DNA of 55,124 nt, from assembly GCA_024398105.1 (NCBI GenBank), contig JAKSJP010000016.1, positions 1 to 55,124 of the forward strand, in the 5' to 3' direction. A program made the position numbers and the translations under genes. The DNA is from Bacteroidales bacterium. Lineage in GTDB: Bacteria; Bacteroidota; Bacteroidia; Bacteroidales; UBA932. Shown in pieces: positions 1 through 55,124 of the stretch. The notes beneath the pieces are model-generated. The model searched no databases, was not told the origin of the DNA, and was given only the letters and a program-made list of their open reading frames with translations. Position 1 is the stretch's first letter. Each line of letters starts with the position of its first letter.

Positions 1-51
1 CGCGACCCTCAGCTTGGAAGGCTGATGCTCTACCAACTGAGCTACTTCCGC
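1..51 (-). tRNA. tRNA-Gly (anticodon TCC), partial
   Basis: On the minus strand the sequence begins GCGGAAGTAGCTCAGTTGG, a standard acceptor stem and D-arm, followed by an anticodon stem CAGC/GCTG around the loop CTTCCAA, giving anticodon TCC (glycine). The window edge removes the T-arm and 3' acceptor strand. It is the third tRNA of a minus-strand cluster and lies 13 bases downstream of tRNA-Tyr, so the three are probably one transcript. Confidence 0.93.
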
Positions 52-64
52 GACACAAAAAAAG

Positions 65-147
65 TGGGAGGAGAGGGATTCGAACCCCCGAAGGCGTAAG
101 CCAGCAGATTTACAGTCTGCCCCAGTTGGCCACTTTGGTATCCTCCC
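65..147 (-). tRNA. tRNA-Tyr (anticodon GTA)
   Basis: A complete minus-strand tRNA with acceptor stem GGGAGGA/TCCTCCC, a long variable arm as expected of a class II tRNA, T-loop GGTTCGAATCC, and anticodon loop containing GTA. Tyrosine tRNAs in bacteria have this long variable arm. The 3' CCA is not encoded; the discriminator base is A. Confidence 0.95.
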
Positions 148-183
148 ATTTAAGGTTATTCCGAAATTCAGAAGACCAATTTG

Positions 184-257
184 AGCCGATAGAGGGATTC
201 GAACCCACGACCCCGAGATTACAAATCACGTGCTCTGGCCAACTGAGCTATATCGGC
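184..257 (-). tRNA. tRNA-Thr (anticodon TGT)
   Basis: A complete minus-strand tRNA with acceptor stem GCCGATA/TATCGGC, D-arm TAGCTCAGTTGG, anticodon loop TTTGTAA (anticodon TGT, threonine) and T-loop GGTTCGAATCC. CCA is not encoded. It is the first gene of the Thr-Tyr-Gly cluster, 36 bases downstream of the Tyr gene in coordinates and about 30 bases behind a consensus promoter. Confidence 0.95.
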
Positions 258-289
258 AGTATGTCTTCCGTTTCTTCCGAAATGGATTG

Positions 290-320
290 CAAAGATAGGG
301 AATAATTCTTATTCTCCAAA
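290..320 (-). promoter_or_regulatory. Bacteroidetes-type promoter of the tRNA operon
   Basis: Read on the minus strand, TTTG (317-320) is followed by exactly 19 bases and then TATCTTTG (290-297). This matches the Bacteroidetes housekeeping promoter consensus TTTG-N19-TAnnTTTG. Transcription would begin around 283-286, about 27 bases before tRNA-Thr. It lies just beyond the dxs stop codon, so the tRNAs have their own strong promoter. Confidence 0.82.
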
Positions 321-326
321 TACTTT

Positions 327-2201
327 TCAATTATTTTTTGACAACTCAACTATTCTTTCGTAGATGCTGTCAGTGTCAAGACCACATTCCTTCCTCTGGG
401 CTTTCTGGGTGTCCTGCGGGATGAAGCGGTCAGGTATTCCTGAGCCGTAGACTTTAACCTCCCTGTCTGCCATGTATTCAGCCACTTCGCCGAAAAGACC
501 ACCCTTGAGGCAGCCGTCCTCGACCGTCAGCACCGTACTGAACCTGGATGCGACCTCGTCTAGTATGTCCTTGTCGACCGGCTTGATGAATATCATGTCA
601 TATACGGCAGGTCCGTCTCCATGCTCGGCCTTGTACCTGTCGGCGGCTTCCGCTGCCCTGTGGGCAAACGGACCGGCTGCCAGGATCGCGATGCCGTTGC
701 CTTCACGCAGACGACGTCCGTGTCCCGGTACCATGGTCTCGGGTTCATGGTTCCTCCAGTCAAGGCCTTCGCCGTTGCCTCTCGGATACCTTATAATATA
801 CGGACCTCCCTTGATGTCAAGGCCTGAGTACATCAGGTCCTTGAGCTGGTTCTCGTCCGAAGGGGCTGCGACGACGGCGTTAGGGATGCTCCTGTATGCG
901 GCCATGTCGAACACTCCGTGGTGTGTCGCTCCGTCCTCTCCGACAAGTCCGCCTCTGTCGAAGCAGAGCACTACAGGGAGGTTCTGGAGGGCTACGTCAT
1001 GGATGATCTGGTCGTAGGCTCTCTGCGAGAATGAAGAGTAGATGTTGCAGTATGGCTTCATTCCTCCGGCTGCGAGGCCTGCAGAGAATGTCACTGCGTG
1101 CTCCTCTTCGATGCCTACGTCGAAGAACCTGTCAGGGAATTCCTTCGCGAGGAAGGTCATGCTGCATCCGGTGGCCATGGCAGGTGTGATTCCTACCACC
1201 TTGCTGTCCTTCCTGGCAATCTCGAGGAGGACCTCGCCGAATACGTCCTGGTACTTGGATGCCTTGCTTGAGGAGCTGATGCGCTCTCCTGTCTCCGGGT
1301 CGAACTTTCCTGGTGCATGCCATGGGGTCGGGTCTTCCTCTGCAGGGGTGTAGCCCTTTCCCTTGACCGTGTGCACGTGGAGTATCCTTGGTCCCTTGAG
1401 GTCCCTGAGCCTTCTGAGCACGTCTACGACCTGCTCTATGTCGTTTCCGTCGACAGGTCCGAAATATCTGAATCCAAGGGCCTCGAAGAGCGCTCCGCCG
1501 GAGTTCCTGACGAGGTTTGACTTGGTGTTCTTGGTCATCTTCTGCATCGTGTCACGAAGCTTTCCTTCGCCTACAGTGTTCCAGATGTGTGACTTGAGCC
1601 TGTTGTATATAGGGTCCGTAGTGATCCTGAGGAGATACTCGTGGATCGCGCCGATGTTCTTGTCGATCGACTGGTTGTTGTCGTTGAGGACGATCAGCAG
1701 GTCGCTCTTGCTGGTGCCTGCGTTGTTGAGCCCTTCGAACGCGAGGCCGGCGGCGAGCGCTCCGTCGCCGATCAGGGCTACGACTTTCTGGTCGAGTCCC
1801 TGTATCCTTGCTGCCTGGGCCAGGCCGAGGGCGGCAGATATGGATGTGGATGAATGGCCGGCGCCGAATGCGTCGTATTCGCTCTCCTCCATATTAGGGA
1901 ATCCGCTGATGCCTTCCCTTGTCCTGTTCTTCCTGAATATCTCGCGCCTGCCTGTGAGGATCTTGTGGGCGTATGCCTGATGGCCGACATCGAAGACAAG
2001 CTTGTCCGACGGGGTATCATAGACATAGTGCATTCCCACGATCAGCTCGACCGATCCCAGGCTCGATCCGAGATGCCCCGGGTTCTCGGCGCAGCATCTT
2101 ACGATGTAGTCCCTGAGCTCTGAGCACAGGGTCCTGAGGCCGTCCATGTCGAGGCGGCGTACATCAGAAGGCGAGTCTATGGTATCCAGTATCCTGTACA
2201 T
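327..2201 (-). CDS. dxs: 1-deoxy-D-xylulose-5-phosphate synthase
   Basis: Condenses pyruvate with glyceraldehyde 3-phosphate to DXP, the first step of the methylerythritol phosphate route to isoprenoids; thiamine-diphosphate dependent and cytoplasmic. The 624-residue product has the family order: a TPP-binding domain with DVGHQAYAHKILTGR and GDGALAAG...NDN, a pyrimidine-binding transketolase domain with GIEEEHAVTFSAGLAAGG, and a C-terminal transketolase domain. The reading frame stays open upstream to 2267, but the ATG at 2201 (MYRILDTIDSP) gives the usual length and N-terminus, whereas the extension is AT-rich and unlike the family. It is divergent from the MFS pair across an 88-base intergenic stretch. 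Confidence 0.96.
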   Translation of the reverse strand: MYRILDTIDSPSDVRRLDMDGLRTLCSELRDYIVRCCAENPGHLGSSLGSVELIVGMHYVYDTPSDKLVFDVGHQAYAHKILTGRREIFRKNRTREGISGFPNMEESEYDAFGAGHSSTSISAALGLAQAARIQGLDQKVVALIGDGALAAGLAFEGLNNAGTSKSDLLIVLNDNNQSIDKNIGAIHEYLLRITTDPIYNRLKSHIWNTVGEGKLRDTMQKMTKNTKSNLVRNSGGALFEALGFRYFGPVDGNDIEQVVDVLRRLRDLKGPRILHVHTVKGKGYTPAEEDPTPWHAPGKFDPETGERISSSSKASKYQDVFGEVLLEIARKDSKVVGITPAMATGCSMTFLAKEFPDRFFDVGIEEEHAVTFSAGLAAGGMKPYCNIYSSFSQRAYDQIIHDVALQNLPVVLCFDRGGLVGEDGATHHGVFDMAAYRSIPNAVVAAPSDENQLKDLMYSGLDIKGGPYIIRYPRGNGEGLDWRNHEPETMVPGHGRRLREGNGIAILAAGPFAHRAAEAADRYKAEHGDGPAVYDMIFIKPVDKDILDEVASRFSTVLTVEDGCLKGGLFGEVAEYMADREVKVYGSGIPDRFIPQDTQKAQRKECGLDTDSIYERIVELSKNN

Positions 2202-2225
2202 AAGGATGCTAAGATAAGACTTTTT

Positions 2226-2257
2226 TTTGACTATGACAGTAAAAAACGTTACCTTAG
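2226..2257 (+). promoter_or_regulatory. Probable promoter of the MFS transporter pair
   Basis: TTTG at 2226-2229, 20 bases, then TACCTTAG at 2250-2257, one base off the TAnnTTTG element. Transcription would begin near 2263, giving a leader of roughly 27 bases before the ATG at 2290. The site overlaps the divergent dxs upstream region. Confidence 0.5.
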
Positions 2258-2289
2258 CGAAACTCAACTGAGACTAGTTATCTTACAAT

Positions 2290-3657
2290 ATGACTGAAAT
2301 CATCAAGAAAAAGCTGAGTGACAGCCCTGCAGCAAGGTGGACTGCGCTCCTGATCGTGTCCTGCACAATGATGTTCGGATACTTCTTCACCGACGTGATG
2401 TCTCCTCTCGAGCCGCTCCTCACCGCTTCTGCACAGGACGGCGGTCTGGGATGGACAAGTGATGAATATGGATTCTTTTCAGGATCATACGGTTTCTTCA
2501 ACGTGTTCCTCCTTCTCCTATTCTTCGGAGGTGTCATCCTTGACAAGTTCGGCATCCGTTTCACAGGTGTCCTCTCGACAGCCCTCATGTTCGGCGGCGC
2601 GCTCATCAAGTGGTACGCAGTAGGACATGATTTCGCAGGTGTCGTGACCCTTCCTCTCGGAATCGGCACATACCATACACAGGTCCTCGTGGCCTGCCTC
2701 GGATTCGCCATCTACGGTGTTGGCTGCGAGATCGCGGGTATCACGGTCAGCAAGGTGATAGTCAAGTGGTTCACAGGCCATGAGCTTGCACTTGCCATGG
2801 GCCTTCAGGTTGCCCTCGCACGTATCGGAACCGCTGCCGCCCTCGCGTTCGCACTTCCGTTCGCAAAGGCCATGGGCGCTGCTTCGGCGTCTGTAGGTCT
2901 CGGTGCCGCCATGCTCTGCATCGGTATGGTCAGCTTCATCGTATATACGGTGATGGACAGGAAGGAAGATGCCGCTGCCGCAGCTGCAGACTCAGAACCG
3001 GAGGAGGGCTTCAAGTTCTCTGACCTCAAGACCCTCTTCACAAACAAGGGCTTCTGGTATATCGCCATCCTTTGCCTCATGTTCTACGCAGGAGTGTTCC
3101 CATTCCTCAAGTTCGCGACAAAGCTCATGGTGTTCAAGTATGGTGTGGCTGAGAACGTAGCCGGCCTCATCCCGGCCATGCTTCCTTTCGGTACCATCAT
3201 CCTCACACCTCTCTTCGGAGGCATCTACGACAAGAAGGGCAAGGGTGCTACCCTCATGATCATCGGTTCAGTGCTCCTCACTATCGTGCACGCCGTCTTC
3301 GCTCTTCCTGTCAGCAGCTGGGTGCTCGCCATCGCAGTCATGGTAGTCCTCGGTGTGGCTTTCGGCCTCGTTCCTTCGGCAATGTGGCCTTCAGTTCCTA
3401 AGATCATCCCTATGAAGCTTCTCGGAACTGCATACGCTGTCATCTTCTACATCCAGAACATCGGTCTCTCGCTTGTCCCTATCATGATCGGTAAGGTCAA
3501 CCAGGCAAATACCGGTGCAGACGGTGTCATCGACTATACTCAGACCATGATCATCTTCGCATGCTTCGGAGTGATCGCAGTCGTCATCGCTCTTCTCCTC
3601 AAGGCTGAGGACGCAAAGAAGGGCTATGGTCTTGAAAAGGCAAATGTCAGCAAGTAG
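2290..3657 (+). CDS. MFS transporter, first of a coupled paralogous pair
   Basis: A 455-residue inner-membrane protein with about 12 hydrophobic segments in two halves separated by a charged loop near residues 215-245 (acidic and alanine-rich). The cytoplasmic loop after TM2 carries GGVILDKFGIRFTG, the MFS motif A pattern, and the second half repeats it as GGIYDKKGKGA. The overall appearance resembles the NarK/OPA-like or MFSD1-like MFS branch, but I cannot name the substrate. It is followed by a close paralogue whose start codon lies inside its own last codons, so the two are co-translated. The neighbouring dxs gives no clue to substrate. Confidence 0.88.
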   Translation: MTEIIKKKLSDSPAARWTALLIVSCTMMFGYFFTDVMSPLEPLLTASAQDGGLGWTSDEYGFFSGSYGFFNVFLLLLFFGGVILDKFGIRFTGVLSTALMFGGALIKWYAVGHDFAGVVTLPLGIGTYHTQVLVACLGFAIYGVGCEIAGITVSKVIVKWFTGHELALAMGLQVALARIGTAAALAFALPFAKAMGAASASVGLGAAMLCIGMVSFIVYTVMDRKEDAAAAAADSEPEEGFKFSDLKTLFTNKGFWYIAILCLMFYAGVFPFLKFATKLMVFKYGVAENVAGLIPAMLPFGTIILTPLFGGIYDKKGKGATLMIIGSVLLTIVHAVFALPVSSWVLAIAVMVVLGVAFGLVPSAMWPSVPKIIPMKLLGTAYAVIFYIQNIGLSLVPIMIGKVNQANTGADGVIDYTQTMIIFACFGVIAVVIALLLKAEDAKKGYGLEKANVSK

Positions 3658-4957
3658 GAAAAGAATAAACTGCTGGGCAGCGCTGGCATGTCTCGTGGTA
3701 CCGATGTTCGCATCGTACTTCTTCGACGACATGTTCTCGACGCTGTCCCATCTTTTTGAGAACCCGAGCCTTCTGGAACTCGGATGGAACTCTGCGGACT
3801 ACGGACTCTATACCAGCGGATACTCTGTCCTCTGCGTGTTCGGCGGACTTGTCGTCTGCGGCATGCTGCTTGACAAGTGGGGCGTACGTGTCACCGGATC
3901 GATATTCGTCGGAATGATGGCAGGCGGTGCCGCCCTGGTAGCATGGGCAATAACCGCAGGCCTTTCACCAAAGACTTCTCTTACCATAGCCTACATCGGC
4001 TGCATGCTCTTCGGACTTGGCAGCGAGATTGCAGGAGTCGCCGTTACAAGAAGCATTGCCAAGTGGTTCAAGGACGGTCCGATGGCACTTGCCATGGGCC
4101 TTCAGCTCGCGATAGCCCGTCTGGGCACCGCTTTCGCCCTGGTCATTTCACCTAAGCTTGTAGCTGTCAAGGGGGCAGGGGAGATATACTCTCTGTCCGA
4201 GACCGCCAGGCCGGCCTTCCTGGGAATGGCACTTATGGCCGTAGGCATGGTCCTCTGGGCCCTGTTCGTCGCGATGGACGCCCGATTCGACAGAAAGAAC
4301 GGTGAGGCAGGGGATCATGGTACCTCCGAAGAACCTTTCCGCTTCTCCGACGTCCTTGCCTTGCTCAGGAACCGCAGATATATAATGATTGCGCTGCTGT
4401 GCGTCTTCTTCTACAGCAGCATAGTCTCGTTCAAGAAATTCGCCAGCGCGATTCTCATTCCGCGCTTCGGCATACCGCCTGAGGCGGCCAGCTGGATGGT
4501 GTCCATGTTGCCATTCGCGACGGTCATCTTCGCTCCGCTCTTCGGAATGCTGGTCGACAAGGTCGGCAAGGGAACCCGCTGGATGCTGATCGGTGCGGTG
4601 CTGGCCCTGACATCCCATGTGATCCTGGCGTTCGCGCCTCAGGGCACTGCGGCGTTCGGCTATCTCAGCATGGCCTTCCTTGGATTCGCATACTCTCTCG
4701 TGCCTGCGGCGATGTGGCCGGCAGTCCCTAAGCTCGTGCCTGAGAAGGTGCTGGGCACGGCGTTTTCGCTCATCTACTGGATACAGAACCTCGGCTTGAT
4801 GCTCTTTAAGATGCTCTCGGGCAAGATTTTCGCCGCGAATCCTTCGGATGCGGTACGCGGTTCGTTCTGTGTCGAAGTGATGTTTGTGGCGGTGTGCGTG
4901 GTCGCCCTGATGCTCACAGTCATGTTGAAGAATAGTGAATCTAAATCTTGCAAGTGA
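3644..4957 (+). CDS. MFS transporter, second of a coupled paralogous pair
   Basis: A 437-residue, 12-segment MFS protein clearly paralogous to the upstream gene: both share the pattern FG(L/V)G(S/C)EIAG(V/I), K(W)F...LA(L)AMGLQ(L/V)A(I/L)AR(L/I)GTA, and PAMWP(A/S)VPK near the C-terminus. I chose ATG 3644 because GAAAAGG sits just before it; an ATG at 3626 in the same frame is possible. Either way it overlaps the upstream reading frame (14 bases for 3644), implying translational coupling and perhaps a heteromeric carrier. The substrate is unknown. Confidence 0.87.
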   Translation: MSASRKRINCWAALACLVVPMFASYFFDDMFSTLSHLFENPSLLELGWNSADYGLYTSGYSVLCVFGGLVVCGMLLDKWGVRVTGSIFVGMMAGGAALVAWAITAGLSPKTSLTIAYIGCMLFGLGSEIAGVAVTRSIAKWFKDGPMALAMGLQLAIARLGTAFALVISPKLVAVKGAGEIYSLSETARPAFLGMALMAVGMVLWALFVAMDARFDRKNGEAGDHGTSEEPFRFSDVLALLRNRRYIMIALLCVFFYSSIVSFKKFASAILIPRFGIPPEAASWMVSMLPFATVIFAPLFGMLVDKVGKGTRWMLIGAVLALTSHVILAFAPQGTAAFGYLSMAFLGFAYSLVPAAMWPAVPKLVPEKVLGTAFSLIYWIQNLGLMLFKMLSGKIFAANPSDAVRGSFCVEVMFVAVCVVALMLTVMLKNSESKSCK

Positions 4958-4978
4958 TATCTAAAACGATTATATTTG
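4947..4978 (+). promoter_or_regulatory. Promoter of the susC/susD unit
   Basis: CTTG (4947-4950), 20 bases, then TATATTTG (4971-4978), an exact match to the Bacteroidetes -7 element. It overlaps the end of the MFS gene. The predicted start near 4985 gives a leader of about 170 bases before the susC ATG at 5156, and that leader contains two hairpins. Confidence 0.65.
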
Positions 4979-5003
4979 CACACCAACATTGATAGATGTA
5001 CTA

Positions 5004-5023
5004 TTATCTTCACCTGAAGATAA
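5004..5023 (+). promoter_or_regulatory. Stem-loop 1 in the susC leader
   Basis: TTATCTTC, loop ACCT, GAAGATAA: a perfect 8-bp stem with a 4-base loop, about 20 bases after the predicted transcription start. It could shape mRNA stability or be an operator-like palindrome. It is included because it sits between the promoter and a terminator-like hairpin. Confidence 0.45.
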
Positions 5024-5074
5024 CGTATACATGCTTTACACTAACTACTTATTAAAATTGACTTATAGTTGCTT

Positions 5075-5104
5075 CTAGCCCTTTTTCAAGGGCTAGGGTT
5101 TTTT
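5075..5104 (+). terminator. Terminator-like hairpin in the susC leader (attenuator or MFS terminator)
   Basis: CTAGCCCTT, loop TTTC, AAGGGCTAG (5075-5096), a perfect 9-bp stem, followed by GG and six T residues. It has the form of an intrinsic terminator. It may simply end the MFS transcript, but it lies downstream of the best promoter for susC, so it could attenuate susC expression. Confidence 0.68.
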
Positions 5105-5155
5105 GTTGCATATATTTTACTAACTGTTTTATCATTAACCAACTCAATCAAACAC

Positions 5156-8100
5156 ATGAAAAGGTTTTTTCAAATCTGTTTGTCTCTTTTGCTCCTCACG
5201 GCAGCCATCCCTTCGATGGCAGCTGTCGTAGTGAAAGGTACTGTGACCGACCCATCCGGTGAACCTGTCATCGGAAGTGGTGTCGTTGAGCTTGGAACAA
5301 GCAATGGTGTGGTTACCGGTCCAGATGGTACTTATACCATCTCTGTAGCTTCATCAAGCTCAGTTCTCCAGTTCTCATGCATCGGATACAAGACTGTCGA
5401 GATTACTGTCGGCAATCAGAGTGTCATCGATGTGGTTCTCGAGGAAGAGACTTCATTCCTTCAGGAAACTGTCGTTGTGGGATACGGTTCTCAGAAGAAG
5501 GCCGACATCACATCTTCAGTCCAGAGCGTGAAATCTGACCAGTTCAATGCCGGCGCGATCCACGATGCAGGTCAGCTCATCCAGGGTAAGGTTGCAGGCC
5601 TTAACATCACCGTCTCATCGGGTGACCCTACCAAGAGCTCTTCAGTCATGCTCCGTGGTTATTCTTCACTCCTTGGCTCGACAGATCCTCTCGTCCTCGT
5701 GGATGGTATCCCAGGATCCCTCTCGACCGTGGCTCCAGAAGATATCGAGTCCATCGACGTCCTCAAGGACGGTTCAGCTACTGCTATCTATGGTACCCGT
5801 GGTACAAACGGTGTCATCATCATTACCACCAAGAACGCGAAGCGCGACATGCCTGCTACAATCGAATACAGCGGCTATGCTTCTGTGTCTACATGGGCAA
5901 AGTCTCCGGATTTCCTCCAGGCTTCTGACCTCCGCGACCTCTATAAGCAGGGCTACTCATTCTCAGGTGCGAACGACAAGGATTATGGTGACTCAGTGAA
6001 CTGGCTTGACGAGATCTCACGTACAGCCATCACCCACAACCACAACCTCTCTATCATGGGTGGAACCAAGAGCAACACATATACTGCTAATGTTACCTAT
6101 AACGACAATCAGGGAACTATAGTCGGTACAGGCCAGTCTACATTCCGTGCACGTGCGCAGGTTTCACAGTATCTCATCAACGACATGCTCAAGCTTACAG
6201 CCGAGGTCCTCGCTGACGAGACCAATGGAAAGACAGGCTTCAATCCTGACTATGTATACCGCCAGGCATGTATCCAGAACCCTACACAGCCTATCTACAG
6301 GGAGGACGGTACATATTTCGAGCGTCCTGTATACTTCTACGACAACCCTGTCTCATATATCAAGGAAAGGACAGGTATGAGCCGCAACAGGTCTGTAAGA
6401 TTCAACGGCGTCGCTGAACTCAAGCCTACCGACAACCTTACATTCAAGGCTTCATATGTCCGCAAGGGCCAGACCTCTATGACAGGTTACTACTACTCGC
6501 ACAATGATGTGACAACTACAGAGTCAGGATACAACGGATATGCTTCACGTTCAGCTTCCGACTATGTATACAATCTCTTCGAGGCTACTGCAAACTATCA
6601 GCAGGACTTCGGCGACCACCATGTGACAGGCGTCATCGGTTACAGCTACGAGGACCAGACTTCGGAGAACTTCAACATGAGCAACAGGAACTTCCCTACA
6701 GACATGTACCTCTACAATAACATTGGAAAGGGCCAGGGTCTTACCGAGGGAACCGCATCGGAGTATTCATACAAGCAGAGCAGCAAGCTCATCGGTCTTT
6801 TCGCCCGTGCTACCTACAACTACGATGACCGCTACCTCCTCATGGTCTCATACCGTCGTGACGGTTCGTCAAAGTTCGGTAAGGACAACCAGTGGGGTAA
6901 CTTCCCAGGTGTGTCACTCGGATGGCGTATCAACAATGAGGACTTCATGCAGAGTGCCACATGGCTCAACAACCTCAAGCTCCGTCTCGGTTACGGTGTG
7001 ACAGGTATCGACGTGAACAGCCCTTACCAGTCTCTCGCATCCCTCAACTATGATGGATTTTTCTACTCAAACGGCCAGTGGATTCCAGTCCTCACCCCTG
7101 TGAGAAACGACAATCCTAACCTCCGTTGGGAGAAGAAGTTCGAGTACAACCTCGGTCTCGACTTCGCAGTCCTCGACGAGAGACTGAGCGGATCTATCGA
7201 CGTTTATCAGAGAGATACCAAGGATGCACTCTTCAACTATACCGTTCCAGTGCCTCCATACCAGTACAGCTCTATCATGGCTAACGTAGGACACATCCGC
7301 AACCGTGGTGTCGAGGTCCTCATCAATGCTACTCCTGTGCTCACAAGCGACTTCAGGTGGAACACCTCACTCACTCTTTCTGCAAATGACAACCAGCTCG
7401 TCTCTCTCCAGAACGACGAGTTCCAGATGTCAACAGACTATTTCGATACAGGTTACACCGGAGAGCCTATCCAGACATCTACACACCGTGTGAAGGAAGG
7501 CTGGGCTATCGGTAACTTCTTCGGACTTAAGTCTGTCGGCCTCAACCAGGCTGGCAAGTGGGTTGTGGAGCGTTACAGCTTCGATGCTGACGGCAACGTC
7601 GTCGGAAGATATCCTGACCTTGCAGAGAATGCTTCTTCTGCAGACTGGCAGGTTCTCGGAAACGGTGTGCCAAGCTTCTACGCAAACTTCAACAACAACT
7701 TCTCTTACAAGAATTTTGACCTTGCGATCACAATGCGCGGTGCGTTCGGTTTCCAGGTGCTCAACTACCAGAAGCTCTTCTATGGTAACCCTACCATCCA
7801 GTACAATGTGCTCAAGTGCGCCTTCGACCCTATCGATGTGGTTGATGAGTACACAGGCCAGAAGACAGGTACGAAGACCGTCCTGAGCGACTCTCAGCGT
7901 TATGTGAGCTACTACATCGAGAACGGTGATTACTGGAAGATCGACAATGTGACCCTCGGATACACATTCAACTTCAAGAAGAACAACTTCATCAAGAAGA
8001 TCCGTGTCTACGGTTCAGCGAACAACCTCGCTACCATCACAAGCTACTCAGGTCTTGATCCGGAAATCCGCGTAAGCTACGGCGGCAACGGATATGACCC

Positions 8101-8170
8101 AGGTACAGATGACCGTGACAAGTATCCTACCATCCGTTCTTATACATTCGGTGTTAATGTGTCATTCTAA
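5156..8170 (+). CDS. SusC/RagA-family TonB-dependent outer-membrane transporter
   Basis: Imports a glycan or peptide through the outer membrane using TonB energy, capped by its SusD partner. The 1004-residue protein starts with a signal peptide (MKRFFQICLSLLLLTAAIPS, cleavage near MAA), then a carboxypeptidase-D-like regulatory domain (about 25-105), the SusC signature around LQETVVVGYG, a plug domain with LVLVDGIPG and GTRGTNGVIIITTK, and a long beta-barrel ending in aromatic-terminated FGVNVSF. I set the start at 5156 rather than 5069 because the upstream extension encodes the leader hairpin and the signal peptide begins at this Met. RagA/RagB-type members carry oligopeptides, which would suit the hydroxyproline operon downstream, but substrate is not readable from sequence. 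Confidence 0.95.
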   Translation: MKRFFQICLSLLLLTAAIPSMAAVVVKGTVTDPSGEPVIGSGVVELGTSNGVVTGPDGTYTISVASSSSVLQFSCIGYKTVEITVGNQSVIDVVLEEETSFLQETVVVGYGSQKKADITSSVQSVKSDQFNAGAIHDAGQLIQGKVAGLNITVSSGDPTKSSSVMLRGYSSLLGSTDPLVLVDGIPGSLSTVAPEDIESIDVLKDGSATAIYGTRGTNGVIIITTKNAKRDMPATIEYSGYASVSTWAKSPDFLQASDLRDLYKQGYSFSGANDKDYGDSVNWLDEISRTAITHNHNLSIMGGTKSNTYTANVTYNDNQGTIVGTGQSTFRARAQVSQYLINDMLKLTAEVLADETNGKTGFNPDYVYRQACIQNPTQPIYREDGTYFERPVYFYDNPVSYIKERTGMSRNRSVRFNGVAELKPTDNLTFKASYVRKGQTSMTGYYYSHNDVTTTESGYNGYASRSASDYVYNLFEATANYQQDFGDHHVTGVIGYSYEDQTSENFNMSNRNFPTDMYLYNNIGKGQGLTEGTASEYSYKQSSKLIGLFARATYNYDDRYLLMVSYRRDGSSKFGKDNQWGNFPGVSLGWRINNEDFMQSATWLNNLKLRLGYGVTGIDVNSPYQSLASLNYDGFFYSNGQWIPVLTPVRNDNPNLRWEKKFEYNLGLDFAVLDERLSGSIDVYQRDTKDALFNYTVPVPPYQYSSIMANVGHIRNRGVEVLINATPVLTSDFRWNTSLTLSANDNQLVSLQNDEFQMSTDYFDTGYTGEPIQTSTHRVKEGWAIGNFFGLKSVGLNQAGKWVVERYSFDADGNVVGRYPDLAENASSADWQVLGNGVPSFYANFNNNFSYKNFDLAITMRGAFGFQVLNYQKLFYGNPTIQYNVLKCAFDPIDVVDEYTGQKTGTKTVLSDSQRYVSYYIENGDYWKIDNVTLGYTFNFKKNNFIKKIRVYGSANNLATITSYSGLDPEIRVSYGGNGYDPGTDDRDKYPTIRSYTFGVNVSF

Positions 8171-8183
8171 ATTCCCGGTAGAA

Positions 8184-9872
8184 ATGAAAAATCTTAAGAT
8201 AACAACAATTGCAATGCTTGCGGCAGCGATGACTTCGTTCACCGCTTGCTTCAACCTCGATGAGGAGCCGTTCTCTGAGATTCTCCAGGAGTCATTCACT
8301 CCTTCAGCTCAGGACGTATCAGCATATCTCGCGAGTGCATATACTCCACTTGCATATTTCTGGGATTGGCAGGGCCTTTTCGACGCAGTCGAGGAGTCTG
8401 CTGACGTAGTCATCACTCCTGTACGTCCTAACGGTTGGGACGATGGCGGTACATACCAGCGTATGCACAAGCATACATGGACACCAGAGGAGTGGCAGCC
8501 TCAGAACACATATGAGACATGCTTCTCAGGTATCAATACATGTAACCGAGTACTCGGCCAGATCGAGTCAGGAGCCCTCAATGCAGGTGATGCGACTGAG
8601 AGCATGATCGCTGAACTCAAGGCTCTCCGTGCCCTTTGGTACTCAATCCTTCTCTCTACACATGGAAACGTTCCTATCGTAACTGCCTTCACTGACGAGG
8701 TCCCTACACAGGCTACCCGCAAGGAAGTATACGATTTCGTAGTGAAGGAACTTTCTGACGCAATCGGCAGCGGCCTCCTTACAAAGGAGAAGAGTGGTGT
8801 GACATATACCCGTCTCAACTACTGGAGCGCATCGATGTGTCTCATGCGTGTCTACCTCAATGCTGAGGCATATGTCGGTGTGAAGGCGTATGACAAGGCC
8901 CTTGCAATCGCTGAGGAGATCATCTCGGACAGCCCATATTCACTTTCTGCAACTTTCAGCGAGAACTTCATCGTGGATCTCGGCCCTTCTAACACAGAGG
9001 TGATGTTTGCCATCCCTTACGATGCTAAGAACTCTACCGGAGGCCACAAGAACTCGCAGAATCCAAAGTGGTATCCACCTGTATCGAAGAACTACTTCAA
9101 GTGGTCTTACCAGTGCTGGGGCGGAAGCTGTGCAAATCCTCAGTTCGTGGATTCATATCAGCCTGGTGACACCCGCAAGGAGCTTACCTGGATGTATGGG
9201 CCATGCGAGGCAGACGGAGAGATCGTGTGGACAAACCTCAACTATCTCCCTTCACTTACTTCAAAGGATGACAGTGGTAACTCAATGACCAGCATCGACT
9301 TCGGTCTCCGTCAGATCAAGTTCGAGCCGGATGTGAAGACTACCTTCAACTGGGGCAATGACTTCCCTTATTTCCGTCTTGCTGAGGCTTACTATACAGC
9401 TGCTGAGTGCATCCTCCGCGGTGAGGCCAGCAAGAAGGGCAACAATGCAGCCGACCTCGTGAACGCTGTCCGTACCCGTGTGGCTCCTGCTACCGACGAG
9501 GCTACCCTCAGAGGCAACACCAAGATGGTCTATGGTCTCCTTCCATGGGGCTCGCTTACAAAGGAGACTTGGGAGAAGTGCGATAGTGACCACGACTGGT
9601 CTTCAGTCGTTGCAGAGCTCGAGGCATCACAGAAGCCGATCCAGTCTGGTGCCGATGCTATCCCTGTCACCCTTGGCGGTATGTACGACGAGTGGGGATG
9701 GGAGTTCGCACTCGAGGGCCGCAGACGTGATGACATGATCCGTTTCGGTACATTCTCAAGCAAGAGCTGGTTCAACCACGAGGCTATTCCTGACGGTCAT
9801 ACCGCTCTCTTCCCGATTCCGCTTGACGTGCTCAACACCAACGGTAACATGAAGCAGAATCCTGGATATTAA
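8184..9872 (+). CDS. SusD/RagB-family surface lipoprotein
   Basis: The substrate-capturing lid of the SusC transporter, anchored at the cell surface. The 562-residue product has a lipoprotein signal with lipobox FTAC (Cys22), then the helical TPR-like SusD fold (KALRALWYSILLSTHGNVP, FRLAEAYYTAAECILRG) and the C-terminal EFALEGRRRDDMIRFG segment typical of SusD proteins. The start at 8184 is 13 bases after the susC stop; an open extension to 8094 lies inside susC and is not credible. Transcribed with susC and probably the next lipoprotein gene. Confidence 0.95.
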   Translation: MKNLKITTIAMLAAAMTSFTACFNLDEEPFSEILQESFTPSAQDVSAYLASAYTPLAYFWDWQGLFDAVEESADVVITPVRPNGWDDGGTYQRMHKHTWTPEEWQPQNTYETCFSGINTCNRVLGQIESGALNAGDATESMIAELKALRALWYSILLSTHGNVPIVTAFTDEVPTQATRKEVYDFVVKELSDAIGSGLLTKEKSGVTYTRLNYWSASMCLMRVYLNAEAYVGVKAYDKALAIAEEIISDSPYSLSATFSENFIVDLGPSNTEVMFAIPYDAKNSTGGHKNSQNPKWYPPVSKNYFKWSYQCWGGSCANPQFVDSYQPGDTRKELTWMYGPCEADGEIVWTNLNYLPSLTSKDDSGNSMTSIDFGLRQIKFEPDVKTTFNWGNDFPYFRLAEAYYTAAECILRGEASKKGNNAADLVNAVRTRVAPATDEATLRGNTKMVYGLLPWGSLTKETWEKCDSDHDWSSVVAELEASQKPIQSGADAIPVTLGGMYDEWGWEFALEGRRRDDMIRFGTFSSKSWFNHEAIPDGHTALFPIPLDVLNTNGNMKQNPGY

Positions 9873-9903
9873 CAGCCAGGTGACAAAGACTTAAAAACTG
9901 AAA

Positions 9904-11118
9904 ATGATTATGAACAACAGATTTATAGCATTGTCTCTCGCTGCTGTGGCTCTCGTGAGCTGCAACAAGTACGAGAAGCTTAATCCAGACGTCCCTTTCA
10001 ACGAGAGGGAGAAGATCGAGGTGTTCGGCGGCTCTGGCAATCTCGTCACCTTTGATGGAGCCGAGACAAAGAGCACCTATACCTGGGATGCATCCGGCTC
10101 TGCGATCAACGTAATCGTGAATATCGACCTCGAGGAGTACCTCACCGCTGACAACCTCAAGGGTGGCTATGAGCTCGGTCACTTCACTCTTCCGGTTTCT
10201 GACATCAACGCTTTCCTTGGCACGTTCGTGGGATCGGAAATTGACGAGTCTACTTTCTACGGTCTCAATGCTGATGGAAGCAAGGCTGACAAGTTCACTT
10301 CTTACGCTCCTGGCATGTGGGTGGATGTAGATGGAAATCCATGCTCTTGGAGCGAGGGTGTCACATTCTGGCAGTGGTATGTATGGAGCAGTACTTCATA
10401 TGACTACGACATCGAGGAATTCCCTTCAATCCTCTATATCGGTGCAAATCCTGGAAACACCACCGCGGCTGTCTCAGGCAAGACCGTGGCTTGCAAGAAC
10501 ATCATTGTGGTCGATGGAGAGAACTATGAGTTCAACGTGACCGTGAAGTTCTCAACAACCGAAATGGAAGATCCAGAGGATGCGACGCCGGGCAGCACCG
10601 AGCCTACCGGTGAGGGCTTCCTTTACGCGCGTGACTACGAGATGACAGAGACCGCTCACAAGTATACATATTCTGTTACAGACAAGGGCGTGACCATCAA
10701 TGCAGAGATATCAAAGGCTTACAACTTTGACGTGCAGGAGGAGGATTGGGTAGTAGGCTACTTCAAACTCAATTCTGCAATGCTCAAGGGCATCGTGGGC
10801 GACGTTGACCTCTCTGACATCGAGGTGTTCTATCCGCTCAATGCTGACGGCGAGAAGTATACCAATGCTGACGGTGAGACCAAGTGGACCACATATGCTC
10901 CTGGTCAGTGGGTGGATGCGGACGGCAATGGCTGCGGATGGTCAGCAGGCCACATCTACTGGTTCTACCAGAACTTCGCCGACTATGAAGGCTACAAGGC
11001 TGTCGATGCGTTCTGCATCGGTTTCAACCCTGACAATGCAGAGGTGGGCGAGACCGTGACATCCAAGAACATGCTCAACGGAATTCCTTTCAACGTAGTC
11101 GTTAAGATCGTTGAATAA
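9904..11118 (+). CDS. Surface lipoprotein with two tandem DUF4859-like domains
   Basis: A 404-residue lipoprotein (signal peptide, lipobox LVSC with Cys20) occupying the third position of the susC/susD unit, where surface ligand-binding proteins are usually encoded. It contains the same domain twice: residues near 70-215 and 250-404 each carry FYGLNADG or FYPLNADG, then TSYAPGMWVDVDGNPCSW or TTYAPGQWVDADGNGCGW. The WVD(V/A)DGN(x)C pattern looks like DUF4859 of Bacteroidetes surface proteins; that assignment is from memory. ATG 9910 (two codons in) is an equally good start. A strong terminator follows. Confidence 0.82.
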   Translation: MIMNNRFIALSLAAVALVSCNKYEKLNPDVPFNEREKIEVFGGSGNLVTFDGAETKSTYTWDASGSAINVIVNIDLEEYLTADNLKGGYELGHFTLPVSDINAFLGTFVGSEIDESTFYGLNADGSKADKFTSYAPGMWVDVDGNPCSWSEGVTFWQWYVWSSTSYDYDIEEFPSILYIGANPGNTTAAVSGKTVACKNIIVVDGENYEFNVTVKFSTTEMEDPEDATPGSTEPTGEGFLYARDYEMTETAHKYTYSVTDKGVTINAEISKAYNFDVQEEDWVVGYFKLNSAMLKGIVGDVDLSDIEVFYPLNADGEKYTNADGETKWTTYAPGQWVDADGNGCGWSAGHIYWFYQNFADYEGYKAVDAFCIGFNPDNAEVGETVTSKNMLNGIPFNVVVKIVE

Positions 11119-11132
11119 TAATTGTTATCTTT

Positions 11133-11166
11133 AAGCCGCGGAACCTCGGTCCCGCGGCTTTTTTTT
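11133..11166 (+). terminator. Intrinsic terminator after the susCD-lipoprotein unit
   Basis: AAGCCGCGG (11133-11141) pairs perfectly with CCGCGGCTT (11152-11160) around a 10-base loop and is followed by six T residues. It ends only 4 bases before the ATG of the next gene at 11171, so that gene is reached only by read-through or by an internal promoter. Confidence 0.9.
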
Positions 11167-11170
11167 ACTT

Positions 11171-12865
11171 ATGGGAAAAATCAGAACTGTATTCTGCTGT
11201 CTTCTGGCTGCTTTCATCCTGGCTTCATGCGGAGAGAAGGAGCCGGAGGTGTTCGGTACGATCACCCTCAGCAAGACTGAGATCGGGTTCTCGGCCAAGG
11301 AGGCTGACGCGCAGTCTTATCTTAAGATTTCTTCTACATATCAGTGGGAGGCAACCATGGACGTGCCATGGCTGTCGATGAGCGTGACCAGAGGCGAGGC
11401 CGGGACGGAATACCGTTCCATCGTAAGTGCAAAGACCAACAGCCTTCAGGAAAGCCGTGTCGGAACGATCACCATCAAATCCGGACTCGCGGAGAAGAAA
11501 GTGACGGTGACCCAGTCCAGAGGCAGCCTGACAATCTCCAAGGAAGATGTCAAGGACTTAGACAGGATCTACATACCTAAGGAATACGAGGGGGAGAAAT
11601 TCTTCTCAAGTGAAGGTAAGTGGTTCTTCGGAAGGAGTGCTCAGTCGGAGCATTTCATAGTGTTCTGGGAACCAGGTTTCGGCGAGTTTGGCGATACGAA
11701 TCCGTCCAATTGCCCGAATACGAGGTACAGGGTGGACATAAACGCCCTCCTGTCCTGGGCAGAGCAGTGCTACGAGTGTTATGTCAATACTTTGAAGTTC
11801 GCTGAGAAAGGCAAGACCATCCTTGACAACACCAAGGTTGACATCTGGCTTCAGTATTCGACCGAGTGGGCTGCATACGGCTCAGGCCTTGAGGACAAGG
11901 TCGGATGTCTTTGGATAAATCCGGATGCCGCAAATGACAAGTCAACCCTGGCCCATGAGATCGGACATTCCTTCCAGTATATGGTCGGCTGTGACCTTCT
12001 GAAGAACAGGACGGTCAACAGCACCGCAAGCGCTGCATTCAGGTATGACATCGGTCAGGGCAACGGGTTCTGGGAGCAGACAGCCCAGTGGCAGGCCTAT
12101 GTCATGGTGCCTTCGGAGACTTTCACGAACTATAACTTCGGAGAGTATTGCAAGAATGTCCATAAGCACCTGCTTCACGAGGACAACCGTTATACCAACT
12201 ATTTCATCCATCATTACTGGACTGATAAATACGGTATCGGAGCGGTCGCTGATGTGTGGAAATCCGCTAGGTCTCCAAAAGATGCCGTCCAGGTGTATCA
12301 GGCTCTGCACAACCTGTCCATGGAGGAACTCAATGCGCAGTTCTATGACTATGCGGCACATGTTGCGACATGGGACTTCAAGGGTCTTGCCGAGACAGGC
12401 GTCAGCTATCTGAACAAATTCGCCTGGAATTATGTGAAGGACGAAGAAGGCTGGTACAAGGTCGGCAGCAGCGTCTGCCCTGAGGCTACGGGCTTCAATA
12501 TCATCTGGCTTAATGGAGCAGCCAAGGGGGAGAAGGTCAAAGTCGAGTTCGAAGGCCTTCCTGATGAACCGGGATACAACAGTTCCGGCTCTGCATCTGA
12601 CAGTGGCTGGACCATTGGCTTCGTCGCTCTTGCCTCTGACAAGAAGGTCCGTTACTACAGCACTCCGACCATGGCTGGAGCCGATACGGGATTAAAGGCT
12701 TCCGCTGAGTGGACAGTTCCGGAGGATGCCTACAGGGTGTGGGCGGTCATTGCTGCAACGCCTAAGAACTATATCGTCCACAGGTGGGACGACAATAATT
12801 CCAACGACATTCACTGGCCTTACAGGATCAAAGTGGAGGGCGCGACTCCGGTCAACGTCAAGTAA
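11171..12865 (+). CDS. BACON-domain lipoprotein with an HEIGH metallopeptidase-like domain
   Basis: A 564-residue exported lipoprotein (lipobox LASC, Cys20). Residues about 27-117 form a BACON domain, a Bacteroidetes all-beta module often next to carbohydrate- or mucin-active domains (ITLSKTEIGFSA ... WLSMSVTRGEAG ... GTITIKSG). Residues about 150-420 hold a zinc-protease-like region with HEIGH at 262-266 and a possible third ligand Glu302 in FWEQTAQWQ, a pattern I associate with DUF6055. The last 120 residues look like a beta-sandwich. Likely a surface protein that binds and perhaps cleaves a protein or glycoprotein. It lies between two terminators, right after the susCD unit. Peptidase activity is inferred only from the motif. 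Confidence 0.84.
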   Translation: MGKIRTVFCCLLAAFILASCGEKEPEVFGTITLSKTEIGFSAKEADAQSYLKISSTYQWEATMDVPWLSMSVTRGEAGTEYRSIVSAKTNSLQESRVGTITIKSGLAEKKVTVTQSRGSLTISKEDVKDLDRIYIPKEYEGEKFFSSEGKWFFGRSAQSEHFIVFWEPGFGEFGDTNPSNCPNTRYRVDINALLSWAEQCYECYVNTLKFAEKGKTILDNTKVDIWLQYSTEWAAYGSGLEDKVGCLWINPDAANDKSTLAHEIGHSFQYMVGCDLLKNRTVNSTASAAFRYDIGQGNGFWEQTAQWQAYVMVPSETFTNYNFGEYCKNVHKHLLHEDNRYTNYFIHHYWTDKYGIGAVADVWKSARSPKDAVQVYQALHNLSMEELNAQFYDYAAHVATWDFKGLAETGVSYLNKFAWNYVKDEEGWYKVGSSVCPEATGFNIIWLNGAAKGEKVKVEFEGLPDEPGYNSSGSASDSGWTIGFVALASDKKVRYYSTPTMAGADTGLKASAEWTVPEDAYRVWAVIAATPKNYIVHRWDDNNSNDIHWPYRIKVEGATPVNVK

Positions 12866-12888
12866 CGCCTCCTCTTCGTGTTTTTTTT

Positions 12889-12916
12889 AAGCTCCATCGA
12901 AAAAATGGGGCTTTTT
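12889..12916 (+). terminator. Intrinsic terminator after the BACON lipoprotein gene
   Basis: AAGCTCCAT (12889-12897) pairs with ATGGGGCTT (12905-12913, one G-U pair) around loop CGAAAAA, followed by further T residues. It separates the surface-protein genes from the catabolic operon that starts at 13016. Confidence 0.78.
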
Positions 12917-12941
12917 CCTTATTATTCTGCTGTAGATTTGC

Positions 12942-12949
12942 TATATTTG
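12942..12949 (+). promoter_or_regulatory. -7 element ahead of the P5C dehydrogenase operon
   Basis: TATATTTG is an exact TAnnTTTG match and is preceded by a second match, TAGATTTG, at 12933-12940. No clear TTTG lies 19-20 bases upstream (TTAT or CTTA at that spacing), so this may be a regulated promoter. It would give a leader of roughly 60 bases before ATG 13016. Confidence 0.5.
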
Positions 12950-13015
12950 AAGATGGTCTGGGCGCAGGTTCAGACCCGCAGGATGATCAATATTTTAACT
13001 AACATTTATACTGCA

Positions 13016-14650
13016 ATGAGAAATTCAATTGTAACATTCCCGCTTCCGGCAAACGAGCCGGTAAAGTCTTACCTCAAGGGCTCTCCAGAGCGTGTTGCTC
13101 TCGAGGCTGAGCTTGAGCGTCAGAGCAACACCGTAGTCGATATTCCTATCATCATCGGTGGAAAGGAGATCCGTACAGGAGATACCGGTAAGGTAGTATG
13201 TCCTCATGACCACCAGCACGTACTTGCAACTTACCACAAGGTAGGTGAGAAGGAGATCCAGATGGCTATCGACGCAGCTATGGAGGCTCACAAGCAGTGG
13301 TCTGAGACTGACTGGACAGTAAGAGCTGCCATCGTCCTCAAGTGCGCTGAGCTCCTCGCTACAAAGTACCGTCCTGTCCTCAATGCGGCTACCATGCTCG
13401 GACAGAGCAAGAACTTCTACCAGGCAGAGATCGACTCAGCCTGCGAGACAATTGACTTCTTCCGCTACAACGTACATTACGCTTCGAAGATCTACTCAAT
13501 GCAGCCTAAGGATGCTCCTAACTGCATCGACCATACAGAGTTCCGTCCTCTCGAGGGTTTCGTCCTCGCTGTGACTCCGTTCAACTTCGCATCTATCGCA
13601 TCGAACCTCTGTATGACTCCTGTCCTCATGGGTAACGTCGCTATCTGGAAGCCATCTACGACTTCTCTCCTCAGCAACTACTATCTCATGCAGCTCTACA
13701 AGGAGGCAGGCGTTCCTGACGGCGTAGTCAACTTCCTCCCAGGAAGCGGTGCTCTCATCGGCAAGGTCTGCACAAACTCAAAGTGGTTTGCAGGTATCCA
13801 CTTCACAGGCTCTACAGGCACATTCAACTCACTCTGGCAGCAGGCTGGCGCCAACCTCGGCAAGTATGTCTCATATCCACGCCTCGTAGGCGAGACAGGT
13901 GGAAAGGACTTCATCTTCGCTACTCCTTCTGCGGATCCTAAGGCTGTCGCTACTGCAGTATTCTGCGGCGCGTTCGAGTTCCAGGGACAGAAGTGCTCTG
14001 CAGCTTCACGTATGTACTGCCCTAAGAGCATCTGGCCAGAGGTACTCGCAGGTGTGAAGGCTATGGCAGCAGAGGCAAAGATGGGTGACGTGATGGATCC
14101 AAGGAACTTCATCAACGCTGTCATCGACGAGAAGTCATTCGACAACATCTCATCATACATCGAGTATGCAAAGCAGTCACCTGACGCACAGATCGTGATG
14201 GGCGGCAAGTGCGACAAGAGTGTCGGCTACTTCGTTGAGCCTACAGTCATCGAGACCACAGATCCTCACTTCAAGTCAATGGAGGAGGAGATCTTCGGAC
14301 CTGTCATCACAGTCTATCCATACGACGACGACAAGGTCGATGAGGCAGTAGAGCTCTGCGACACAACCTCTCCATACGGCCTCACAGGCTGCGTATTCGG
14401 ACAGGACCGCCTCGCAGTCCAGAAGGTAGCTGACAGACTCCGCTATGCTGCGGGTAACTTCTACATCAACGACAAGCCTACCGGAGCAGTCGTAGGTTGC
14501 CAGCCATTCGGCGGCTCACGTGCTTCAGGTACCAACGACAAGGCAGGTGGTGAGTTCAACCTCATCCGCTGGGTCATCCCAAGAGTGATCAAGGAGACTC
14601 TCGTCTCACCTACCGACTATCGCTACGGCTACATCAAGGAAATGATGTAA
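13016..14650 (+). CDS. L-glutamate gamma-semialdehyde (P5C) dehydrogenase
   Basis: Oxidises glutamate semialdehyde, the open form of 1-pyrroline-5-carboxylate, to glutamate with NAD(P)+. The 544-residue product is an aldehyde dehydrogenase with general base Glu293 (LVGETGGKDF), catalytic Cys327 (FQGQKCSAASR), the cofactor-binding FTGSTGTF, and the C-terminal FGGSRASGTNDKAGG of P5CDH. Length fits the stand-alone P5CDH type; no proline dehydrogenase domain is present. ATG 13016 gives the normal N-terminus; the open extension to 12878 runs through the terminator and promoter. It heads the operon that contains HypD, whose product is P5C, so here it likely serves hydroxyproline rather than proline breakdown. 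Confidence 0.94.
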   Translation: MRNSIVTFPLPANEPVKSYLKGSPERVALEAELERQSNTVVDIPIIIGGKEIRTGDTGKVVCPHDHQHVLATYHKVGEKEIQMAIDAAMEAHKQWSETDWTVRAAIVLKCAELLATKYRPVLNAATMLGQSKNFYQAEIDSACETIDFFRYNVHYASKIYSMQPKDAPNCIDHTEFRPLEGFVLAVTPFNFASIASNLCMTPVLMGNVAIWKPSTTSLLSNYYLMQLYKEAGVPDGVVNFLPGSGALIGKVCTNSKWFAGIHFTGSTGTFNSLWQQAGANLGKYVSYPRLVGETGGKDFIFATPSADPKAVATAVFCGAFEFQGQKCSAASRMYCPKSIWPEVLAGVKAMAAEAKMGDVMDPRNFINAVIDEKSFDNISSYIEYAKQSPDAQIVMGGKCDKSVGYFVEPTVIETTDPHFKSMEEEIFGPVITVYPYDDDKVDEAVELCDTTSPYGLTGCVFGQDRLAVQKVADRLRYAAGNFYINDKPTGAVVGCQPFGGSRASGTNDKAGGEFNLIRWVIPRVIKETLVSPTDYRYGYIKEMM

Positions 14651-14661
14651 TGATTTAATAC

Positions 14662-14701
14662 GCAATACGCAGCCTCGCGACCGGCGAGGTTGCGTTATTG
14701 C
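14662..14701 (+). repeat. Long intergenic inverted repeat, terminator-like without a T tract
   Basis: GCAATACGCAGCCTCGC (14662-14678) pairs with GCGAGGTTGCGTTATTGC (14684-14701) with one bulged base and one G-U pair around a 5-base loop. There is no U-run after it, so it is more likely an mRNA-stability or partial-termination element that lowers expression between P5CDH and the next gene. Confidence 0.6.
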
Positions 14702-14741
14702 TATGATATCCAGTAACAAACCGACTAATTACACTGACGAA

Positions 14742-16376
14742 ATGAAAAAGATAGCAACATTGCTCCTCGCTGCTGCCGCAGTATTCTGCGCATTCTCGTG
14801 CAGCACTGACAAGAAGTTCACACTGGTAGTCCCTGAGTGTGAAATCACAACTCCTCCTGATTCATTGAATCTTGATTCTTTCTACAAGAAGTACGTCAAC
14901 GCAAACGGTATCCACATCATTTCGTCTGAAAGGGTGGCTGACTCTGTCCTCAGACAGGCGTTCAAGACCATTTACACCATGACCAGCGCCCTCCCTGCAG
15001 AAGTGGTGGGAGCTATGGCCAAGGTAAATACCAAGGTTGCCATCATGGCGCGTTACGAGGGAACTGAAGACATCCCTGAACACAGCTACATGGCCAACCG
15101 CGACACATCTGACATCGTCCTCAACTGGAACCTCAGGGCGAGAGGTCTCGGCGGAAGCGTACGTTTCCCTATGACTTCAGGCGCAGAGGAGAACGTCATG
15201 GGCTATCAGATCGACAAGTACCATGCAGAGGATATCCTCCTCCATGAGTTCTCGCATTCAATCCATCTTGTAGGTATCTGCCAGGTAGATCCTTCAATCA
15301 ATGACAAGCTTGAGGCCCTTCTTGCAAAGGCAAGGGAGGAGCACAGGTTTGACAACACTTACGCACAGACAGACATTGCTGAGTATTGGGCAGAAGGCGT
15401 CCAGGACTGGTTCAACGTCAACGCCGAGATGCCATATTCAGACGGCAAGCATAACTGGGTCAACACCCGCGAGGAACTCAAGGCCTATGACCCAGGTCTC
15501 TATGAGCTCATCGCTCAGTACTTCCCTCCGATCGAGGAACAGATCGGACGCCATCCATACGTCAACCTCTATGGCCCGGATTCGAAGCCGGAACCTGAGA
15601 GCGCTGAGGAACAGGCGTTCAAGACTCCTGAGTACACCATAACCGCCCCTCCTAAGGAGCTCAAGCTTCCTAAGTTCTACAGCAAGCATGTCAATGTCAA
15701 CGGAATTCCTATCGTATCCTCATGGCGAGTTCCAGACTCATGTTTCGTACAGGCTGAGAAGATCATCTATGCGATGACCAACATGCTCCCTGAGCGCGTC
15801 CTCAAGGCAATGGTCGACAAGGGCACACGCGTCGCAATCATGGCACGTTACGAGGGTACCACCGACATCCCTGAGCATGCATACATGCTCGACCACTCGG
15901 AGACCGGCGTCAACATGGACGTACGCGCAAGAGGTCTCGAGGGAACTCTCGAGCTTCCTCTCACCACATGCGCGGAGGAGAACATCCTCGGCTACCAGAT
16001 CGACCAGTACCATGCGGAGGACATCCTCATCCACGAGTTCGCACACTCGATCCAGCTCATCGGTATCGAGAGCGTGGATCCTGAGTTCCATGACAAGCTC
16101 CAGGGCCTTCTCGACAAGGCAATGGCAGAAGGCAAGTACAAGAACGTCTATGCAAACACCAATGCTACTGAGTACTGGGCAGAAGGTGTCCAGGACTGGT
16201 TCAACTGCAACGCCGAGATGCCTAAGGCAGACGGCAAGCATTTCTGGGTAAACACCCGTGAGGACCTCAAGGCTTATGACCCAGGTCTCTACGAGCTCAT
16301 CTCGCAGTATTTCCCTGCATTCGAAGGCCAGCTCAGCAAGCATAAGAAAGTAAATCTCTATACATCAGAAAACTAA
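14742..16376 (+). CDS. Lipoprotein with two tandem HExxH metallopeptidase-like domains
   Basis: A 544-residue exported lipoprotein (lipobox AFSC, Cys20) built from two copies of one domain of about 250 residues, offset by 263 residues. Copy 1 has HEFSH at 168-172 and Glu218 in YWAEGVQDWFN; copy 2 has HEFAH at 431-435 and Glu481 in the same YWAEGVQDWFN context. The HExxH plus a downstream Glu is the zinc-ligand pattern of gluzincin proteases. Other shared blocks are RVAIMARYEGT(T/E)DIPEH and NTRE(D/E)LKAYDPGLYELI. I do not recognise a named family. ATG 14742 starts a clean signal peptide; the 13-codon extension to 14703 lies next to the hairpin. Six bases separate it from aminopeptidase P. Both copies keep their motifs, so both may be active. 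Confidence 0.85.
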   Translation: MKKIATLLLAAAAVFCAFSCSTDKKFTLVVPECEITTPPDSLNLDSFYKKYVNANGIHIISSERVADSVLRQAFKTIYTMTSALPAEVVGAMAKVNTKVAIMARYEGTEDIPEHSYMANRDTSDIVLNWNLRARGLGGSVRFPMTSGAEENVMGYQIDKYHAEDILLHEFSHSIHLVGICQVDPSINDKLEALLAKAREEHRFDNTYAQTDIAEYWAEGVQDWFNVNAEMPYSDGKHNWVNTREELKAYDPGLYELIAQYFPPIEEQIGRHPYVNLYGPDSKPEPESAEEQAFKTPEYTITAPPKELKLPKFYSKHVNVNGIPIVSSWRVPDSCFVQAEKIIYAMTNMLPERVLKAMVDKGTRVAIMARYEGTTDIPEHAYMLDHSETGVNMDVRARGLEGTLELPLTTCAEENILGYQIDQYHAEDILIHEFAHSIQLIGIESVDPEFHDKLQGLLDKAMAEGKYKNVYANTNATEYWAEGVQDWFNCNAEMPKADGKHFWVNTREDLKAYDPGLYELISQYFPAFEGQLSKHKKVNLYTSEN

Positions 16377-16382
16377 CAGATC

Positions 16383-17780
16383 ATGTTCGCAAAAGAAACA
16401 TACATCCGCAGACGTGCCCAGCTCAAGAAGGACATGGGCAAGGGACTTCTTCTTTTCCTCGGTAACGAGGAGGCCCCTATGAACTATCTTGACAACACCT
16501 ATCCATTCCGTCAGGACAGTTCTTTCCTCTATTTCTTCGGTCTCAGCTACGCTTCTCTTGCAGCAGTGATCGACATCGACGAGGACAAGGAGATAATCTT
16601 CGGCAATGAGCTCACCATCGACGATATCGTATGGCAGGGCACACAGCCTACACTCAAGGAGAAGAGTTCTCTCGTGGGAGTCCAGGAGACTCTCCCTATG
16701 TCAGAGCTCAGGAACTATCTGGCAAAGGCTCAGTCAAAGGGTCAGAAGATCCATTTCCTCAATCCATACAGAGGCGACCACAAAGTAATGCTTCACGAGC
16801 TTCTCGGCGTCGCAACGGCTGAGATTCCTTCAGCGGCGTCCCTCGAGTTCACAAAGGCCATCATCAAGCAGCGTAACTATAAGAGCGCCGAGGAGATCGC
16901 CGAGATCGAGAAGGCTGTGGACATCAGTACAAGGATGCATCTCCAGGCATACAAGATGATCAAGCCGGGCATGCATGAGGCTGAGGTCGCAGCTGCGATC
17001 CTCAAGATCGCGAACGAGCAGGAAGGCACATGCCTCTCATTCCCTACGATCGCTACGATCGAAGGCCAGGTGCTTCACAACCATGGCTTCATCCATACCG
17101 CGAAGGCAGGCGACCTTTTCCTCGTGGATGCAGGCGCAGAGAGCGCTGAGCACTATGCAGGTGACCTTTCTTCTACTTTCCCAGTAAGCGACAACTTCAC
17201 AGAGAAGCAGGCGCTCATCTACAACATCCATCTCGAGAGCTTCAAGGCTGCGGTCGACACGCTCGGAGTGGGCGTTCCTTTCCGTAAGGCACACATCGCG
17301 GCCGCTACAAAGATCGTGGAAGGCATGAAGGAGATCGGTCTCATGAAGGGCAATGCTGCAGATGCGGCTGAGAGCGGTGCATACGCAATCTTCTTCCCAT
17401 GTGGTCTCGGCCATATGATGGGCCTTGACGTGCATGACATGGAGAATCTCGGCGAGCAGTATGTAGGCTATGCGGAAGGCATGCAGAAGAGCACACAGTT
17501 CGGCTTCAAGTCCCTCCGTCTCGCACGTCCTCTCGAGCCAGGTTTCGTATTCACTGTCGAGCCAGGAATCTATTTCATGCCGGAGCTCATCGACAAGTGG
17601 CATGCGGAGAAGAAGTTCACCGAGTTCATCAACTATGACAAGATCGAGGAGTGGAAGGGCTTCTCAGGCCTCCGCAACGAGCTCGACTATGTCATCGAGG
17701 AGAACGGAGCAAGAATGCTCGGCTCTCTGAAGAAGCCTATGACCATCGAGGAAGTGCTCGCAGCAAAGAACATGGACTAA
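16383..17780 (+). CDS. pepP: Xaa-Pro aminopeptidase (aminopeptidase P, M24B)
   Basis: Removes the N-terminal residue from peptides whose second residue is proline, in the cytoplasm. The 465-residue protein has the AMP_N domain (about 1-140) and the pita-bread metallopeptidase domain with the expected dinuclear-metal ligands: Asp249 (VDAGAE), Asp261 (AGDLSSTFP), His344 (GLGHMMGLDVHD), Glu393 (TVEPGIYF) and Glu433 (LRNELDYVI). It has no signal peptide. Six bases after the tandem HExxH lipoprotein gene and 24 before hypD, so it belongs to the same transcript; X-Hyp bonds would be a logical substrate here. Confidence 0.93.
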   Translation: MFAKETYIRRRAQLKKDMGKGLLLFLGNEEAPMNYLDNTYPFRQDSSFLYFFGLSYASLAAVIDIDEDKEIIFGNELTIDDIVWQGTQPTLKEKSSLVGVQETLPMSELRNYLAKAQSKGQKIHFLNPYRGDHKVMLHELLGVATAEIPSAASLEFTKAIIKQRNYKSAEEIAEIEKAVDISTRMHLQAYKMIKPGMHEAEVAAAILKIANEQEGTCLSFPTIATIEGQVLHNHGFIHTAKAGDLFLVDAGAESAEHYAGDLSSTFPVSDNFTEKQALIYNIHLESFKAAVDTLGVGVPFRKAHIAAATKIVEGMKEIGLMKGNAADAAESGAYAIFFPCGLGHMMGLDVHDMENLGEQYVGYAEGMQKSTQFGFKSLRLARPLEPGFVFTVEPGIYFMPELIDKWHAEKKFTEFINYDKIEEWKGFSGLRNELDYVIEENGARMLGSLKKPMTIEEVLAAKNMD

Positions 17781-17804
17781 GCACATTACAAAAATTGAAT
17801 TGAA

Positions 17805-20207
17805 ATGAAGAACTTTCCTATAAAATACCCTCAGAACGACGGGGGAATGAACGACAGAGTCAAGAGACTCCATGCCGAGAGCCTTGAGACACCTGCTACT
17901 CTTACAATCGAGAGAGCATTGATCGAGACAGCGTTCTACAAGGAAAACTATGGCAAGTATCCGATCGCGATCCTCAGGGCGAAGAACTTCTATGAGATCT
18001 GCAGGAAGAGAACCATCTATATCGGCAAGGACGAGCTCATCGTCGGTGAGAGAGGACCGCTTCCAAAGGCTGTCCCTACATTCCCTGAGCTTACCTGCCA
18101 TTCTGTAGAGGACCTTCACGTCCTCAACGAGCGTGACCTCCAGCCGTATCTCATCAGCCAGGAGGACATCGATACCTACGAAAGGGAAGTGATTCCTTAC
18201 TGGGAGGGTAAGACCCAGCGCGAGAGAATCTTCAACCACGTGTCAAAGGAGTGGGAAGAGGCATACCATGCAGGTGTGTTCACTGAGTTCATGGAGCAGA
18301 GAGCCGCAGGCCATACTGCCATGGACGGAAAGATGTACCATGAAGGCCTTCTCGACGTGAAGAAGAGAATCGCTGCTGCAATCGCGGCCCTCGACTATAT
18401 CAATGACCCTGAGGCTACTGACAAGCAGCAGGAGCTCGAGGCAATGGAAATCTCATGCGATGCGGCAATCCTCCTCGCAGAGCGCCATGCCCAGCTTGCC
18501 GAAGAGATGGCAGCCAAGGAGTCTGACCCTCAGAGGAAGGCAGAGCTCGAGAAGATCGCGGATGTCTGCCACTGGGTACCTGCAAATGCCCCTAGGGATA
18601 TATGGGAGGCAATCCAGATGTACTGGTTCGTCCATCTCGGAACTGTCACCGAGCTCAATGGTTGGGACAGCATGAACCCTGGCCATATCGACCAGCACCT
18701 CTATCCTTTCTACCAGAAGGGCATCGAGGACGGTTCTCTCACCCGTGACAAGGCAAAGGAGCTTCTCTCTTGCCTGTGGGTCAAGTTCAACAACCAGCCG
18801 GCTCCTCCTAAGGTGGGAATCACCGCCAAGGAGTCAGGTACATACAACGACTTCACCAACATCAACATCGGTGGCGTAGACCGTGACGGCAATGCTGTAG
18901 CCAACGAGATCTCATACATCGTACTTGAGATCCAGGAAGAGCTCCATGAGCTCCAGCCAGGCCTCAGCGTACATATCGCAGAGGGAACTCCGGACGAGCT
19001 TCTCCATGCAGGCATCAAGGTCATCCGCCAGGGACATGGCTATCCTTCACTCTTCAATCCTGACACATATGTACAGGAGCTTGTGAACCAGGGCAAGTCT
19101 CTCGAGGACGCCCGTGAAGGCGGTTGCTCAGGCTGTATCGAGGTAGGTGCCTTCGGTAAGGAGGCTTACCTTCTCACAGGTTACCTCAATACTCCTAAGG
19201 TGCTCGAGATCACTCTCCACAACGGTATCGACCCTGAGACCGGAAAGAAGATCGGAATCGAGACCGGCGATCCTCGCCAGTTCAAGTCATACGAGGAACT
19301 CTATGATGCTTGGCACAGGCAGATGGTCTACTTCGTGAACCTCAAGCTCGGCGTCAACAACTACATCGAGAGGATGTTCTCACTCTACGCTCCAGCGACC
19401 TTCCTCAGCCTCTTCATCGACGACTGTATCGCAAAGGGCAAGGACTACTACAGCGGCGGCGCGAGATACAACACCACATACATCCAGTGTACCGGCCTCG
19501 GAACGATCACCGACTGCTTCACCACAATCAAGAAGCATGTCTTCGAGGATGGAAAATATACCATGGACCAGATCATCTCAGCCTGCGACAACAACTTCGA
19601 AGGCGAGGAGAAGATGAGGCAGTATATACGCAACCATACTCCGTTCTTCGGCAACGACGACGAGTATGCTGACACTATTGCCGTAAAAGTCTATGACGAC
19701 CTCGTGGCCGCCATAAAGAACCATCCTAACACCCGTGGCGGAAAGACCCAGCTCAATATGCTCAGTACGACCTGCCACAACTACTTCGGCTCTGTCTGCG
19801 GTGCAACTCCTAACGGACGTTTCGCACACTTCGCGATCAGCGACGGTACATCTCCTTCACATGGTTCAGACACCAACGGTCCTACCTCTGTCGTAAGATC
19901 GCTCGGCAAGCTCGACCAGACAAAGGGTGGCGGTACGCTTCTCAACGTACGCTTCCTCCCTTCTCTCCTCAAGAGGGACGAGGATGTGGCAAAGCTCGGT
20001 AAGCTCGTAAGGGAGTACTTCAAGCTGGGAGGCCACCATATCCAGTTCAACATCATTGATACTGAGACCCTCCTCGATGCGCAGAAGAATCCTGACAACT
20101 ACAAGGATCTCCTTGTCAGAGTCGCCGGCTACTCAGACTACTTCAACGACATGAGCTGCCAGCTCCAGAACGAGGTTATCGCAAGAACTGAAAACTCAGA
20201 GCTCTAG
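17805..20207 (+). CDS. hypD: trans-4-hydroxy-L-proline dehydratase (glycyl radical enzyme)
   Basis: Dehydrates trans-4-hydroxy-L-proline to (S)-1-pyrroline-5-carboxylate by glycyl-radical chemistry; oxygen-sensitive and cytoplasmic. The 800-residue protein has the PFL-like domain and a C-terminal radical loop RVAGYSDYF with Gly775. The thiyl Cys444 and base Glu446 lie in SGCIEVGAFGKEAY. From memory of the characterised Clostridioides difficile HypD (F152, H160, S334, D339, F340, C434, E436, Y450, T645, G765), every residue is present here at +10: F162, H170, S344, D349, F350, C444, E446, Y460, T655, G775. That constant offset separates it from choline, glycerol and propanediol relatives. Its activase gene follows 7 bases later. 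Confidence 0.95.
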   Translation: MKNFPIKYPQNDGGMNDRVKRLHAESLETPATLTIERALIETAFYKENYGKYPIAILRAKNFYEICRKRTIYIGKDELIVGERGPLPKAVPTFPELTCHSVEDLHVLNERDLQPYLISQEDIDTYEREVIPYWEGKTQRERIFNHVSKEWEEAYHAGVFTEFMEQRAAGHTAMDGKMYHEGLLDVKKRIAAAIAALDYINDPEATDKQQELEAMEISCDAAILLAERHAQLAEEMAAKESDPQRKAELEKIADVCHWVPANAPRDIWEAIQMYWFVHLGTVTELNGWDSMNPGHIDQHLYPFYQKGIEDGSLTRDKAKELLSCLWVKFNNQPAPPKVGITAKESGTYNDFTNINIGGVDRDGNAVANEISYIVLEIQEELHELQPGLSVHIAEGTPDELLHAGIKVIRQGHGYPSLFNPDTYVQELVNQGKSLEDAREGGCSGCIEVGAFGKEAYLLTGYLNTPKVLEITLHNGIDPETGKKIGIETGDPRQFKSYEELYDAWHRQMVYFVNLKLGVNNYIERMFSLYAPATFLSLFIDDCIAKGKDYYSGGARYNTTYIQCTGLGTITDCFTTIKKHVFEDGKYTMDQIISACDNNFEGEEKMRQYIRNHTPFFGNDDEYADTIAVKVYDDLVAAIKNHPNTRGGKTQLNMLSTTCHNYFGSVCGATPNGRFAHFAISDGTSPSHGSDTNGPTSVVRSLGKLDQTKGGGTLLNVRFLPSLLKRDEDVAKLGKLVREYFKLGGHHIQFNIIDTETLLDAQKNPDNYKDLLVRVAGYSDYFNDMSCQLQNEVIARTENSEL

Positions 20208-20214
20208 TCAAGGA

Positions 20215-21123
20215 ATGAACCTGATATTCGATATCAAGCGTTTCGCAATGAATGATGGTCCGGGAATCCGGACCACCATTTTTCTAAAAGGCTGCCCGCT
20301 CAGATGCGTCTGGTGCCACAATCCCGAGAGCTGGTCCCTCGACATGCAGAAGTCCTATAAGAAGAACAAATGCATAGGATGCCACAGCTGTGTCGATGCC
20401 TGCCCTCAGGGAGCCATCACCCTCACCAAGGACGGCATCATGCCTACTGCCAACCCATGCATCGCTTGTGGAAAGTGTGCTGAGGAATGTCCGACGCTTG
20501 CTCTTGAGATGACCGGCAAGGAGTGGAAGATGGACGAGCTGATGAAGGTCGTCGAGAAGGAGCGCGGAATGATGGTGGACAGCGGAGGAGGTGTCACGCT
20601 CTGCGGAGGCGAACCCCTCATGCAGCCGGCTTATTGCGTCGAGCTTCTCAAGGAGCTTGGACGCAGGGGATTCCACAGGGCAGTCGACACGACTCTGTTT
20701 GCTGCACCTGCGATTGTCAGGGAAGTGGCTGAAAACTGTGAGCTCTTCCTGGTCGACCTTAAGGTGATGGATTCAGAGAAGCATAAGTTCTGGACAGGAG
20801 TGCCGAACGAGCGCATACTTGAGAACATAAGGCTCATCTCCGAGCTCGGCTGCAGGTACTGGATCCGTATCCCCCTCATCAATGAGGTCAATGCGGACGA
20901 GGCCAACATCGAGGCTTCCGCAGCTTTCCTCGAGTCACTTCCTGTGAAACCGGAGATGGTCAACCTGCTGCCTTACCATGATGTCGGCAAGGGCAAGCAC
21001 GAGAGGCAGTGGACGGAGTACAATCCTGAGCATTACCAGATGACGACACCTTCCGTCGAGGATCAGGAACGAGCTGTAGCCCAGTTCAAGAACCATGGGC
21101 TTGATGCTAAGATAGGGGGGTAA
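20215..21123 (+). CDS. Radical-SAM glycyl radical enzyme activase for HypD
   Basis: Installs the glycyl radical on HypD using S-adenosylmethionine and a [4Fe-4S] cluster. The 302-residue protein has the radical-SAM triad CPLRCVWC (Cys27, 31, 34) and an inserted ferredoxin-like domain with two more cluster motifs, CIGCHSCVDACP (53-63) and CIACGKCAEECP (82-92), as in the activases of non-PFL glycyl radical enzymes. The SAM-binding GGG(V)TLCGGEP segment follows. It begins with the usual IFDIKRFAMNDGPGIRTT. It is the last gene of the operon. Confidence 0.95.
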   Translation: MNLIFDIKRFAMNDGPGIRTTIFLKGCPLRCVWCHNPESWSLDMQKSYKKNKCIGCHSCVDACPQGAITLTKDGIMPTANPCIACGKCAEECPTLALEMTGKEWKMDELMKVVEKERGMMVDSGGGVTLCGGEPLMQPAYCVELLKELGRRGFHRAVDTTLFAAPAIVREVAENCELFLVDLKVMDSEKHKFWTGVPNERILENIRLISELGCRYWIRIPLINEVNADEANIEASAAFLESLPVKPEMVNLLPYHDVGKGKHERQWTEYNPEHYQMTTPSVEDQERAVAQFKNHGLDAKIGG

Positions 21124-21215
21124 ATGGTTCGTTGTGTCATATGATATCGAAATCATAGAGCAGATCAGCATTCTTCCTGTCCTGCCTTCATTCAGATGGA
21201 AGGTGAGTCAGGAGG

Positions 21216-21986
21216 TTACTGATCTTTCAGTAGTCTGATGTGTGTGGCGCCATTCAGGTGCCTGCCATCCGCTAATCCGATATCCACATAGAAGTCTGTC
21301 TCGACTGGGACTTCCGGAGGTGTACCAGTAAAATGGAAAAGATAGTATGGGAGGATCAACGGATGATACGCAAGGTATTCATTGATACTAAGTTTCCCTA
21401 CTGGACCTAAGAATTGCTTTTCATTGGTAATCAGGGCACGTCTGCAGAAAAGTTCAAAATGATCGGCAAGATTTGCACCGGGTTCTAATCCGAATAGTGT
21501 GTGGCTGGACGTGATTGAAATGGACAGGCATTCGTCGGTTCTATATTCGTATGGTACTGGGTATATACGTTTCGATTGAAGAGAGAGCTCATCCTCATCT
21601 AAATCGTCATTTTTATATATAGAATAGCCTTCGAGTTTTAAGTGTCGTTCTATCTGGTCTTCTATGACAGGATCACCAGGAATCCGATATCGTTTGAGAA
21701 ACTTTCCATTACTGAAGATGTTGATTATTTCTTCTGCACAATTCACATCACATCTGATCAGATAGTCGCTGACGGGAGCCTCGGTAACATTCATCTCCAT
21801 TGACCCTGCATCGTCCTCACTTATTACCCCAGTGTCGCTTTCGACACTGATGAAATTACATTCTCTATTACAGAGCCAGAATCCTGAAACGTGACCACAA
21901 TCACAACTAAACTCTTCTGGTTCTTTCATACATGATGAAAGGATTATCAAAGAAAGGATTGACAGTATATACCTATTCAAAATCAT
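21216..21986 (-). CDS. Cysteine-rich lipoprotein of unknown function, AT-rich
   Basis: A 256-residue predicted lipoprotein (lipobox LSSC, Cys19) that I do not recognise. After the anchor Cys it has a short cysteine-rich stretch (CDCGH ... C ... C, residues about 28-43) followed by alternating polar and hydrophobic segments without a catalytic motif I can identify. The gene is visibly AT-richer than its neighbours and uses codons such as ATA, TTA and AGA that neighbours avoid, suggesting a different origin. It faces the hypD operon convergently with 92 bases between, and has its own -7 promoter element. Confidence 0.75.
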   Translation of the reverse strand: MILNRYILSILSLIILSSCMKEPEEFSCDCGHVSGFWLCNRECNFISVESDTGVISEDDAGSMEMNVTEAPVSDYLIRCDVNCAEEIINIFSNGKFLKRYRIPGDPVIEDQIERHLKLEGYSIYKNDDLDEDELSLQSKRIYPVPYEYRTDECLSISITSSHTLFGLEPGANLADHFELFCRRALITNEKQFLGPVGKLSINEYLAYHPLILPYYLFHFTGTPPEVPVETDFYVDIGLADGRHLNGATHIRLLKDQ

Positions 21987-22016
21987 GGCAGACTAAAACA
22001 ATATTTCCTCCACAGT

Positions 22017-22024
22017 CAAATATA
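22017..22024 (-). promoter_or_regulatory. -7 element of the AT-rich lipoprotein gene
   Basis: On the minus strand TATATTTG matches TAnnTTTG exactly, 31 bases before the start codon at 21986. No TTTG is found at the ideal spacing. The surrounding 21987-22109 region is AT-rich with no gene. Confidence 0.45.
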
Positions 22025-22109
22025 AACAATATTTCACAATATTCATTATTTGTCAGATAGCTGAGAGACTTGGATGACCTATTGTTCAGTTTCCAGTCGA
22101 TCTTTGCAA

Positions 22110-23033
22110 TCATCTATCTGTCCTCTCAGCTGCCGCCTTCGAAGAATTGACTATCGCAACGCCACCGAACACGAGCACGATAGCGAGGGCTTTCTCCCAG
22201 GTAAGTGTGTCGATGCCGCTGATGATGCTGATCACTACTGCGATGATCGGCTGTACGTAGTTGTACATCGAGACGAGCGTCGGACGCAGATTCTGCTGGC
22301 CGATGGGAATCAGGAAGTACGATACGAAAGTTGCGAGAATGACAAGATACGCAATCTCTCCCACCAGCTTGAGGTCAAGTGCTGCGGTATCGATCGACAG
22401 GAAACTTGGCAGAGATATCGGCAGGGATACTATGGCGCTGAAGAGGAACATCCACTTCATGAAGGTGACCACGCTGTATTTCCTGATGAGCGGCCTGAAG
22501 ATTCCAAGGTAGGTCGAGAAGCTGAGGATGTTGACGAACAGCAGGAAAAGTCCCATTGGCTCGCTGCCTCCGACCGCCTTCCCTTTTCCGATCGCCAGTG
22601 ATGTGAAGATCAGGGTCAGGACGCCGACAAGGCTCATTCCGACACCTGCCGCCTTCTTTCCGCTGATCGGTTCCTTGATGAAGATCGCTGCGATTATCAT
22701 GGTCATGACAGGCCCCAGCGCACTTACGATCGAGGCGTCGATGGAACTTGCCATGGTAATGGCGATAAGAAATGAATACTGGGTCGATACAAGACCTATC
22801 ATCGCGGCTATGAATATCTTCCATAGGTCTTTCCTGTCGACTTCCTCCTTAGGCATGAAAAGGCCTGTGGTCCAGAACGCCAGGGCCGCGAAGCACATCC
22901 TGATGCCCAGGAGCGCTGCCGGCGGAACGACAGACGCGTTCGCAATGTCCTTGCAGAAAACAATGTTAAGTCCGAAGATCGTATAGGCTGTCGCACTTGC
23001 GAGATGGCCTTTCAGTTTGTTGTCCTTGTTCAT
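22110..23033 (-). CDS. EamA/DMT-superfamily transporter
   Basis: A 307-residue inner-membrane protein with about ten hydrophobic segments in two homologous EamA halves (first half ends near GPVMTMIIAAIFIKEPISG, second near YNYVQPIIAVVISIISGIDTLTWEKA), the standard drug/metabolite exporter layout. Family members export amino acids, nucleosides or drugs; no substrate can be assigned. It is 25 bases downstream of the UvrA-like gene and shares its direction with purA, so the three are probably co-transcribed. Confidence 0.9.
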   Translation of the reverse strand: MNKDNKLKGHLASATAYTIFGLNIVFCKDIANASVVPPAALLGIRMCFAALAFWTTGLFMPKEEVDRKDLWKIFIAAMIGLVSTQYSFLIAITMASSIDASIVSALGPVMTMIIAAIFIKEPISGKKAAGVGMSLVGVLTLIFTSLAIGKGKAVGGSEPMGLFLLFVNILSFSTYLGIFRPLIRKYSVVTFMKWMFLFSAIVSLPISLPSFLSIDTAALDLKLVGEIAYLVILATFVSYFLIPIGQQNLRPTLVSMYNYVQPIIAVVISIISGIDTLTWEKALAIVLVFGGVAIVNSSKAAAERTDR

Positions 23034-23058
23034 TTCGTCTGGGATGGGGACTCCCGTT

Positions 23059-25320
23059 TTACATATATTCAGCCGTCATCGAATCCTTGTCCATGGCAAG
23101 TTCCTCCGGTGTGCCGCAGAAGGTGACCGTGCCGCCGTTCTCACCAGCGCCCGGACCTAGCTCGATGACATAGTCGGCCGACTTGATGACGTCGATGTTA
23201 TGCTCTATCAGCCAGACCGTGTTGCCATGGTCCACCATCTTGTCGAAGACCCCGAGTATATGTCGGACATCCTTGACATGGAGGCCGTCGGTCGGCTCGT
23301 CAATTACGAATATCTTGCCCTTCTCGCCCAGGTACGAAGCCAGTTTGAGACGCTGAAGCTCGCCGCCGGAAAGGGTGGATAGGGCCTGGTTCAGATGGAG
23401 ATAGCCGAGCCCGACGTCCATCATCGGTCTGAGTTTCTCCTCGATCATGGTACCCTGGAAGAAGGCCGATGCCAGGCGGACGCTGAGGTCCATCACCTGG
23501 GCTATGTTCAGTTCCTCACCTGTCACGTCGCTCTTGATCGTGTATTTCAGGGCCTCGGGAGAGTATCGCAGGCCGCCGCAGGCTTCGCAGACGGTCTCGA
23601 TGTCGTCCATGAAGGCCATCTCAGAGACGATCACGCCTTTTCCTCCGCAGACAGGACACGCTCCCTTTCCGTTGAAAGTGAAGTATTCCTCCTTCATCCT
23701 GTGCTTCCTGGCGAAGATCTTCCTGATGTCCGGAGCGACGTCCATATATGTCGCAGGAGTCGAGCGCAGGCTCACTCCTATGTTCTTCTGGCTGATGTAG
23801 ACCACTTCTTCGCACTTGGACATCTCGCTGCGGAAACACTCCATCAGGGAGCTCTTTCCAGAACCTGCGACTCCTGCTACGACTCCGAATACGCCCAGAG
23901 GAATGTCTACGCTGATGCCTTTGAGATTGTGGAGGGTCGCGTTGCCGATGTGGAAGACAGATGATGGCTTGCGTGGTGAAGCCTTGAGAGGAGAGTCCTC
24001 CTGGAGCATCCTGCCTGTGTTGGTGTCGCTCCTGAGAAGTTCCTCGTAGCTTCCCTGGAACATTATCTCTCCACCGAGCAGGCCAGGGCCGGGACCCATG
24101 TCGACGATATGGTCGGCGATCTTTATCATCTCCTTGTGGTGCTCGACGAGGATGACGGTATTGCCGTGGTCCCTGAGCTTGCGGACAGACTGCTTCATCA
24201 GTTCGATGTCATGGTTGTGCAGTCCGACGCTTGGCTCGTCGAGGATATAGAGCACGTCTGCGAGTGAGGAGTTGATGTACTTGGCGATCTTGCAGCGCTG
24301 GGCCTCGCCTCCGGAGAGGGTGCCCACAGGACGGCTGAGGCTGAGGTATCCAAGTCCTATCTCCTCAAGTGCAGTGAGCCTTTCGCCTATGGCGTTCTTG
24401 AGGTCGACGGCGAGCGGATCGCTGATGCTGCGCACCCATTCGCTGAGCTTGGTGATCGAGAGGTCGCAGACCTCGGCTATGTTCTTGCCTTCGATCAGGC
24501 AGGAGAGTATCTTGCTGTTGAGACGGGTTCCTCCGCAGTCGGGGCAGGTGCCCATTGTAAGCATCGGGTTGAGGACTGCTGCGTGGAGCAGACCTTCCTC
24601 GGAGTTGATGATGCTTCGGTACATGCGGGGGATGAGCCCCTCGTACTTGGCTGTCTTAGGCCAGTTCGACGGCGGGTTCTTCAGCTTTATCTGAGGGCTG
24701 TTGAGGAAAAGGTCGAGTTCCTCAGGGGAGTAGTCCCTGATCTTCTTGTCGAGGTCGAACAGACCGCTGTGGGCGTATCTGATCCATCTCCAGCCTCCTT
24801 TGCCGAAGGCGATGTAGTGGATAGTGTCCTCGTCGTTGAGGCTCTTGTCGAAATCCACCAGCTTGTGGATGTCCAGCTCCCTTATCTCTCCGAGGCCGGA
24901 GCAGCGAGGACAGCAGCCCTGAGGATTGTTGAAGCTGAAGGTGTCCGAATATCCTACGAAAGGCTTTCCGACACGCGAGAAGAGCAGCCTTATGAGAGCA
25001 TAGATGTCAGTGTAGGTTCCGACCGTGGAACGTGAGTTCTGGGCCGGTTTCTTCTGGTCGATGACGATCGCTATAGGAAGTCCCTCGATGCTCTCTACGT
25101 GGGGACGTCCGTATTTGGGAAGGTATTGCTGCACAAAAGTCGGGAAGGTGTCATTCAACTCCCTTCTCGACTTTGCAGCTATTGTATCCAGGACCAGCGA
25201 ACTCTTTCCGGAGCCTGAGACTCCTGTGAAGACTGTAATCTTGTACTTTGGGATGTCGAGGGAGACATTCCTGAGATTGTTCTCGCTCGCACCCCTTACG
25301 ATGATCCTGTCGGTTATCAT
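23059..25320 (-). CDS. Short UvrA paralogue (class II UvrA-like ABC ATPase)
   Basis: A 753-residue UvrA-like protein with two ABC ATPase units: Walker A GVSGSGKSS and GVAGSGKSS, signatures LSGGEAQR and LSGGELQR, and zinc-finger pairs CPRCSG, CPDCGG, CPVCGG and CEACGG. Canonical UvrA is about 940 residues and has a UvrB-binding domain after the first Walker A; this protein is about 190 shorter there. Such short forms (the DrrC-like group) are linked to tolerance of DNA-intercalating drugs rather than core excision repair. It lies 10 bases after purA and before a DMT exporter, a pairing that suits drug or toxic-metabolite tolerance. Confidence 0.92.
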   Translation of the reverse strand: MITDRIIVRGASENNLRNVSLDIPKYKITVFTGVSGSGKSSLVLDTIAAKSRRELNDTFPTFVQQYLPKYGRPHVESIEGLPIAIVIDQKKPAQNSRSTVGTYTDIYALIRLLFSRVGKPFVGYSDTFSFNNPQGCCPRCSGLGEIRELDIHKLVDFDKSLNDEDTIHYIAFGKGGWRWIRYAHSGLFDLDKKIRDYSPEELDLFLNSPQIKLKNPPSNWPKTAKYEGLIPRMYRSIINSEEGLLHAAVLNPMLTMGTCPDCGGTRLNSKILSCLIEGKNIAEVCDLSITKLSEWVRSISDPLAVDLKNAIGERLTALEEIGLGYLSLSRPVGTLSGGEAQRCKIAKYINSSLADVLYILDEPSVGLHNHDIELMKQSVRKLRDHGNTVILVEHHKEMIKIADHIVDMGPGPGLLGGEIMFQGSYEELLRSDTNTGRMLQEDSPLKASPRKPSSVFHIGNATLHNLKGISVDIPLGVFGVVAGVAGSGKSSLMECFRSEMSKCEEVVYISQKNIGVSLRSTPATYMDVAPDIRKIFARKHRMKEEYFTFNGKGACPVCGGKGVIVSEMAFMDDIETVCEACGGLRYSPEALKYTIKSDVTGEELNIAQVMDLSVRLASAFFQGTMIEEKLRPMMDVGLGYLHLNQALSTLSGGELQRLKLASYLGEKGKIFVIDEPTDGLHVKDVRHILGVFDKMVDHGNTVWLIEHNIDVIKSADYVIELGPGAGENGGTVTFCGTPEELAMDKDSMTAEYM

Positions 25321-25330
25321 TCTTTCCGGA

Positions 25331-26593
25331 CTATCTTTCGATGGTAGCCTCGCGGTCTGGTCCTACAGAGATGATCTTGATAGGAACTCCGACGTGCTGC
25401 TCCATGAAATCGATGTACTCCTTGAACTCCTTAGGGAATTCAGCCTCGCTGCGGATGCCGCTGAGGGCTGTGTTCCATCCCTTGAACTCCTTGTAGACAG
25501 GCTCGATCTCAGCCTGGGTGTCGAATGGGAAGTGGTCGGTCTCGACTCCGTTCACCTTGTAGGCTACGCAGACCTTGATGGTCTCGAATGTGTCGAGGCA
25601 GTCTGACTTCATCATGATGAGGTCGGTCACGCCGTCAACCATCACTGTGTACTTGAGGGCTACGAGGTCGAGCCAGCCGCAACGGCGTGGTCTTCCTGTC
25701 ACAGCTCCGAACTCATGTCCGATCTGGCGGATCTTCTCACCTGTCTCGTCGAAGAGCTCTGTAGGGAAAGGACCGCTGCCGACTCTGGTACAGTAGGCCT
25801 TGAAGATGCCATAGACCTTGCCTACTCGTGTAGGAGCGACACCGAGACCGGTGCAGACGCCGCCTACGCTGGTAGATGATGAGGTTACGAATGGGTATGA
25901 ACCGTAGTCGATGTCGAGGAGAGTACCCTGTGCGCCTTCAGCGAGCATAGGCTTCTCGTCGATCCACTCGTTTACATAGTACTCGCAGTCGATGAGCTCG
26001 AACTTGGTGAGCCACTGTGCTGCCTCCATCCACTCTGCCTCATGCTCCTCAGGGTTGCATTCGAAGTTGAGGTTCTTGATTTCCTGGATATGCCTTGCCT
26101 TTGCCTTCGCGAATCTCTCGGCGAAGTCCGGGGTGAGGATGTCACCTACGCGGAGGCCATGACGGCTGATCTTGTCGGTGTAGGTAGGTCCGATTCCCTT
26201 GAGTGTCGATCCGATCTTACCCTTGCCTGCCGCTGCCTCCTGGGCTGCGTCGAGAAGCTTGTGGGTAGGGAGGATGAGGTGAGCCTTCTTTGAGATGCGG
26301 ATCTTCTCGTAAGGATTGATTCCGAGCTTCTCCACACCGGCACACTCCTCGCGGAATGTCACAGGGTCGAGGACGACGCCACTGCCGATGATGTTGGTCG
26401 ATCCCTCTCTGAAGATACCTGAAGGGATGCTTCTTGCAACGAAGTGCTGTCCTTCGAAGTAGAGTGAGTGTCCTGCGTTAGGACCACCCTGGAATCTTGC
26501 TACTGCAGGATATCTTCCTGCAAGCACGTCTACCATTTTGCCCTTGCCTTCGTCTCCCCACTGGAGACCAAGTACGACATCAATTTTTGCCAT
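25331..26593 (-). CDS. purA: Adenylosuccinate synthetase
   Basis: Joins IMP and aspartate using GTP to make adenylosuccinate, the committed step to AMP. The 420-residue protein has the N-terminal P-loop-like LQWGDEGKGK, GGPNAGHS for IMP binding, the STLKGIGPTYTDK segment, and the GRPRRCGWLDLVAL block. Length is normal for the family. First gene of a purA, uvrA-like, DMT exporter run, 10 bases before the next start. Start at 26593 is supported by the family N-terminus MAKIDVVLGLQWGDEG. Confidence 0.97.
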   Translation of the reverse strand: MAKIDVVLGLQWGDEGKGKMVDVLAGRYPAVARFQGGPNAGHSLYFEGQHFVARSIPSGIFREGSTNIIGSGVVLDPVTFREECAGVEKLGINPYEKIRISKKAHLILPTHKLLDAAQEAAAGKGKIGSTLKGIGPTYTDKISRHGLRVGDILTPDFAERFAKAKARHIQEIKNLNFECNPEEHEAEWMEAAQWLTKFELIDCEYYVNEWIDEKPMLAEGAQGTLLDIDYGSYPFVTSSSTSVGGVCTGLGVAPTRVGKVYGIFKAYCTRVGSGPFPTELFDETGEKIRQIGHEFGAVTGRPRRCGWLDLVALKYTVMVDGVTDLIMMKSDCLDTFETIKVCVAYKVNGVETDHFPFDTQAEIEPVYKEFKGWNTALSGIRSEAEFPKEFKEYIDFMEQHVGVPIKIISVGPDREATIER

Positions 26594-26616
26594 GTGTTAT
26601 TGTGTTTTTTTAGTTT

Positions 26617-27114
26617 CTAGAATGGGAGGTCATCGCCTTCAGGCATGTCGCCTGGGATTGCTGCGGGAGCCTGAGGTGCTGCCTGGACCGGACGGGCTGT
26701 GCTCTGTGCTGCCGGAGCCTGTGCAGGTCTTGCCGCAGGAGCAGCGGCTTCTGCTGAATCTCCTCCTTCTCTTCTTCCGAGAAGCTGGAGCGACGATGCT
26801 ACGATCTCTGTGGTGAATCTCTTGGCACCTGTCTGGTCAGTCCACTGTCTTGTCCTGATGCTGCCTTCGATGTAGAGCTGGGTGCCTTTCTTCACGAAGC
26901 GCTCCACGACGTCGGCGTTGCCTCTCCAGACGACGATGTTGTGCCATTCGGTGTTCTCGTGCTGCTCACCGTTGCGGTCCTTGTACCTCTCTGATGTGGC
27001 GAGAGGGAAAGTTGCCACCTTTGCGTTTGTACCATTTGCTGAATTTCCTTCAAGGTAACGTACTTCAGGGTCTTTACCAACGTTACCGATTAACATTACT
27101 TTGTTGAGTGACAT
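26617..27114 (-). CDS. ssb: Single-stranded DNA-binding protein
   Basis: Coats single-stranded DNA during replication and repair. The 165-residue protein begins MSLNKVMLIGNVGKDPEVRY, the typical OB-fold start, includes the WHNIVVWRGNADVVERFVKKGTQ... region, then an alanine/proline/glutamine-rich linker (about 115-150), and ends in the acidic tip GDDLPF that binds partner proteins. It lies 23 bases upstream of purA on the same strand. Confidence 0.96.
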   Translation of the reverse strand: MSLNKVMLIGNVGKDPEVRYLEGNSANGTNAKVATFPLATSERYKDRNGEQHENTEWHNIVVWRGNADVVERFVKKGTQLYIEGSIRTRQWTDQTGAKRFTTEIVASSLQLLGRREGGDSAEAAAPAARPAQAPAAQSTARPVQAAPQAPAAIPGDMPEGDDLPF

Positions 27115-27187
27115 ATTGTTTTTGTATTAGGATTGCAATTTAAGCAATTTCCGTGAGATTTCCTCGCACTATCTTCCGCCTCGGGAA

Positions 27188-28078
27188 TTATTTTATGGCC
27201 TCCGCCATCGCTGCCGCATCCGGCACTTCTCCTCCTGTCATCAGACTGTATCCTGTGACTGCCTGGTTCAGCACCCAGCTTCGTCCTGATACATAGCAGT
27301 AGTCAGGCCTTGGGGAGAAGGCAGGAGTCTTGTAGTTGGCCTCGAGCAGGATCTTGCTTAGGCTGCCGCTGCCTCTGTAGTCTTCGTCCTCAAGTTCCTT
27401 GATGGCGTCGATCTCCATCGGAAGGGTATAGATGACCAGGTCGCACTCCTTGAACGCGCCCTTGAAGTCCGAGATAGGGTCCACGATGAATCCGTATTCA
27501 GGAAGCGAGAGCGCGAACTGCTGAGCCTTGCCTTCGGTACGGTTCATCAGGATCGTGCTGAATCCCATTTCCGCCGCTGCGACAGCCGCTGCCTTTCCTG
27601 CACCGCCTGTGCCTACGACGAGGGCCTGGGGCTTCTGCCCGTAATGCTCCTCTATGTTCTGGCGGACGTACTGGTGTACCTTGATGTAGGCCTTGTCTCC
27701 GAACATCTGGTAGCACTGGTCTACGAGTCCCGGGAACATGGCATCTGCCACGCTGAGTATGATTCCCGTGAAGTCAGAGTTGTAGGCGTGGATGCCGTTG
27801 TCCTTCACTACGAGGTTGGTCGCACCGATCTTGAGGGCCGGTCCTGAGACTGTGCCGTAGCCGTTCTTGGCGAGTGTGACGGCCTGTGCGAATGCGAACT
27901 CCTTGAACGGGGCGGTTACGTTGATGGCCTTGTACTGGTCAAGGAAACGCTTCCAGGAAGCCTCGAAATCGCTTCCTTCGATGAGGTCATAGATGTACTT
28001 TCCCTGATATCCGGCCGTGAACAGACGGGGACTGAGGGAAGTGGCGATCGGATCGCCTATCAAACCGAATTTGTCCAT
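27188..28078 (-). CDS. aroE: Shikimate dehydrogenase family protein
   Basis: Reduces 3-dehydroshikimate to shikimate with NADPH for aromatic amino-acid synthesis. The 296-residue protein has the family N-terminus (FGLIGDPIATSLSP), catalytic Lys in NVTAPFKEFAF, Asp in NSDFTG (normally NTDxxG), and a dinucleotide motif GTGGAGKAAAVAAAE. Between substrate and nucleotide domains there is an insertion of about 35 residues (MFPGLVDQCYQMFGDKAYIK region), making it longer than typical AroE. It is one base from the RNA methyltransferase stop and in the same direction as lysS. aroK lies elsewhere in the window. Confidence 0.9.
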   Translation of the reverse strand: MDKFGLIGDPIATSLSPRLFTAGYQGKYIYDLIEGSDFEASWKRFLDQYKAINVTAPFKEFAFAQAVTLAKNGYGTVSGPALKIGATNLVVKDNGIHAYNSDFTGIILSVADAMFPGLVDQCYQMFGDKAYIKVHQYVRQNIEEHYGQKPQALVVGTGGAGKAAAVAAAEMGFSTILMNRTEGKAQQFALSLPEYGFIVDPISDFKGAFKECDLVIYTLPMEIDAIKELEDEDYRGSGSLSKILLEANYKTPAFSPRPDYCYVSGRSWVLNQAVTGYSLMTGGEVPDAAAMAEAIK

Positions 28079-28079
28079 G

Positions 28080-28883
28080 CTAGATGTTTCTTTGTCTGAC
28101 TGCTTCGAACAGGAGGATAGCCGCTGATACCGATACGTTGAGCGAGTCGAGCTTGCCGAGCATCGGGATGCGTATGTGCTTGTCTGCCGCCAGCCTCCAC
28201 TGATAGGTCAGGCCGGTGGCTTCGGTACCAAGTATGATCGCGGTACCATGGACCATGTCTACATCGTAGTACCACTCCGAGTCCTGGAGCTGGGCGGTGT
28301 AGATGGTGATGCCGTTCTCCCTGAGCCAGTCGATCGCCTGCTCTGAGGTCGTCGCTACCACCGGAACCGTGAAGACGGCACCGATGCTGGCCCTGATGAG
28401 ATTGGGATTGTATATGTCTGTAAGTGGGTCGCAGATGATGACGGCGTCGGCACCTGCCGCGTCGGCGCTTCTGAGGACGGCTCCGAGGTTGCCCGGCTTC
28501 TCGACGGATTCCATGACCACGACGAGCGGATGCTCGCCCTTGAAGCGGATGTCGCCCAGGTCCATGGTACGTGTCTCGAGCTCTGCTATCACGCCTTCAG
28601 TGCCTTCCCTGTAGGCGACTTTGCTGTAGATCTGGGACGGGATGCTGAATGCCCCGCAGCCAGGTCCGGCAGCCGAGAGAACCTCCTTGAGGTCCTTCTG
28701 GCTGATGATGTCTTCGCACACGAAGAGAGTCTTCGCCTTGTAGCCGCACTCGAGGCAATGGAGAAGCTCGCGGCGGCCTTCTACAACAAAAAGACCCTTC
28801 TCGCGACGCAGTCTTGATTTTTCCTGCAGTGCGAGAAGGTCCTTGATCTTCGGATTCTGAGCCGATGTTATCTGCTGGAGCAT
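28080..28883 (-). CDS. SpoU/TrmH-family RNA 2'-O-methyltransferase
   Basis: Methylates a ribose 2'-OH in rRNA or tRNA from S-adenosylmethionine. The 267-residue protein has a small N-terminal substrate-binding domain (about 1-110) and a SPOUT knot domain with VMESVEKPGNLGAVLRSADA, ILGTEATGLT and the C-terminal LNVSVSAAILLFEAVRQ. It resembles RlmB/TsnR-type enzymes; exact target unknown. Its ATG overlaps the lysS stop by one base (TAATG) and it abuts aroE, indicating one transcript with translational coupling. Confidence 0.93.
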   Translation of the reverse strand: MLQQITSAQNPKIKDLLALQEKSRLRREKGLFVVEGRRELLHCLECGYKAKTLFVCEDIISQKDLKEVLSAAGPGCGAFSIPSQIYSKVAYREGTEGVIAELETRTMDLGDIRFKGEHPLVVVMESVEKPGNLGAVLRSADAAGADAVIICDPLTDIYNPNLIRASIGAVFTVPVVATTSEQAIDWLRENGITIYTAQLQDSEWYYDVDMVHGTAIILGTEATGLTYQWRLAADKHIRIPMLGKLDSLNVSVSAAILLFEAVRQRNI

Positions 28884-30424
28884 TACTCCTTGTCCTTGTT
28901 TTCCTTGCTGCCGAATATCTCCGGTCTCATCTGTGGGAAGAACAGGACGTCCTGGATGGTGGTCTGTCCTGTCATGAACATGGTGAGACGGTCGATACCC
29001 ATTCCGAGACCTGAGGTAGGTGGCATACCATACTCGAGGGCACGTACGAAGTCGTAGTCGATGAACATGGCCTCGTCGTCTCCCTTGCTCTTGAGGCGTG
29101 CCTGCTCCTCGAATCTCTCGAGCTGGTCGACTGGGTCGTTGAGCTCAGAGTAGGCGTTCGCAAGCTCCTTTCCGCATACGAAGAGCTCGAAGCGCTCGGT
29201 GAGGGTAGGGTCTGTGCGGTGACGCTTTGTAAGAGGGGACATCTCGACAGGGTAGTCGGTGATGAATGTAGGCTGGATGAGGTTGTGCTCGCAGTACTCG
29301 CCGAAGATGGCGTCGATGAGCTTGCCCTTGCCCATGCTAGGCTCGATCTCGACATTGAGCTTCTTGCAGGTCTCGCGGAGCTCGTCCTCTGACATGCCCT
29401 TCACGTCGACGCCTGCATATTCCTTGATTGCCTCGAGGATAGGAAGCCTGCGGAATGTGCCGCCGAAGTCTACCTCGTGCTCGCCGATCTTCACCTTGGT
29501 CGTGCCGTTCACGTTCATGGCGATCTTGTTGAGCATCTTCTCCACGAACTCCATCATCCAGATGTAGTCCTTGTATGCCACGTAGATCTCCATGCAGGTG
29601 AACTCAGGGTTGTGGGTCTTGTCCATACCCTCGTTCCTGAAGTCCTTCGCGAACTCGTATACACCGCTGAAGCCGCCTACGATGAGTCTCTTGAGGTAAA
29701 GCTCGTTGGCGATACGCATGTAGAGGTCGATGTCGAGCGCGTTATGGTGTGTGATGAAAGGACGTGCTGTAGCGCCGCCTGGGATTGCCTGGAGAATAGG
29801 TGTCTCGACCTCGAGGCAGCCGGCTGCGTTGAAGTACTCGCGCATCGTAGCGATGATCTTCGCTCTCTTCACGAATGTCTCCTTCACCTGCGGGTTCACG
29901 ATGAGGTCCACGTATCTCTGTCTGTAGCGGAGCTCAGGGTCAGAGAATGCGTCGAATACCTTTCCGTCCATCTCCTTCACGATAGGGAGTACCCTGAGTG
30001 ACTTGCTGAGGACGGTAAGCTCCTTCGCATGGACTGAGAGCTGGCCTGTCTGGGTGATGAATGCGAAACCCTTGATGCCGATGACGTCACCGATGTCGAG
30101 GAGTTTCTTGAAGACTGTATTGTACATGGTCTTGTCCTCGCCAGGGCAGATTTCGTCCCTCTTGACATAGACCTGGATCCTTCCTGTCTCATCCTGGAGC
30201 TCCATGAAAGAAGCTGCGCCCATGATGCGGCGTGACATGATGCGGCCTGCGATGCATACGTCCTGGAGATTGCCCTTCTCAGGGTCATATTCTGCCTCGA
30301 TTCCCTTTGCTGTCGCATTGACCGGATAGAGCGGTGCCGGATATGGTTCGATACCAAGCTCCCTGAGCTTGTTCATTGATTCTCTTCTGAGAATTTCCTG
30401 CTCGCTGAGTTGTGTTATTGCCAT
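28883..30424 (-). CDS. lysS: Lysyl-tRNA synthetase, class II
   Basis: Charges tRNA-Lys. The 513-residue protein has an N-terminal OB-fold anticodon-binding domain ([20 protein letters not shown]...) and a class II catalytic core with motif 1 around [15 protein letters not shown], motif 2 [20 protein letters not shown] and motif 3 [12 protein letters not shown]. It begins the lysS, RNA methyltransferase, aroE run and has its own promoter in the lysS-recJ divergent gap. Confidence 0.97.
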
Positions 30425-30448
30425 TTTTAAGTCTATTATTCTACTTTA

Positions 30449-30480
30449 CAAAAATAGCACATTTAATCTTCATTTTGAAA
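30449..30480 (-). promoter_or_regulatory. Promoter of lysS
   Basis: On the minus strand TTTC (30477-30480), 20 bases, then TATTTTTG (30449-30456), an exact -7 match. Transcription would begin near 30442, giving a leader of about 18 bases. It is back-to-back with the recJ promoter element. Confidence 0.6.
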
Positions 30481-30491
30481 TATAAATTCGG

Positions 30492-30499
30492 TATCTTTG
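30492..30499 (+). promoter_or_regulatory. -7 element of recJ
   Basis: TATCTTTG matches TAnnTTTG exactly. The predicted start near 30506 falls after the GTG at 30501 and before ATG 30525, which argues for ATG 30525 as the recJ start. The nearest TTTG (30474-30477) is only 14 bases upstream, so the -33 element is poor. Confidence 0.5.
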
Positions 30500-30524
30500 T
30501 GTGAATGTGTCAAGATTTAAGACG

Positions 30525-32261
30525 ATGAATCAGGATAGGAAATGGATTTTGAAGGAAGCTGCCGACCCCGAGGTTGTCTCGAGGCTGACGGCGGAGCTCG
30601 GCATTGACCCTGTCCTTTCGGAACTGCTCGTCCAGAGGGGCGTGACGACCTTCGAGCAGGCGAGGGAGTTCTTCCGTCCTAGCCTTGACTCACTCCATGA
30701 TCCTTTCCTGATGAAAGACATGGACAAGGCCGTCGAAAGAATCGAGACGGCGCTTGCGAAAAGGCAGAAGATTCTGGTCTATGGCGACTATGACGTGGAC
30801 GGCACGACGGCGGTGGCGCTTGTCTATTCGTTCCTTCTCCGCCTGACCGGAAACGTGGATTTCTACATCCCGGACCGTTACGATGAGGGCTACGGCGTCT
30901 CGATCAAGGGTATCGACTGGGCTGCTGAGAACGGCTTCGACCTGATCATCACCCTCGACTGCGGCATCAAGGCCATCGAGAAGGTGGCATATGCGTCGTC
31001 GAAGGGTATTGACGTGATTATCTGTGACCACCATCTTCCGGAAGACACACTGCCTGCGGCCGTGGCCGTCCTCAACCCGAAGAGACTGGACTGCAGCTAT
31101 CCGTTCGACGACCTCTCAGGCTGTGGAGTGGGCTTCAAGCTCGTCCAGGCCTATTCCCAGAAGAACGGCATCCCGTTCGATGAGCTCAAGCCTCTGCTTG
31201 ACCTTCTGGTAGTCAGCATCGCTTCCGACCTCGTGTCAGTGACAGGGGAGAACAGGATCCTGTCCCACTATGGCCTGAAGCAGCTCAATGAACATCCGCG
31301 CAAGGGTCTCCAGGCAATCATCAATCTATCGAACCTCGAGCCTGCCCATGTCACCATCGACGACATCGTCTTCAAGATCGGCCCTCGTATCAACGCGGCC
31401 GGCCGTATGGAGTCGGGCCGTCTCGCAGTGGAGCTTCTTACCTCTACCGACGACAGGGCTGCGGCAAGGATAGGCTCGCAGATCAACGACAACAACAATG
31501 AACGCAAGAGCATCGACCGTGAGATCACCAAGGATGCTCTCGAGATGGTCGCTCAGGGCAGGTGCCTTGCCAGCGAACATGCTACCATAGTCTATAATCC
31601 TGAATGGAACAAGGGCGTCGTGGGCATCGTCGCCTCAAGGCTCGTCGAGGCTTTCTACAAGCCTACCTTCGTGCTTACCAAGTCCAACGGCTTCGTGACC
31701 GGCTCGGCAAGAAGCATACGCGGCTTCGATCTCTATGACTCGATCGAGAGCTGTGCCGACCTCCTTGAGAACTTCGGAGGACATATCTATGCGGCCGGAC
31801 TTACCCTCAAGGAAGAGAATCTCCCGGAGTTTACCAAAAGGATAGAGGAATATGTGAAGACACATCTCAACCCTGAGATGTCAGTCCCTGTGGTGGATGT
31901 CGACGCAAAGCTGCGTTTCGCCCAGATCACACCGAAGTTCTTCCGTATCCTCAAGCAGTTCCAACCGTTCGGACCTGGCAACAACTCTCCTGTGTTCCAG
32001 ACTGACAATGTCTATGACGACGGCTCAGGAAGAAAGGTAGGCCCTGCAGGACAGCACCTCAAGCTGGAACTCATCCAGGAGTCACAGCCATACCAGAGAG
32101 TGTCCGCCATCGGTTTCAACATGGCTGACAACTTCGAGCACATCCGTGGCGGAAACCCTATAGATGTGTGCTACTATCTTGTAGAGAACTATTACCGCGG
32201 ATCTTCAACCCTCCAGCTTCGCCTGAGGGATGTAAGAAAACGTGAAGACGGGGTTATCTGA
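30525..32261 (+). CDS. recJ: Single-stranded-DNA-specific 5'-3' exonuclease RecJ
   Basis: Degrades single-stranded DNA 5' to 3' in recombination and mismatch repair. The 578-residue protein has the DHH phosphoesterase core with YGDYDVDGTTAVAL (motif I), LDCGIKA, ICDHHLP (the DHH) and GCGVGFKL, then DHHA1 with GSARSIRGFDL ... GGHIYAAGLTL and a C-terminal OB-fold. ATG 30525 is chosen over GTG 30501 because the promoter element places the transcript start between them. It converges on aroK with 12 bases between stops. Confidence 0.95.
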   Translation: MNQDRKWILKEAADPEVVSRLTAELGIDPVLSELLVQRGVTTFEQAREFFRPSLDSLHDPFLMKDMDKAVERIETALAKRQKILVYGDYDVDGTTAVALVYSFLLRLTGNVDFYIPDRYDEGYGVSIKGIDWAAENGFDLIITLDCGIKAIEKVAYASSKGIDVIICDHHLPEDTLPAAVAVLNPKRLDCSYPFDDLSGCGVGFKLVQAYSQKNGIPFDELKPLLDLLVVSIASDLVSVTGENRILSHYGLKQLNEHPRKGLQAIINLSNLEPAHVTIDDIVFKIGPRINAAGRMESGRLAVELLTSTDDRAAARIGSQINDNNNERKSIDREITKDALEMVAQGRCLASEHATIVYNPEWNKGVVGIVASRLVEAFYKPTFVLTKSNGFVTGSARSIRGFDLYDSIESCADLLENFGGHIYAAGLTLKEENLPEFTKRIEEYVKTHLNPEMSVPVVDVDAKLRFAQITPKFFRILKQFQPFGPGNNSPVFQTDNVYDDGSGRKVGPAGQHLKLELIQESQPYQRVSAIGFNMADNFEHIRGGNPIDVCYYLVENYYRGSSTLQLRLRDVRKREDGVI

Positions 32262-32273
32262 TTCCGGAAAGTG

Positions 32274-32798
32274 CTATCTGACGCTGTCTGCAATCTCCTG
32301 GGCAACGTCACCGCAATCCCTTCCATCTGTGTCGATGATATGGTGAGCGACCTTCTCGTAGGTTGCCGCTCTCTTGCGCATCAGCCCCTCGATCTTGGTC
32401 CTGAGATCCTCGCCTCCGCTGAGCATAGGCCTGCTGTCCTCGGCACCCTGAAGGTTCTCTACGAGGGTGTCGATAGTCGCCCTGAGATAGAAAATCTCTG
32501 TATTTGCCATGAGAGTCTTGGCGTTCTCGGCATTCATCAGCGTGCCGCCGCCGAGGGACAGGATGATGTCCCTTCCCGTGGCACCATAGACCATCATCAT
32601 ACACTCGACAGCGTCTGCCTCCATCTCCCTGAAGGCCTTCTCTCCGTCCTCGGCGAAGATCTCGGCGATGGTCCTGCCGTCGCCTTCCTCGATGAATTCG
32701 TCGAGGTCGACAAGTTCGAACTCAGGAAGCCTTTCCTGAAGGAGACGGCCGACGGTGCTCTTGCCGCAGCCCATGAAGCCTGAAAGTGTTATGATCAT
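32274..32798 (-). CDS. aroK: Shikimate kinase
   Basis: Phosphorylates shikimate at O3 in aromatic amino-acid synthesis. The 174-residue P-loop kinase begins MIITLSGFMGCGKSTVGRLL (Walker A), has DLDEFIEEGDGRTIAEIF for shikimate/Mg binding, and LSLGGGTLMN, the family's GGG motif. It follows parC by 33 bases on the same strand, probably at the end of the parC transcript. Confidence 0.95.
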   Translation of the reverse strand: MIITLSGFMGCGKSTVGRLLQERLPEFELVDLDEFIEEGDGRTIAEIFAEDGEKAFREMEADAVECMMMVYGATGRDIILSLGGGTLMNAENAKTLMANTEIFYLRATIDTLVENLQGAEDSRPMLSGGEDLRTKIEGLMRKRAATYEKVAHHIIDTDGRDCGDVAQEIADSVR

Positions 32799-32831
32799 GG
32801 TACCTTGTTCCGGTTTTGTACTGTTTTCTGA

Positions 32832-35663
32832 CTAAAGGTTGAAGAGGTTAGGCTCGTCGTCCGGGATGTCGTCAAGACCGAGGTCGATGACGTCTCCTGG
32901 AACTGCGCCCTTCGAGCTGCTCTTGCGGCTCTTCTTCTTCGCTTCGGCTGCAGGAGCCTCCGGCTCGACTGCCTCTTCCGGTTCGAGGTCGAGTGCGACT
33001 ACGTCGTCAAGGATGTCGATCACTTCCTCCTCCTCGGCGGCTTCCTGTACCTCAGCCTCGGCCTGGACCTCGACTATGTCGTCCTCCGGCTTGTGCAGAG
33101 GCTCGATGAACTCGACCTTCGACAGATCGAGCGAGTGACACTTCTTACCCTTGGCGCTGACACCCTTCTTGCCGATGAATTCCTCTGCGTCGATAGCCTC
33201 CGGCTCCTTCGCGGCTGACTTTCCACCGAAGGTCACGAGGACCTGAGGGTGCTTGTCATCGCTGATGTCGACAAGGTATGAACCCTTGCTGTCTGAGATT
33301 ATGCTGACAGGGTTGTTGTCGCTCTGTGGGAAAGAGAATCTCTTGACATAGAATGCCTTGGCTGCAGCGTCCCAGTAGAGTGCCGTATATGTCTTTTCCT
33401 CGTCGAGCTTCTCGATACGCAGGAGATTGCCCTGGTACTTGCTGCTGAGGTCGTATGATGTCGTATAGTAAGTTCCGTCCTTGAAGATCGCGAGAATCTT
33501 CTCGTCGCCGCTGAACTGGCCGAGATGGAGTCCTCTTCCGTCCTCGTTGAGCCTCTGTACTTCCGACTCGTACCAGATATCCTTGCCACCGATGGTGGAG
33601 ATACCCTTGGATTTGAGCTGGATGCTCTTGATCGCGAACTTTGAGACGAGATTGCCTCGTGAAGCCTTTCCCTTTACACCGAGTTCGGAGAAGTCGTACT
33701 CGAGCACTGTCTTCTTGAGCTTCGGCTTCGGCCTGAGATAGATCTTGACGCTCTCGGCCTCTCCGTTATGGTTCGCTGTGAACCACATGATGCTTGAACC
33801 AGGCTTGCCGGTAGTGATGTCGTATTCCTTGTCTCTTGTGACAGAGGTGATGGCGAATCTCTTGGCATAGTAGGTACTTTCCTTTCCGTCGCGGTAGATG
33901 ACGTTGTAGATCGTCCTCTCGTCGTTCCTGTTGAAGACTCCTACGTAGAGAAGGTTCTCTCCGAAGAAGGCCTTGTCAGAAACCTTTGCGACACGGTACT
34001 TTCCGTCCTTGCTGATGACGATGATCTCAGAAAGGTCTGAGCAGTCGTCCACGAAGACTCCGTTGTCGTCCCTCTTGAGACCGATGCCGACGAAGCCTGC
34101 CTCGTAGTTGGCAAAGAGCTTCGCGTTGTTGTTCACGACCTTGGTAGCCGCGATGGTCTCGAAGTTTGTGATCTCGGTAAGCCTTGGGAAGTTCTTACCG
34201 TACTTTTTCTTGAGCGAGCTGAACCAGTCGATGGTGTACCTGACGATATGGTCGAGGTCGTACTGGATCTTTGCGATCTGCTCCTCGATGCTCCTGATCT
34301 TCTCGTCTACGACCTTCGTGTCGAACTTCGAGATCTTGCGCACAGGCTTCTCCACAAGCCTGAGGATATCGTCCATGGTGATCTCTCTCTTGACGAGGCT
34401 CTGGTACTCCTTCATCTTTGAGAACACCTCCTCGAGCTGTATCTCCCATGTCTTCTGGTCCTGCTCGAGTACCTTGTAGATACGGTTCTCGAAGAATATC
34501 CTCTCAAGTGAGTTCCAATGCCACTCGTCCTCGAGCTCTGCGAGCTTGATGCTCAGCTGCTGCGCAAGGATCTCCTTGGTGTGCTCAGTATCGTATTCGA
34601 GGATGTCGTTGACCGAAAGGAACTGAGGCTTGCTGTCCTTGATGACACAGGCGTTAGGCGCGATGTTGCACTCGCAGTCCGTGAATGCGTAGAGCGCGTC
34701 GATGGTCTTGTCCGGGGACACGTCGTTAGGAAGATGGATGATGATCTCGACCTTGTCGGTCGTCATGTCCTCGATCTTCTTGATCTTGATCTTGCCCTTG
34801 TCCTTGGCCTTGATGATGGATTCCTTGATGACATCGGAAGTCTTTCCGTATGGGATCTCGGTGATCGCGATAGTGTTCTTGTCGAGCTTCTCGATCCTTG
34901 CACGTACCTTCACGACACCGCCGCGATGGCCCTGCATGTACTTGCTGCAGTCTGCCATGCCTCCGGTAGGGAAGTCCGGGTACAGCTCGTACGGCTGGCC
35001 CTTGAGAATGGCGATCGAAGCGTCGATCAGCTCGTTGAAGTTATGAGGGAGGATCTTCGATGCCATACCTACGGCGATGCCCTCGGTTCCCTGTGCGAGG
35101 AGCAGAGGGAAACGGACAGGAAGTTCTGTAGGCTCCTGGTTTCGTCCGTCGTATGATGTCATCCAGTTGGTGACCTTAGGGTCGAAGATCACTTCCTTGG
35201 CGAATTTGCTGAGCCTTGCCTCGATGTATCGAGGGGCAGCGTTGCTGTCGCCGGTGAGTATGTTACCCCAGTTACCCTGGCAGTCGACCGCATAGCCTTT
35301 CTGGCCGAGCTGGACGAGGGCGCCGAGGATTGACTGGTCGCCGTGGGGATGGTACTGCATCGCCTGGCCGACGATGTTCGCTACCTTTGTGTAGCTTCCG
35401 TCGTCCATCTTGTACATGGCATGCAGGACTCGTCTCTGTACCGGCTTGAGGCCGTCCACGATATGAGGCACGGCTCTCTGGAGGATCACATAGGAAGAGT
35501 AGTCCAGGAACCATTCCCTGAACATTCCAGACAGTTTGTACTTGCTGCTGTTCTCACCAAGCAGTTTGTGGTATTTTCCGGATGGCGCAGCATCGGTCTC
35601 TTCAACCGGAGCTTCGTTCATCTCTTCGTCCATCGGCTGCATGTCTTCGTACTCTTCGCTCAT
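32832..35663 (-). CDS. parC: DNA topoisomerase IV subunit A
   Basis: Breaks and rejoins DNA to decatenate chromosomes. The 943-residue protein has the winged-helix and tower domain with catalytic Tyr146 in NAAPRYIEARLSKF, a coiled-coil region, and a beta-pinwheel C-terminal domain without a GyrA-box (QRRGGxG), which favours ParC over GyrA. The tail (about 850-943) is acidic and alanine-rich, ending in DDEPNLFNL. ATG 35663 is preceded by GGAGAGAG and gives a reasonable N-terminus; the open frame to 35738 overlaps era. At the quinolone-contact positions it reads HGDQSILG. The parE partner is not in the window. Confidence 0.92.
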   Translation of the reverse strand: MSEEYEDMQPMDEEMNEAPVEETDAAPSGKYHKLLGENSSKYKLSGMFREWFLDYSSYVILQRAVPHIVDGLKPVQRRVLHAMYKMDDGSYTKVANIVGQAMQYHPHGDQSILGALVQLGQKGYAVDCQGNWGNILTGDSNAAPRYIEARLSKFAKEVIFDPKVTNWMTSYDGRNQEPTELPVRFPLLLAQGTEGIAVGMASKILPHNFNELIDASIAILKGQPYELYPDFPTGGMADCSKYMQGHRGGVVKVRARIEKLDKNTIAITEIPYGKTSDVIKESIIKAKDKGKIKIKKIEDMTTDKVEIIIHLPNDVSPDKTIDALYAFTDCECNIAPNACVIKDSKPQFLSVNDILEYDTEHTKEILAQQLSIKLAELEDEWHWNSLERIFFENRIYKVLEQDQKTWEIQLEEVFSKMKEYQSLVKREITMDDILRLVEKPVRKISKFDTKVVDEKIRSIEEQIAKIQYDLDHIVRYTIDWFSSLKKKYGKNFPRLTEITNFETIAATKVVNNNAKLFANYEAGFVGIGLKRDDNGVFVDDCSDLSEIIVISKDGKYRVAKVSDKAFFGENLLYVGVFNRNDERTIYNVIYRDGKESTYYAKRFAITSVTRDKEYDITTGKPGSSIMWFTANHNGEAESVKIYLRPKPKLKKTVLEYDFSELGVKGKASRGNLVSKFAIKSIQLKSKGISTIGGKDIWYESEVQRLNEDGRGLHLGQFSGDEKILAIFKDGTYYTTSYDLSSKYQGNLLRIEKLDEEKTYTALYWDAAAKAFYVKRFSFPQSDNNPVSIISDSKGSYLVDISDDKHPQVLVTFGGKSAAKEPEAIDAEEFIGKKGVSAKGKKCHSLDLSKVEFIEPLHKPEDDIVEVQAEAEVQEAAEEEEVIDILDDVVALDLEPEEAVEPEAPAAEAKKKSRKSSSKGAVPGDVIDLGLDDIPDDEPNLFNL

Positions 35664-35689
35664 GTTCTCTCTCCTTGTGATGTTACAGT

Positions 35690-36586
35690 TTAGTCTTCGT
35701 ATCCGAACTTGCGCAGTTCCCTGCGGCTTGTCCTCCAATCCTGGTCAACCTTTACGAAAAGGCTCAGGAATACTTTCTTCTGGAAGAATTCCTCCATCTC
35801 GATCCTGGCGTCGGTGCCAAGCTTCTTGAGGGCTGAACCTCCCTTGCCGATGAGGATACCCTTCTGGGAATCTCTCATCACATAGATGACAGCGCTGATC
35901 TCGTAGCGCGTCTCACCTTCCTTGAACGCCTCTACCACGACCTCGCATGAGTATGGGATCTCCTGGTCGTAGTTGAGAAGGATCTTCTCCCTGATGATCT
36001 CAGATGCGAAGAACCTCAGGTTCCTGTCTGTGAATGCGTCCTTGTCGAACCATGCCGGTGCTACAGGGATCTTCTCGAGGACAGCGTTGAAGATGCTGTC
36101 GAGGTTGAACTTCTCCTGTGCGGACACAGGGTAGATCTCAGCCTCTGGAAGCTGCTCGTGCCACCACTGCATCAGCTCAACGACCTTCTTCTGGTCGCTG
36201 ACGTCGATCTTGTTGACAGCGATGATGACAGGACATCCGATCTTCTTGAGCTTCTCGATGTATTCTGCGTTCTTATCGCGCTTCTCTACAGTGTCTGTCA
36301 CATAGAGGATGATGTCCGCGTCACCGATGGCGGTGTCGACGAAGTTCATCATGTTCTGCTGCAGCCTGTAGTTAGGCTTGAGGATGCCAGGTGTGTCGGA
36401 GTAGACGATCTGCCAGTCTTCACCGTTGACGATTCCCATGATCCTGTGGCGGGTCGTCTGGGCCTTGGCGGTGACGATGCAGAGCTTCTCTCCTACAAGT
36501 GCATTCATAAGAGTGGATTTGCCGACATTCGGATTACCGATGATGTTGACAAATCCTGCTCTGTGCTTTGTAGAGGTCTCAGCCAT
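35690..36586 (-). CDS. era: GTPase Era
   Basis: Essential GTPase that assists 16S rRNA maturation and 30S assembly. The 298-residue protein has the G1 motif GNPNVGKS, G3 DTPG, G4 NKID and a C-terminal KH domain (GKGGSALKKLGTDARIEMEEFF) that binds the 3' end of 16S rRNA. The start ATG at 36586 overlaps the TAA of the upstream pseudouridine synthase by one base (TAATG); the longer open frame to 36643 is not used. Its neighbour also modifies rRNA, so the pair fits ribosome assembly. Confidence 0.96.
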   Translation of the reverse strand: MAETSTKHRAGFVNIIGNPNVGKSTLMNALVGEKLCIVTAKAQTTRHRIMGIVNGEDWQIVYSDTPGILKPNYRLQQNMMNFVDTAIGDADIILYVTDTVEKRDKNAEYIEKLKKIGCPVIIAVNKIDVSDQKKVVELMQWWHEQLPEAEIYPVSAQEKFNLDSIFNAVLEKIPVAPAWFDKDAFTDRNLRFFASEIIREKILLNYDQEIPYSCEVVVEAFKEGETRYEISAVIYVMRDSQKGILIGKGGSALKKLGTDARIEMEEFFQKKVFLSLFVKVDQDWRTSRRELRKFGYED

Positions 36587-38076
36587 TAAAGATATGCTCC
36601 CATTTTGAGAAGGTTGGCTTCGCCCTCTGTGAGGAATCTCCACTCGCCCTTCTTGAGACCCTTCTTTGTAAGACCTGCGAAGTATACTCTGTCGAGAGCC
36701 TTCACATCGTAGCCGAGAGATTCGAAGATTCTCCTGACGATGCGGTTCTTTCCTGAGTGGATCTCGATGCCGATCTTCCTGTGGTCCTCTGCGTCGATAT
36801 ATTCAAGCTCATCAGCCTTGATCTCACCGTCACCGAGGGTGATGCCCTTGAGGATTGAATCGAAATCCTCCTGTGACACAGGGTGGTCAAGGATTACCTG
36901 ATAGATCTTCTTCTTGTCGTATGAAGGATGTGTAAGCTTCTCTGCGATCTCGCCGTCGTTGGTGAGCATGAGGACACCTGTGGTGTTCTTGTCGAGCCTG
37001 CCTACAGGGAATACTCTGTACTCGCATCCCTTGATGAGGTCAATCACTGTCTTGTCAGCGTGAGGATCGCTTGCTGTGGTGACATAGCCCTTAGGCTTGT
37101 TCATCACGAGGTAGACCTTCTCCTCGCCCTTGAGCCTCTCGCCGTTGAACATGATCTCGTCCTTGAGAACGTTGACCTTTGTACCGAGCTCTGTCACTAC
37201 TACGCCGTTGACTGTCACGACGCCTGCCTGGATCATGGTATCTGCCTCACGACGTGAGCATACGCCTGAATTGGCGATGTACTTGTTGAGACGTACCTCC
37301 TCCTTGAACTCAGTGACAGGTGCGCTTACCTGTACGTCAGCGACGATAGGCTTGCGGTTTATCATGTTGTTGATTCCTGAATTCTCATCGTCGAAGCTGT
37401 AGAAGCTCTTCTTCTTGTTGTTGAAACCGCCCTTGCGCTTGTCGCCGAAGCCTGGCTTACCGAAACCTGGCTTGCGGAATCCGCCTCTGCCTGCTCCGTT
37501 CCTGCCTGCGCCGTAGCTGTTCCTATGCTCTCCATAGTTGTTGTTCCTGCGCTCTCCGTAGCTGCTTCTTCCTTCTGAGCTGTAGCTTCTGCCCTCTGAA
37601 TTGCCCTCAGAGTTGAATCTTCTGCCTTCAGAACTGAATCTTCTTTCGCCACCTCTGTTGGAGTTGAAGCTTCTGCGCTCTCCGTAGCTGCTTCTTCCTT
37701 CTGAGTTGTAGCTTCTGCCCTCTGAATTACCCTCAGAGTTGAATCTTCTGCCTTCAGAATTGAATCTTCTTTCGCCACCTCTGTTGGAGTTGAAGCTTCT
37801 GCGCTCTCCGTAGCTGCTTCTTCCTTCTGAGCTGTAGCTTCTTCCTTCTGAGCTTCTGCCCTCGGAATTGTAGCTTCTGTGCTCGCCATAGCTTCTACGC
37901 TCAGATGAACCGTAGCTGCTTCTGTGCTCGCCGTAGCTCCTCCTCTCGGAGTTGCCGTAGCTTCTGTTTGAGTCTGATCTGTCAGAAGAGCTGTAAGCTC
38001 TCTCGGAAACCCTAGGCCTTCTCGGTCTTAATTTCCTTCCTTCAGCGGAAAATCCGCCCTTGTTGTTTTCTTCCAT
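36586..38076 (-). CDS. rRNA pseudouridine synthase (RluB/RsuA family) with a long repetitive RGG/Ser-rich N-terminus
   Basis: Isomerises uridine to pseudouridine in rRNA. The C-terminal half (about 255-496) has an S4 RNA-binding domain (LNKYIANSGVCSRREAD) and the catalytic domain with Asp in GRLDKNTTGVLML. The first 240 residues are unusual: low-complexity Ser, Arg, Gly, Tyr, Asn and Glu, with a 42-residue unit (SSYGERRSFNSNRGGERRFN...) repeated about 2.3 times, then GAGRGGFRKPGFGKPGFG. Such basic, intrinsically disordered extensions occur in Bacteroidetes RNA proteins and may bind RNA or promote condensation. The gene is in the tonB-exbD-exbB to era run. Confidence 0.92.
   Translation of the reverse strand: MEENNKGGFSAEGRKLRPRRPRVSERAYSSSDRSDSNRSYGNSERRSYGEHRSSYGSSERRSYGEHRSYNSEGRSSEGRSYSSEGRSSYGERRSFNSNRGGERRFNSEGRRFNSEGNSEGRSYNSEGRSSYGERRSFNSNRGGERRFSSEGRRFNSEGNSEGRSYSSEGRSSYGERRNNNYGEHRNSYGAGRNGAGRGGFRKPGFGKPGFGDKRKGGFNNKKKSFYSFDDENSGINNMINRKPIVADVQVSAPVTEFKEEVRLNKYIANSGVCSRREADTMIQAGVVTVNGVVVTELGTKVNVLKDEIMFNGERLKGEEKVYLVMNKPKGYVTTASDPHADKTVIDLIKGCEYRVFPVGRLDKNTTGVLMLTNDGEIAEKLTHPSYDKKKIYQVILDHPVSQEDFDSILKGITLGDGEIKADELEYIDAEDHRKIGIEIHSGKNRIVRRIFESLGYDVKALDRVYFAGLTKKGLKKGEWRFLTEGEANLLKMGAYL
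37549..37842 (-). repeat. 126-bp in-frame tandem repeat inside the pseudouridine synthase gene
   Basis: Units begin at 37549, 37675 and 37801 (GCGCTCTCCGTAGCTGC on the plus strand), a period of exactly 126 bases or 42 codons. The first two units are nearly identical; the third matches for about 42 bases. Because the period is a multiple of three, copy number changes keep the frame. This suggests recent slipped-strand expansion. Confidence 0.9.
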
Positions 38077-38176
38077 AAATAACTGCCCTTTGCGGGACTT
38101 GATGATTTGAAATTGTTTGTGCTCTGGCTCACGCCAGTGTTTATGTTAACGTTAACTGAAATTCATGTCTGCTGCG

Positions 38177-38959
38177 TCATCGCAGCTTGAACACGTATGT
38201 GATTGTACCTTCCTGTACCGCAGGCGCGTTCGCGTCCTGGTTGAAGTGTGACTTCATCGCTGCCGCACGCGCTGCTGCAAGAAGTTCGCTGTTCGTAGTG
38301 GTCGAGCCTTCAGCGCCGGCCTTCGCCTGGGTGACGTTGCCGTACTGGTCGACGAGGACAGTCACTACGACCGTACCCTCTGCCTGGGTCTGGTAGCTTG
38401 GCTTCGGAAGTGCGCCGACGGTGTTCCTGCCCCTTACGTGGGCGTTAGGCTCGCCGCTGAGCTTTCCGTTGGTTGTGTTGCCTGACGCATGGCCTGCCTT
38501 CAGCGCATCGCTGACCTTCGAGGCGGTCTGAGCTGCGAGGGTGTCCTTGTCAGTCTTGTTGTCCGCCGCATGGAAGAGCGCCCTGTTGTTGATAGGCTTC
38601 TCTCTTGGCGGCTCATATTTCTCCACGTCGCCGAAATCGTCTACTGTCGCCTCTCTCTGGGTGTTGGCCTTCGTGCCCTGCTCCTGGGCCTCGGACTTCT
38701 GGACGAGGTCCACAGGACGGGTCCTGTCGACTTCTTCGGCCTGAGGCTGGTTGCCGCGCGGCTGCTGGAGCGGCCTAGGCTCTTCCTCCTGGGTGAAATC
38801 GATGAGGAAGGTCTGCTCTTGAGGAGGTGGGTAGATGTACTTGATGCCGGAGAATACTCCGAACACTACGACAAGAACATGCAGACCGGCCGCAAGTCCC
38901 GCTCCGATGAGCCTTCCGGTCGTATCCTGTCTCTTTCTTTCCTGTCTGTAGTCTGCCAT
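38177..38959 (-). CDS. tonB: TonB-family energy transducer
   Basis: Couples the inner-membrane proton gradient to outer-membrane transporters such as the SusC in this window. The 260-residue protein has one N-terminal membrane anchor (about 18-42, LIGAGLAAGLHVLVVVFGVFSGI), a long periplasmic spacer rich in Pro, Glu and Gln, and a C-terminal TonB-like domain with GTVVVTVLVDQYGNVTQAKA. It follows exbD by 5 bases, so the three-gene cassette is one transcript. Confidence 0.92.
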   Translation of the reverse strand: MADYRQERKRQDTTGRLIGAGLAAGLHVLVVVFGVFSGIKYIYPPPQEQTFLIDFTQEEEPRPLQQPRGNQPQAEEVDRTRPVDLVQKSEAQEQGTKANTQREATVDDFGDVEKYEPPREKPINNRALFHAADNKTDKDTLAAQTASKVSDALKAGHASGNTTNGKLSGEPNAHVRGRNTVGALPKPSYQTQAEGTVVVTVLVDQYGNVTQAKAGAEGSTTTNSELLAAARAAAMKSHFNQDANAPAVQEGTITYVFKLR

Positions 38960-38964
38960 GTCTT

Positions 38965-39375
38965 CTATTCAGGCTGTGTGGCGAGAATCACCTTGTAGTG
39001 GTTCCTCTTCGCGATGTTCATTACCGAGACGATTTCCCTTACAGGGACTGTCTCGTCTGCGTAGATCGAGAATGTAGGGTCCTCCTCGCTCTGGAGAAGC
39101 TCTACGAGTCCGTCCTCTACCTGGTCGAACGGAACAGATGTCTCGGATCCGTTGAGATGGTAGGTGTAGCTGTCATTGTGCCAATCCTTGATCGACACGC
39201 TCACCGTTGCCTTCGCCGATACCTGGCCCGTGCTCTTAGGAAGCAGGAGCTTCAGAGCGTTCGGGTTGACGAGCGTCGAAGTGATGAGGAAGAAGATTAG
39301 GAGCAGGAAGACAAGGTCTGTCATAGATGACATACCCATTTCCGACATGATCTTCGTGCGTCTCTTGAGTGCCAT
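38965..39375 (-). CDS. exbD: ExbD/TolR-family biopolymer transport protein
   Basis: Part of the proton-driven ExbB-ExbD motor that energises TonB. The 136-residue protein has a short cytoplasmic start, one membrane helix with the conserved Asp in MTDLVFLLLIFFLITSTLV, and a periplasmic domain ending with VSVMNIAKRNHYKVILAT. It sits 3 bases after exbB and 5 before tonB. Only one exbD is present; many Bacteroidetes have two. Confidence 0.94.
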   Translation of the reverse strand: MALKRRTKIMSEMGMSSMTDLVFLLLIFFLITSTLVNPNALKLLLPKSTGQVSAKATVSVSIKDWHNDSYTYHLNGSETSVPFDQVEDGLVELLQSEEDPTFSIYADETVPVREIVSVMNIAKRNHYKVILATQPE

Positions 39376-39378
39376 GTC

Positions 39379-40113
39379 TTATTCAGCGTTGTCAGCAGGT
39401 TCGTGAAGAAGGTCCATGAAGTCGATGGTAGCGCTCTCCATCTTGAACACGAGGTCAGAGATGTTGGAAGCGAGGTAGTTGTAGCCGAAGTAGGCCACGA
39501 TACCCACGATAAGACCGCCGACTGTTGTGATCATCGCGGTGTAGATACCGCTCGAGAGGAGGGTGATGTCGATGTTGTTGCCGGCCTGTGACATGTTGAA
39601 GAATGCCTGTACCATGCCGAGCACGGTGCCGAGGAATCCGATCATAGGGGCGCCGCCTGCGATTGTCGCGAGGATAGGGAGACCCTTCTCGAGTCTTGCG
39701 ACCTCAGCGTTGCCGACGTTCTCGACTGCTGTCTGGATGTCGCTGAGAGGACGTCCGATTCTCTCGATTCCCTTCTGCACGAGGCGTGCGACAGGCGAGT
39801 TGTACTTCTCGCAGAGGGTGGCTGCAGACTTGAGCTTGCCGTCATGGATGTAGTCCCTGATGTCGTTCATGAAGTTCTTGTCGATCTTGCCGGCTTCGTG
39901 GATCATGTACCACTTCTTTCCGAAGATGTAGATTGCGAGGATCGAAAGGACGAGGAGGACGATCATGAGGACGCCGCCCTTGGCTGCCATGCTGATGAGT
40001 GAATATGACATCTCCTGCTGCTGAGGAGCTGCCGCTGCTACGGGTGCGATTGATTCAGCTACATCGCTGACTACTTCTGCAAGACTGTCTGTCTGTAAGA
40101 GATTGAATAGCAT
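39379..40113 (-). CDS. exbB: ExbB/MotA/TolQ-family proton channel protein
   Basis: Inner-membrane channel subunit that with ExbD drives TonB. The 244-residue protein has a signal-like N-terminus, then three predicted membrane helices (about 50-70, 150-175, 195-215) with the family segment GLPILATIAGGAPMIGFLGTVLGMVQAF and GIYTAMITTVGGLIVGIVAYFGYN. First gene of the exbB-exbD-tonB cassette, with a -7 element upstream. Confidence 0.94.
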   Translation of the reverse strand: MLFNLLQTDSLAEVVSDVAESIAPVAAAAPQQQEMSYSLISMAAKGGVLMIVLLVLSILAIYIFGKKWYMIHEAGKIDKNFMNDIRDYIHDGKLKSAATLCEKYNSPVARLVQKGIERIGRPLSDIQTAVENVGNAEVARLEKGLPILATIAGGAPMIGFLGTVLGMVQAFFNMSQAGNNIDITLLSSGIYTAMITTVGGLIVGIVAYFGYNYLASNISDLVFKMESATIDFMDLLHEPADNAE

Positions 40114-40179
40114 AACTATGAAGTATCTTTAAGTTTCGTTGTGACAATGTCTGGCTGCATACACTATGCCACCAATTTG

Positions 40180-40187
40180 CAAAGATA
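40180..40187 (-). promoter_or_regulatory. -7 element of the exbB-exbD-tonB cassette
   Basis: On the minus strand TATCTTTG matches TAnnTTTG exactly, about 67 bases before the exbB start. No TTTG lies at 19-20 bases. The rest of the exbB-truA gap (40114-40227) shows no gene. Confidence 0.5.
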
Positions 40188-40227
40188 GACAAATTTTGCA
40201 GAAAATAGCCCTACGGGCTGGTAGAAA

Positions 40228-40995
40228 TCAATATTTTACATCGACCAGGAAAAGTGCATGGCCGGGGACTGATTCTCCTGCCGCGCAACGGTCGCCGGAT
40301 TCGAGGACCTCGAGTATCCATTCAGGCTTGTGGCGGCCTCTTCCGATGTCCACGAGAGTGCCTGTGATGGCACGTACCATGTTCCTGAGAAAACGGTCTG
40401 CAGTGATGTGGAAGGCCAGGTAGTCGCCTTCTTCGGCAGGGAATCCGAGCATCTTGACATGGTCCGGGACGTAGGTCACCCATTCGGCTCTGGTGATGGT
40501 GCAGACGGACGTCTTGTTGTTGCCTCCGGTCTTCTCGAAACAGCTGAAGTCGCGCTTTCCAAGGATCATGGCAGCCGCGCGGTTCATCGCATCGACATCA
40601 AGCGGATAGCCGCACCTCCAGGAGGTATCCTTGATGAACGGATCCTTGTTCCTGTTGAGGAAGTAGACATAGCTCCTCGAGACCGCTCCGAAGCGTGCGT
40701 GGAAATCCTCACCTATGGTGGTTATCTCGTGAATGGTCACCGTGGAAGGCAAAATGGCATTTAATTTGTAGCGGAAATCCCTCGCGTCAAGGTCACGCTG
40801 ACAGTCGAAATGGGCGCAGTAGCCGATGGCATGGACGCCAGTGTCTGTCCTTCCGGCTCCTGTGACAGTGATTTCCTTGCCCAGAAGAGTCGACAGGGCA
40901 TCCTGGAGACAACCCTGGACGGAAACGTCATGAGGCTGGATCTGCCAGCCGCGGAAAGCCGCTCCGTCGTAGCTCAATATGACCTTGTAACGCAT
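40228..40995 (-). CDS. truA: tRNA pseudouridine synthase A
   Basis: Makes pseudouridine at positions 38-40 of the tRNA anticodon arm. The 255-residue protein has the family start (MRYKVILSYDGAAFRGWQIQ), catalytic Asp in TVTGAGRTDTGVHA, and the ITADRFLRNMVRAITGTLVDIGRG block. Normal length. It is divergent from the moxR operon across only 35 bases. Confidence 0.96.
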   Translation of the reverse strand: MRYKVILSYDGAAFRGWQIQPHDVSVQGCLQDALSTLLGKEITVTGAGRTDTGVHAIGYCAHFDCQRDLDARDFRYKLNAILPSTVTIHEITTIGEDFHARFGAVSRSYVYFLNRNKDPFIKDTSWRCGYPLDVDAMNRAAAMILGKRDFSCFEKTGGNNKTSVCTITRAEWVTYVPDHVKMLGFPAEEGDYLAFHITADRFLRNMVRAITGTLVDIGRGRHKPEWILEVLESGDRCAAGESVPGHALFLVDVKY

Positions 40996-41014
40996 GTTTG
41001 AAAAAAGATTTTTG

Positions 41015-41045
41015 CAAAAATAACAATTTTATGGAGAGCGTAAAC
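41015..41045 (-). promoter_or_regulatory. Probable promoter of truA
   Basis: On the minus strand GTTT (41042-41045), 19 bases, then TATTTTTG (41015-41022), an exact -7 match. Transcription would start near 41008, about 13 bases before the truA ATG. It overlaps the first codons of moxR. Confidence 0.45.
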
Positions 41046-42023
41046 ATCAAAGAACTGAATGACCGCATCCAGCAGGAGAGTGCCTTCGTGGATCTCCTCT
41101 CGATGGAAATGGGCAAGGTGATCGTAGGCCAGAAGCAGCTTGTCGAGAACCTCATGATAGGTCTTCTCGCAAACGGACATATCCTTCTCGAGGGTGTCCC
41201 TGGTCTTGCGAAGACATTGGCTATCAATACACTCGCTCAGGCTGTCAACGCTGATTTCAGCCGTATTCAGTTTACTCCTGACCTCCTTCCAGCCGACCTC
41301 ACAGGTACCCTTATCTATTCTCAGAAGGACGGTCGTTTCGAAGTTCATAAAGGTCCTGTATTCGCAAACTTCGTACTTGCGGATGAGATCAACCGAAGCC
41401 CTGCGAAGGTCCAGTCGGCCCTTCTCGAGGCCATGCAGGAGCGTCAGGTGACAATCGGAGACGAGACTTTCAGGCTTCCTGACCCATTCCTCGTGATGGC
41501 GACCCAGAACCCTATCGAGCAGGAAGGTACATATCCTCTTCCAGAGGCCCAGGTGGACCGTTTCATGCTCAAGGTAGTAGTCTCATATCCTAAGAAGGAC
41601 GAGGAGCGCCAGATCATCAGGATGAACAACACAGGCGAGTTCCCTAAGGCACACGCAGTGATCGGCCCGGAGGACATCGTGCGCGCCCGCAAGGTCGTGA
41701 GGGATGTCTACATGGACGAGAAGATCGAGCGTTATATCGTCGACATCGTGAATGCTACCAGAAATCCTGAGGAGTACGGACTCAAGCATCTCAAGGACAT
41801 CATCGCATACGGTGGCTCGCCACGTGCCAGCATCTCGCTTTCAGCTGCTTCCAAGGCCTACGCCTTCATCAAAAGAAGAGGCTATGTCATCCCGGAGGAT
41901 GTCAGGGCAGTCTGCAACGAGGTTCTCCGCCACAGGATCGGTCTCACATACGAAGCTGAAGCTGAGAACGTGACGACCGAGAACATCATCTCAGAAGTAC
42001 TCAACGCCGTAATGGTTCCATAA
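41031..42023 (+). CDS. MoxR-family AAA+ ATPase of the Bat operon
   Basis: A chaperone-like AAA+ ATPase that partners with von Willebrand A-domain proteins. The 330-residue protein has Walker A GVPGLAKT, Walker B VLADEINR, sensor 1 in FLVMATQNPIEQEGTYPLPEAQ and a lid domain near YGGSPRASISL. ATG 41031 is chosen; the frame stays open to a TTG at 40998 that lies over the truA start. First gene of moxR, DUF58, membrane protein, batA-E. Its stop overlaps the next ATG by one base. Confidence 0.93.
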   Translation: MESVNIKELNDRIQQESAFVDLLSMEMGKVIVGQKQLVENLMIGLLANGHILLEGVPGLAKTLAINTLAQAVNADFSRIQFTPDLLPADLTGTLIYSQKDGRFEVHKGPVFANFVLADEINRSPAKVQSALLEAMQERQVTIGDETFRLPDPFLVMATQNPIEQEGTYPLPEAQVDRFMLKVVVSYPKKDEERQIIRMNNTGEFPKAHAVIGPEDIVRARKVVRDVYMDEKIERYIVDIVNATRNPEEYGLKHLKDIIAYGGSPRASISLSAASKAYAFIKRRGYVIPEDVRAVCNEVLRHRIGLTYEAEAENVTTENIISEVLNAVMVP

Positions 42024-42913
42024 TGGAGAATCCAGGTGCAACAGACCTCCTGAAAAAGGTCAGGAAGATCGAGATAAAGACCCGAGCCCTTTCCCACCAG
42101 ATGTTCGCGGGAGAGTACCATTCTGCGTTCAAGGGACGCGGTATGGCATTCAGTGAAGTACGCGAATATCAGTATGGGGACGACGTGCGCAACATGGACT
42201 GGAATGTCACTGCGCGCCTCGGCTCGCCGTATGTCAAGGTCTTCGAAGAGGAGAGGGAACTGACAGTCGTACTGTTGATCGATGTCAGCCGCTCAGGACT
42301 TTTCGGCACCAGGGAACGTACCAAGAGAGACCTCATCGCGGAGATCGCGGCAGTGCTTTCATTCTCTGCCATCATCAACAACGACAAGGTCGGCGCGCTG
42401 TTCTTCAGCAGCAAGGTCGAGCTCTTCATCCCTCCGAAGAAGGGCAGGGGACATCTCCTCCATATCATCAGGGAGATCCTCGACTTCCAGCCTACCGAGG
42501 ACGGCACCGACATCGGCAATGCCCTGAGATACCTCTCGAACGCGCTCAAGAAGAAATGTGCGGCGTTCGTCCTCTCGGACATGCTTGACGTCGATGCGGC
42601 CGGCCATCCTCGCTATGAGGACGCCATAAAGGTGGCAGTGAACCGCCATGACCTTTCCGTGATCCGCGTATTCGACCCTCGCGAGCGTACCATCCCGAAC
42701 GTCGGACTTGTCCACATCAAGGACTCCGAGACCGGTGAGGACGCGTGGGTCAACACCTCGAGCCGCAAGGTCAGGGAATCCTATTCGAAGTGGTTCACCG
42801 AGGTCGAGCGCAGCTCCCAGGCCCTCTTCAACAGGTACAAGATCGACAGTGTCGACATAGCCACCGAGGACGACTACGTCAAGAACCTCAAGGCTTTCTT
42901 CAGTAAGAAATAA
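42023..42913 (+). CDS. DUF58 (VWA-like) protein of the Bat operon
   Basis: A 296-residue cytoplasmic protein of the DUF58 family with the signature YQYGDDVRNMDWNVTARLG and a VWA-type metal site DVSRSG. It always accompanies MoxR ATPases in Bacteroidetes aerotolerance operons, where it is thought to be the MoxR client. TAATG overlap with moxR and a 3-base gap to the next gene show tight coupling. Confidence 0.9.
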   Translation: MENPGATDLLKKVRKIEIKTRALSHQMFAGEYHSAFKGRGMAFSEVREYQYGDDVRNMDWNVTARLGSPYVKVFEEERELTVVLLIDVSRSGLFGTRERTKRDLIAEIAAVLSFSAIINNDKVGALFFSSKVELFIPPKKGRGHLLHIIREILDFQPTEDGTDIGNALRYLSNALKKKCAAFVLSDMLDVDAAGHPRYEDAIKVAVNRHDLSVIRVFDPRERTIPNVGLVHIKDSETGEDAWVNTSSRKVRESYSKWFTEVERSSQALFNRYKIDSVDIATEDDYVKNLKAFFSKK

Positions 42914-42916
42914 AAG

Positions 42917-43921
42917 ATGAAAAGACTTTCAATCATACTCGCTTCGCTCGTCGCTGCAGTCGCGATGGTCTCTCCTGACGGACTTGTCAGGATGGATGGA
43001 TCGTTCCTCCAGCAGCTCCAGAAGAGGGATTCGGTCCTCATCGGAGACCAGCTCCTCTATGGCGTCACCCTGGGCGATGTCGAGGAAGGCACTGCGTTCA
43101 TGCTGCCTGACCTCTCGAAGGGCATCATGGACAGCGTCGTCGTGGTGAACGGATGGACCGCCGACACAGTCAGGACGGTGAGGGGAAAGAAAGGAACCCC
43201 TTCCCGTTACGACATCCGCATGAGCGCGACCATCACTTCGTTCGACGAAGGCAGCTACCAGTTGCCGCCTATCAATATGCTCAGGTCGCTTCCGGACGGA
43301 ACCGTCGACACCCTGCTCTTCGACTCGCAGCTGCTCGAGGTCAGGACCTTCGACGTCGATACGACAAGCTACGTCCCTCATGACATCCGAGGCCAGGTCC
43401 GCTATCCGCTGACATTGGCCGAGATCCTCCCATATCTCGCCCTCCTCTGGCTTCTCGCCACGATCGCGATCATGGTTGGTTGCATCGTGATGATGCGCAA
43501 GGGCAAGGATGAGGTCCGTGAGGCGGTCAAGGAGGCTCCGCACATCGTAGCCCTCCGTGCGCTTGACAAGTTCCGCGGCAACAGGTACTGGGCTCCGGAG
43601 AAACAGAAGACCTTCTATTCAGGCGTGACCGACGCCCTCAGGGAATACATATCCGAGAGATACGGATTCGGCGCGAAGGAGATGACGACGGCGGAGATCT
43701 TCGCGGCTCTCAGGAACACGGACGTGCCTGCGGACCTCTACGAGGACGCCAAGAACCTCTTCGAGAGCTCGGATTTCGTCAAGTTCGCGAAGCTGACGCT
43801 CCCTGACGAGGACAATGCCAAGGTTCTTCCGCTCGCGGTAAGATTCGTCACGGAGACTTATCAGAGTGTAGTCGATGACGAGGCCGCCGACGCGGCCCAG
43901 GAAACAAAGGAGGATAAGTAG
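42917..43921 (+). CDS. Membrane protein of the Bat operon (between DUF58 and BatA)
   Basis: A 334-residue protein with an N-terminal signal peptide, a periplasmic beta-rich domain (about 25-170, ITSFDEGSYQLPPI), one membrane helix (about 172-196, ILPYLALLWLLATIAIMVGCIV) and a cytoplasmic helical domain (ALRALDKFRGNRYWAPEKQKTFYSGVTDALREYI). This layout matches the conserved unnamed membrane protein found at this place in Bat operons and resembles DUF4381 and the end of BatD. No enzymatic motif. One base separates its stop from batA. Confidence 0.85.
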   Translation: MKRLSIILASLVAAVAMVSPDGLVRMDGSFLQQLQKRDSVLIGDQLLYGVTLGDVEEGTAFMLPDLSKGIMDSVVVVNGWTADTVRTVRGKKGTPSRYDIRMSATITSFDEGSYQLPPINMLRSLPDGTVDTLLFDSQLLEVRTFDVDTTSYVPHDIRGQVRYPLTLAEILPYLALLWLLATIAIMVGCIVMMRKGKDEVREAVKEAPHIVALRALDKFRGNRYWAPEKQKTFYSGVTDALREYISERYGFGAKEMTTAEIFAALRNTDVPADLYEDAKNLFESSDFVKFAKLTLPDEDNAKVLPLAVRFVTETYQSVVDDEAADAAQETKEDK

Positions 43922-43922
43922 T

Positions 43923-44909
43923 ATGTTTTTCGAGTATCCTCATCTTCTATGGTTGCTTGCAGTACCGGTCCTTCTGGTGCTGCTCTACCTGTATAAGGAA
44001 CTGACAGGCAGGAACCCTCACATGAGAGTCTCTGCCTCGACTCCGTGGAAGGCCGGTGGAAACACGGTCTTCTCGGTGATACGCCATATCCCTTTCGCCC
44101 TCAGGATCGCCGCGTTGTCGCTTGTAATACTCGCGCTCTGCCGTCCACGATCTTCGAGCGAGATGGAGAAGATCGACACGGAAGGTATCGACATCGTACT
44201 TACCATGGACGTGTCGACCAGTATGCTTGCCCGCGACTTCAATCCTGACCGTATCAGCGCTGCGAAGGACATCGCGATCGAGTTCATCGCCCAGAGACCT
44301 ACCGACAGGATGGGTATCGTGGTGTTCGCAGGCGAAAGCTACACCCAGTGTCCGCTCACTACTGACAGGGCGTCCCTGATCAACTTGATGAAGGATGTCG
44401 AGACAGCGGGTATCATCGACGACGGAACCGCTATCGGAAACGGACTTGCCACGGCTGTCGCCAGGATCATGGACTCTGACGCAAAGAGCCGCGTCGTCAT
44501 CCTTCTTACCGACGGTGTGAACAATTCAGGAGAGATTTCACCTGTCAGCGCAGCCGAGATCGCCAAGACCTACGGAGTGCGTGTATATACTATCGGAGTA
44601 GGTGCAAACGGTACCGCCCCATATCCTGTGATGACACCTTGGGGAGTCCAGCTACAGGATGTCGAGGTGGAGATCGACGAAGATCTTCTCAAGGACATCG
44701 CCCAGACCACAGGTGGAAAGTATTTCAGGGCTACGGACAATACCAAGCTTGCTGAGATCTATTCAGAGATCAACAAGATGGAGAAGGCGCGCACCACTAT
44801 CGACAGCTTCCCTATCTATAAGGAGCTCTTCATGTGGTTCGGCTTCGCCGCTCTCGCATGCCTGCTCCTTGAACTTCTTGTTAAACTTTTGATGAGGAGG
44901 TTGCCATGA
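43923..44909 (+). CDS. batA: BatA, VWA-domain membrane protein
   Basis: A 328-residue inner-membrane protein with two N-terminal helices (about 5-22 and 55-75), a VWA domain with the MIDAS motif DVSTSM and ILLTDGVNNSGE, and a C-terminal helix (LFMWFGFAALACLLLELLVKLL). The Bat proteins were named for Bacteroides aerotolerance. The ATG at 43923 is used; the open frame to 43875 is inside the previous gene. It overlaps batB by four bases (ATGA). Confidence 0.93.
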   Translation: MFFEYPHLLWLLAVPVLLVLLYLYKELTGRNPHMRVSASTPWKAGGNTVFSVIRHIPFALRIAALSLVILALCRPRSSSEMEKIDTEGIDIVLTMDVSTSMLARDFNPDRISAAKDIAIEFIAQRPTDRMGIVVFAGESYTQCPLTTDRASLINLMKDVETAGIIDDGTAIGNGLATAVARIMDSDAKSRVVILLTDGVNNSGEISPVSAAEIAKTYGVRVYTIGVGANGTAPYPVMTPWGVQLQDVEVEIDEDLLKDIAQTTGGKYFRATDNTKLAEIYSEINKMEKARTTIDSFPIYKELFMWFGFAALACLLLELLVKLLMRRLP

Positions 44910-45907
44910 TAATATTCGCACAGCATAGAATACTCCTTTTCCTCTTCCTCGTACCGCTGATTCCTGTGGTATATGCGCTGATGCGTTCAGCCAGGAAGAA
45001 AAGGATACGTAAGTTCGGAGACGAGCAGCTCGTCAAGGAACTCATGCCTTCGTGGTCAGGAGCCAAAGGCTGGGTGAGGGTGATACTCTTCACCCTTGCG
45101 TTCTTCTTCTTCATAGTCGGCCTTGCACGTCCTCAGATGGGCGCGAAGCTCGAGGAAAGGACTACCAAGGGAGCGGAGGTCATGATTGCGCTCGACGTGT
45201 CGAACTCGATGCTCGCACAGGACTATTCGCCAAGCCGTCTGGACAGGGCCAAGCTTGCGATCGCCCGTCTTGTGGACAGGCTCAAGGACGACAGGCTCGG
45301 ACTGGTCGTGTTCGCAGGCCGTTCGTTCGTCCAGCTTCCTATCACGACTGACTACATCTCTGCGAAGATGTTCCTCAATACTATCTCGACAGAGTCCGTC
45401 CCTGTACAGGGCACCGCGATAGGAGAAGCTATCAGCACCTGTATCCGCGGATTCAGCGCCCAGAGCGAGAAGAGCCGTGTCATCATCGTGATAACTGACG
45501 GTGAGAACCATGAGGACGATCCAGTGGCAGCCGCCAAGGACGCTGCCGAGATGGGCATCAAGGTCTATACGATCGGCGTCGGCTCCGTCGAGGGTCAGCC
45601 TATCCCTATGGGAGGAGAACTTCTCAAGGACAAGGAGGGGAACATCGTCGTGACAAGGCTTGACGAGAATACCCTCCGCAGCATAGCTGAGGCAGGAAAC
45701 GGAGCATACATCCATGCCGGCAACGAGGAGTTCGGACTGAATCCTATCATCGACGACATCCGTCGTCTCGAGGATGAGGAACATACCTCGCAGGTGTTCG
45801 AGGCATACGATGAGCAGTATATGTACTTCTTCGCCATAGCACTTGCACTGTTCGTGCTCGAGATGCTTGTCGGCAACAGGAAGGCAAAGAAACAACTGTT
45901 TGACTAA
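44906..45907 (+). CDS. batB: BatB, VWA-domain membrane protein
   Basis: A 333-residue paralogue of BatA with the same layout: N-terminal helices (LLFLFLVPLIPVVYALM and VILFTLAFFFFIVGLA), a VWA domain with MIDAS DVSNSM and VIITDGENHEDDP, and a C-terminal helix (YMYFFAIALALFVLEMLV). Coupled to batA by an ATGA overlap and followed after 1 base by batC. Confidence 0.93.
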   Translation: MIIFAQHRILLFLFLVPLIPVVYALMRSARKKRIRKFGDEQLVKELMPSWSGAKGWVRVILFTLAFFFFIVGLARPQMGAKLEERTTKGAEVMIALDVSNSMLAQDYSPSRLDRAKLAIARLVDRLKDDRLGLVVFAGRSFVQLPITTDYISAKMFLNTISTESVPVQGTAIGEAISTCIRGFSAQSEKSRVIIVITDGENHEDDPVAAAKDAAEMGIKVYTIGVGSVEGQPIPMGGELLKDKEGNIVVTRLDENTLRSIAEAGNGAYIHAGNEEFGLNPIIDDIRRLEDEEHTSQVFEAYDEQYMYFFAIALALFVLEMLVGNRKAKKQLFD

Positions 45908-45908
45908 G

Positions 45909-46652
45909 ATGAAAGTATTGAGATATATAATGGTGGTTGCGATGGCATTGACATTCAGCGTCTGTGCCAGCGCCCAGGTCGACCGTCGTGAAGTGCGCCA
46001 GGGAAACCGCCAGTTCAGGAAAGAGGAGTGGAAGGATGCTGACATCAGCTACCGCAAGGCTCTCGTGAAGGATTCGACATCCTTCGCGGGAAACTACAAT
46101 CTCGCGTCGAATCTCTACCGTCAGGAGAATGCTGAAGAGGCTAAGAAATATATTGACAAGACCTTGGAACAGGCTCCCATGAACCCGAAAGGGGAACACG
46201 CTCTCTTCAATGCCGGAGACATAGCCATAGCCCAGAAGGACTGGCAGACGGCGGTGGACGTGCTCCAGAAGGCGATGCTGATGGATCCGACCGACGTCGA
46301 GGCGAAGGAAAACTACGCCTATGCGAAGAAGATGCTGGAGAACCAGCAGAACGGAGGCGGTGGCGGCAATGACCAGAACCAGGACAACCAGGACCAGAAC
46401 GATCAGAACAACGATCAGAATCAGGATAACCAGGACAAGGATCAGGACAATAAGGACGACAATCAGGACAATAATCAGGACGACAGGCAGGACCAGAACC
46501 AGGGCCAGCAGCCTCAGCCGGAGGGCATCTCTCCTCAGCAGGCACAGCAGATCCTGAACGCTATCCAGGCAAAGGAGAAGGAGACCCAGGACAAGGTCAA
46601 CAAGGAAAAGGCGGCTCTCCTCAAGTCAAAGGAGTCTGAAAAGAACTGGTAG
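45909..46652 (+). CDS. batC: BatC, TPR protein with an Asn/Asp/Gln-rich tail
   Basis: A 247-residue exported protein (signal peptide ending ...CASAQ near residue 22) with three TPR-like repeats (about 30-145) and a highly biased region (about 150-210) of Asp, Asn, Gln and Lys (QDNQDQND style), then a Lys/Glu-rich helical end. TPRs likely bind other Bat proteins in the periplasm. ATG 45909 matches the signal peptide; an upstream frame to 45843 overlaps batB. Two bases separate it from the next gene. Confidence 0.9.
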   Translation: MKVLRYIMVVAMALTFSVCASAQVDRREVRQGNRQFRKEEWKDADISYRKALVKDSTSFAGNYNLASNLYRQENAEEAKKYIDKTLEQAPMNPKGEHALFNAGDIAIAQKDWQTAVDVLQKAMLMDPTDVEAKENYAYAKKMLENQQNGGGGGNDQNQDNQDQNDQNNDQNQDNQDKDQDNKDDNQDNNQDDRQDQNQGQQPQPEGISPQQAQQILNAIQAKEKETQDKVNKEKAALLKSKESEKNW

Positions 46653-46654
46653 AA

Positions 46655-52451
<5,797 letters not shown>

Positions 52452-52466
52452 GATTGGAATGACCAT

Positions 52467-52499
52467 GGTACCGGCTCCCAGGGCCGGTGCCTTGTTTTT
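52467..52499 (+). terminator. Terminator after the beta-galactosidase gene
   Basis: GGTACCGGC (52467-52475) pairs with GCCGGTGCC (52483-52491, one G-U pair) around a 7-base loop, followed by TTGTTTTT. It is part of a short repeat block that may also serve the convergent RNA methyltransferase gene. Confidence 0.75.
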
Positions 52500-52539
52500 A
52501 GGCCGGGCCCTGTTCTATAGGCCGGTGCCTTGCTCTATA
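52482..52539 (+). repeat. Three tandem 19-20 bp units between convergent genes
   Basis: Units GGCCGGTGCCTTGTTTTTA, GGCCGGGCCCTGTTCTATA and GGCCGGTGCCTTGCTCTATA lie head to tail between the beta-galactosidase terminator and the RNA methyltransferase. The last unit overlaps the stop codon of the minus-strand methyltransferase (52535-52537). The copies may have arisen by duplication of the right arm of the terminator. Confidence 0.7.
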
Positions 52540-53068
52540 GAAATAACCTGAAGTGCCAGAGAATGACGCCCATGGACACGGATACGTTCAGCGAATGCTT
52601 CGTTCCGAACTGTGGGATCTCAAGGGAAAAGTCGGATCTGTCGACGACCTCCTGGTTGACTCCGTCCACTTCATTACCGAAAACAAGGGCGTATTTCGTG
52701 CCGGGCTCCGGACGGAATACGTCCAGTTTCTTTGAATTGACAGTCTGCTCGACACTGACGACAGTGTAACCTTCCTCGTGAAGCCTGTCCACAAGAGCGA
52801 CGGTGTCGTCGACATGTTCCCAGTCGACACTGTCCTCGGCTCCGAGGGCGGACTTGTGGATCTCGGCAGAAGGCGGGACTGCACAGATGCCGCAGAGGAA
52901 TATCCTGTCGATCTTGAACGCGTCGCAGCTGCGGAATGCAGAACCTACGTTATGGGCGCTCCTGATATTGTCAAGCACCGCTACGACGCCGGATTCCGGC
53001 AGGGCCTTGTACTCCTGTGCGGATACTCTTCCCAATTCTATATTAAGCAGTTTCCTGTCGTTTGCCAT
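52535..53068 (-). CDS. TrmH-family RNA 2'-O-methyltransferase, short form
   Basis: A 177-residue SPOUT methyltransferase with the family's three motifs: VVAVLDNIRSAHNVGSAFRS, FGNEVDGVNQEVV and LNVSVSMGVILWHF. It lacks an extra RNA-binding domain, like the single-domain TrmH or TrmL-type enzymes; the tRNA or rRNA target is not known. It is convergent with the beta-galactosidase and divergent from glyA. Confidence 0.92.
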   Translation of the reverse strand: MANDRKLLNIELGRVSAQEYKALPESGVVAVLDNIRSAHNVGSAFRSCDAFKIDRIFLCGICAVPPSAEIHKSALGAEDSVDWEHVDDTVALVDRLHEEGYTVVSVEQTVNSKKLDVFRPEPGTKYALVFGNEVDGVNQEVVDRSDFSLEIPQFGTKHSLNVSVSMGVILWHFRLFL

Positions 53069-53139
53069 GATAATCGTTTTAATGTCGCGAAGATAGCAAA
53101 AAACAAGCTGCGAAAGAGTCGCATTTCCCGAATTAATAG

Positions 53140-53147
53140 TATATTTG
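53140..53147 (+). promoter_or_regulatory. -7 element of glyA
   Basis: TATATTTG is an exact TAnnTTTG match 44 bases before the glyA start. The -33 element is not recognisable at standard spacing. No riboswitch-like structure is evident in the short leader. Confidence 0.5.
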
Positions 53148-53191
53148 TTGGATAAACGGACAATTTTACCAAAGGATTAAACAAATCGCAC

Positions 53192-54535
53192 ATGAAACAG
53201 GATCTGCAGATTTTTGACCTGATTAAGAAGGAAAAGGAGAGACAGTCATCTGGTCTTGAACTTATCGCATCTGAAAACTATGTCAGTGACCAGGTACTCG
53301 AGGCAATGGGCTCGATATGTACAAACAAGTATGCCGAGGGTTATCCAGGAAAGCGCTACTACGGTGGCTGCGAGGTGGTTGACCAGATCGAGCAGATCGC
53401 CATCGACCGTCTCTGCCAGGTCTTCGACGCTGAATATGCAAACGTTCAGCCTCATTCAGGTGCGCAGGCAAACATGGCTGTCACAATGGCTATCCTCAAG
53501 CCAGGTGATACATTCATGGGCCTTGACCTCTCGCAGGGTGGTCACCTCACACACGGCTCGCCAGTGAACGCATCCGGTCTTCTCTACAATGCAGTCGCAT
53601 ACGGCCTCAACCCTGAGACCGGTCGCGTAGACTATGACAAGATGGAGGAACTCGCACTCGAGCACAAGCCGAAGCTCATCATCGGCGGTGCATCAGCATA
53701 TTCAAGAGAGTGGGACTACGAGAGAATGCGCGCAATCGCTGACAAGGTAGGCGCAATCCTCTGGATCGACATGGCCCATACAGCAGGTCTCATCGCAGCA
53801 GGCCTCCTCAAGAACCCTGTGAAGTACGCTCACATCGTGACTACAACAACCCACAAGACACTTCGCGGACCTCGTGGCGGTGTCATCCTCATGGGCAAGG
53901 ATTTCGACAACCCTTGGGGCATCACTACTCCAAAGGGTGAGATCAAGAAGATGAGCGCACTCCTCAACTCAAGCGTATTCCCAGGCATCCAGGGTGGTCC
54001 GCTCGAGCATGTGATCGCAGCAAAGGCAGTCTCATTCTACGAGGCTCTCCAGCCAGAATATAAGGAATATCAGAAGCAGGTGATCATGAATGCACAGACT
54101 ATGTGCAAGTCATTCATCGAGAGCGGCCACAAGGTAATCTCAGACGGTACCGACAACCACCTCATGCTCATCGACCTCCGTGGCAAGTTCCCACAGGTTT
54201 CAGGCCGCGTCGCTGAGAAGGAGCTCGGAAAGGCTGACATCACAGTCAACAAGAACATGGTACCTTTCGACGACCGTTCAGCATTCCAGACATCAGGTCT
54301 CCGTATCGGTACTCCAGCCGTTACCTCAAGAGGCTTTGTCGAGAAGGACATGCTTGAGATCGTAAAGCTCATCAACACCGTCCTCCAGTCAGCATCTGAC
54401 CATATCGACGCAATCGCAGCCAAGGAGCCTACCGAGGCCCAGCTCGCAGAGCTCGACGCCCACAAGGCAGTCCTCGACTCAGTACGCAAGAAGGTCCACA
54501 TGATGACTTCAGGCCGTCCGCTTAACAGATATTAA
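53192..54535 (+). CDS. glyA: Serine hydroxymethyltransferase
   Basis: Interconverts serine and glycine using tetrahydrofolate, the main source of one-carbon units; PLP-dependent and cytoplasmic. The 447-residue protein has the family start ([23 protein letters not shown]), [23 protein letters not shown], and the PLP lysine in [11 protein letters not shown]. Length is slightly above the usual 415-430, from extra C-terminal helix residues. It is a single-gene unit with a terminator. Confidence 0.97.
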
Positions 54536-54559
54536 TCTGGCGTCCGCCAGCCGACCATA

Positions 54560-54591
54560 AGAGACCGTCCCGCCGGACGGTCTCTTTTTTT
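54560..54591 (+). terminator. Intrinsic terminator after glyA
   Basis: AGAGACCGTCC (54560-54570) pairs perfectly with GGACGGTCTCT (54575-54585) around loop CGCC and is followed by six T residues. A textbook rho-independent terminator. Confidence 0.95.
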
Positions 54592-54620
54592 GTCCCCCGG
54601 CCTCTTGGCATTCCGCCTCC

Positions 54621-54772
54621 CTGCTGACTTTCCTCCAATCTGTCGACATCTCTCCTTCCTGCCGACTTTCCTCTAATCTGTCGACATCTCTCCTTCCTGT
54701 CGACTTTCATTCAGTCTGTAGCCTTCCCGCTTTTCTGCTGACTTCCCTCCAGTCTACTGGTATCCCTCTGGC
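54621..54772. repeat. 38-bp tandem repeat array in the non-coding end region
   Basis: Four units with a period of exactly 38 bases start at 54621, 54659, 54697 and 54735, each opening with CTG(C/T)(C/T)GACTT and containing CCTC(C/T)A(A/G)TCTG in the best copies. Units 1 and 2 are almost identical; 3 and 4 have drifted. The region 54592-55124 (over 500 bases) has no gene I can support: open frames in it are short, overlap each other on both strands and have no recognisable domain. Confidence 0.8.
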
Positions 54773-54831
54773 TATTGGCCTCCTGCCGACCTGTCTGTCA
54801 GCCGTTTGTCGTCAGCCGTCTGCCGGCCTGC

Positions 54832-54974
54832 GACTGCCTTTGAGAGGACTGCGCTCGCGAAGCTCGCTCCGGCCCCTTCCACCGTTTCCTGCGTCCCGCT
54901 GTCGCGGAACTTGTCTCCGGCGGACCCTTCCCCCTGCCCGTGTCCGGGGGTGGACACGCCTCTCAAAGGCAGTC
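54832..54974. repeat. Perfect 16-bp inverted repeat flanking 111 bases
   Basis: GACTGCCTTTGAGAGG (54832-54847) and CCTCTCAAAGGCAGTC (54959-54974) are exact reverse complements. Between them is GC-rich non-coding DNA with a smaller hairpin CGTGTCC/GGACACG near 54939-54957. The form suggests a miniature non-autonomous element or a large structured RNA; there is no transposase and no visible target duplication. Confidence 0.75.
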
Positions 54975-55047
54975 ACTGCCCGGCCTCCAGTTGACCTGCT
55001 CTCCGAGTCGAGGGCTGTGCTGTTGTGCAGTGGTGCTGCAAGAAACC

Positions 55048-55067
55048 CGTGGCCACCCGCGGCCACG
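55048..55067. repeat. GC-rich hairpin near the window end
   Basis: CGTGGCC (55048-55054), loop ACCCGC, GGCCACG (55061-55067): a perfect 7-bp stem. No T tract follows directly. It may belong to the same repetitive block as the 16-bp inverted repeat. Confidence 0.45.
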
Positions 55068-55124
55068 TAGAGGGCACTGAAAAAGGCCCTGATTATTGCG
55101 TATCATCCAGTGAATCATCAATGA

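Follow-up and report, generated by a model that had tools for sequence, protein, structure and literature searches.

Related systems and the layout of the locus

Among the common proteins of plant walls are the extensins, which are resistant to breakdown. Several described systems resemble parts of the locus analysed here (papers are cited from extracts of their text). HypD and HypD-AE of Clostridioides difficile (PDB 6vxc) share with it the enzyme family, the active site and an adjoining activase gene, and in clostridia the product of HypD is reduced to proline (PMC11574389). The hypBA1/hypBA2/hypAA genes of Bifidobacterium and their Xanthomonas homologues are likewise aimed at hydroxyproline (Hyp)-rich glycoproteins, through their arabinosides; the Bifidobacterium genes, the known gut system for extensins, yield arabinose, and in X. 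euvesicatoria a prolyl oligopeptidase gene, a pseudogene according to the authors, adjoins a hypBA-type system (PMC6085000). Svx of Pectobacterium has been shown to cleave carrot extensin (PMC13164431).

The locus lies in the window, the whole 55,124-nucleotide stretch of Bacteroidales DNA analysed. Unlike that of C. difficile, its HypD gene is adjoined by genes for a P5C dehydrogenase, an X-Pro peptidase and a lipoprotein resembling Pro-Pro endopeptidases (PPEPs). Where the Bifidobacterium system yields arabinose, the proposed food here is the protein backbone and Hyp. As in the polysaccharide utilisation loci of Bacteroidota, SusC, SusD, surface proteins and enzymes are clustered, but the enzymes beside SusCD are peptidases and those of amino-acid catabolism. 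The features are as follows.

2290-3657 and 3626-4957, +, two overlapping MFS transporter genes (Pfam MFS_1)
4971..4978, +, TAnnTTTG, pattern match to a Bacteroidetes-type -7 promoter, 5' of susC
5069..8170, +, SusC-type TonB-dependent outer-membrane transporter (Pfam Plug, TonB_dep_Rec_b-barrel, CarbopepD_reg_2)
8094..9872, +, SusD-type binding lipoprotein (Pfam SusD_RagB, SusD-like_3); ORF bounds, real start probably more internal
9904..11118, +, DUF4859 protein (Pfam), possible surface binding protein
11171..12865, +, BACON-DUF6055 protein, gluzincin zinc metallopeptidase, distant relative of the Svx peptidase domain
12889..12913, +, terminator-like hairpin, then a T run (z -2.1; equal folding in 7 of 200 shuffles)
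12933..12949, +, two TAnnTTTG promoter-like matches 5' of the P5C dehydrogenase gene; frequency across the window as by chance
13016..14650, +, P5C (glutamate semialdehyde) dehydrogenase (TIGR01236; closest solved relatives are P5C dehydrogenases; operon-type in the tree)
14662..14701, +, strong hairpin between the P5C dehydrogenase and lipoprotein genes (-29.9 kcal/mol, z -6.2; T run poor)
14742..16376 (or from 14703), +, tandem HExxH lipoprotein with two PPEP-like domains; lipobox by eye
16383..17780, +, M24B X-Pro peptidase, aminopeptidase P or prolidase (Pfam AMP_N, Peptidase_M24)
17805..20207, +, HypD (NF043068, PDB 6vxc, active-site residues)
20215..21123, +, radical-SAM activase of HypD, with CX3CX2C and additional 4Fe-4S motifs (TIGR02494, NF043069, Fer4 domains)

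The last five genes are those that an earlier note had described as one co-directional set; all are present on the plus strand, and its gaps of 6, 24 and 7 bases from the lipoprotein gene through the activase gene are exact. The note had placed P5C dehydrogenase at the head of this set, but the junction is looser, with the strong hairpin and a gap of 52 bases (ATG at 14703) or 91 (ATG at 14742, where the lipoprotein signal begins). Across 17 loci, the window included, this gap has a median of 9 bases and is at most 30 in 11, values that lean short because ORFs were taken from the first possible start codon. The window holds 11 occurrences of TAnnTTTG, the Bacteroidetes-type -7 promoter consensus, where 11.08 would be expected by chance; the pattern therefore argues little for a promoter and was rejected as strong evidence; base composition was rejected likewise (operon 52.9% G+C, window 53.3%).

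With moderate confidence we read these genes as a locus for the use of Hyp-rich peptides, with glutamate as the end point; the likeliest source of the peptides is extensins, Hyp-rich glycoproteins of the plant cell wall. The surface DUF6055 gluzincin and the tandem lipoprotein would cut Pro/Hyp-rich stretches outside the cell or in the periplasm, and the peptides would enter via SusC/SusD, perhaps with the MFS pair. A cytosolic M24B peptidase would split X-Pro and X-Hyp bonds, HypD, activated by its radical-SAM partner, would dehydrate free Hyp to P5C, and P5C dehydrogenase would turn P5C into glutamate, probably the main product, leaving ProC as a side branch to proline. The earlier interpretation is partly supported; its dedicated pathway for Hyp peptides is backed by the gene grouping, a second gene order, the P5C dehydrogenase tree and the PPEP-like fold of the lipoprotein. 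The upstream SusC/SusD, DUF4859 and DUF6055 genes, absent from it as was the food source, extend the proposed system.

Peptidases, upstream genes and the probable food

In the lipoprotein the HExxH motif occurs twice, starting from residues 181 and 444 respectively, and the protein has the features of the ATLF fold: HExxH, a catalytic Tyr and a Glu as third zinc ligand. The Pro-Pro endopeptidase fold is M34. A structure comparison ranked by Z puts PPEP-3, PPEP-2, lethal factor and PPEP-1 first. Identity to the three PPEPs, which have the ATLF fold, is about 15-20%, and the window protein differs from them in being a lipoprotein with tandem domains that scores under the Pfam ATLF gathering score (20.6 bits, gathering score 27.4; matches at E up to 0.1 in 18 of 30 rows). 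A profile search returned lethal factor (E 0.053), followed by a designed protein (0.79) and an ATLF-like one (1.7), while a direct sequence search against solved structures gave no match. This fold suggests that the lipoprotein may cut Pro/Hyp-rich stretches. No report of a Pro-Pro (or Hyp-Hyp) endopeptidase lipoprotein of this kind from Bacteroidota was found in those parts of the literature searched.

The DUF6055 protein is the second candidate for this cleavage. All 13 aligned DUF6055 domains have HExxH and the downstream F-x-E Glu of gluzincins, and all 13 match the Svx model weakly; fold matches are lugdulysin, LTA4 hydrolase, M1 peptidases and collagenases. The window protein reaches 61 bits against the NF040510 cut-off of 625, over the peptidase region only, about one-third of the model; Svx itself joins peptidase and acyltransferase-like domains. 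HExxH and a downstream Glu are common to both, with a spacer of 35 residues in the window protein, 21 in that of locus L299 and 22 in Svx (PMC9266454, in extract); unlike Svx, the window protein carries a BACON domain. Relatives of the DUF4859 protein occur in the DUF6055-bearing loci L039, L046, L060, L067, L074 and L083, and L288 also has a DUF4859 protein. The MFS pair, with relatives in the HypD-operon locus L083 (up to 43 and 68% identity), may belong to the system as the inner-membrane import step.

The earlier note had called the third peptidase aminopeptidase P. It is an M24B X-Pro peptidase by its Pfam domains, but aminopeptidase P and prolidase are both possible types: it scores 166 bits with the aminopeptidase P model PRK10879 (cut-off 465) and 158.7 with the prolidase model PRK13607 (cut-off 339), and its nearest solved sequences are Xaa-Pro dipeptidases. 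No export signal was seen in it by eye. No gene to free N-terminal Hyp was identified.

Neighbouring genes in other genomes point to a plant food. There, relatives of the lipoprotein sit beside SusCD and GH127/146-type (beta-L-arabinofuranosidase) genes. The latter lie in 9 of 19 lipoprotein loci, against 2 of 120 HypD loci of the order and none of the 41 named HypD loci that lack the lipoprotein; the first count is favoured because the queries came from four lipoprotein loci and L044, and Pfam itself finds GH127 in six of the nine (L284, L286, L288, L289, L299 and L300). Large neighbours in L292, L298 and L302 were identified as DPPIV, sortilin-type and FtsX-type proteins. The family of the GH127/146-type genes, PF07944, includes both GH127 and GH146 enzymes, and for some of these the substrate is arabinan or arabinogalactan (PMC10850190, in extract). 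Such genes also occur in the HypD-operon loci L039 and L044, an L-arabinose isomerase and an FGGY kinase lie directly 5' of the operon in L053, and elsewhere genes for GH43 and a GH51-like protein neighbour the lipoprotein gene or the operon. Herbivore or rumen is named in the record titles of 32 of the 80 closest HypD loci, a weak pointer with an uncontrolled base frequency. Around the window operon, no GH127 was found among the genes scanned, nor any glycoside hydrolase among those from 2290 to 23033; GH127 is present in just 2 of the 39 named HypD loci that have the lipoprotein, and the five GH127/146 genes of the genome itself all lie off the operon's contig.

It is unlikely, if still worth weighing, that the same pathway is fed by collagen or gelatin peptides instead. 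A review links HypD metabolism with collagen breakdown (PMC11574389, in extract), the DUF6055 fold matches include collagenases, and the target bonds need not be Pro-Pro. Foldseek, with nothing under E 0.001 and no PPEP among the 50 matches listed, places a collagenase peptidase domain first for the lipoprotein, but its collagenase alignments are poor (rmsd >10, TM 0.31-0.36); the comparison ranked by Z is led by PPEPs and lethal factor, with no collagenase among the 50 matches listed. The GH127/146, GH43, GH51-like and arabinose genes of these neighbourhoods in other genomes, moreover, have no evident use on collagen. Plant extensins are the more likely source of the Hyp-rich peptides.

Gene grouping in other genomes and the fate of P5C

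Neighbourhoods were compared for the best 80 HypD loci, 61 of which have 6 kb upstream, counting same-strand genes of at least 50% identity. Among these 61 the peptidase occurs in 38, the lipoprotein in 31, P5C dehydrogenase in 19 and all three in 17, so the grouping that the earlier note proposed to seek elsewhere recurs, and does so more than by chance. A second order, HypD-ACT-P5CDH-LIP, is found in L047 and L090. Cultured carriers include Prevotella communis E15-14 (L092), with genes for the lipoprotein, the peptidase, HypD and the activase, and Phocaeicola oris 14-104 (L097), whose operon contains P5C dehydrogenase. The operon is not universal in Bacteroidales: among 126 of the 128 other genomes of the order with HypD over the cut-off (120 and the six lowest-scoring; G177 and G329 left out), in stretches many of which end at contig ends, P5C dehydrogenase at at least 50% identity is found in none and the lipoprotein in one (L186). 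The activase gene lies downstream of HypD in the window but upstream of it in 94 of the 98 order loci with a more distant HypD, a count made without an identity threshold. The HypD tree was a quick FastTree with a long-branch warning and took in 38 of the 120 order loci.

The earlier note held that P5C dehydrogenase is encoded instead of ProC. The search for proC that it proposed overturns this: a homologue lies at G000:C3:6232-7020, at 171.8 bits (strict model cut-off 196.75), so P5C dehydrogenase (TIGR01236, 748.7 bits against 613.6) is an addition and not a replacement, and both fates of P5C, glutamate and proline, are open. The genome also has two matches to glutamate dehydrogenase.

HypD could then feed ProC and proline, with P5C dehydrogenase serving another P5C source as a neighbour outside the pathway, a reading we judge rather improbable. 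Besides proC, the strong hairpin and 52-91 bases that set P5C dehydrogenase off speak for it, as do its absence within 6 kb upstream of 42 of the 61 HypD loci and from the 120 order loci and six more, and its frequency among family genomes without a HypD match. Ornithine aminotransferase is a possible P5C source; its best match, cut by a contig edge, has 172.3 of the 378.4 bits required, a negative that weighs little because of that edge and because only one control genome in 14 reaches the cut-off. On the other side, no proline dehydrogenase was found in the genome (estimated 91.8% complete), which makes it likelier that P5C dehydrogenase is there for HypD; it accompanies the lipoprotein and HypD in the second gene order too; and its copies group by operon, the window copy falling with 21 operon copies (100/98) and apart from the 14 sampled from its own family.

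Genomes with the lipoprotein are enriched in HypD and in DUF6055. Within the order, HypD passes the cut-off in 10 of 14 lipoprotein genomes against 118 of 378 others (p 0.003), and within the family in 5 of 7 against 10 of 91 (p 0.0008); DUF6055 occurs in 7 of 14 against 16 of 378 of the order (p 2e-6), all p-values being too small because the genomes are related. These counts exclude the genome itself and the weak lipoprotein matches G085, G119, G214 and G441, and at the strict cut-off G300 (contig edge), G470 and G411 are scored as without HypD. The 25 strong lipoprotein places outside the window operon comprise the 19 loci examined, L186 and five left out; among the 19, L287 has HypD and L290 is a paralogue in the genome itself. 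Grouping and GH127 counts come from tblastn, while some gene clusters come from a crude longest-ORF picker, sometimes on the opposite strand. Scanned neighbours include proline peptidases (S9, a second M24 type), M64, GH97, GH94, MBOAT, araA and a sugar kinase, as well as a GTPase, a phosphatase, M16, a helicase and further proteins found once each; four proteins matched nothing.

PPEP-1 of C. difficile cleaves adhesion proteins (PMC11460543, in extract), and the match of the lipoprotein to its fold would fit a role in trimming Pro-rich proteins on the bacterium's own surface and none in feeding. This is improbable, since relatives of the lipoprotein adjoin SusCD and glycoside hydrolases or lie within Hyp operons.

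HypD, its activase and the proposed pathway

HypD itself is firmly identified, as the earlier note had it, by 1149 bits with the equivalog model NF043068 (cut-off 1100), E 1.1e-278 against 6vxc and identity at all 14 of the checked active-site residues named in PMC7077986 (in extract). These include Asp278 and Asp339, which the structure paper gives as conserved in HypD only; Asp292, named in one passage, was not counted because position 292 is Phe in both the window HypD and 6vxc. That the enzyme uses another substrate is very unlikely in view of the equivalog score and these residues. For the activase, NF043069 is the best equivalog model, but its cut-off is missed (321.6 bits against 425); the protein passes that of the general activase model TIGR02494, and its position and motifs suggest that it works as the HypD activase.

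The individual reactions are already known. In those parts of the literature searched, no description was found of the complete gene set with its likely plant food, and no paper linking HypD to extensin or to the operon described here, though an earlier mention of a HypD-P5C dehydrogenase operon is possible. More tentatively, the locus may represent a complete anaerobic route from the extensin backbone to glutamate, in which surface peptidases for Pro/Hyp runs, one of them a Pro-Pro (or Hyp-Hyp) endopeptidase in lipoprotein form, would supply a HypD operon that is passed as a unit from one Bacteroidales lineage to another, and wall glycoproteins would be a nitrogen source for bacteria of the herbivore gut. 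The conserved peptidases, HypD and P5C dehydrogenase would together form a direct route for the protein portion of extensins that is open to testing, and they offer a new group of Pro-Pro-endopeptidase-like enzymes for assay.

The gene set and its transcription signals

The five genes reported in the earlier note lie on the forward strand at 13016-21123, in the order P5C dehydrogenase (P5CDH), tandem HExxH lipoprotein, M24B peptidase, HypD and activase. Their existence and description were confirmed in the window, and the three gaps given for them were exact on re-measurement. In profile searches, HypD scored 1149 bits on its own equivalog model (cut-off 1100) and P5CDH 748.7 bits against an equivalog cut-off of 613.6, while the top equivalog model for the activase was the HypD activase, with a score below cut-off. 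The nearest solved sequence to HypD is that of C. difficile, and 14 of 14 active-site residues, chosen from an excerpt of PMC7077986, are retained. The M24B enzyme had been called aminopeptidase P; an X-Pro peptidase of M24B type it is, but because its nearest relatives of known structure are Xaa-Pro dipeptidases, the broader name is the better one.

Genes directly upstream of P5CDH, all in the same direction:
2290-4957, forward strand, two MFS genes in tandem that overlap and precede SusC
SusC
SusD
DUF4859 protein
BACON-DUF6055 protein

The interval between the DUF6055 and P5CDH genes holds a terminator-like hairpin and promoter-like matches, an arrangement that suggests two neighbouring transcription units, although the promoter pattern occurs at chance frequency across the window and is hence weak evidence. 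P5CDH stands 52 or 91 bases from the rest of the set, with a strong hairpin within, so the five genes may not share a single transcript in this genome. This hairpin (14662-14701, between the P5CDH and lipoprotein genes) is very stable (z −6.2), has a poor T run and may tune expression. A UvrA-like ABC protein is encoded downstream of the operon at 23059-25320. At L083, a locus from another genome, a relative of it (12400-14661) lies between HypD and activase, and relatives of both MFS genes, with up to 43 and 68% identity, lie near the operon.

Possible fates of P5C in the window's own genome

The proposed hydroxyproline pathway is largely right, but P5CDH does not replace ProC, as had been claimed, since proC is present in the same genome. 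Two glutamate dehydrogenase matches and one glycyl radical domain were also found. Proline dehydrogenase was not found in this genome, and ornithine aminotransferase gave nothing above cut-off, its best match being cut by a contig edge; these absences are provisional because completeness is estimated at 91.8%. Other contigs of the genome encode a diverged lipoprotein relative (34%; G000:C44:28377-29081) and a second DUF6055 protein (G000:C2:49377-50753).

Gene order and probable transfer between lineages

Of the 80 named-record loci with the closest HypDs, 61 extend 6 kb upstream; in that stretch 38 carry the peptidase, 31 carry the lipoprotein, 19 carry P5CDH and 17 carry the whole trio. Median gaps, the window counted, were 9 for P5CDH-lipoprotein (n=17), −4 for lipoprotein-peptidase (n=23), 19.5 for peptidase-HypD (n=32) and −0.5 for HypD-activase (n=54), values biased short because ORF starts were set at the first start codon. 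Two loci, L047 and L090, have the same partners ordered HypD-activase-P5CDH-lipoprotein.

P5CDH at 50% identity or more is absent from all 120 HypD loci of an evenly drawn sample of the order. HypD identity is 46-53% in 98 of these, with the activase upstream in 94, and 66-73% in the other 22, with the activase downstream in 21. The lipoprotein occurs in one (L186), whose HypD belongs to the distant group and which also holds an S9 peptidase besides two GH127-type matches; six further, lowest-scoring loci have neither P5CDH nor lipoprotein. The full operon is therefore restricted to a subset of Bacteroidales, and its partners co-occur again elsewhere. A second X-Pro aminopeptidase type (Creatinase_N_2/M24) adjoins HypD in 5 of the 10 genomes of the window's family looked at (L309, whose genome is also that of L321; L310; L311; L314, the same as L318; L319). 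As these HypDs are spread over several groups, the pairing of HypD with proline peptidases is a recurrent one.

In six congeners of the window's genome, a close P5CDH, the lipoprotein and a HypD above cut-off are all missing. In a tree of 38 P5CDH sequences, the window's copy groups with 21 operon copies (100/98), and the 14 best family copies in the tree stand apart. The family given in the record title, as submitted, is Prevotellaceae, Muribaculaceae, Bacteroidaceae or Porphyromonadaceae for 13 of the 21; the other eight are assigned only to Bacteroidales or broader, and part of them could come from the window's own family. In a quick FastTree of HypD, the window adjoins operon copies and two own-family HypDs (94). 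Loss of the gene set in relatives is possible; acquisition by transfer is the simplest reading. One family member, G439, shares an identical HypD with a MAG from sheep omasum (L316, L080), a hint of the family's habitat.

Plant extensin or collagen as possible food source

Nineteen lipoprotein loci from places other than the window's operon were compared; SusC matches occur in nine and DUF6055 in five. Matches to GH127/146-type beta-L-arabinofuranosidases occur in nine, in about six separate groups by genus, compared with 2 of the 120 order HypD loci and none of 41 named HypD loci without lipoprotein, the count of nine being favoured by queries drawn from four of the lipoprotein loci and L044. 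Pfam detects GH127 directly in six of the nine and in L044.

Gene order at three lipoprotein loci:
L284, GH127-SusC-SusD-lipoprotein
L288, GH127-lipoprotein-SusC-SusD-DUF4859-DUF6055
L299, SusC-SusD-DUF6055-lipoprotein-GH43-GH127-DPPIV

HypD-operon loci L039 and L044 also have GH127 matches, and L053 carries araA and a sugar kinase upstream of its HypD operon; no GH127 was found among the genes scanned beside the window's own operon. Excerpts of PMC10850190 and PMC6085000 describe GH127/146 enzymes as releasing beta-arabinose from extensin hydroxyproline, with other glycans as substrates of some members. DUF6055 models as a gluzincin, and its distant relative Svx, the Pectobacterium gluzincin, cleaves carrot extensin, according to an excerpt of PMC13164431. 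Herbivore or rumen appears in the titles of 32 of the 80 closest named HypD records, a count uncontrolled for background frequency. Taken together, the GH127/146 neighbours, araA, the Svx kinship of DUF6055 and these titles favour, short of proof, plant Hyp-rich glycoproteins rather than collagen as food. The window presents a candidate locus for the use of extensin (Hyp peptides) that includes a PPEP-like (Pro-Pro endopeptidase-like) lipoprotein, a fresh combination of known parts.
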